Origin: Antrihabitans cavernicola
GTDB lineage: Bacteria > Actinomycetota > Actinomycetes > Mycobacteriales > Mycobacteriaceae
Direction of reading: 5' to 3'
Assembly: GCF_008297975.1 (NCBI RefSeq)
Contig: NZ_VLNY01000028.1
Location: 1 to 32,803 of the forward strand
DNA length: 32,803 nt
Numbering within the stretch: position 1 is the first letter of the stretch; each line of letters begins with the position of its first letter. Under the pieces are notes generated by a model, which saw nothing but the letters and a program-made list of their open reading frames with translations, did not search any database and was not told the DNA's origin. Positions 1-32,803 of the stretch are shown here, piece after piece. A program made the translations under genes and the position numbers.

Positions 1-184
1 ACCCGACTGCCTCGAACGCGCTCATCTCCTCGTGCCGCGACTGGATGAACTTGGGTTCGTTGTCGGCACGGCCCCAGGCGGCGAGGATGCCGTTGATGCC
101 GTCGCCGGGAAAGGCGAACACGTCGTCGACGCCCCACTCCCGCAATCGCTCCAGCAGGTAGTCGGATACTTTTGTGCTGGTCAT
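1..184 (-). CDS. Thiamine-diphosphate enzyme (pyruvate oxidase/decarboxylase-like), N-terminal part
   Basis: The visible 61 residues begin MTSTKVSDYLLERLREWGV and continue through FAFPGDGINGI to RHEEMSAFEAVG; the gene runs off the left edge. This is the start of the N-terminal pyrimidine-binding domain of ThDP-dependent enzymes such as PoxB and acetolactate synthase. The FPGDGINGI loop and the glutamate in RHEE, which in this family activates the cofactor, are both present. The start codon overlaps the stop of the upstream GMC gene as TGATG, and GAAGGAG lies upstream, so it is probably translationally coupled as the last visible gene of the operon. The substrate (pyruvate or another 2-oxo acid) cannot be told from this fragment. 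Confidence 0.85.
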   Translation of the reverse strand, partial: MTSTKVSDYLLERLREWGVDDVFAFPGDGINGILAAWGRADNEPKFIQSRHEEMSAFEAVG

Positions 185-1818
185 CAGGGTGTGCTCCTTC
201 GGTTGACGAGTCGATCGGCGGCGCGGGCGGCGACCGCCATGATGGTCAGCGCCGGGTTGGCGCTGCCCTGGGTCGGCAGGACACTGCCGTCGGTGATGTA
301 GAGGTTGGGGACGGCGAAGCTGCGACACGAAGCGTCGACGACGCCGTGACACTCGTCGGCGGCCATGCGCGCGCCGCCGACCAGGTGGGCGGCACGGTCG
401 ATGGTGATGACCTCGTCCGCGCCCGCGGCGCGCAGCAGGTCCTCCATCACCGTTTGTGCCGCGGCCATCAGTGCTTTGTCGTTCTCGCATTGGGTGTAGG
501 AGAACCGGGCGACGGGTTGGCCGTGGCGATCGGTCTCGTCGGCGAGAGTGACGCGATTCTCCGGCTGCGGCAAGAATTCACACAGTGCACCCAGGCACGA
601 CCAATGCACATAGTCGCTCATGTATTCCCGCAGCCTCGTACCCCAGTAACCCTGCGCAGCAACGTGTTCTGCCCAGGTAATCGGGAGCGGCGACACGGTT
701 TGAATGGAGAATCCACGCTTGTACGGCTTGGTCGGATCGGTTTCGTAGAACTGCTCGGAACTGACCTCCGGTGGCGGCGCCTTGTACATGCGCACCTCCG
801 CGTCGAAGCGGCCCGCCGTCTGGGGTGCACCTTGGACCATCAGGTACCGGCCGACCTGATCGAAGTCGTTGCACAACCCGTCCGGGAAACGCGCGGATGC
901 CGAATTGAGCAGCAGCCGTGGCGTTTCGATCGAGTACCCGGCGATCGCCACCGTGCGGGCACGTTGGAAATGCTCGACCCCGCCCACGACGTAATGCACT
1001 CCCGTGGCAACGCCGGTCTGCGGATCGACAGCGACGCGGGTGACCATCGCGTTCGCACGGACTTCGGCACCATGAGCGAGGGCGTCGGGGATGTGGGTGA
1101 TCAGCGGGGACGCTTTGGCGTTCACCTTGCACCCTTGCAGACAAAATCCGCGGTAAATGCAGTGCGGACGATTCCCGAAGCGCCCGTTGCTGATTGCGAC
1201 CGGCCCCACTTTCGCGGTGATGCCCAGCCGCTGCGCGCCGCGCAGGAAGATCTCCCCGTTGCCACCGACGGGGTGCGGGCGCTGCGGATAGCTATGTGGG
1301 TCTCCCCACGGCCACTTCTCGCCAGCGACAGGTAGCTCGCCTTCCATGTCGACGTAGTAGGGGCGCAGGTCCTCATAGGCAATCGGCCAGTCCGCACCGA
1401 CACCGTCACGGCTGTAGGTGTCGAAGTCGCTCGGATGAAACCGCGGCGTGTAGCCCGCGTAGTGCACCATCGATCCGCCGACACCCCGACCGGAGTTGTT
1501 GGATCCCAACGGAACCGGATTCTCACCGCCGATCACACGAGGATCGGTCCAGTACAGCTGATGCGAGCCGGCCTCGTCACTGACCCAGTCCGCATCCGGA
1601 TCCCAAAACGGACCAGCATCGAGCGCCACCACGTTCCATCCGGCCCGGGCGAGGCGTTGCAGCATGGTGGAGCCGCCCGCCCCGCAACCGACGATCACCA
1701 TGTCGACTTCGTCGTCGTCGCAGAATCGCCGCATGTCGTGGCGCAGCTGGTGATTGGTGCGGCTGCCGTCGTTGGGTAGCAACCAGGCCGATTCGTTGCG
1801 CCTGCGGACGTCGGTCAT
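184..1818 (-). CDS. GMC-family FAD oxidoreductase (gluconate 2-dehydrogenase large-subunit type)
   Basis: This 544-residue flavoprotein probably oxidises a sugar, sugar acid or alcohol. The FAD dinucleotide fold is at about residues 38-70 (VIVGCGAGGSTMLQRLARAG, then a terminal acidic residue in ALDAG). The second FAD motif GRGVGGSMVHYAG is near 110. The C-terminal block has GARMAADECHGVVD, then NLYITDGSVLPTQGSANPAL, where the asparagine of SANP sits at the usual active-site position. No Tat or Sec signal is visible. Its start overlaps the stop of the subunit-3-like gene by 4 bp (ATGA), with GGAG 6 bp upstream. That pairing matches two-subunit gluconate/sorbitol-type dehydrogenases, but no cytochrome c subunit is present here. 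The substrate is inferred only at class level. Confidence 0.9.
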   Translation of the reverse strand: MTDVRRRNESAWLLPNDGSRTNHQLRHDMRRFCDDDEVDMVIVGCGAGGSTMLQRLARAGWNVVALDAGPFWDPDADWVSDEAGSHQLYWTDPRVIGGENPVPLGSNNSGRGVGGSMVHYAGYTPRFHPSDFDTYSRDGVGADWPIAYEDLRPYYVDMEGELPVAGEKWPWGDPHSYPQRPHPVGGNGEIFLRGAQRLGITAKVGPVAISNGRFGNRPHCIYRGFCLQGCKVNAKASPLITHIPDALAHGAEVRANAMVTRVAVDPQTGVATGVHYVVGGVEHFQRARTVAIAGYSIETPRLLLNSASARFPDGLCNDFDQVGRYLMVQGAPQTAGRFDAEVRMYKAPPPEVSSEQFYETDPTKPYKRGFSIQTVSPLPITWAEHVAAQGYWGTRLREYMSDYVHWSCLGALCEFLPQPENRVTLADETDRHGQPVARFSYTQCENDKALMAAAQTVMEDLLRAAGADEVITIDRAAHLVGGARMAADECHGVVDASCRSFAVPNLYITDGSVLPTQGSANPALTIMAVAARAADRLVNRRSTP

Positions 1819-2423
1819 CGCTGGCTCCGTCGAAGCGGGTCGGCGGCGGGCCGCCGATCACGGACCTCATGGCCTTCGCGGCTGTCGACCCCGAGATTCT
1901 TGTAGCCGCGTGGGTACGCCGGACCGGCGAAACCGATCTCGTTCCACACATGCGGATGCGAATAGAACGCTGTGCATGCATAGCGGGTCCACAAGCTCCA
2001 GGCGTGGGCCGCCGATCGCCCGTGCCAGTCGTCGCTGCCGAGATCTTGGACCGCCTGGATGAGATCGGTTTGCTGAGTGGGGGAGCAGGAGGCGAAGCCC
2101 GCACCGAAGCGTGCTCGTGCGTCTGTGTCGAGGTCGGCGAGAGTGTGGCGCCACGACTGAGCGTCGGCCGGCATGTCGTCGTAATGCCAACCGTCTGTTT
2201 GTGTCTCGGCCAACCGGGCATCGATCTGTGGCGCAATCGGAACTATCGGCTCTGCCTTTTGACCGAGCAGATGATCGACGAGAGCAGTAGCGATGGTTTC
2301 CTCGGCCGGGGTGAAGAACCGAATTTCGGGCGCCATGGCGATACGAGCGAGTACCACGCCGGCCGTGACCGGATCCCACCGACCGGACTGCGAGAGCACG
2401 TCGAAGCCCGGAAATCGATCCAT
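1815..2423 (-). CDS. Gluconate 2-dehydrogenase subunit 3-like protein
   Basis: The protein has 202 residues. The segment APEIRFFTPAEETIATALVD is the characteristic start of the gluconate 2-dehydrogenase subunit 3 family, and the helical rest with HVWNEIGFAGPAYPRGY near the end is also typical. Members are small partners of GMC flavoproteins, and here the gene directly precedes and overlaps one. The chosen start (MDRFPGFDV) overlaps the stop of the upstream membrane-protein gene as TGATG. Many homologues carry a Tat signal; none is seen here, so an exported complex is not supported by the sequence. Function as a non-catalytic partner is inferred from the family and context. Confidence 0.82.
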   Translation of the reverse strand: MDRFPGFDVLSQSGRWDPVTAGVVLARIAMAPEIRFFTPAEETIATALVDHLLGQKAEPIVPIAPQIDARLAETQTDGWHYDDMPADAQSWRHTLADLDTDARARFGAGFASCSPTQQTDLIQAVQDLGSDDWHGRSAAHAWSLWTRYACTAFYSHPHVWNEIGFAGPAYPRGYKNLGVDSREGHEVRDRRPAADPLRRSQR

Positions 2424-2899
2424 CACTGCTCGCGCCGAAGTAGCGCCGCGAGCAAACCCATCCCGCCGACCATCGTCACCAACAGTGGCGCCATCAACGG
2501 TGGCCCCATCTCCATGTTGTAACGGAAGTTCGACCAACCGCCCGGCTTCTGCGCGATCCCACGGCCGTGCAGATAGGTGCCCTGCAGGCCGTTCGCGACG
2601 ATCACCGCCGAGGCCAGCGGCAACGCCGTTTTCGCCATCCGTTTGTCGAGAAATCCGGCCACACCGGCGACCGCGCCCACCGGACCCAGAACCACCGGCC
2701 ACCACATCATCGTGTTGCCGAAGCTGGCGCTGTCGTGTTCGAAGTAGATCTCCACCGCCGTCACTACCGACCCCACCGCAGTGAGCCCGGCCAGGCTTCT
2801 TTCGAAGCGCCCGGTTTCGACATTGCGGACCATCCGGTCGATGCCGTGTACGCCGTCTTGTACCACCGTCGGCGTAAGTCGGTTGCGTGCAAAGCGCAT
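2423..2899 (-). CDS. Four-helix membrane protein of unknown function
   Basis: The product has 158 residues with four probable membrane helices: LAGLTAVGSVVTAVEIYF, TMMWWPVVLGPVGAVAGVAG, TALPLASAVIVANGLQGTYL and APLLVTMVGGMGLLAALL. I do not recognise a named family. The start MRFARNRLTPT is chosen because AAGGGG lies about 8 bp upstream; a GTG 39 bp further up (2936-2938) is less well placed. It sits 48 bp after the lipoprotein gene and overlaps the subunit-3 gene, so it is part of the same transcript. A role as membrane anchor or electron-transfer partner for the GMC complex is plausible but is inference only. It shows no obvious paired haem-ligand histidines. Confidence 0.8.
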   Translation of the reverse strand: MRFARNRLTPTVVQDGVHGIDRMVRNVETGRFERSLAGLTAVGSVVTAVEIYFEHDSASFGNTMMWWPVVLGPVGAVAGVAGFLDKRMAKTALPLASAVIVANGLQGTYLHGRGIAQKPGGWSNFRYNMEMGPPLMAPLLVTMVGGMGLLAALLRREQ

Positions 2900-2947
2900 G
2901 GAATTCCCCTTCCCGGGACGTGTTCGTGGTCGGTCCACCTGGTTGCG

Positions 2948-3547
2948 TCAAGCGCCCGTCGCCGGCAACGGTGGCGGCGTCGGGCACGCATCCAGCGCAA
3001 CGTCGACCGTTGTTGCACCTGCTTTTTCGAATGTGAACGTCAGTGGGACCGTCAGGCCGGGTCGCGCATATTTGTTGGGGTGATTGAGCACTACGTCGAT
3101 CGGAGTGTCGGGTGCGCTTGCGCCCGTGACCTGTTCGATCGGCTGCCCCGCAGCGAGGGTGGTCTTCGGCGCAATCACCAGTGCGGCCGCCGGCGCGTCG
3201 ACTGCGACCGAGTTCGCGGCGTCGCTCGCGATGCCGATGAGCCGGTCGGGCGTGGTGGAACTGTTGTTGACGGCAGTGAAAGCAACCCGGATCGGACCGC
3301 CGTGTTGTGCGACGCAGGGGCCGGTGGCCGTGGACGGCGTCAGGTAGATGTTGCGTAGCGAGATGTCACCGATGTCGGCGGAGCGACCGTTGACCGCGGC
3401 AACCTGCTGCGCTGTCTGACTGATCCGTCCTGCGGAGCAACCAGAGATCGCAAGCGCCGCAAGGGCGGCCAGCGGCACGATCGTGGCGCAGAATGCCGGT
3501 CGGCCGGTCAGATGAGCAAAGTAGGGCGGAGTGCGTCCGATTGTCAT
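2948..3547 (-). CDS. LpqE-like secreted lipoprotein
   Basis: The 199-residue protein has a long signal peptide ending in the lipobox LAISGCSAG, so it should be lipidated at Cys37 or so and anchored outside the membrane. The mature start GRISQTAQQVAAVNG closely resembles mycobacterial LpqE (GQISQTA..PAVNG), and the later LTFTFEKAG segment also matches that family. LpqE relatives share the fold of PCu(A)C copper chaperones, but the Met/His copper motif is not evident here. GGAGGAGG lies about 12 bp before the ATG. It is the first gene of the GMC operon, 71 bp below the predicted transcription start in module A. Its first codons (MTIG) and leader match those of the GH15 gene, see findings. Confidence 0.85.
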   Translation of the reverse strand: MTIGRTPPYFAHLTGRPAFCATIVPLAALAALAISGCSAGRISQTAQQVAAVNGRSADIGDISLRNIYLTPSTATGPCVAQHGGPIRVAFTAVNNSSTTPDRLIGIASDAANSVAVDAPAAALVIAPKTTLAAGQPIEQVTGASAPDTPIDVVLNHPNKYARPGLTVPLTFTFEKAGATTVDVALDACPTPPPLPATGA

Positions 3548-3548
3548 G

Positions 3549-3692
3549 TGCTGTCTGTCCTCCTCCGTGTAGTCGAGTGGCAGGGGCGCCTGGTCTCACG
3601 CTCCGCAATAATTGCGTTATGGCAAACATATGCGCAACAATTGCGACTCAGCAAGGGCCTGGCGCTACTCCCACAACGAATTCTCAGGAACG
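3549..3692 (-). promoter_or_regulatory. Promoter-operator module A (lpqE-GMC operon)
   Basis: Two 13-bp palindromes, CGCAATAATTGCG at 3604-3616 and CGCAACAATTGCG at 3633-3645, have centres 29 bp apart. On the minus strand a promoter can be read: -35 TTGCTG (3649-3654), 18-bp spacer, -10 TATGTT (3625-3630). The second palindrome lies in the spacer and the first falls near the expected transcription start, an arrangement typical of repression. The plus-strand flank 3674-3688 (CAACGAATTCTCAGG) matches the start of the MarR gene with its ATG changed to ACG. The regulator is inferred to be the MarR protein at 15410-15907. Confidence 0.75.
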
Positions 3693-3710
3693 CGTCTCGG
3701 ATTCGAACTC

Positions 3711-3741
3711 CGCAATTAGTTGCAGTAGCGCAATGCTTGCG
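3711..3741 (+). promoter_or_regulatory. Operator site B upstream of the TDT transporter
   Basis: Here CGCAATGCTTGCG (3729-3741) is a 13-mer of the same class, preceded by GCAATTAGTTGC (3712-3723). Read on the minus strand, the order palindrome-CTAC-GCAACTA equals that of modules C and D, so the module points the other way, toward the plus-strand transporter gene. ATTAGT (3715-3720) occupies the place of the -10 box, but no good -35 is seen 17-18 bp upstream. Operator identity is well supported by similarity; promoter activity is not. Confidence 0.55.
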
Positions 3742-3888
3742 GTATGTCGCGTACGATGGGTTTCGGTCGCCTCGGCGGGCGACGTGGCGGACGCGCGCGC
3801 CGGTACGGTTCGCCCGAGGGGTTGTCATGCACGCGGGTGAAATGAATACTGTTGCGTCGCGGGGGTTCTCGCAGACGGCGAGACCGCG

Positions 3889-4923
3889 ATGAGCTGGAAG
3901 TCGAGGGTCGGTCTCGGGCACATCGCGGTTGTCGGCACAGTGCCACCGGATGTGTTCGCTGTGGTCATGGCCGCGGGCATCTTGTCCATCGCCGCCGCAG
4001 ATCACGAGTATCGGGCGCTCGCGACGATTCTGGGGCTGCTTGCGTCGGCGATGTTCGCGCTGCTTCTTGTCGTTGCTGTCGTTCGGGTGACGATCGGGCC
4101 GTCGGGCAACTGGGCTCGTCGGCGTGACCCTGACGTCGCGCTACGAATGTTCACCTTTGTCGCAGCGTCCGCGGTGCTTGCCACGCGGTGGGGTGCGCAT
4201 CGCGTAATCGCTTCGACGCTGACAGCTCTCGGTCTCGTCGCGTGGCTGGTGCTGGTTCCGCTGGCGCTGCGCGACGTGCAATCCCGGACACGCAGCAATT
4301 TGCTCGATCACGTACATGGGGCCTGGCTGCTCGCCACTGTTGCCACCGAGGGGGTGACGATCACAGCGGCCGATATGTCGGCTCGCACGGGCACCGCGGC
4401 GCTGACCGCACTGGCCGCGATCGTCATGGCCGGTGGTGTCCTCGTCTATCCGCTGGTCGCGGGGGCCATCGTGGCGCGCACTGTTTCCGCCAAGCGACAT
4501 TCCGACACACTCTCGCCCGACATGTGGATTTTGATGGGGGCATTGGCAATCACATCCCTGGCCGCTGATCATGTCCTCGCCGCCGTCGTGGGTGAGGACA
4601 CCATCGGCTGGCTGGCCGAGGGGCTACCGCCGCTGGCGTGTGCGATGTGGATTGCTGCCACCGCGTGGATTCCGTTGCTGCTGTATGTCGAGATCTGGGA
4701 GGTCGAGACCCGAGCTGGGGCGCTGCGGTATCAACGCGTCTGGTGGGCCGCGGTGTTCCCACTGGGAATGTATGCGGCGGCGACGGACGCAACGTCGACG
4801 CACCTGCATATCAGGTGGTTGAGCGCGGTGTCAGTGGGCGCCTTCTGGGTTGCCGCGGCGGTGTGGTCGGTGGTCGGGCTCGGACTTGCCCGCCGCACGG
4901 TAGGGGCCGCTCGACGACCGTGA
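3889..4923 (+). CDS. TDT/SLAC1-family membrane transporter
   Basis: The protein has 344 residues with about ten hydrophobic helices. The opening PPDVFAVVMAAGILSIAA and the late VFPLGMYAAAT fit the tellurite-resistance/dicarboxylate transporter (TDT) family, which includes TehA, Mae1 and the SLAC1 anion channels. Substrates in the family are small anions (malate, sulfite, nitrate, chloride); which applies here is not visible. The start at 3889 is the first usable one after an in-frame stop at 3838-3840; its ribosome site is weak (GGCGAG). It is divergent from the lipoprotein operon and shares the operator-rich 340-bp intergenic region. Apart from these operator sites, the interval 3548-3888 holds no gene I can support. 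Confidence 0.85.
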   Translation: MSWKSRVGLGHIAVVGTVPPDVFAVVMAAGILSIAAADHEYRALATILGLLASAMFALLLVVAVVRVTIGPSGNWARRRDPDVALRMFTFVAASAVLATRWGAHRVIASTLTALGLVAWLVLVPLALRDVQSRTRSNLLDHVHGAWLLATVATEGVTITAADMSARTGTAALTALAAIVMAGGVLVYPLVAGAIVARTVSAKRHSDTLSPDMWILMGALAITSLAADHVLAAVVGEDTIGWLAEGLPPLACAMWIAATAWIPLLLYVEIWEVETRAGALRYQRVWWAAVFPLGMYAAATDATSTHLHIRWLSAVSVGAFWVAAAVWSVVGLGLARRTVGAARRP

Positions 4924-4965
4924 CGGGGCTGGTGTCGATACAGCTGGGCTCAGTTCGCGCGCTGT

Positions 4966-5478
4966 CTATTGGTCGGTGAGGTGCACGGCTCGTTCGCTCG
5001 CGCACGGGGCGGCGGGTGGCGAAGTCGAACGCGATGCCGGGGACCGGTTCGATGCCGGTCGGGAGCTGCCGTTCGGCATCGGTCGCGATCCGGATGCTTT
5101 CGGCAAATTCCAGCCTGCAGGTTTCGGTCGCGCCGACAGCCGAGTTTCCATGACGACGCGGTCCTGAGCGATGGTCTGCCACGATCGTCAACGCAGGAAC
5201 CCGTGGATTGCGTTGCGCTTGGCGGGTTCGGTGAGTGCTATTAGGTAGTCGGTTCCGTCGAACGTGTAGGTACCGTCACCGAGTCTGTTGGGCCACGGTG
5301 CCAACGGGGTGCCGTGCGCACCGTCGCACCTGGCGCCGCGATCGTTAGGGTGCAGCCACGTCTCGGTCGCCCACAGTGTAGGTGCGCACGCCGCCGCCGA
5401 CTTCGACGATGGTGGCCCGGTGCTCGCCGTGTGTGATCTCGAACTGGTCGCCCGAGGCGGCGGGATCTCGGACGTCAT
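4966..5478 (-). pseudogene. Decayed aldose 1-epimerase (galM-like)
   Basis: Remnants of a galactose mutarotase-type epimerase are spread over several frames. The first part encodes SGDQFEITHGEHRATIVEV and GGGVRTYTVGDRDV in one frame, ending in a stop. A second frame carries CDGAHGTPLAPWPNRLGDG, then TYTFDGTDY and EPAKRNAIHGFLR. These match the conserved PWPNR and NAIHG blocks of the family. After a stop at 5188, a later family block reads as RQLPTGIEPVPGIAFDF (about 5010-5070), so roughly 60 residues between are lost, and the C-terminal third is missing. Intact relatives have about 300 residues. The remnant begins where the small gene 5475-5882 ends. Not expected to be functional. Confidence 0.8.
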
Positions 5479-5882
5479 CGCTGGGCCCTTCTGTTCGTCG
5501 TTTGCGGCCAGCAAGACCGGGTGCGCCGGAGAGCGAGACTGCCGGCGACCAGGAGGCCGAGCGCGAATCCCGCCAGCACGTATTTCGTTTGTCCTCGGGT
5601 GCGGGGGTGTGTCTTCGCGGCTAGTGCTACCGGAGGGAGGTGGCCGTTTTCGGGTCGGGGTGGTCGCGCTCGGTCGAACGCCGAGGCGGTGGCATCCGCG
5701 GTCCGGCGGTCGCGGGTGTGGGCTTGCACCTGTTGCGTGCTCGCGCCCGGCCCGAATCCTGCGAGCAGGCCCGCCCTCAGCCGCGACAGCTGAGCCTGAG
5801 TGCTGCGCACATCCGGCGCTGGGCGCGGCACCGGGTATCGGCGTCCGCGTGCTGGCTCGGGTACTCCGTCACGGCGTGCCAT
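5475..5882 (-). CDS. Small protein with one C-terminal membrane helix
   Basis: The 135-residue product is basic and low in complexity, with one C-terminal membrane helix (KYVLAGFALGLLVAGSLALR). The segment PDVRSTQAQLSRLRAGLLAG and the later ALAAKTHPRTRG loosely recall DUF3618 proteins, which have an N-terminal coiled region and a C-terminal helix. The match is weak, and the middle may be frame-damaged. The start MARRDGVPEPA is chosen because GGGAGG lies 5 bp upstream. The gene is divergent from the cytochrome b/molybdopterin gene, with an operator between them. It overlaps the broken epimerase by 4 bp, so the two were probably one transcript. Function unknown. Confidence 0.5.
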   Translation of the reverse strand: MARRDGVPEPARGRRYPVPRPAPDVRSTQAQLSRLRAGLLAGFGPGASTQQVQAHTRDRRTADATASAFDRARPPRPENGHLPPVALAAKTHPRTRGQTKYVLAGFALGLLVAGSLALRRTRSCWPQTTNRRAQR

Positions 5883-5926
5883 GATCGCCTCCCGCCGTTT
5901 GGATGCCCGAAGAATCGACAACCTCA

Positions 5927-5968
5927 CTTACAGTTTGTGACTAAATTTGCGTTAGCGCAACTATTGCG
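5927..5968 (+). promoter_or_regulatory. Operator site upstream of the cytochrome b-molybdopterin gene
   Basis: CGCAACTATTGCG (5956-5968) is a perfect-arm 13-mer of the shared class. On the minus strand the region reads palindrome-CTA-CGCAAA-TTTA, colinear with module D. A degenerate second palindrome, CTTACAGTTTGTG (5927-5939), lies 29 bp away centre to centre, the same spacing as in modules A and D. The orientation faces the plus-strand gene at 6040. TAAATT (5942-5947) sits at the -10 place, but the -35 is unclear. Confidence 0.6.
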
Positions 5969-6039
5969 GTCTGACGACATATGGCGCAAGGTGAAGTAGG
6001 TGAGGGGCCAGCCGGAGTCCTCCGATCGAGGAGGTTGTG

Positions 6040-7527
6040 GTGCCGTCGTACTTTCCGTGGTGGGTCGTGGTCACCCATTTCCTCAACCTGTTCTTCATGC
6101 TGCTGCTGATGCGCTCCGGCATCGAGGTGCTCTCGGCGTTTCCGAAGTTGTATTGGAACGATCATTGCCCGCCGGGGCGCGAATGGGCTCGCTTCTCGAA
6201 GAAGACGTTCGGAGCGGACTCACGCACACCGTGGAGCAGCCTCGACGAGGAGGAATCCTGGTCGTCGGTGGTGGCGTTGCCGGGTAAGAAGAATCTCGGA
6301 CTGGGTCGGCACTGGCATTTCATGACGGTCCAGTTCTGGATCCTGACCGGGCTCGTGTACGTGGTGTTGGTGTTCACCACCGGATACTGGCACTACCTCA
6401 TTCCTACCCACTGGTCGATCGTGCCGGACTCGATCCGCGCGGTGGGCACCTACCTGCACTTTCAGATCCCCCAGAGGATCTCCGGTGAACCGTTCGAGCC
6501 CGCGCAGAAACTGACTTATTTCCTGCTGATCTTCGTTCTTGCCCCGTTCCAGATCGCGACCGGCGCAGCCATGTCTCCCACCGTCCTGGCCAGGTTTCCC
6601 TGGTACGGCAAGCTGCTGGGCGGAAAACAGGGTGCCCGGAGCCTGCACTTTCTGGGGCTGTGCGCGTTCGCAGCCTTCATCGTGCTGCACGTATTCATGG
6701 TGATCGTGCACAACCTGCCGAAGGAGTTCGTCTCGATCGTGCTGGCCGGGCACGGCAGCAGGGCCCTCGCACTGGGCGTCGGGCTGGCCGGCCTGTTCCT
6801 GATTCTGCTCTTCCACGTGGTCATCACCTGGTTCTCGTTGCGCTATCGGCGCCGCACGCAACGACTACTCGGTCTTGTCGTGAACCCGTTCGAAAAGGTC
6901 ATCTCCCGATCGCTGTCCTCGCGCGAGCACTACAGCGCCGATGATCTCTCCCCGTATCACCGGGTCAACGGCTACCCCCCGGTCGGGCAGGACTACGACC
7001 GCATGGTCGCCGACGACTTCCGCAACTACCGGCTGACCATCGGCGGACTCGTCGAGAACCCCACCACGCTCTCACTGGCGGAGCTGCGGAAATTGGGCGT
7101 GACACGCCAGACTGTCAAGCACAACTGCATTCAGGGCTGGACCGCCGTCGCCGAGTGGGCCGGTGTTCCGTTGGCTGCGGTGCTCGACCGCGTGCGCCCG
7201 ACCGCCGAGGCGCGTCACATTGTCTTCTACGCGATGGACGACAAGGGACTCACCGAAGGCGAGGGCCGCTACGGCTACTTCTACGGGTCGATTCCCATGT
7301 TCCTGGCCTACGACAGCCAGACCATCCTCGCACTGGACATGAACGGCGCCCCGCTACCGGTCGAGCACGGAGCACCCGTACGGCTGCGTATCGAGACGCA
7401 GCTCGGCTTCAAGATGGTCAAGTGGATCGTCGGAATCGAATTCGTATCCGACACCGACTCCATCGGGATGGGTATGGGCGGTTGGCGCGAGGACCAACAG
7501 TTCTACGCCAACGCGGCCGGTATCTGA
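6040..7527 (+). CDS. Membrane cytochrome b561-type / molybdopterin oxidoreductase fusion
   Basis: This 495-residue fusion has two parts. Residues 1 to about 285 form a membrane domain of five or six helices with histidines in HWHFMTVQFW, HFLGLCAFAAFIVLHVFMV and FHVVITWF, as in b-type cytochromes of the b561/YedZ type. Residues from about 330 match the sulfite-oxidase-like molybdopterin domain (YRLTIGGLVENP), with HNCIQGWTAVAEWAGVPL carrying the expected Mo-ligand cysteine (about C363). The pair resembles MsrPQ/YedYZ in one chain; no Tat signal precedes the molybdopterin domain. Two GTG codons are adjacent; 6040 is preferred because GAGGAGG lies 5 bp upstream (6037 would leave 2 bp). The electron acceptor or substrate is unknown. 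It is divergent from the gene at 5475-5882. Confidence 0.85.
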   Translation: MPSYFPWWVVVTHFLNLFFMLLLMRSGIEVLSAFPKLYWNDHCPPGREWARFSKKTFGADSRTPWSSLDEEESWSSVVALPGKKNLGLGRHWHFMTVQFWILTGLVYVVLVFTTGYWHYLIPTHWSIVPDSIRAVGTYLHFQIPQRISGEPFEPAQKLTYFLLIFVLAPFQIATGAAMSPTVLARFPWYGKLLGGKQGARSLHFLGLCAFAAFIVLHVFMVIVHNLPKEFVSIVLAGHGSRALALGVGLAGLFLILLFHVVITWFSLRYRRRTQRLLGLVVNPFEKVISRSLSSREHYSADDLSPYHRVNGYPPVGQDYDRMVADDFRNYRLTIGGLVENPTTLSLAELRKLGVTRQTVKHNCIQGWTAVAEWAGVPLAAVLDRVRPTAEARHIVFYAMDDKGLTEGEGRYGYFYGSIPMFLAYDSQTILALDMNGAPLPVEHGAPVRLRIETQLGFKMVKWIVGIEFVSDTDSIGMGMGGWREDQQFYANAAGI

Positions 7528-7685
7528 ATTGCTACGCTCACTCGACCACGACGGCGGCCACGCGATTCCGGTAGGGCCGGTCCGAGTAGTGCAGGCCGGG
7601 CGCCGGCGCCTGAACGGATTGGGTTCGCCTCTCCCGTGTAAACCCCTGCGGGTTCCGTGATCATCAGCCAATGCAGGAGGCCCGC

Positions 7686-7858
7686 ATGAGCGGTATCGAC
7701 AAGGCAAAAGAACAAGCTCGAAGACCTTGATGGTCAGGCAAGAGTAGTGGGAAGACGATCGGTGATACCGAGGTCGAGAACGAAGGCAAGGGTGACCGAG
7801 CGAAGTCGAACCTGAAGGATGCGGGCGAAAAGGCCAAAGACGCCTTCAAAGACCGAAG
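7686..7858 (+). pseudogene. Decayed CsbD-family stress protein gene
   Basis: An ATG with AGGAGG upstream starts MSGIDKAK, after which the frame shifts to KLEDLDGQA and shifts again to GKTIGDTEVENEGKGDRAKS and NLKDAGEKAKDAFKD. Joined, these give a typical 55-60 residue CsbD protein (small, lysine-rich, helical, general stress). At least two single-base changes break the frame, so no intact product is expected. The good ribosome site suggests recent decay. It follows the cytochrome b/molybdopterin gene on the same strand. Confidence 0.8.
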
Positions 7859-8233
7859 GCTTCTGTTCCGACGGTGGTGCGATAGCGTCGAACGAGCCCA
7901 ACGATGGCTCGGTGAGTGCGCAGCGGAGTTCTCGCCACTGTCGATGGGCCGCCCGCTCTGCGATGTGTATGCCGTCGACGATCGCCGCCGCCCCTGCCCT
8001 GTCGTGTGAACGCAGTCTGCCACGCAAACCTGAGGATCAGCCCGAGCGAGAGCTGTTCGACGATCTACCTGTGGCAAGGACGCTCTTGGCAACCGGAACG
8101 CGGGATCAGGGTCGCGCGGGTAACCAGGAATTGGGGTCACCCGCCAACACGTGGAGACCTGCCGGGGGCGAGAGCGAGAGCTTGTGGCCTGCGATGCATT
8201 TCTCGCCGGAGATGGGTTGTGCAGCAACAGACC
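7859..8233. other. Intergenic stretch without a recognisable gene
   Basis: Several frames stay open, as expected at this GC content, but none has a good ribosome site or a sequence I recognise. It lies between the broken CsbD gene and the unknown minus-strand gene and may hold further decayed DNA. The preceding stretch 7528-7685 contains only a short self-complementary GGCGCCGGCGCC at 7599-7610, which might act in termination after the plus-strand gene; this is weak. Confidence 0.4.
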
Positions 8234-8644
8234 TCAGGCAATGCGGCGTGGCGAATAGTGCTTGGTTCCATCATGATTCGCCGGCCCCGCAGTTCGGATC
8301 GACGCTTTCTCACGCGTTGACGTCGTGGCAGCCGTCTCGGCTGGTGGTTCGACGGTGCTCGGTGTGGCGCGTTCGGGGAGACCGGGCAATGCGATCCGAA
8401 TGGTGATGACGTCGCGTCTTACGGTGATCTCGCTGCTCGCATAGTGCTGTTCCGTGGTGGTCTGTTCGACGAGGCGCCGGATGGTCTTTTCGATGAGGGC
8501 GCTGTGCCGTTTGGACAGCACGATGACGGCGAGGGTGTCGGGCTGCAGAATCTCGAGTGCCGAGTACCGGGACACCCGCACGTCGGGGTGTCCCGCGAGT
8601 TCGAGATTGGCGATCATGTCTTTGATATCGGCGATAACGGTCAT
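8234..8644 (-). CDS. Conserved-looking small protein of unknown function
   Basis: The 136-residue product begins MTVIADIKDMIANLELAGHP and stays well structured to about residue 95, with a strand-rich DTLAVIVLSK, a helix IEKTIRRLVEQTTTEQHY and strands EITVRRDVITIRIALPG. A polar Thr/Ala/Glu-rich tail follows. No signal peptide or membrane helix is seen, so it is probably cytosolic. The start is set by AAGG 6 bp upstream of the ATG. I do not recognise the family. It lies 155 bp downstream of PEPCK on the same strand and could be cotranscribed, although the gap is long. The gap 8645-8799 shows nothing else clear. Confidence 0.6.
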   Translation of the reverse strand: MTVIADIKDMIANLELAGHPDVRVSRYSALEILQPDTLAVIVLSKRHSALIEKTIRRLVEQTTTEQHYASSEITVRRDVITIRIALPGLPERATPSTVEPPAETAATTSTREKASIRTAGPANHDGTKHYSPRRIA

Positions 8645-8799
8645 GGTGTTCCTTACCCTTCTTGCAGGTGATTGATGGACGAATGTGCTGCGATGCGAAC
8701 AAATTCGACAGCAGCGGCCGGCGGGCTCAGCATCGGCATACCGGTCGCGGATTCGAGTTGCGCTCGAGTCCTGCGGATGCCGATGCGCGTGTGGGTCGG

Positions 8800-10635
8800 T
8801 CAGTGAGAGTGCATTCTGCGTTCGAGTGCTTCGAACTCGTCGCGCACACCGGACGGCAGCTTGTCGCCGATGAACTCGAACCACTCCTCGATGAGCGGAA
8901 TTTCCTTCTTCCACTCCTCGACGTCCACCTTGAGCGACTCGTCGACATCGGCGGCCTCCACGTCGAGGCCCTCGAGGTTGATCTGCGCGGCGGTCGGCAC
9001 ATAGCCCACCGGCGTCGACTCGCCCTCCGCGGCGCCCTCGATGCGGTTCACGATCCACTCCAGCACGCGGGAGTTCTCACCGAATCCGGGCCACAGGAAG
9101 CGACCGTCGTCGCCGCGACGGAACCAGTTGACGTAGAAGATCTTCGGGAGCTTCTGCGCGTCGGCGTTCTTGCCCAGGTTGATCCAGTGGTTGACGTAGT
9201 CGCCGACGTGGTAGCCGAGGAACGGAATCATCGCCATCGGGTCACGGCGCACCGATCCGACCTTGCCTTCGGCGGCGGCGGTCTGCTCGGAGCTCATCGT
9301 CGCGCCCATGAACACGCCGTGCTGCCAGTCCAGCGACTCGGTCACCAACGGAACCGTGGTCTTGCGGCGACCACCGAAGAGGATCGCCGAGATCGGCACA
9401 CCCTGCGGGTCGTCCCATTCCGGAGCCAGTGTGGGGCACTGCGACATCGGGGTGCAGTAGCGCGAGTTCGGGTGCGCCGCTTTCTCTTCCGACTCGCGAT
9501 CCCAGTCGTGACCCTTCCAGTCGATCAGGTGGTCGGGGTCGCCTTCGAGACCTTCCCACCAGACGTCACCATTGTCGGTCAGCGCGACGTTGGTGTAGAC
9601 GGTGTTGCCCGCTTCCACCGTCTTCATCGCATTGGGATTCGACGACCAGTTGGTGCCGGGCGCGACGCCGAAGAAGCCGAACTCCGGGTTCACCGCGTAG
9701 AGGCGGCCGTCGTCACCGAAACGCATCCAGGCGATGTCGTCGCCCAAGGTCTCCGCACGCCAGCCGGGGATGGTCGGCTCGATCATCGCGAGGTTGGTCT
9801 TGCCGCACGCACTGGGGAAGGCCGCGGCGACGTAGTAGTTCTTGTTCTCCGGGCTGATCAGCTTGAGGATCAGCATGTGCTCGGCCAGCCAGCCCTCGTC
9901 GTGGGCCATGGCCGACGCGATGCGCAGCGAGTAGCACTTCTTACCCAGCAGCGCGTTGCCGCCGTAGCCGGAACCGTAGGAGATGATCTCGCGGTCCTCG
10001 GGGAAATGGGTGATGTATTTGGTGTCGCTGCAGGGCCACGGCACGTCGGCCTGGCCCTCGGCGAGCGGTGCGCCCACCGAGTGCAGCGCCTTCACGAACG
10101 GGCGGTCGGTGCCCAGCTTCTCCAGCGCCGCGGTACCCATCCGGGTCATCACGCGCATCGACACCACGACGTACTCGGAGTCGGTGATCTCGACACCCAG
10201 CTTGGGGTCGGCGGCACCGAGCGGGCCCATGCAGAACGGCACCACATACATGGTGCGGCCCTTCATCGCGCCACGGAACAGGTCGGTCAGGGTTGCGCGC
10301 ATCTCGGTCGGATCGACCCAGTTGTTGGTCGGGCCTGCATCGGCCTCGTTGCGCGAACAGATGTAGGTGCGGGACTCGACGCGTGCGACATCGGTCGGGT
10401 CGGACAGCGCGAGGAACGAGTTCGGCTTCTTGTCCGGGTTGAGCTGCTGGAACGTACCCGCGGTCACCAGGTGACTGGTCAGGCGATCCCATTCCTCGTC
10501 GGAGCCGTCGGCGAACACAACACGATCCGGTTGTGTGAGCTCGGCAACTTCGCGCACCCACGCAAGCAACTCGGCATGCCGAGTCGGGGCCTGAACGTGA
10601 GTGTCGGTGCCGTCTGGGATGGTCGCTGACGTCAT
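8800..10635 (-). CDS. pckG: Phosphoenolpyruvate carboxykinase, GTP-type
   Basis: The 611-residue enzyme catalyses oxaloacetate + GTP to phosphoenolpyruvate + GDP + CO2 (EC 4.1.1.32), the entry step of gluconeogenesis; in mycobacteria it can also run anaplerotically. Motifs seen: the P-loop [13 protein letters not shown] at about residues 272-284 with the GTP-PEPCK active cysteine, the metal-site stretch [20 protein letters not shown], then [12 protein letters not shown], and [20 protein letters not shown]. Length fits the actinobacterial family (about 606-611). The start MTSATIPDG is set by AGGAGG 5 bp upstream; about 160 nt of leader separate it from the predicted transcription start in module C. 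It stands as its own transcription unit. Confidence 0.97.
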
Positions 10636-10780
10636 TGGGTCCTCCTGGAGTGAGCAAGCCTCGAACGGGTTCATCAAGCCGCAGATCTCGACGATGAGAT
10701 TGACGGGCGCTAGTTCGCGCGGTTTGCCCAGTTCGTCGGCTACCCACCCGCGTGATGCACCGGCGAATCCCGAAGCAAAT

Positions 10781-10864
10781 CGCAATCATTGCGATACCGC
10801 AACTATATTCGTCACCGGCGTGATGCGGCAAGGCTCGTTCGCAATTGCTCAACGAATTCTCAGG
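10781..10864 (-). promoter_or_regulatory. Promoter-operator module C (PEPCK)
   Basis: CGCAATCATTGCG (10781-10793) is a perfect-arm 13-mer. The minus-strand promoter reads -35 TTGCCG (10826-10831), 18-bp spacer, -10 TATAGT (10802-10807), the same architecture as modules A and D. The second palindrome expected 29 bp away is degraded here (10810-10822). The segment CAACGAATTCTCAGG (10850-10864) is identical to one in module A and corresponds to the MarR start with ATG changed to ACG, lying 19 bp beyond the -35 box rather than 20. Confidence 0.7.
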
Positions 10865-10898
10865 GCACCGGGTGACGTGATCTTGTTCGCTGCAAACG

Positions 10899-11999
10899 TC
10901 ATGCTCGCCGGTGATGGTGTGAATTGCGTTGCGCTAGGCGGTTCGTCGATTCCAGACCCGTGACGCGACGCACGAATCGGCCTGTGCTGCGCAGCGCTGC
11001 CTCACCTTCCGGAGTGATCTTGGCGGAGAGTGGGAAGTCGTGCACCTGGCGGTCCCACACGTGCAACTCGCAGGGTGTGCCTGCTTCGATCAGACGCTGG
11101 GCCATCATTTCGGCGTCGGCGCGGAGCAGTTCGTTTTCGCCGACGTGGATCAGTACGGGTGGCATCCCGGAGAGGTCTTGTTCCACGGGCGAGAGCAGCG
11201 GTCCGGCTGTGCAGTCCACGCTGACGGCTGCCTGCGAGGTCTCGATGTGTTTCGCCAATGCGACCACGGCATCGTGGGAGAACATGGTGTTGTCCGAGTT
11301 GGCCGAGTCGGCGACCTTGTGCGCGATGTCGGCGTCGGTCAGCGGAGAGAACACGGCGAGACCGGCCGGCGCGGGAATGTTTTCGTTCAACAGTTGCAAA
11401 GCTGTCATGAAGACCAGGTAACCGCCTGCCGAGTCGCCGCAGATGGTGATGTCGGCGGAGCCGTAACCGATGTCGAGCAGGTGGCGGTAGCCGTCCAGGC
11501 AATCCTGGAGAGCGGTGGTGACGGGATGGCCCGGCAGCATCCGGTATTCGACGTTGAGTGCTGGCGCGCCGCTGAATTTCGACAATCGTGCCACTGTGCC
11601 TCGGTGTGTGTTGAGTCCGCAGGCGATGAATGCGCCGCCGTGTAGATACAGGATCGCTCGAGAGGTGTCGGCGCCGTCGGCGCGAACCCATTCCCCCTCG
11701 CACTGGGGAAGCTGCACCGGCAGCACCGAAGTCCGTGCCGGAGCGGGCAGCCACGCTGCTACCCGATCCACGATCGACGGCCAAGCACGTTGCGTGTTGT
11801 GTGCCCACACACCGAGCGCGGGTCTGATCAGACGTGAAGCGAAGACCGATACCAGCTTCGACTGGGCAGACGCGCCATGGTGCCACTCCCGTACGAAGAG
11901 CGGCGTGAGGTCAGCCCCTGCGACACGCTTTCGAGGCGTGGTTGTCTCCAGAGTTTGGTCGGGCAAGGAGATGGGTGGAGTCGAAGAATAGTTCGGCAT
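10899..11999 (-). CDS. Alpha/beta-hydrolase, hormone-sensitive-lipase (class IV) type esterase
   Basis: The 366-residue hydrolase has the oxyanion motif LYLHGGAF, the nucleophile elbow GDSAGGYL, a late acidic segment (LIHVGENELLRADAE) and the catalytic histidine in VHDFPLS. These are the marks of HSL-type esterases, which cleave short to medium acyl esters in the cytosol. No signal peptide is seen. The start MPNYSSTPP has GGAGG about 10 bp upstream. It is the last gene of the GH15-SDR-small protein-esterase operon, 21 bp after its neighbour. The actual substrate is unknown. Confidence 0.9.
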   Translation of the reverse strand: MPNYSSTPPISLPDQTLETTTPRKRVAGADLTPLFVREWHHGASAQSKLVSVFASRLIRPALGVWAHNTQRAWPSIVDRVAAWLPAPARTSVLPVQLPQCEGEWVRADGADTSRAILYLHGGAFIACGLNTHRGTVARLSKFSGAPALNVEYRMLPGHPVTTALQDCLDGYRHLLDIGYGSADITICGDSAGGYLVFMTALQLLNENIPAPAGLAVFSPLTDADIAHKVADSANSDNTMFSHDAVVALAKHIETSQAAVSVDCTAGPLLSPVEQDLSGMPPVLIHVGENELLRADAEMMAQRLIEAGTPCELHVWDRQVHDFPLSAKITPEGEAALRSTGRFVRRVTGLESTNRLAQRNSHHHRRA

Positions 12000-12020
12000 C
12001 TCTCGGATACCTCCGTGTGG

Positions 12021-12404
12021 TCATAGCGTCGGGTCGTGCGGCGACCGTGGTCCTTTCGGCGCAATGCGTGTCTGGTGGCGAGTTGTTGCGGCATATCCCG
12101 CGGCCGCGAAGCCGGAAGCGACGACGGCGTCGGCGAGGGCGGGTCGGCGACGCGGTTCATCGATTGCGGCGAGGCCCGCCATGCTGGCCGCGTGGATGAT
12201 GTCGACCGCTGTGCTGGCAACGCGAAGGCGGTGTGAGGACTGCCGTCCGGTCGCGGCGGCCTGGACGAGTTGGCGTGCGCCGAGGATGCGGGCGACGAGG
12301 TTGTCGCGACCGTCGAGTGGGCCCGCCGCCGTCCGTGCAACGCGGTGCGGGGCGAGGAGCAGGACGACGCCCCATCCCGCTCGGATCCATGACAACGTAG
12401 TCAT
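12021..12404 (-). CDS. Small protein with hydrophobic segments, unknown function
   Basis: The 127-residue product begins MTTLSWIRAGWGVVLLLAPH, a hydrophobic N-terminus, and has further apolar stretches (IIHAASMAGLAAI and ALADAVVASGFAAAGYAA), so it may be a small membrane protein. The RGLGARQL-like segment (VARILGARQLVQA) recurs in small actinobacterial proteins coded beside SDR genes, but I cannot name the family. Its ATG overlaps the SDR stop as ATGA, which fixes the start and implies translational coupling. The esterase follows 21 bp later. Confidence 0.7.
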   Translation of the reverse strand: MTTLSWIRAGWGVVLLLAPHRVARTAAGPLDGRDNLVARILGARQLVQAAATGRQSSHRLRVASTAVDIIHAASMAGLAAIDEPRRRPALADAVVASGFAAAGYAATTRHQTRIAPKGPRSPHDPTL

Positions 12405-13417
12405 CGACGCGCCCGTCCCATCGCCAGTGCTGTGGCGCCTGCCAGCAGACCGGCTGCTGCGCCGATCAGGCCGTGGTGGTGCGATGCCCACAGTTGCGGG
12501 CTGATGCCCACCGATTTGTTGTCGAAGATGCCGTGCGCCCCGAAGTCTCGGGCGTTTGTGCCGTCGGCCGGTTCCCAGAGGTTCACCGGTGCGTCCGGTG
12601 GCTGCGGTTGGTCGGTTTGTTGGGAGGCGAATCCGGTCCGGGCCAGGTATCGATCGAGCAGGCCGGGTGCGATCGCGTTGGCGATGAGTGTTCCGGCTGT
12701 GCTTGCGCCGACCCAGTACTCGCGTCGCGCAGGATGATCTGCCGCATGGAGTACGCCGCGGGCGGCGACTTCGGGTTGATAGATCGGCGGAACCGGTTGA
12801 GCTTGATTGGGAAGCCTGGAGAGCACCCAGGAGAACTGTGGGGTGTTGACCGCGGGCATCTGCACCATCGTCACCCGTACGCTGCTGTTCTCGTGCAACA
12901 GTTCACAACGCAATGACTCGTGGAAGCCCTGGATGGCGTGTTTGGCGCCGCAGTAGGCGCTCTGCAACGGGATACCGCGGTACGCGAGCGCGGAGCCGAC
13001 CTGGACGATGGTCCCGGCGTTGCGTGGGCGCATTCGTCGCAGCGCCGCCATGGTGGCGTACACGTACCCCAGGTAGCTCACCTCGGTGACCCGCTTGTAT
13101 TCCTGCGCGGTGATCTCGGTGAACGGGGAGAACACGGAGGTGAAGGCGACGTTGACCCACACGTCGATCGGTCCGAACGTCTCTTCAGTCAGGGCGGCTG
13201 CCGCCTCGACCTGATCGGGGTCGGAGACGTCGGTCGGTATCTGGAGGGCGACGCCGCCGCCTGCACGCACGTCGGCTGCGGCGCCGGCGAGGCCGGTTTC
13301 GCCTCGCGCGATCAGCGCAACGTGCGCGCCGCGGGCACCGAATGCTTTCGCGGTGGCGCGGCCGATACCGCCGCTCGCGCCGGTGACGACGACGACCTGA
13401 TGTGGCTTGTGCGGCAT
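12401..13417 (-). CDS. Short-chain dehydrogenase/reductase with C-terminal membrane segment
   Basis: The 338-residue protein has the SDR nucleotide site VVTGASGGIGRATA, then VNVAF in place of the usual NNAG, the catalytic serine in QVGSALAYRG, and YCGAK with the catalytic Tyr and Lys. The Rossmann domain ends near residue 250. An extension of about 80 residues follows, ending in a hydrophobic helix (LIGAAAGLLAGATALAMG), which makes it longer than classical SDRs and possibly membrane-attached. GAGGAG precedes the ATG. The gene starts 40 bp after the GH15 stop in the same operon. NAD(P)H-dependent oxidation or reduction is expected; the substrate is unknown. Confidence 0.92.
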   Translation of the reverse strand: MPHKPHQVVVVTGASGGIGRATAKAFGARGAHVALIARGETGLAGAAADVRAGGGVALQIPTDVSDPDQVEAAAALTEETFGPIDVWVNVAFTSVFSPFTEITAQEYKRVTEVSYLGYVYATMAALRRMRPRNAGTIVQVGSALAYRGIPLQSAYCGAKHAIQGFHESLRCELLHENSSVRVTMVQMPAVNTPQFSWVLSRLPNQAQPVPPIYQPEVAARGVLHAADHPARREYWVGASTAGTLIANAIAPGLLDRYLARTGFASQQTDQPQPPDAPVNLWEPADGTNARDFGAHGIFDNKSVGISPQLWASHHHGLIGAAAGLLAGATALAMGRARR

Positions 13418-13457
13418 GCTGTGCTCCTCGGTGTAGTGCTACGCGGTGGCGGAAAGC

Positions 13458-15287
13458 TCATGGTTGGGGCCACGGTTGGGTGAGTCGGTGGGCTGATTCG
13501 AAGAAGACGGCGTGGACGAAGGCCTGCGGGAGATTGCCGCGTAGTTGGCGTTGCCCGATGTCGTATTCCTCGGTGAAGAGCCCGGGTGGCCCGCACGCGG
13601 CGCGGTTGCGTTCGAACCAGCGAAGCGCGGCGAGTTCGTTGCCTTGTTGGTGATCGGCGAGTGCCATCAGGAAGCCGCACAGCGAAAACGCGCCTTCCGA
13701 TTCGGCAAGCGGACGATCGTCTTGCCGGAACCGGTACACATAGCCCTCGTCGCTCAGGTCGGTGCGTACCGCCTCGAGTGTTGCTCGGGTTCGTGGATCA
13801 TCGGCCGGGACAGCGCCCCGGATTGCAGGCATCAACAGGGCGGCGTCGACGCGGGGATCCTCGGGGCTTCGTTGCCAGCGCCCCGAGGGGTGTCGGCAGT
13901 CCCGTGTGGTGTCGGCTACGAGCATGTCGGCCATTTGGTTCCACTCCGCGTTCTGACGGGCAGGCGCAAGGGCAGCGGCCGCGCGAAGTCCGGCCGCGCA
14001 GGCAAGTCGGGAATGCGCCCAGCGAGCGTTGTCGAGCTCCCAAATACCGGCATCCGGTTCGCCCCATCGTTTCTCGATCGCGTCGACCGTGGCTTCGACC
14101 GCCCGCCACTGCTCGGCGTCGAGGCAGTCCAGTCGCCCCGCCGCAGCGAACAGCAACAGCGCCTCACCGAACGCGTCGAGTTGGAATTGGTCGTTGACCC
14201 AGTTGCCGGTCTTGGCACTCCCACCGGGATACCCGGGCAGATTCAGGGTGTGTTCGTCGGGGACCGCGCCACCGGTGATGGTGTAGGCGGGTTTGAGGGT
14301 CGGGCCGTCGTCGAGGATGCGCGCGGCAACGAACGCGACGGCGTCGTCGAGGAGCGGATACGCGCCGGCGGCGGCGATCGCCTGACCGGCGTAGCACTGG
14401 TCGCGGATCCAGGAGTAGCGGTAGTCGTAGTTGCGGCCCTGTTCAGCGCGTTCGGGCAGCGACATGGTGGCCGCGGCCACCATGCCGCCTCCGGCGCTGG
14501 TCATGCCTCGCAATACGGCGTACGAGTGTTGGGTATCACGGTCGGCGAGAGTGCCCGCGAAATCGGGGACCGCGGCCTCCCAGGCCTGTTCGGTTGCTCG
14601 CCACGCGATCGCGGGATCGACGCTGGCGTGGGGGAGCGGCCGGTCCGCCAGTTCCAACACCAAATCGTGGCAACGGCCTTCGGCGACGTCGATAACGGTC
14701 TCCAGGGTGCCGTCGGCCAACGTGCGCGTTGTTCCGGCCCCGGTCCACCGCAACCGGAGCGAACCGCTCCGGGCGGTGACAACCCCGTCTCGACTGGACA
14801 CTTGCTGCATCCGATGTTCACCGAATTCGGCCCGGGCGTTCAGTGTCACTCGCACCTGGGCGTCACCCTCGACCGCAACGATGCGGCGCAGCACAACTGC
14901 GGTGTTCGGATCCCCCGGGAAGGCGAGGGCCTCTCGGCATTCGATGATTCCGGTGTCGGTGACCCACCTCGACCGCCAGATCAGCGACCGGTCCTCGTAG
15001 TGGCCGCCCCAGACGAACCGCACGTGTGCTGGTGTGACCGCATATCCGCCGGTCCCTCCGATCAGGGCGGAGAACACCGCCGACGAGTCCCACCGCGGCG
15101 CGCACATCCACACGAAATCCCCGCGTGGGCCGACCAGGATCCCGCGTTCGCCGTCGGCGAGAAGGGCGTATTCACGTAGAACGTGGGGTGCGAACGCTGT
15201 TGCTGCCGAAAGATATTCGGTGGGGGGGCGGTCAGTCGGTGTGGCTGTGGCATCGATCGAGCCAGCGACTATGGGTCCGATGGTCAT
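13458..15287 (-). CDS. Glycoside hydrolase family 15 (glucoamylase/trehalase-like)
   Basis: The 609-residue enzyme has an N-terminal beta-sandwich part and a C-terminal helical barrel. Active-site blocks of GH15 are visible: GRNYDYRYSWIRDQCYAG at about 280-300, EPDAGIWELDNARWAHSR at about 407-425 with the likely general-acid Glu in GIWE, and a late FTEEYD. Family members release glucose from alpha-glucans, or split trehalose in actinobacteria. No signal peptide is seen, which favours an intracellular polymer or trehalose. AGGAGG lies upstream of the ATG. It is first in the operon with SDR, small protein and esterase, about 65 nt below the predicted start in module D. The first residues MTIG match those of the lipoprotein gene. 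Confidence 0.93.
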   Translation of the reverse strand: MTIGPIVAGSIDATATPTDRPPTEYLSAATAFAPHVLREYALLADGERGILVGPRGDFVWMCAPRWDSSAVFSALIGGTGGYAVTPAHVRFVWGGHYEDRSLIWRSRWVTDTGIIECREALAFPGDPNTAVVLRRIVAVEGDAQVRVTLNARAEFGEHRMQQVSSRDGVVTARSGSLRLRWTGAGTTRTLADGTLETVIDVAEGRCHDLVLELADRPLPHASVDPAIAWRATEQAWEAAVPDFAGTLADRDTQHSYAVLRGMTSAGGGMVAAATMSLPERAEQGRNYDYRYSWIRDQCYAGQAIAAAGAYPLLDDAVAFVAARILDDGPTLKPAYTITGGAVPDEHTLNLPGYPGGSAKTGNWVNDQFQLDAFGEALLLFAAAGRLDCLDAEQWRAVEATVDAIEKRWGEPDAGIWELDNARWAHSRLACAAGLRAAAALAPARQNAEWNQMADMLVADTTRDCRHPSGRWQRSPEDPRVDAALLMPAIRGAVPADDPRTRATLEAVRTDLSDEGYVYRFRQDDRPLAESEGAFSLCGFLMALADHQQGNELAALRWFERNRAACGPPGLFTEEYDIGQRQLRGNLPQAFVHAVFFESAHRLTQPWPQP

Positions 15288-15288
15288 G

Positions 15289-15409
15289 CGCGGTCCGTCC
15301 TCCTGGAAGTCGAGTAAAGATGGAGACGCTCAATCAGCGCAATAATTGCGCTACCGCAACTATATACGCAATTGTTGCGGTACAGCAAGCGCTCGGTGAT
15401 AATCACACA
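15289..15409 (-). promoter_or_regulatory. Promoter-operator module D between GH15 operon and marR-like gene
   Basis: CGCAATAATTGCG (15338-15350) and CGCAATTGTTGCG (15367-15379) have centres 29 bp apart, with a third half-site CGCAACTATA (15355-15364) between them. The minus-strand promoter reads -35 TTGCTG (15383-15388), 18-bp spacer, -10 TATAGT (15359-15364). One palindrome sits in the spacer and one near the start point. The divergent marR-like gene begins 31 bp beyond the second palindrome, so the regulator could control both directions. This is the most complete copy of the module. Confidence 0.8.
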
Positions 15410-15907
15410 ATGAACTCTCAGGAACGACTCGACGCGGACATGCGCGCCACCGAAGCGCAGATCGACGCGATGATGCAGGCCGCGCGGGCGCTGATCGGCA
15501 TTGCCGCACAGTCGGTGGCCGAGGTCGAGGATCAGGTCACGCTGCCCCAGTTGAGGGTGTTGGTGTTGGTCGAGAGCCGCGGAACCTTGAACCTCAACAG
15601 GTTGGCCGAAGCGATGGGAATTCATCCGTCCAACGCCACCCGGGCATGCGATCGGCTGGTCGCTATCGGGTTGTTGCAGCGCCGGGAGTCGGCGACGGAC
15701 CGACGTAACTTGGTACTCGAATTGACCGACCGTGGTAAGGATCTGGTGGATTCCGTGATCGCGCACCGCCGCGTGGTCATTGCCGACGTGCTGTCGCGCG
15801 TACCCGAGCGTCGTCGGCGTGGACTTGCAACGGCGATGACGGCATTCGCCGACGGTGCCGGGGAGGCCTTCGCTGACAACGCATGGAAGTTGGGTTGGCC
15901 GAGCTGA
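15410..15907 (+). CDS. MarR-family transcriptional regulator
   Basis: The 165-residue protein has a MarR winged helix: VTLPQLRVLVLVESRG, then recognition helix region NRLAEAMGIHPSNATRACDR and the wing RRESATDRRNLVLELTDRG with the signature D-R-R. The N- and C-terminal helices should form the dimer interface. Proteins of this type bind short palindromes as dimers and are often released by small phenolic or oxidising ligands; no redox cysteine is seen. The start MNSQERLDADM is chosen because earlier in-frame starts lie inside the operator region; the ribosome site is weak. Its position beside the best copy of the palindrome makes it the prime candidate regulator for all six sites in the window (inference). 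Confidence 0.92.
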   Translation: MNSQERLDADMRATEAQIDAMMQAARALIGIAAQSVAEVEDQVTLPQLRVLVLVESRGTLNLNRLAEAMGIHPSNATRACDRLVAIGLLQRRESATDRRNLVLELTDRGKDLVDSVIAHRRVVIADVLSRVPERRRRGLATAMTAFADGAGEAFADNAWKLGWPS

Positions 15908-15957
15908 GTCAGCACCCAGCTTGGCGAGAACCTCAGTTCGGGTGCTGGCTCCGCTAT

Positions 15958-16083
15958 GTGGCTATTTCGGCGATGGTAGCCGCAGGCACGACTCGATCAC
16001 GCGGAAGGCATTCTCGATTCTCATCGCTACGCCTCGGTATCGGGAGGAGCTGGCGTTCGAGGAGCTGCCGCAGATCACCTAGC
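15958..16083 (+). pseudogene. Broken ANTAR-domain gene
   Basis: LDHAEGIL in one frame (15992-16015) continues after a shift as ILIATPRYREELAFEEL and stops at 16081. Compared with the intact ANTAR gene at 16429-16722, which reads VLDQAEGILIASRRCREELAFEEL, the match is near-complete over the core, so this is a broken paralogue on the opposite strand. A few bases are duplicated at the shift, and the C-terminal helix is absent. It lies directly downstream of the marR-like gene. Confidence 0.75.
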
Positions 16084-16428
16084 TGCCGTGGGATGGGCCA
16101 CTGCGCGGGGGAGCCGCGATCACATCTGACCGGAGTTGCCAGTAGCTGCGAGTCGTCGCGGACAATTACCGAGCACAACGCCCGATGATCAAGTACGCCA
16201 ACGCGATTCCTTCGGGTCCCGCGATCGATTGCGGCGATCCTGCGACGGTTCACCCTCACCACCTCACGCCCGGTCTGCGCAGCGATGCTCGACGTGAGCA
16301 CGCGGGAGGTGAGGTAACGGCTCCTTGCGTACCCCGGAACCCTTGGTGTGCAACCATTTTCCGACTGGCATTGCGGGTTCTCGACCGCGGAGTTCGGTCA
16401 CCGGTGTGGGTCTAGATCGGGTGCAGGT
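16084..16428. other. Stretch without an intact gene; possible STAS-domain trace
   Basis: No intact gene is supported. On the plus strand near 16148-16188, LRVVADNYRAQRPMI recalls the end of STAS-domain anti-sigma antagonist proteins, but it is too short to be sure. Towards the right end the 15-mer GGTCTAGATCGGGTG is repeated in tandem (16409-16423 and 16426-16440), the second copy containing the stop codon of the intact ANTAR gene. Confidence 0.35.
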
Positions 16429-16440
16429 CTAGATCGGGTG
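16409..16440. repeat. 15-bp tandem direct repeat
   Basis: GGTCTAGATCGGGTG occurs twice with 2 bp (CA) between, a 17-bp period. The second copy provides the last codons and the TAG stop of the ANTAR gene read on the minus strand. It looks like a small slippage duplication. Confidence 0.9.
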
Positions 16441-16722
16441 GGGGACGTCGCCGGGGCGCTGGTGCAGTAGTTCACCCCATTCTGTGGTCGCGGCCTGCTC
16501 GCTTCCCGTGGATGCCGACCGGCTCGAATCGCCGGTTGCCACCCTCACCAGGGCTCTGGCCATCTGCAGAACGCCGAGGTGGTGTCGGCGTGCGGCGTCG
16601 AGGAGTTCCTCGAATGCGAGCTCTTCCCGACACCGACGCGAAGCGATGAGAATGCCCTCCGCCTGATCGAGCACGACCCGACCGGACAGCAACGCCACCC
16701 GATCCACTTTCGGTCTTTGCAT
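16429..16722 (-). CDS. Stand-alone ANTAR-domain protein
   Basis: The 97-residue protein consists almost wholly of an ANTAR domain (about residues 1-60: VALLSGRVVLDQAEGILIAS, CREELAFEELLDAARRHHLG). ANTAR domains bind paired RNA hairpins and act as antiterminators. No GAF or receiver domain is attached, so any signal must come from elsewhere. The start MQRPKVDRV is chosen because GAAGGGA lies 7 bp upstream; two earlier starts (16764, 16830) are possible. Operator E lies about 90 bp upstream, so it may belong to the same regulon. A tail of about 30 residues is polar. Confidence 0.82.
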   Translation of the reverse strand: MQRPKVDRVALLSGRVVLDQAEGILIASRRCREELAFEELLDAARRHHLGVLQMARALVRVATGDSSRSASTGSEQAATTEWGELLHQRPGDVPHPI

Positions 16723-16808
16723 AACGATCCCTTCGGTCCAACTGCTGAGGCAGACGCTGTTCATGCCCTCGCCATGCACGGGCGGCAACAATCCCACCTT
16801 ACTCCTTG

Positions 16809-16837
16809 CGCAACTATTGCGGATACGCAACTAATCG
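16809..16837 (-). promoter_or_regulatory. Operator site E upstream of the ANTAR gene
   Basis: CGCAACTATTGCG (16809-16821) is a perfect-arm 13-mer, followed by GATA and the half-site CGCAACTAATCG (16826-16837), the same order as the left part of module D. A GCAACAATC half-site lies to the left (16785-16793). The orientation points to the minus-strand ANTAR gene. ATTAGT on the minus strand occupies the -10 place; no clear -35 is seen. The minus-strand upstream flank shares GCGTCTCGG with site B. Confidence 0.6.
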
Positions 16838-16900
16838 TAGAGGATGGAGCCGAGACGCATGAATCACTGTTCAGGCGGCGGAGGCAGAAGGGAGATGTCG

Positions 16901-17212
16901 ATGCGTAACGACACACTCGGATACATCGGATACGTTTCGGTACTGGTCGGGGCTGCGGCCGGCGGGTTGTGGCTCATTGCGTTGGGTCACGACGCGACAA
17001 TTCACGCGATAGTTGCCGGCACAGTGTCTCTCGTGTTGCTGCTCGGCGGGATCGGCACCTTGCTGCTGATTCATCTGCGTCGGCAGGCCGATCCGGTCGA
17101 GCCGACGACTACTGCCGAAGAAGTAGCGGCGTACAGGAGTCAGCATCCGCCTCGAGAGATCGCAGGATGTGAGCGCGCATCGACTCCACCACCACAACCA
17201 CGGAACCGGTGA
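16901..17212 (+). CDS. Small two-helix membrane protein, unknown function
   Basis: The 103-residue product begins MRNDTLGYIGYVSVLVGAAA and has two membrane helices (about 6-27 and 35-57, the second IVAGTVSLVLLLGGIGTLLL), then a polar tail with Pro and Arg. The start is chosen at the second of two close ATGs because GAAGGGAG lies 6 bp before it. It is divergent from the ANTAR gene across operator E. No family is recognised. Confidence 0.6.
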   Translation: MRNDTLGYIGYVSVLVGAAAGGLWLIALGHDATIHAIVAGTVSLVLLLGGIGTLLLIHLRRQADPVEPTTTAEEVAAYRSQHPPREIAGCERASTPPPQPRNR

Positions 17213-17308
17213 GGTTGCGGGACTGTGGGAAGCCCGTAACGGATCTCGATTGCTCACGAAGCTCCAGCGGCTGCTGACGGTCAGCGCTTCCACCGAACAG
17301 GCTGGCGG

Positions 17309-17773
17309 TCATCCGGTGTATTGGGCGCCGTCATCGGTGCGGCGATATCGGCGCATGGCTGCGGGATATCCGGTGATGGCGGCGTCGTAGGCGGGTATGC
17401 GCAGCTGGGAAGCGAGTTCCCGTGCCACCGAGGGCGCGCCGACCCGGCGTCGGATCCACTCGCCGTCGTGTGCCACCGCGACGGCCGTGGTGTCGGTCGC
17501 ACTCGTCTCGGGCTCCACATACAACTCGACCCCACGACGGGTCCGAACGAACTCGCGGAGTTCCTCGAGGTCGGCCGGTGTCGCTTCTCGGTCGAGCATG
17601 CTCTGGTAACGGCCGCGGCTGGCGCGGATCCGTCGGCGATCGGCCTGTATGCGCCGACCCTCCGCACTCGCCCGCTCGTGGTAACCGAAACGCCCGGCGA
17701 GGCGCTCCGTCAGACCCACGCCACGTACACCCCGCAAATGAGAACACATCGTTCGAAACCATGATCGGCGCAT
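17309..17773 (-). CDS. Conserved actinobacterial hypothetical protein
   Basis: The 154-residue product has a basic helical N-terminal half and a compact C-terminal half (RGVELYVEPETSATDTTAVA, AHDGEWIRRRVG, ARELASQLRIPAYDAAITGY). From memory this C-terminal pattern recurs in mycobacterial and nocardial proteins of unknown function; that cannot be checked here. AAGGAGG six bases before the ATG fixes the start and is a near-ideal ribosome site. No signal peptide or membrane helix is seen. It is divergent from the lipoprotein-ABC operon. The preceding gap 17213-17308 shows nothing clear. Confidence 0.75.
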   Translation of the reverse strand: MRRSWFRTMCSHLRGVRGVGLTERLAGRFGYHERASAEGRRIQADRRRIRASRGRYQSMLDREATPADLEELREFVRTRRGVELYVEPETSATDTTAVAVAHDGEWIRRRVGAPSVARELASQLRIPAYDAAITGYPAAMRRYRRTDDGAQYTG

Positions 17774-17821
17774 CGGTGGCCTCCTTTTCTCGGGACACCT
17801 CCAAGGGTAGGAACAGAAGGG

Positions 17822-17916
17822 TTACCGACCGACGGGTAGCAGGTAAGCGCGGCGATTACCTGCGGGCGGGTGCGGACAGCCTTGTCCGGTAAACGGATGC
17901 TTACCTGCCGACATCC
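17822..17916 (+). promoter_or_regulatory. Repeated GGTAA/TTACC sites upstream of the ABC-two-component operon
   Basis: GGTAAGCGCGGCGATTACC (17842-17860) and GGTAAACGGATGCTTACC (17888-17905) are inverted-repeat sites. A further TTACCGACCGACGG lies at 17822. In direct-repeat view TTACC(T/G)(G/A)C recurs at 17822, 17857 and 17902. OmpR-type regulators usually bind direct repeats. A similar palindrome lies before the membrane-protein gene at 25863-25883, so the response regulator at 22662-23378 is the likely binder (inference). TTGACC at 17922-17927 could be a -35 box; no good -10 follows. Confidence 0.5.
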
Positions 17917-17973
17917 CGACGTTGACCCTCCCGTTTCTAGCCTGGTGATGTCCGCCGAAACAGGAGACCACCG

Positions 17974-18573
17974 ATGCGCCGACTTATTGTCCTGACGTCC
18001 GTTCTGGGATTTGCGTTGCTGGTGGTGTCCGGCTGCGGCCGCTCACCGAGCGCCCCCTCCACCACCAACACCACCTCGACCGCGGCGGCCGCCGCGGAGA
18101 CGAACCCGGCCGGCGATATTCCGGATACCACGGTGTTCGTGCCCTTTCATGCGCCGTCGGGAAAGTGGTCGGTGTCGGTTCCGCAGGGCTGGGCCAGAAC
18201 CGATTCCGGCGCCGCCGTGGTGTTCACCGACAAGCTGAATTCGATACGGCTGCAGGAGATACCGAACACGACAGCCGCGACGGAGGCCAGTGTGAAGACG
18301 ACGGAGGTACCGCAACTGCAGGCGGCCGACCCCAGCGTCAAGGTCGACACCATCACCACGGTGACCCGAAAAGCAGGTCCGGCGATCGAGACCACCTACA
18401 CCCACGACAGTGCACCGAACCCCGTCACCGGGAGGGTCGAACACGACGCGGTGCAACGCTACGACTACTTTCACAACGGCACCGAACTCGTGCTGACGCT
18501 GGCGGGTCCGGTCGGCGCCGACAACGTCGACCCCTGGCACACCGTTACCGACTCGGTGATGTGGACGCCGTGA
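17974..18573 (+). CDS. Secreted lipoprotein (LpqN/LpqT-like fold suspected)
   Basis: The 199-residue protein has a signal peptide and lipobox LVVSGCG, then a Ser/Thr/Ala-rich linker and a folded domain starting FHAPSGKWSVSVPQGWARTD. The PQGW pattern and size recall mycobacterial LpqN/LpqT-type proteins, but this is only a resemblance. It should sit outside the membrane. AGGAG precedes the ATG. Its stop overlaps the next start as GTGA, so it is the first gene of a six-gene run (lipoprotein, ATPase, ATPase, permease, response regulator, kinase). It might bind the ligand that the system senses or exports. Confidence 0.8.
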   Translation: MRRLIVLTSVLGFALLVVSGCGRSPSAPSTTNTTSTAAAAAETNPAGDIPDTTVFVPFHAPSGKWSVSVPQGWARTDSGAAVVFTDKLNSIRLQEIPNTTAATEASVKTTEVPQLQAADPSVKVDTITTVTRKAGPAIETTYTHDSAPNPVTGRVEHDAVQRYDYFHNGTELVLTLAGPVGADNVDPWHTVTDSVMWTP

Positions 18574-19250
18574 GCGCCCCGGCGCTGGCGGCCCGCGAGC
18601 TGTACCGATTCTACCGGGCCGGTGACGAGGAAACCCTGGCCCTGCGCGGCACCAGCCTCACCGTCGACCTCGGCGAAATCGTGGCGGTCACCGGCCCGTC
18701 GGGCTCGGGGAAATCGACCCTGCTCGCCTGCCTGGCCGGCGTGGACGAACCCGACGGCGGCACCGTCTACCTGCACGGGGCGCGGCTGAGCCACCGCAGC
18801 GAACAGGCACGCGCCGCCGCCCGCGCGAGCGGGATCGGCGTGCTGTTCCAGTCGAACAATCTGCTGGCCCATCTGAATGTCCTCGACAATGTGCGTCTGG
18901 CGCAGCGGCTGGCGCGTCAACGCGCGCACACGCGCCCGCTGCAGGTGCTGGACTCGGTCGGACTGGATTCACGCGCTCGGGCACGTCCGGCACAGCTCTC
19001 CGGCGGTGAGTCCGCCCGGGCCGGGTTGGCCGTCGCGTTGGCGAACAGCCCGCAGGTGTTGCTGGCCGACGAGCCGACCGGCGAACTCGACGAGCAGACC
19101 GAAGCCATCGTACTGGGGTTGCTGCGTGCCGCGGCCGAGCGGGGCTGCGCGGTGCTCGTCGCCTCGCACAGTCCGGCGGTCGCCGCGGCGGCCGATCGTA
19201 TTGTGCGCCTCGAGGACGGCCGCGTCATGACAGCGCAGGATCTGCCGTGA
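18570..19250 (+). CDS. ABC transporter ATP-binding protein (LolD/MacB type)
   Basis: This 226-residue ATPase has Walker A TGPSGSGKSTLL, Q-loop LFQSNNL, signature LSGGESARAGLA, Walker B VLLADEPTGELD and H-loop ASHS. The signature is SGGES, not the usual SGGQQ/SGGQR. The start is the GTG overlapping the lipoprotein stop (GTGA); a GTG at 18561 is the alternative. LolD/MacB-type ATPases drive mechanotransmission through FtsX-like permeases, which fits the neighbour at 19963. It and the next ATPase likely form a heterodimer, since only one permease gene follows. Confidence 0.93.
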   Translation: MSAPALAARELYRFYRAGDEETLALRGTSLTVDLGEIVAVTGPSGSGKSTLLACLAGVDEPDGGTVYLHGARLSHRSEQARAAARASGIGVLFQSNNLLAHLNVLDNVRLAQRLARQRAHTRPLQVLDSVGLDSRARARPAQLSGGESARAGLAVALANSPQVLLADEPTGELDEQTEAIVLGLLRAAAERGCAVLVASHSPAVAAAADRIVRLEDGRVMTAQDLP

Positions 19251-19969
19251 CCGGGCTGCCGACGGAGTTGGTGCGGTGCACCGGTGTGGCCCGCACCTAC
19301 GGGCGCGGCGACGCCGCGGTGGTGGCGATACACGGATTGACCGCCACGGTGCGCACCGGCGAACTGATTGCGGTCACCGGGCCCTCCGGGTCGGGCAAAT
19401 CGACGGTGCTGCATCTGTTCGCCGGCCTGGATTCCCCCACGGCCGGCACCATCACCTGGCCCGGACTGGGCGGTGACCCGACCGGCCGACCCGGTGCGGT
19501 GGGTTTCGTCTTCCAGGGTCCGAGCCTGCTGGCACCGTTGACCGCCGTCGAGAACGTCGCGCTGCCGATGCTGCTCGCCGGAGTGACACCAGCGGAGGCC
19601 GCAGCGCGAGCGGCGACGGCACTCGGCCTCGTCGATGCGGCGGCCCTCTCTCAGCGGCTGCCCGAGGAACTTTCCGGTGGACAGGCGCAGCGGGTCGCCG
19701 TCGCCCGGGTGCTCGCGGCAAGGCCGGCCCTGATCCTCGCCGATGAACCCACCGGCCAACTCGACGCCACCCACCGTGACCAGATCATCACCGTGTTGAT
19801 CGAGACCGCCCGCCATCTCGGGGCGGCACTGGTGGTATCCACTCACGATCAGCGGGTGGCCACCCGGTTGCGACGACAATGGCGCATCCGCGACGGTCGG
19901 CTGTGCACCGATGCGGGCCCTGCCCCGGTGCCGACTACCGACCGGACGGCAGGTGACCTAACGTGTTGA
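19247..19969 (+). CDS. ABC transporter ATP-binding protein (LolD/MacB type), second
   Basis: The 240-residue ATPase carries Walker A TGPSGSGKSTVL, Q-loop VFQGPSLL, a canonical signature LSGGQAQRVAVARV, Walker B LILADEPTGQLD and H-loop STHD. It starts at a GTG that overlaps the previous stop (GTGA). Its own stop lies 7 bp inside the permease gene. Both nucleotide sites look complete apart from the altered signature in the first ATPase. It completes the ATPase pair for the FtsX-type permease. Confidence 0.94.
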   Translation: MTGLPTELVRCTGVARTYGRGDAAVVAIHGLTATVRTGELIAVTGPSGSGKSTVLHLFAGLDSPTAGTITWPGLGGDPTGRPGAVGFVFQGPSLLAPLTAVENVALPMLLAGVTPAEAAARAATALGLVDAAALSQRLPEELSGGQAQRVAVARVLAARPALILADEPTGQLDATHRDQIITVLIETARHLGAALVVSTHDQRVATRLRRQWRIRDGRLCTDAGPAPVPTTDRTAGDLTC

Positions 19970-22611
19970 CGCTGATGTGGCTGCGGGGTCTGCTCGGGCG
20001 ACGATCCGGCCGCCTGGCAGGGGCGGCGGTCGGGGTGGCGATCGCGGTCGCCCTGCTCGCGTCGCTGGGCAGCTTCCTCGCCTCCTCGAAAGCCACCATG
20101 ACCTCGCGGTCGGTCCAACAGGTCGCCGTCGACTGGCAGGTGGCTGTCCAACCCGGTGCCGACCCGGCGGCGGTGTTGACCACCGTCCGGGCGGACCCGC
20201 ATGTGGCGCAAGCACTTCCAGTACAGTACGGCAGCACGACCGGACTGGCGGCCACCGTCGGCGGTGCCACACTCACCACCGGGGCCGGACGGGTAGTGGG
20301 GATCCCGCCCGGATACGCCGGCACGTTCGCAGGCGAGTTCCGCTACCTCACCGGTGCCCACGACGGGGTGCTGATCGCGCAGCAGACCGCCGCGAACCTG
20401 CACGCCGCACCCGGTGATCGGATCAGCATCGGCCGCACCGGACTACCCCCGGCGACGGTCACTGTCGCCGGGATCGTCGACCTCCCGCAGGCGAACGCCC
20501 TATTCCAGAAGGTCGGCGCACCCGCCACGGCGCAACCGCCTGCCCCACCCGACAACGTCGTCATCATGCCAACCCCACTGTGGGACACCATCTTCGGTCC
20601 ACTCGCCGCCACCCACCCGGATCAGGTGCAGACCCAGGTGCAGGCGCTGACCCGCCGCGAGCTGCCCCCGGACCCGGCCGCCGCCTACACCGCGGTCACC
20701 GGATCGGCGCACCATCTCGAGGCCACTCTCGCCGGTGGCGGCGTGATCGGTGACAACCTCGGTACCGCGCTGGGAGCAGCCAGACAGGACGCGTCCTACG
20801 CACAGCTCCTGTTCCTGTTTCTCGGCGCCCCCGGCGCCGTGCTGGCGGCCCTGCTCACCGCCATCATCACCGCCAGTGGAGCCGAGCGTCGCCGCAGCGA
20901 GCAGGCCCTGCTGCGGACCCGCGGCGCCCGGCCCGGGCAGCTGCTGCGGCTCGCCCTCGTCGAAGCCGCTGCGACCGGCGTGATCGGGGCGGGCGTCGGA
21001 TTGGGTGGCGCCGCCCTGATCTCCCGCTACGCGCTCGGCGGCGGCACCTTCTCAGCGGTGTGGGCCGGCATCGGTGCGGCGGTCGGTCTCGCCGTCGCCG
21101 GGGGCACCGCCGCCGTGCCGGTTTGGCGCGACCTGCGTCGCGGCACCACCATCGCCGCGGCCCGCCAGCCGGTCGGGCACACGGCCAGCCCGAGGTGGAT
21201 GCGCTACGGCCTGGATCTGTGGTTGCTGCTCGGTTTTGCCCTGGTGTGGCACGCCACCAGCGGCAACGGATACCAGCTTGTCCTGGCACCGGACGGGGCG
21301 CCGACGATCTCGGTCAGTTATTGGGCGTTTGCGGCGCCCGCTCTGCTGTGGGCCGGCGCAGCCCTGCTCGCGTGGCGGGTGGTCGACCTGTTCCTACACC
21401 GGGGCCGCCCGGTTCTGGCGCGGCTGCTGCGCCCGCTGACCGGTCCACTGTCGGGCACCGCCGCGGCCGGCATGTCCCGGCAGCGTCGTCCGCTCGCCCG
21501 CACCATCGTCCTGATCGTGCTCGCCGTGGCGTTCGCCGGTTCGACCGCAATATTCAATTCGACGTACCAGCAGCAAGCCCTGGCGGACGCGGAACTGTCC
21601 AACGGCGCGGACGTCACCGTCACCGAGCCACCCGCCGCGTCTGTCCCGGCCAGCACATTGACCACCCTGTCCGGTATCCCCGGTGTCGCGAAAGTCGCCG
21701 CGTTGCAACACCGTTTCGCCTACATCGGCGCCGACCTGCAGGATCTGTACGGGGTGAACCCGTCCACCCTGGGCTCCTCGGTGCAGCTGCAGAACGCCTA
21801 CTTCACCGGCGGCACCGCCGCCGGGCTGATGGACACCCTCGCCCACAAGCCCGACTCCATCCTCGTCAGCGCCGAAACCGTGAAGGACTACCAACTCCAC
21901 CCCGGAGATCTGATCCGGTTACGGCTGCTCGACGCCCACGCCCACCAACAGATCACGGTGCCCTTCCACTACGCCGGAGTGGTGAAAGAATTCCCGACCG
22001 CACCCAAGGACAGCTTCTTCGTCGCCAACGCCTCCTACATCGGCACCGCCACCGGCAACGTCGCGGCCGGGGAATTCCTGATCACCACCGACGGCACCGC
22101 CCCCGCCACGGTCGCCGCTCGCGTCCGCACCGTGCTGGAGCCCAGCGCCCATGTCACCGATATCACCACCACCCGGAATGTGGTCGGGTCGAGCCTGACC
22201 GCGGTCGATCTGGCCGGGCTGACTCGGGTCGAACTGGGTTTCGCCCTGCTGCTGGCCGCGTCGGCGACCGGACTGCTGCTGGCCCTCGGATTCACCGAAC
22301 GTCGTCGCACCTTCGCACTGCTGCGCGCCGTCGGTGCCCGCCCGCGGCAACTCGGCGCGCTGGTACTCGCCGAAGTCGGTGTCGTCACCGCCGCGGGCGC
22401 GGTCCTCGGCGCGCTCGCGGCGTGGGCGCTCACCAAGGTGCTGGTCTCGGTGTTGACGGGGGTGTTCGACCCACCACCGGATCATCTGGCCGTGCCCTGG
22501 ACCTACTTGATCGTGGTAGCCGCGGTGGGGCTGGCCTGCACCGGCCTCGCCGCCGCGCACACCATCCGGGCGGCCCGCCGGCCCGCTCTCGAGGAGCTGC
22601 GCGACCTGTGA
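19963..22611 (+). CDS. FtsX/MacB-type ABC permease
   Basis: This 882-residue protein has an N-terminal helix, a large extracytoplasmic domain (about 35-270), a cluster of helices in the middle (from LLFLFLGAPGAVLAALLTAI), a second outer domain (about 540-740) and C-terminal helices from LGFALLLAASATGLLLALGF. The cytoplasmic coupling segment near the C-terminus (ERRRTFALLRAVGARPRQLG) is typical of FtsX domains. Such double-FtsX permeases move lipids, peptides or lipoproteins, or sense them, rather than import solutes. GTG start, overlapping the ATPase gene. Substrate unknown; antimicrobial peptides or envelope stress are reasonable from the linked two-component system. Confidence 0.92.
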   Translation: MLTLMWLRGLLGRRSGRLAGAAVGVAIAVALLASLGSFLASSKATMTSRSVQQVAVDWQVAVQPGADPAAVLTTVRADPHVAQALPVQYGSTTGLAATVGGATLTTGAGRVVGIPPGYAGTFAGEFRYLTGAHDGVLIAQQTAANLHAAPGDRISIGRTGLPPATVTVAGIVDLPQANALFQKVGAPATAQPPAPPDNVVIMPTPLWDTIFGPLAATHPDQVQTQVQALTRRELPPDPAAAYTAVTGSAHHLEATLAGGGVIGDNLGTALGAARQDASYAQLLFLFLGAPGAVLAALLTAIITASGAERRRSEQALLRTRGARPGQLLRLALVEAAATGVIGAGVGLGGAALISRYALGGGTFSAVWAGIGAAVGLAVAGGTAAVPVWRDLRRGTTIAAARQPVGHTASPRWMRYGLDLWLLLGFALVWHATSGNGYQLVLAPDGAPTISVSYWAFAAPALLWAGAALLAWRVVDLFLHRGRPVLARLLRPLTGPLSGTAAAGMSRQRRPLARTIVLIVLAVAFAGSTAIFNSTYQQQALADAELSNGADVTVTEPPAASVPASTLTTLSGIPGVAKVAALQHRFAYIGADLQDLYGVNPSTLGSSVQLQNAYFTGGTAAGLMDTLAHKPDSILVSAETVKDYQLHPGDLIRLRLLDAHAHQQITVPFHYAGVVKEFPTAPKDSFFVANASYIGTATGNVAAGEFLITTDGTAPATVAARVRTVLEPSAHVTDITTTRNVVGSSLTAVDLAGLTRVELGFALLLAASATGLLLALGFTERRRTFALLRAVGARPRQLGALVLAEVGVVTAAGAVLGALAAWALTKVLVSVLTGVFDPPPDHLAVPWTYLIVVAAVGLACTGLAAAHTIRAARRPALEELRDL

Positions 22612-22661
22612 CACCACCACAGTCTGCCCACCGATCAGTCCCGCCTCGATAGGATCACGCC

Positions 22662-23378
22662 ATGGCCCAACTGCTGGTGGTCGAAGACGACGACACCATC
22701 GGCTCCCTACTCTCCGACGGCCTACATACCCACGGCCACCAGGTCACCTGGTGTCGCACCGGGCGCGCCGCAGTGCGTGAAGCGGTCCTGCACGAGTTCG
22801 ACCTGGTGCTGCTCGATCTCGGGCTGCCCGACCTCGACGGAGTGGAGGTCTGCCGCGAACTGCGCACCACCCAGCCGGGATGTGTACTGGTGATCCTGAC
22901 CGCCCGCGACGCGGAGATCGACGTCGTCGTCGGTCTCGACGCCGGCGCCGACGACTACCTCACCAAACCCTTCCGCTATGCCGAACTGTTGGCCCGCATC
23001 CGCGCGCACCTGCGCCGCGGACCCGTTCCCACCGTCGCGGTGCAGGCGCACGTCGTCGGCGAACTGGTCGTGGACCCCGCCGCCCGCACCGTCACCCTCG
23101 CCGGGCACCCCCTCGCCCTGCGGGCCAGGGAATTCGACCTGCTCGCCCGGCTGAGCGCCGACCCGGACACCGCCCTCACCCGCGAGATCCTGATCGCCGA
23201 CGTCTGGGACGAAAACTGGCACGGCTCGACGAAAACCCTGGACGTGCACATCGGGATACTCCGCAGAAAGCTCGCCGACGCCACCGCACGTTTCGGCGCC
23301 GACTCGTCCGGGGTGCCGCAGATCAGCACCCTGCGCGGCTACGGCTATCGCCTCGATTCGCCGGGTCAGCGACCTTGA
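22662..23378 (+). CDS. OmpR/PhoB-family response regulator
   Basis: The 238-residue protein has a receiver domain with acidic pocket EDDD (8-11), phospho-acceptor D52 in LVLLDLGLPDLDG, T in VILTARD and K in LTKPF. The C-terminal winged helix (from about 130) includes ALRAREFDLLARL and TLRGYGYRLD, typical of OmpR DNA-binding domains. It is coded 50 bp after the permease and 60 bp before its kinase. It probably binds the GGTAA/TTACC sites upstream of this operon and of the gene at 24915-25790. Confidence 0.96.
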   Translation: MAQLLVVEDDDTIGSLLSDGLHTHGHQVTWCRTGRAAVREAVLHEFDLVLLDLGLPDLDGVEVCRELRTTQPGCVLVILTARDAEIDVVVGLDAGADDYLTKPFRYAELLARIRAHLRRGPVPTVAVQAHVVGELVVDPAARTVTLAGHPLALRAREFDLLARLSADPDTALTREILIADVWDENWHGSTKTLDVHIGILRRKLADATARFGADSSGVPQISTLRGYGYRLDSPGQRP

Positions 23379-23438
23379 CAGCACCGACCATGAGAGCACC
23401 GGCCACGGCAGCCGTCGCAGCCGGCGGACACCGCACCC

Positions 23439-24743
23439 GTGCGTAGACGCATCGTGATCCTCGCCATGGCGGCCGCAACCCTGGCGACCAGCCTGTTCGG
23501 TATCCCGTTGGCGCTGTTCGTGGCGCACTACTACCGGGCCGACGAGACCGCCGAACTCGAACGCGCCGCCGATGCCGCCGCGATCGACGTCGCCGCCGAC
23601 CTGTTCCACGGACGGTCCCCGGGCGAGCTGCCCGCACCCGAGAGCGGAACCAGCCTCGCCCTCTTCGCAGCAGACGGGCACCTTCTGCAAGGGAAGGGGC
23701 CTAGCACCGCCGATCCCGTCGTCCGGCAGGCACTCGACGACAACGCGGTCCGCCAGACCAGCACAGGCGGCCAACTGATTGTGGCCGTTCCGCTCGCCGA
23801 CGGATTCCACGCCGCGTACGCGGTCCGGGCGGCCACCTCGAACACCGAGGTATATCCGAGGATTCTGATCACCTGGCTGCTCATGCTCACCCTCGACGGC
23901 CTCGTCCTGCTCGCGACGTGGCGCCTGGCCCGACGGCAGGCCCGCCGACTGGCCGACCCACTCGAACACCTCTCCCATGCCGCCTACCGGCTCGGCGACG
24001 GCGACTTCAGCGTCCGCACCCAGCCCAGCGGCATCCCCGAAATCGACTCGGCCGGTGCTGCGCTCGACCGGACCGCGGAACGGATCGGTGACCTCGTCGA
24101 CCGGGAACGCGCCATCACCGCCAACGCCTCACACCAACTACGCACCCCGCTGACCGGGCTGCGGCTGGGCCTCGAAGCCGCCCTCGACTCTCCGACCTCG
24201 GATCCTCACCAAGCCCTCGTCGACGCGCTCGCCGTCACCGACCGCCTCGACCACACCATCGACGACCTGATCACGCTCGCACGCGACACAACCCGCAGCA
24301 CCGAACCGCTCCCGGTGGGCGCGCTGCTCGACGAGATCCGCACCACCTGGCACGGACGCCTCGCCCAGACCGGCCGGCCGCTGCAAGTAGGCGCCGACAC
24401 CGACCTACCACCCTCGTCCGCGTCCACCGCCGCCATCCGCCAGATTCTTGCCGTTCTCATCGACAACGCCGCCGTACACGGGCTCGGCACAGTCACCGTC
24501 CACGCGCGCGACACCAACAACAGCGTCGCAATCGACGTCACCGACGAAGGAACTCAGCTCCACCGCGACGAATCCACCCTCTTCCAGCGGGGCACCACCC
24601 ACGGACACGGGATCGGACTCCCGCTCGCACGCAGCCTCGCCGAAGCCGAGGGCGGGCGCCTGCGCCTGAGCACTCGCATCCCGACAACATTCACGCTTTT
24701 TCTGCCCGCGGCACCGCCGCTACCCCCCGACGATGTCACCTGA
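23439..24743 (+). CDS. Sensor histidine kinase
   Basis: The 434-residue kinase has two membrane helices (about 5-27 and 145-165) with an outer sensor domain of about 110 residues, a HAMP region, the phospho-acceptor H232 in ASHQLRTPLTGLRL, the N box LIDNAAVHG, G1 DVTDEGT and G2 GHGIGLPLARSLAEAEGG. It starts at a GTG with a weak ribosome site. It is the cognate partner of the preceding response regulator. What it senses is not visible; the linked lipoprotein and FtsX permease suggest an envelope signal. Confidence 0.95.
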   Translation: MRRRIVILAMAAATLATSLFGIPLALFVAHYYRADETAELERAADAAAIDVAADLFHGRSPGELPAPESGTSLALFAADGHLLQGKGPSTADPVVRQALDDNAVRQTSTGGQLIVAVPLADGFHAAYAVRAATSNTEVYPRILITWLLMLTLDGLVLLATWRLARRQARRLADPLEHLSHAAYRLGDGDFSVRTQPSGIPEIDSAGAALDRTAERIGDLVDRERAITANASHQLRTPLTGLRLGLEAALDSPTSDPHQALVDALAVTDRLDHTIDDLITLARDTTRSTEPLPVGALLDEIRTTWHGRLAQTGRPLQVGADTDLPPSSASTAAIRQILAVLIDNAAVHGLGTVTVHARDTNNSVAIDVTDEGTQLHRDESTLFQRGTTHGHGIGLPLARSLAEAEGGRLRLSTRIPTTFTLFLPAAPPLPPDDVT

Positions 24744-24840
24744 ACACCTGACCATCGACGATGAACGACCCGGCACCGGGATGGCAGTACACCGCCATGA
24801 CAGTAGAGGGTCGGATTCCAACAGCTCCGGGCATGCGACA

Positions 24841-24873
24841 TCGATTCGAGAGGCCTCCCGCCTCTCGAATCGA
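24841..24873. terminator. Bidirectional hairpin terminator
   Basis: TCGATTCGAGAGG and CCTCTCGAATCGA form a perfect 13-bp stem around a 7-base loop. It lies between the convergent kinase (end 24743) and membrane-protein gene (end 24915) and would serve both. There is no U-tract, as is common in actinobacteria. Confidence 0.8.
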
Positions 24874-24914
24874 CGTGACAATCCGTGGCGAAGCCGCCCG
24901 CGCCCGCGTCGCTT

Positions 24915-25790
24915 CTACAGACGCGGTGTCGGCGGGTCCACGAGTGGCGTTTCGGTGCGGGTGACGCCCGGTGCTGCGGGCTCGTCGACCCCCGGCGGCG
25001 TCGCGTGGTGGGCGTCCTTGCCGGTGATGGTCAGGTAGGTGACCAGCGCCAGGATCGTGACGAGGAACAGTGCGCTGGTCCACATGGTTCCCACGCCGAG
25101 GCCTCCGTTGCCCCGCGGCTGGGAGAGCAGATCACCGAGGGAGGCGCCCAGCGGCCGGGTCAGGATGTAAGCGATCCAGAACGCGAGGACCGCGTTGAGG
25201 CGGAACCCGAGATGCGCGACGGCGACGGCAGCGATACACCCGGCGAACAGCAGCGCGGACAGCGGGTAACCCAACTTGAGGCGCTCGGCAACCAGATCGC
25301 CCGCCGCAGTGCCCAGGGCGAAGGTGAACAGGATCGTCATCCAGTAGAACCCCTCCCGTCGGGTGCTGAAGATGGAGTGGATGGACAAGGTCTTCTCAGA
25401 GGCGTACCAGGCCGCGAACGTCGCCGCGAGCGCGGCAGCGAACACGATGGTGGTCGTCTGCAAAGGGACCCCGAACTTGGTCACCAGGGTGTCGGTGATC
25501 AGGGTGCCGACCACGCTGATCAGCACGACCACGAGCCAATACAGTCCCGGCACATACTTTCCGGATCGGAACTGGAAGACCAGGGCCACGATCAGAAGCG
25601 CGGCCATCACGCAGCTGGTGCCGGTGAGCCCGAGTCCCAGCCTGGTGTTGAGGAAATCGGCGGCGGTCTCGCCGACGGTGGTGGCCAGAACCTTGATGAC
25701 CCAGAAGTAGAGCGTGATCTCGGGGACCTTGTTGAGCATCCTGCCTGGAAGGGTTTCCGGCGGTGTTCTCAGCATTGACCGGGTTCGCAT
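24915..25790 (-). CDS. Eight-helix membrane protein (COG4705-like)
   Basis: The 291-residue protein has eight membrane helices in four pairs. Three pairs carry related motifs: ITLYFWVIKVLATTVGETAAD, FYWMTILFTFALGTAAGD and FWIAYILTRPLGASLGD, with a repeated W...T/R..G...D pattern. This matches the COG4705 group of uncharacterised membrane proteins. The start MRTRSMLRTPPET is chosen because AGGAGG lies 6 bp upstream. It is convergent with the histidine kinase and has the same GGTAAG...TTACC palindrome upstream, so it is probably controlled by the same two-component system. Function unknown. Confidence 0.8.
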   Translation of the reverse strand: MRTRSMLRTPPETLPGRMLNKVPEITLYFWVIKVLATTVGETAADFLNTRLGLGLTGTSCVMAALLIVALVFQFRSGKYVPGLYWLVVVLISVVGTLITDTLVTKFGVPLQTTTIVFAAALAATFAAWYASEKTLSIHSIFSTRREGFYWMTILFTFALGTAAGDLVAERLKLGYPLSALLFAGCIAAVAVAHLGFRLNAVLAFWIAYILTRPLGASLGDLLSQPRGNGGLGVGTMWTSALFLVTILALVTYLTITGKDAHHATPPGVDEPAAPGVTRTETPLVDPPTPRL

Positions 25791-25862
25791 GATTTGCCTC
25801 CTGCGCTGGGGGATCGACACTTTGCAGGTTAGGGAGTCGGTGGTTAACGGCGGCCCCTCCTT

Positions 25863-25883
25863 GGGTAAGCGCCCGCCTTACCC
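25863..25883 (-). promoter_or_regulatory. GGGTAAG-N7-CTTACCC palindrome upstream of membrane-protein gene
   Basis: This perfect inverted repeat lies 73 bp upstream of the start at 25790. It shares the GGTAA...TTACC arms, the 9-bp separation and even the GCGC core with the site at 17842-17860. A nearby GGTTAACGGCGG may be a further half-site. Confidence 0.55.
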
Positions 25884-25989
25884 GTCAGCATCGCCGGTGG
25901 TATCCACAACGCACTGAACCGCCCCGGCGACTGCGGAGCCTCCACTTTTGGGAAGGTTGGAGTCATGTCGTCAGGATCGCAAAGAGGTA

Positions 25990-26412
25990 CCCGCCGGAGT
26001 TGGCGCGAGTGGGCGGCGATCGAGTCTGTCGCTGGCACGCTCGGCGTCGGGACCTCGCAGACCTTTGCACAACTGGATTCGCAAAGCGCGCACGGATGCC
26101 GGACACTGTCCTGGAGTGACGACCGACATGGCTGCGGAGATGTGGAAGCTGCTGCAGAAATCGAGAGCTCAAGCGTGCCAACGACATACTGAAAGTCGGC
26201 ATCGGTCTTCTGCGCGGCGGAGCTCGACCGCAACAGCAAGTAGTCCTCGACTACATCGAGAAGTACAAACAGGAGTTCGGCGTCGAGCCGATCTGCAGGG
26301 TGCTCACCGAGCACGGTTGCCCGATCGCGCCGTCCACCTACTACGAGGCCCTTAACCGGTCCGCATCCCGCCGGGCGGTCCGAGACGAAGAACTCAACTT
26401 CGAGATCAGCCG
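25990..26412 (+). pseudogene. IS3-family transposase remnant (orfA-orfB)
   Basis: Pieces of an IS3-type transposase lie in three frames: IESVAGTLGVGTSQT, then LHNWIRKARTDAGHCPGVTT and DMAAEMWKLLQK (orfA), then VVLDYIEKYKQEFGVEPICR and PSTYYEALNRSASRR (start of orfB). The rest of orfB with its catalytic DDE residues is absent, the match ending near ELNFEISRA. Several frameshifts are present. A dead fragment. Confidence 0.8.
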
Positions 26413-26435
26413 GGCCGATGTGATGCGTCATCGAC

Positions 26436-26850
26436 TTATGTGAAGGCGGTGGCGACCACATAAATACCAATGGCGGCGATCGTCAGTCCTATCGTGCGGA
26501 AAGGCGCAGACGGACCGTTGTGTCGGTGAACTTGATCGACATCGTTGACACGCCAACCGTAAGTGCGCTCAGCCACGTGGTCGCCACGATGGCGTCGATG
26601 ACGCCCAGTAAGAGAACGGAACCCACCGTCAATGGTCGTGCATATTGCGGCGCGACGAGCAAGAAGAACAGACCGACTTTCGGATTGAGCAGGCGCGGCA
26701 CGAGATCAGGCCTTGTGTGAACGCCGGTATAAGCGAGGTTGCCTCTATTGTCGCTGAGCTCGAATCGTCTTCGAGACCGGTATTGATGCGCTGCAGGCAC
26801 TCTCGCAGGCCCAAGTAGATCAAGTAGAGGCCACGCAATGTGCAGAGTTG
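26436..26850 (-). pseudogene. LysE/RhtB-family exporter remnant
   Basis: The pieces LRGLYLIYLGLRECLQ, LLNPKVGLFFLLVAPQYARP, GVIDAIVATTWLSALTVG and RTIGLTIAAIGIYVVATAFT match successive blocks of LysE-type amino-acid exporters; LLNPKVGLFF is the family hallmark. They lie in different frames with at least two shifts, and the N-terminal third is missing. The fragment starts close to an opposing MFS fragment. Confidence 0.75.
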
Positions 26851-26877
26851 TCGTAGCAGTCGAGTTCTCGGCGATGA

Positions 26878-27063
26878 ATGTTGCGGCGCGGCACCGGCTA
26901 TGGGATCTTCACCGCCGCCCATGGTTTGGCGTGGCTCGTCGGCTCCACCGCAATCGGCGCCCTCTACAGCCACTCGATCACCGCCGTCACCGCGTTCGTG
27001 GTCGCCGCGCAGATCCTGGCGTTCGCTCTGTTCATTCCCGCTCGCGGCAGGTCGGCGCCGATG
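26878..27063 (+). pseudogene. MFS transporter C-terminal fragment
   Basis: About 55 residues (GTGYGIFTAAHGLAWLVGST, AIGALYSHSITAVTAFVVAA, LAFALF) fit the last two helices of a major-facilitator transporter. There is no N-terminal part nearby. Confidence 0.6.
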
Positions 27064-27084
27064 CGATCGCCGCGAGTCGGCAAT

Positions 27085-27215
27085 GGCTTCGGGCCGGGCC
27101 CTGCTACCGCCGCAAGATCGGCGAAGGCAAAACACCGCGCAGCACAGCGATGCCTGAAACGACTTTGGGCCGTGATGCGTGCCGACGAAGTGCGGCGGGC
27201 CAATGCTTCCCGTAC
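27085..27215 (+). pseudogene. Possible IS110-type transposase C-terminal fragment
   Basis: CYRRKIGEGKTPRSTA in one frame, followed by CLKRLWAVMRADEVRR in another, resembles the extreme C-terminus of IS110-type transposases (YRRK..EGK...A..CLKR). The piece is short and frame-shifted, and it is not close to the full IS110 element at 27835-29341. Confidence 0.45.
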
Positions 27216-27331
27216 TCACTTACCACCGACTCGCCAAGAGCCAGCCTGACAAACATCGAACACATGTACTGCTTATCCGCTTAATTGGACCTATGCTGGT
27301 CAGGTGCCCTTTGCAGATGTCAATCCGGTAG

Positions 27332-27837
27332 GTGGAGTGGACTATCCCGCGGACCTATCAAGAGTTCCGCGAGTGGTGTCCCGACGATGCGTCGTGTGCG
27401 GAGTACTTGGCGAATCTTCGCTGGCCAGAAGGCTTTCGATGCCCGGCGTGCGGCAGCGACACGGCGTGGTGGACCTCGACGCAGCATTGGAAATGCGGTA
27501 GCTGTGGTCGGAAGACCTCAGTAACGGCGGGGACGATCTTTCATCGCACACGAACGCCGCTGAGCAGCTGGTTTGCCGCGATCTGGCTGGTGACATCGCA
27601 GAAGAACGGGTCCTCGGCCCAGAACATCCACGACATGTTGGGCCTCGGGTCCTACGAGACCGCCCGGGCGTGGTTGCACAAACTGCGTCGAGCGATGGTG
27701 CGCCCAGATCGTGAACTCCTCAGCCGTGTCGACAAGGTGATGATTGCGGTGGAAACCTTGGAACACAAGTGAATAGAACGCTACTACTGGGCCGTGTACG
27801 TCTCGCAGTCGCCGATGCACCCGGCTCGACACAGCTA
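27332..27837 (+). pseudogene. IS1595 transposase, N-terminal part
   Basis: The part begins at a GTG with VEWTIPRTYQEFREWCP, then has a zinc-ribbon CPACGS and CGSCGR (four cysteines) and the GSYETARAWLHKLRRAMVR block of ISXO2-type transposases. After LLSRVDKVMIAVETLEHK a stop occurs, and the family sequence continues one frame away as LLLGRVRLAVADAPGSTQL until the IS110 junction at 27835. The usual first catalytic acidic block (VDET-like) between LSR and KVMIAVE seems deleted, so the enzyme was probably dead before the second insertion. Confidence 0.8.
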
Positions 27838-27869
27838 ATATGTAGAGAAGTTTGTCAAGTGGGCAAGGT

Positions 27870-27904
27870 GAGGCGCCGTCTGGGAGCTACCCCGACGGCG
27901 CCTC
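27870..27904. other. Strong hairpin in the 3' non-coding end of the IS110 element
   Basis: GAGGCGCCGTC and GACGGCGCCTC form a perfect 11-bp stem with a 13-base loop. It lies between the transposase stop and the element end. It could be a terminator or part of the structured guide (bridge) RNA that IS110-family elements encode in a non-coding end. Confidence 0.55.
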
Positions 27905-28125
27905 TGCGCTTCGTCGGTGAGCCTGTGTGGTGAGCGTGTCGTAAGGCGACGCGCGGTCAGACTGATATACGCGGGTTGGATACCGCAGGACGGGGATTTC
28001 GGCTGGAACATGTTCGCGGGTCTAGAGTCGAGCGTCGACCGTGGGGCCTGCTCATAGCTGTCTCGCGGGTGTGCTCCACGCGCTGTCATCACCGCCTCGC
28101 CGGCGAAGCAGATCACGCGCGGTAC

Positions 28126-29217
28126 TCAGGTCTCGAGCACCGCCAACGACCAACACCAGCCGGCCAACTCGCGGGCGATCGCGACGTTCGCCACCACCGG
28201 GCGTTTGCGCCGTTCGAGGAACCCCACCCACCGCTGATGCAGACGCCGATTCCCCTCGTCACCGCGAGCCCGGGCCGCGGCAGGTGCCAGGTCCCACCGG
28301 CCGCGTATCACCGCACCGACCTGATAGCGAGCCCGGTGATGCCAGGCGGACTCGACCAGCAACCTACGCACATGCGTGTTGCCGGTCTTGGTGATCGCCC
28401 CCTGCGCCCGCGACGCACCGGAGGAGTACTCCGAGGGAATCAAACCGACGAACGAGCCGATTGTGTTGCCGGTGAAGCGAGTCCAGTCACCGATCTCGAC
28501 TGCCAACGCGAACCCGGTCAACGTCGATACCCCACGTAGGCACCCCAACCGGCGAACCATCGGGGTGAATTCACTGTTCGCGGCCATTCCCGCGATCGCG
28601 CCGTCCAACCGGGAACGCCGAGACGTCATCGTCAACACGTGGTCGTAGTCGGCGTCGAACGCCAACCGTGTCGCCGTCGCCGTCAACTGTGGTGCAGCGT
28701 CGCTGCGTAACCACCGATCGTGAGCCCCGGTCCAGGCGGCACCACCGTAATAGACGATGCCATGCCGCAACAACAGCTTCGAGAGCCGGTGCCGGGCCCG
28801 CATCAGATCACCGCGACAGTCTTCCCGGGCCCGCACCAGATCACGCGCAGCCTCCTGATCCACACTCGGAATCGATTCCGAAACGATCTCGTCCAAACGC
28901 AGCAACCGCACCAGGTGTACTGCGTCCCGAGCATCGGTCTTGACCCGATCCCCAGACGGGCGCTGCAGCTTCGATGGGGCCACGACCTCGCACCGCACAC
29001 CCGCCGCGTCGAGAGCGCGATACAACCCGAAACCGGTCGGGCCGGCCTCATACGCAACCGCTGCCGGCCCAGGTAGATCGGCAATCCACGACCGAATGTG
29101 TTCGTAGTCGGGGGTCAAATTCGCCTGCATCACCTCTCCGGTGACACCGTCGATCGCCGCTGCCGCGACCGATCGTGCGTGCACATCGAGTCCCACACTC
29201 GTACGCTCTGTAAACAC
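28126..29217 (-). CDS. IS110-family transposase (DEDD recombinase)
   Basis: The 363-residue protein has the RuvC-like DEDD residues D11 (VGLDVHARS), E57 (AYEAGPTGFG), D95 and D98 (VKTDARDAVHL). The C-terminal transposase_20 domain includes GCLRGVSTLTGFALAVEIG and the serine-bearing SEYSSGASRAQGAITKTGN. All key residues are present, so it may be active. The start GTG (VFTERTSVGL) is chosen because GGGAGG lies 5 bp upstream; the frame stays open to 29319. These enzymes work with an RNA that pairs with donor and target DNA. Confidence 0.93.
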   Translation of the reverse strand: MFTERTSVGLDVHARSVAAAAIDGVTGEVMQANLTPDYEHIRSWIADLPGPAAVAYEAGPTGFGLYRALDAAGVRCEVVAPSKLQRPSGDRVKTDARDAVHLVRLLRLDEIVSESIPSVDQEAARDLVRAREDCRGDLMRARHRLSKLLLRHGIVYYGGAAWTGAHDRWLRSDAAPQLTATATRLAFDADYDHVLTMTSRRSRLDGAIAGMAANSEFTPMVRRLGCLRGVSTLTGFALAVEIGDWTRFTGNTIGSFVGLIPSEYSSGASRAQGAITKTGNTHVRRLLVESAWHHRARYQVGAVIRGRWDLAPAAARARGDEGNRRLHQRWVGFLERRKRPVVANVAIARELAGWCWSLAVLET

Positions 29218-29300
29218 CGGGGCCTCCCACAACTGTCGGATAGGCCGGGCAGGGGCATTCCTACTCGGTAACCCACGACCATGTGTGAGTGAGGCCCCGG
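29218..29300 (-). other. 5' non-coding end of IS110 element with long-range pairing
   Basis: On the transposase strand, GGGGCCTC near 29292-29300 can pair with GAGGCCCC near 29218-29226, enclosing about 65 bases. The second arm overlaps the ribosome site of the transposase. It is therefore either a structured guide RNA or a structure that limits translation after outside transcription. Confidence 0.4.
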
Positions 29301-29341
29301 CCCGCAACCCCCAGCTCAACGCCGGCGATCACCCATACCGT

Positions 29342-29773
29342 CTAGTGGACTTCGCGCGCACGACAGTGGAACCGGGCTCGTTGATCCGTACGGACGGCGC
29401 CCGCATGTTCCGCGTTCTCGGCGACGAGGGATTCGAGCACGAATACGTCTCCGGATACAGCTCGCCGGAGCCAGGCCACGTCACCCTTCCCGGGCCGCAT
29501 CGTGTCGCGTCTTTGCTCAAACGGTGGAACGCGGGCACCTACCACTACCGGGTCGAACACGAGCATCTGCCGTACTACCTCGACGAATTCGCCTTCCGAT
29601 TCAATCGGCGCAGGTCACGAGCCCGTGGAATGCTGTTCCACCGATTACTGCAGCAATGCGTCAACACCGATCCGCATCCACTGAACGAACTTGTCGGCGG
29701 CACATCGGCCGAGATCCCGCATGAAGGCCATCGTCTCGACGTGTTGCCCAGCAACACTTCTGACGATTTCTGA
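29342..29773 (+). pseudogene. IS1595 transposase, C-terminal part
   Basis: It continues the split gene: LVDFARTTVEPGSLIRTDGA, then HRVASLLKRWNAGTYHYRVE, HEHLPYYLDEFAFRFNRR and GMLFHRLLQQC. These are the C-terminal blocks of ISXO2-like transposases (the aspartate in RTDG and the glutamate in YYLDEF region belong to the catalytic core). The stop is at 29771-29773, just before the right inverted repeat. Confidence 0.85.
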
Positions 29774-29931
29774 AGAATCAGTCCACTTAAAAGCAGATAA
29801 GCAGTACACATGTTCTACTGCTTTATTGTGGGATTGGATGAGTCCCCGTCGGTTGAGGTTCGGCAGGTCCATGATGGGTACTCCGCTGTGAAGATGCTCC
29901 CCGTCGTCCGGAAGACGGAAGTGTTCAGGTT

Positions 29932-29957
29932 CCGCCGGTCCAGACACGTGCCGGCGG
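29932..29957. terminator. Possible hairpin downstream of GAF-ANTAR gene
   Basis: CCGCCGG and CCGGCGG pair around a 12-base loop, about 80 bp beyond the GAF-ANTAR stop. There is no U-tract. The rest of 29816-30032 shows no gene I can support. Confidence 0.35.
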
Positions 29958-30032
29958 GACTGACTTCCTTACCCGGTCGTACTGGGTGAGGCTGTGTCAG
30001 CCGTCGGGGTGGGAGTCGGCCGTCGGTGCGGT

Positions 30033-30743
30033 TTACTGCTGGTGGTCGCTGCCGAGGTCGACGAGCGTGTGTGCGATGTCGATGAGTTTGGTGTTCGCTT
30101 CTTGCGACAGCTGGGTGAGCAGGCCGAATGCCTGCACGGCGGTGATGTTGTAGCGCTCCATGAGCATGCCTTTCGCTTGGCCGATGAGGTCGCGGGTCGC
30201 CAGGGCCGATCGCCACTGCTGCTGCTGTTGAGCACCGAGCAGCGCGATCGCGGCGTGGGTGGCCAGGGCTTCGGCGGTGTCGTGCGCGGCAGCGTCGAAG
30301 GCGTGCGGGGTCGCACCGTAGAGGTTGAGTGCGCCGAGGTTGTTCGCGTCGGTGTAGAGCTGGAACGAGAGCATCGAGCCGACTCCGAGTGCGGTCGCGG
30401 CGGCGGCGAATTGCGGCCACCGCGTGTCGGTGGCCAGATCGGGTGCGTCGACCGTTTCGTGTGCCGAGACCGCCTGCACACAGGGGCCCTGACCGAGTTG
30501 TTCTTGCAGTTCATCGAGTTTGCGGGGTATCGGCGAGGTCGGCGCGCGGGATTCCACTCTGTGTCGGCCGGTGACCAACGTGATACCTGCGTGCGCTGCG
30601 CCGGGCACCATCGCCGTGGCGGAGTCGGTGATCGACTGCAGTGTCGCGTCGACGCTGTCGTGCTCGGCCTGTATCTTCCTCGCCAGCATGGCCATTCTCG
30701 CCCGCGGATCGTCGGGCCCGATTGTGCTTTTCACGCAGAACAT
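30033..30743 (-). CDS. GAF-ANTAR regulatory protein
   Basis: The 236-residue protein has a GAF sensor domain (about 20-165, ending GALNLYGATPHAFD) and a C-terminal ANTAR domain (RDLIGQAKGMLMERYNITAV, QAFGLLTQLSQEAN). The architecture is common in mycobacteria and nocardiae, where such proteins are thought to respond to small ligands and act as RNA-binding antiterminators. The start MFCVKSTIG is chosen to fit the usual length; the ribosome site is weak (GGTGG), and the frame is open further upstream. It lies between mobile elements and appears intact. Confidence 0.9.
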   Translation of the reverse strand: MFCVKSTIGPDDPRARMAMLARKIQAEHDSVDATLQSITDSATAMVPGAAHAGITLVTGRHRVESRAPTSPIPRKLDELQEQLGQGPCVQAVSAHETVDAPDLATDTRWPQFAAAATALGVGSMLSFQLYTDANNLGALNLYGATPHAFDAAAHDTAEALATHAAIALLGAQQQQQWRSALATRDLIGQAKGMLMERYNITAVQAFGLLTQLSQEANTKLIDIAHTLVDLGSDHQQ

Positions 30744-31021
30744 TGTGCCACCGGTCGGCGACCACTTGGGCAACGGAACGAACGAGCACCGTGGACGTTC
30801 GGGCGCGCAGCTCCGCAATTCGCCGGGAGAAGGGGGCTGCAGCTGCATCCTCCTTCTATTACGCCAATCCAGACGAATGGCGCTCGGGTGTCGCCACCGC
30901 AGGATGTGAGCACCAATGTGTTGAATCTGGGTAGTCAAGTACTCGCGCTCTCCTGGCTCTTTTGGCACAGAGTTGTTCCATGGATCGGCAATCCGCCGAC
31001 CCGGAGCATCTGGAGGGTTCA

Positions 31022-31225
31022 ATGACGGAGTCCGTTGCTTATCCTGCCAAAAGATTTTCTGTGACTCTGTCAACGCGCTGATGGGTTACTTGGCCCGTGA
31101 CTACCCGAACATGGAGCGAGTTCACTGGAAGGACGTTGTGCGGAGCGCATTCGATTTGACTGACGGGCAGAACGAGAGCCTAACCAGGATTTCCGAAGAG
31201 CGTTCGGAGCAAGTTCAGAAACGCG
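31022..31225 (+). pseudogene. Frame-broken unknown gene cut by IS256 element
   Basis: ATG at 31022 with GGAGGG upstream starts MTESVAYPAKRFSVTLSTR and stops. In the next frame a charged helical sequence continues (LMGYLARDYPNMERVHWKDV, RSAFDLTDGQNESLTRISEE) to the IS256 left end. This may be one gene with a frameshift, truncated by the insertion. No family is recognised. The stretch 30744-31021 shows nothing clear. Confidence 0.35.
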
Positions 31226-32680
31226 GAGCCTGTCAAGTTCTTTGTGTAAGAACGCTGTTGGTTAGTTGATGTAGGGGTCGAGCCGGTCGGGGTAGTTCAG
31301 GACGAGTGTGGCGAGTGCTTGTTTCCAGCCGTTGACGGAGGCGCCTTCGACGAGCCGGTTGACCATCTTGCCGTCGCGGGGTCTGGTGCGGTCGGCGGCG
31401 AGTTTCGCGCGTTCACGGGCTCGTTTGTCTTCGATGTTGCAGATCGCGAGCCACAGCAACTTCACTGCCGCTTGATCGTTGGGGAAATGCCCGCGGTTCT
31501 TGATGATCTTGCGGAGCTGATAGTTCAACGACTCGATCGCGTTCGTCGTGTAGATGATCTTGCGGAGCTCGGGTGGGAACGCGAGGAACGGGATGAACCG
31601 TTCCCAGGCGTTGTCCCACGTCGCAACCGTGTGTGGATGTCTACGCCCGAGTTCGGATTCCTTGAACGCTGTCAACGCGTCTTCGGCAGCCTCGGCGGTC
31701 GGAGCGGTGTAGATCCGGCGCAGCTCGGCGGCGATCTTCTTGCGCTCACCGTAGGCAACGAAACGCATCGATGCCCGGATCAAGTGCACGGTGCAGGTTT
31801 GGATCGTGGTGTTCTTCCAGGTCGCACTGATGGCATCGTCGAACCCGGTCAGCCCGTCGGTACAAGCGATCAACACATCTTTGACACCGCGATTGGCCAG
31901 CTCAGCACACACGCCGGCCCAGAACTTCGCGCCTTCGGTGGCTTGCACCCAGATCCCGAGAACGTGTTTGACACCGTCGAGATCGACGCCGACCGCGATA
32001 TGGGCGGCCTTGTTCCGGACTTGATGCCCGTCTCGAATCTTGACCTGGATCGCGTCGAGAAACAGGATCGGGTAGATCTCGTCGAGTGGGCGTTTCTGCC
32101 AGATCATGACCTCGTCGAGGACCGAATCGGTGATCTTCGAAATCGTCTCCCGCGATATCTCGGTCCCGATCGTGGTGATCAGATGATGCTCGATATCGCG
32201 GATCGTCATGCCGTTGGCGTAGAGGCTGATGATCATCTCGTCGAGCCCACCGATCCGGCGAACGCCCTTCGGGATCAACGTCGGCGTGAACGTGCCGTCC
32301 CGATCGCGGGGAATCGCGAGCTCGATATCGCCGACTTCGCTGGCCACGGTTTTCGCACTGGTCCCGTTGCGGGCGTTCGGCAGCAGCCGCCCGGCCGGGT
32401 CGCCTTTGTCGTATCCCAGATGCGAGGTCAGTTCGGTGTTGAGACCGCGTTCGAGGACAGCCTTGACCATCTCTTGCAGGAACCCGCCCTCTCCGGTGAT
32501 CTGGAGTTGGCCGGCATCGATCTTGGCCATCACCTCATCGAGAGCGCCCGAGGACCGCAACGACGCCATCACATCCGCAGCGGACTCCGAACCAGTCTTA
32601 TCATCGTCAGGGGTAAGCATGGACACAATCGTGCTCCATTCACGTCAGAAGCTCTCCTACACAAAACATCTGACACCCTC
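31226..32680 (-). mobile_element. IS256-family (mutator-type) insertion sequence
   Basis: Imperfect terminal repeats of about 26 bp are seen: left from 31226 (GAGCCTGTCAAGTTCTTTGT) and right ending at 32680, whose complement begins GAGGGTGTCAGATGTTTTGT. The 1,455-bp size fits the family. An 8-9 bp target duplication was looked for and not found, suggesting later rearrangement or divergence of the flanks. Confidence 0.85.
31262..32626 (-). CDS. IS256-family transposase
   Basis: The 454-residue transposase has the mutator-type catalytic core: first D in ILFLDAIQVKIRDG, second D in IACTDGLTGFDDAI, and E in YTTNAIESLNYQLRK. The CTVHLIRASMRFVAY segment is also typical. The frame is complete, so it may be active. 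The GTG start is chosen because GGAG lies 7 bp upstream; an ATG 6 bp later is possible. Confidence 0.95.
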   Translation of the reverse strand: MSMLTPDDDKTGSESAADVMASLRSSGALDEVMAKIDAGQLQITGEGGFLQEMVKAVLERGLNTELTSHLGYDKGDPAGRLLPNARNGTSAKTVASEVGDIELAIPRDRDGTFTPTLIPKGVRRIGGLDEMIISLYANGMTIRDIEHHLITTIGTEISRETISKITDSVLDEVMIWQKRPLDEIYPILFLDAIQVKIRDGHQVRNKAAHIAVGVDLDGVKHVLGIWVQATEGAKFWAGVCAELANRGVKDVLIACTDGLTGFDDAISATWKNTTIQTCTVHLIRASMRFVAYGERKKIAAELRRIYTAPTAEAAEDALTAFKESELGRRHPHTVATWDNAWERFIPFLAFPPELRKIIYTTNAIESLNYQLRKIIKNRGHFPNDQAAVKLLWLAICNIEDKRARERAKLAADRTRPRDGKMVNRLVEGASVNGWKQALATLVLNYPDRLDPYIN

Positions 32681-32720
32681 TCCCCGTGCGAGGGTTAGAT
32701 CCACACCCCAGACACTTCTC

Positions 32721-32803
32721 GTGGCAGAGAGTGCCCCTTCAGCGGTGGTTACCGCGGCACTCGCCGGCGACTTCGATCTGGTTCTCAGTGCACCTTCACT
32801 GGT
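32721..32803 (+). CDS. Possible PIN-domain (COG1569-type) fragment
   Basis: The frame reads AESAPSAVVTAALAGDFDLV then LSAPSL to the window edge. This recalls the early part of PIN-domain toxins (SPSG.P..V..A..G.F.LV.S..LL.EL). The N-terminus with the first catalytic Asp is missing, as expected if the IS256 insertion removed it. It is too short to be sure. Confidence 0.3.
   Translation, partial: MAESAPSAVVTAALAGDFDLVLSAPSL

Follow-up and report, generated by a model that had tools for sequence, protein, structure and literature searches.

What does a short palindrome, CGCAA-N3-TTGCG, do around a marR gene in Antrihabitans cavernicola, where it recurs along a contig stretch of 32,803 nucleotides (the window; Table 1)? 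The original prediction was that one MarR protein uses it as the operator of a purely local regulon that reaches into gluconeogenesis. We recovered the eight perfect 13-mers at 3604, 3633, 3729, 5956, 10781, 15338, 15367 and 16809, against a chance mean of 0.02, and none of 100 shuffles reached eight. With spurious ORFs discounted, all eight are intergenic; the palindrome at 10781 is inside the longest PEPCK ORF, yet lies 146 bp ahead of the likely ATG at 10635. The centres of 3604/3633 and 15338/15367 are 29 bp apart as described, whereas the supposed degraded partner of 5956 at that distance is a single half-site, CGCAA, at 5985. A MarR-linked regulon is the best explanation of these sites, and we consider it highly probable that an autoregulated MarR-type repressor, present here as three paralogues, uses them as operators and would thereby control a set of metabolic enzymes.

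Table 1. Operator units, genes and promoter copies in the window
Feature	Coordinates	Strand	Remark
Start of thiamine-pyrophosphate enzyme gene	1..184	-	cut by contig end; likeness to A. stalactiti gene
GMC oxidoreductase	184..1818	-	
Gluconate 2-dehydrogenase subunit 3-like gene (G2DH3)	1815..2423	-	Pfam match via longer ORF 1815-2987
PCuAC-like gene	2948..3547	-	Pfam score under curated cut-off
Degenerate copy (71%) of 15272-15426	3532..3692	+	both palindromes; marR start relic (ATG read as ACG)
Operator unit before PCuAC-like/G2DH3/GMC half-operon	3604..3625	+	third half-site with one mismatch
Second half-operon unit, 29 bp from first	3633..3654	+	third half-site with one mismatch
Operator unit upstream of TDT transporter gene	3720..3741	-	third half-site with one mismatch
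TDT/SLAC1-type transporter	3889..4923	+	
Operator unit before cytochrome b-molybdopterin gene	5947..5968	-	extra half-site at 5985
Cytochrome b561-type and molybdopterin oxidoreductase fusion	6037..7527	+	
Second PEPCK (GTP) gene	8800..10635	-	96.6% DNA identity to C22:4241-6052
Operator unit before PEPCK	10781..10802	+	
Small conserved ORF after SDR	12021..12404	-	likewise after SDR in several relatives
SDR oxidoreductase (PRK07109 subfamily)	12401..13417	-	GH15 operon
GH15 (trehalase/glucoamylase-like)	13458..15287	-	first gene of divergent operon
Composite operator unit 1, marR/GH15 divergent promoter	15338..15359	+	palindrome and third half-site
Composite operator unit 2, 29 bp further	15367..15388	+	third half-site with one mismatch
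marR, 165 aa	15410..15907	+	Pfam MarR
ANTAR-domain gene	16429..16722	-	
Operator unit between ANTAR gene and small conserved gene	16809..16830	+	
Small conserved gene	16901..17212	+	membrane-like by eye

Alongside each window palindrome stands a further half-site, the third, which reads GCAA and keeps a constant 17-bp register. The operator unit is thus a composite of three half-sites, and each 29-bp pair consists of two units; if the MarR model is right, this composite would allow exact searches for the operators of this MarR lineage. We found 13 composites in the 5.66 Mb genome, comprising eight in the window, three at a second copy of the locus on contig C19 and one each on C2 and C17, so the regulon is not purely local. 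A relaxed search returned the identical 13 places and nothing more (control: none forward, one reverse). The genome scan that had been proposed gave 29 palindromes against six for the pattern read backwards, which shows that the motif is not frequent at random, and it revealed a third 29-bp pair on C19 (35085/35114). Eighteen palindromes lie outside the window and C19 loci, which hold 11, and those on C2 and C17 resemble window sites. The other 16 appear to be chance occurrences, 15 lying within predicted genes and one (C1:136855) not; these gene predictions came from a home-made codon-usage scorer, which is approximate and missed the G296 MarR beside a composite. The third half-site occurs at its fixed register in 13/13 regulon sites versus 0/16 other palindromes, a contrast whose p of 1.5e-8 is nominal and in which the C2 and C17 sites were grouped with the regulon partly for their similar surroundings. 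The idea that the palindrome is merely common was rejected on the backwards control and on the lack of third half-sites in these 16. In relatives, 20 of 23 palindromes carry the third half-site, at 11 loci chosen because they bear palindromes. The composite on C2 precedes a third marR paralogue. The C17 composite is inside a low-scoring predicted ORF, and no clear target gene was found among the neighbours examined, which include PhoU-like and MFS genes; with that exception the operator is specific to target promoters within the genome. The third half-site, the second locus on C19 and the two other marR genes had escaped the original prediction.

The product of the window marR belongs to the MarR family (PF01047, 3.7e-14; 52.8 bits against a cut-off of 24.6), and two palindromes lie in the gene's own promoter, at -72 and -43. 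In the second unit the right arm, TTGCGG, stands 17 bp ahead of GATAAT, and the two are a plausible -35/-10 pair for marR. With six bases between GATAAT and the ATG, the marR transcript is probably leaderless. Because this arm coincides with the likely -35, MarR bound there would block RNA polymerase, and a ligand would be expected to release the protein from the operator. It is improbable that MarR instead activates these promoters. Some MarR proteins do act as activators, and on reading the sequence no clear -10 was seen beside the operator at GH15 and PEPCK, nor a -35/-10 rule common to all sites, the likely -10 being clear only at marR. Against activation, an operator arm overlaps the likely marR -35 in three copies (C21, C19 and A. 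stalactiti), the usual position for autorepression. In classical autoregulated MarR repressors, such as that of E. coli, operators lie at the regulator's own promoter and the targets are divergent. The window marR is similar in both respects, but differs in its three-half-site composite, the 17-bp register and the 29-bp repeats at two promoters. In addition, its targets form an enzyme regulon, whereas the classical target is an efflux pump.

Three close marR paralogues (on C21, C19 and C2), among 16 MarR matches in the genome, share the same recognition helix. Because of these paralogues a single regulator is not established. Each has a site nearby (for the third, roughly 370 bp distant and ahead of a small ORF), while none of the seven other MarR loci examined (of 13) has one. 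Across genomes, 10/14 MarR homologues with the helix PSNA[TS]R[AT] have a perfect palindrome in the 300 bp upstream, versus 0/18 with other helices (p 1.6e-5, ignoring relatedness; among the 14 are the three paralogues and a nearly identical protein pair, L036 and L037). This comparison covers 32 loci of 39 MarR matches listed, at most 37 of them at E <= 1e-25, and leaves out five second-copy matches of those 37. Two homologues of the shared helix type (L032 and L033) have no palindrome, and L024 has an 11-mer only.

Within the family, the sites are statistically linked to the MarR lineage. Of 251 family genomes, 14 contain the exact 22-mer (control 0), and nine of these 14 are among the 30 with a MarR homologue (p 2e-6, or 1.1e-5 excluding the own genome); the 22-mer is absent from the other 21 of these 30. 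It seems quite improbable to us that a different transcription factor, with its gene elsewhere, uses these sites and has the marR genes merely among its targets. Such a factor would fit the five of 14 genomes that have the 22-mer and no close MarR homologue, and the two in which the 22-mer precedes a different MarR adjoining an MFS gene, so that the sequence is not exclusive to the window MarR lineage. However, this alternative carrier is a MarR too, which points to MarR-type recognition, and site presence tracks the recognition helix. Furthermore, the sites accompany window-type MarR where neighbours differ, as in G091 and G059 (molybdoenzyme only) and on C2 (no GH15). Outside the family the link between operator and MarR is weak: none of eight placed loci (of 17) has a perfect upstream palindrome, and a scan of 295 other class-sample genomes gave five places with the 21-mer and three control matches, so that the class-wide pattern is hardly above control, although three of the five genomes with the 21-mer hold the MarR (p 0.009).

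By sequence, the closest solved relative of the window MarR is Rv1404 of Mycobacterium tuberculosis (MarR family, structure 2nyx; E 7.7e-30, residues 15-154). We rejected orthology on the recognition helix, which reads PSATGRMVDRL in Rv1404 and PSNATRACDRL in the window protein. Rv1404 reportedly acts on an adjacent methyltransferase gene, and no methyltransferase domain was found among the scanned neighbours of the window marR, including GH15, SDR and ANTAR. Among 13 homologues with RM helices, none has the perfect palindrome upstream and four have the shorter GCAA-N3-TTGC. Rv1404 reportedly has a role in acid stress (PMC13002591, PMC6536590). MalR of Corynebacterium glutamicum resembles the window MarR in its type, its many scattered targets and its related host, but its palindromic motif is AT-rich (PMC6536590), unlike the operator described here. 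A search of open-licence literature found nothing on the spelled-out motif or on the combination of operon genes.

In relatives from several genera, sites lie ahead of GH15, the SDR operon, the GMC operon, a 598-aa (thiamine-enzyme) gene and molybdoenzymes, and the operator is thus conserved across species; no site precedes TDT or PEPCK in the relatives' loci read. The target set would comprise GH15, SDR, GMC/G2DH3, the thiamine enzyme and the cytochrome b-molybdoenzyme, with a formate-dehydrogenase-like enzyme in relatives. The best solved relatives of the GMC oxidoreductase are FAD glucose and fructose dehydrogenases, and the set as a whole resembles sugar oxidation with accessory electron donors, which may be its physiological role. 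If the regulon model holds, GH15, GMC/G2DH3, the PRK08273-type thiamine enzyme and the cytochrome b-molybdoenzyme, all little understood, would be joined in one set.

The operon is whole on C19, and its window version is split by about 8.6 kb. The severed half is preceded by a degenerate copy of the marR promoter, and 10781-10864 is a 73% partial copy with a dead marR start and a degraded second palindrome. Similarity between the window PEPCK and the PEPCK on C22 begins only at the start codon, and the C22 copy has no operator site. We therefore rejected the step from a PEPCK site to control of gluconeogenesis; the window gene is a second copy, and control of the pathway as a whole does not follow. 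We lean towards the view that the marR promoter, with its paired three-half-site operators and first marR codons, was copied before the severed half-operon and the second PEPCK, that is, an autoregulatory promoter that spreads. The copy ahead of the second PEPCK is the more decayed of the two, and copying would have run outwards from marR. On balance, each copy seems to have kept at least one operator while the marR start died, and the repressor's own promoter may thus be a ready-made part for enlarging its regulon. We infer an autorepressed metabolic regulon that has grown by promoter copying.

It is extremely improbable that the sites derive from a mobile repeat and have no regulatory role. 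Whole promoter segments were indeed copied, and one palindrome of the PEPCK copy has decayed, but a genome with just 13 composites, nearly all beside one gene set, and other genera with sites beside the same genes argue against it. In the 3532-3692 copy, moreover, the palindrome arms are unchanged at 20/20 positions versus 94/135 elsewhere (p 0.0013, biased since the sites were picked for being perfect). An older duplication of the divergent locus, with a full marR once before the GMC half-operon and later lost, is possible but unlikely. In its favour, nothing of marR but its first codons is left, and likeness extends to the operon-side leader. Copying with a split is the simpler account because the operon is undivided on C19 and in A. 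stalactiti, with a single marR in each case. The two accounts imply different histories but the same mechanism.

Promoter propagation and regulatory rewiring through transfer of noncoding DNA were reportedly the subjects of Matus-Garcia (2012) and Oren (2014). Compared with such promoter spread, the difference here is that a regulator's own promoter has been copied, including a start-codon relic. If promoter copying is the correct reading, one window contains the donor promoter and copies at differing stages of decay, and the unsplit C19 operon and site-free C22 PEPCK are built-in controls. With donor, copies and controls together, regulon growth by promoter copying, and not by new point mutations, would be directly testable.

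Finally, the palindrome at 16809 had been assigned to the ANTAR gene; it is flanked by this gene and a small conserved gene, either of which may be its target. The small gene has no Pfam match, and it stays beside an operator site on C19 and in A. stalactiti.

We identified eight perfect CGCAA-N3-TTGCG palindromes in the window (shuffle mean 0.02), each at exactly the position given in the original prediction of a local, MarR-linked regulon. Every one of them is flanked on one side by GCAA at a constant spacing (palindrome start +18, which puts this half-site 17 bp along), and therefore the 29-bp pairs to which that prediction had pointed, although real, are two three-half-site composites in tandem; the 17-bp register is the better operator signature. 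The palindrome also stands out genome-wide, with 29 perfect copies in the A. cavernicola genome (5.66 Mb, 41 contigs, of which the window is C21) against 6 for a backward-read control. Three of the 21 copies outside the window lie on contig C19 and include one more 29-bp pair, and two of the remaining 18, on contigs C2 and C17, resemble the window sites. All 13 window, C19, C2 and C17 sites have the third half-site, compared with 0/16 of the other palindromes, 15 of which fall within predicted genes. In addition, a whole-genome search for GCAA-N3-TTGC-N6-GCAA returned those 13 places and no other (controls 0 and 1). The third arm is an exact CGCAA at 8 of the 13 and has one mismatch at the other 5.

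Contig C19 houses a paralogous locus consisting of a small conserved gene, marR, GH15, SDR, PCuAC-like, G2DH3, GMC and the start of a thiamine-enzyme gene, with GH15 through the thiamine enzyme unbroken on one strand. In the window, the same gene set is interrupted by 8.6 kb carrying TDT, a cytochrome b-molybdoenzyme, PEPCK and an alpha/beta hydrolase. Gene by gene, the two loci are 76 to 90% identical in DNA (eight genes compared), and the thiamine-enzyme gene is the end point of both contigs. On C2, about 370 bp separate the site from a third marR (77%) beyond it, and the small ORF in this gap appears zinc-ribbon-like by eye; F420-linked genes are found upstream, and a thiamine-binding-type ORF and a secretory lipase downstream. 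PhoU-like and MFS genes neighbour the C17 composite. The genome contains 16 MarR matches in total, and no perfect palindrome was found near the seven examined of the 13 distant ones.

The marR promoter also occurs as copies within the window. The stronger copy keeps both palindromes as well as the marR start sequence, with ATG changed to ACG; its palindrome arms agree at 20/20 positions and the rest at 94/135, a difference whose p of 0.0013 overstates the case because the sites were chosen for being perfect. The weaker copy likewise has ACG, with the first palindrome intact and the second decayed. The start context GATAATCACAC[AG]ATG is intact in the window, on C19 and in Antrihabitans stalactiti, which suggests that the marR transcript is leaderless.

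Coordinates of features in the window and on other contigs of the A. cavernicola genome
Feature	Contig	Coordinates	Strand	Remarks
GMC half-operon	window	184-3547	-	
marR-promoter copy, stronger	window	3532-3692		71% identical to 15272-15426, E 2e-14
Same copy against C19 counterpart	window	3535-3694		75% identical
PEPCK	window	8821-10635		
marR-promoter copy, weaker	window	10781-10864		73%, E 1e-5
marR	window	15410-15907	+	
Inverted partial repeat	window	15992-16066, 16604-16671		79%; also matches C19 ANTAR-side region; likely remnant of an ANTAR gene copy
Long imperfect self-inverted repeat	window	17765-17982		68%
ABC transporter genes, MacB/FtsX permease, two-component system	window	18165-24743		adjoins regulon; no composite operators within
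Composite site	C2	77848-77869		locus L076
Perfect composite	C17	23146-23167		L083/L077; inside weak, low-scoring predicted ORF; no clear target gene

Similar genes accompany the site in relatives. In G236 it separates marR from an operon with SDR, G2DH3, GMC, a 598-aa gene, GH15 and the cytochrome b-molybdoenzyme; in G027, G229 and G204 it lies between GH15 and a 598-aa gene, whose thiamine-enzyme assignment was tested in G042 (A. stalactiti) and G229 only; and in G011 between marR and a G2DH3/GMC/GH15 operon. A second G011 site falls inside the predicted cytochrome b-molybdoenzyme ORF, whose start is some 100 aa longer than that of the window protein, and so may well lie upstream of the true start. 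The 820-aa-class molybdoenzyme is preceded by a site in G042 and G091, and in G059 by position only. This molybdoenzyme is formate-dehydrogenase-like in NCBIfam, under the curated cut-off, and the nearest solved relatives of GMC are FAD glucose and fructose dehydrogenases. We infer that the targets form a putative oxidative sugar or accessory electron-donor set. In Phycicoccus (L080) one site is flanked by GH15 and a replication-initiator gene, away from marR, and sites without a clear target occur in G165 and, once or twice, in G229.

The exact 22-mer was found in 14/251 family genomes (no control match) and a MarR homologue (E <= 1e-25) in 30/251; 9 of the 14 hold both (p 2e-6, nominal because the homologues are related). 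We examined 32 of 37 MarR matches, grouped by recognition helix, and found a perfect palindrome within 300 bp upstream of 10/14 with helix PSNA[TS]R[AT], 0/5 with the NASRI helix and 0/13 with the RM helix. The shorter GCAA-N3-TTGC alone added 1, 1 and 4, respectively; stretches more than 300 bp away gave 4 matches in 76,800 bases. Comparative sequence evidence thus supports a regulon with MarR as its likely regulator, as originally predicted, but one that extends to C19, C2 and C17 and to three marR paralogues. The regulator is of no new kind; what is new is that its operator has three half-sites, that the enzyme set is conserved and that the marR promoter has been copied. Searches limited to open-licence papers returned none that deals with the motif or the operon.

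The other five genomes with the 22-mer are not among the 30 with the homologue. In two of them, G009 and G182 (L097, L098), the 22-mer precedes a different MarR (28-32% identity to the window MarR over 80 residues) adjoining an MFS transporter gene, which suggests that the half-site is common to more than one MarR lineage. The 22-mer lies within predicted genes in G108 and G133, and between predicted genes in G222, where a neighbouring ORF resembles a thiamine-enzyme fragment by eye. Across the class, the 21-mer form occurs in 6/296 genomes, our own included (control matches 3), and three of the other five hold the MarR: about 120 bp after the 21-mer, by coordinates, in G296; with the 21-mer just past its 3' end in G084; and on a different contig in G330. 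Given counts near the control and this varied placement, we regard the link outside the family as weak.

A second PEPCK on contig C22 shares 96.6% DNA identity with the window gene. The similarity starts at the window ATG (10635) and fades just short of the stop; genome-wide palindrome and composite searches found no operator site on C22. In our alignment, 44 of the 51 mismatches fall at third codon positions (blastn counted 58 mismatches and 3 gaps). Such a bias would be expected if the gene was recently copied, or underwent gene conversion, under selection. Differences are denser toward both gene ends, a pattern that fits gene conversion.
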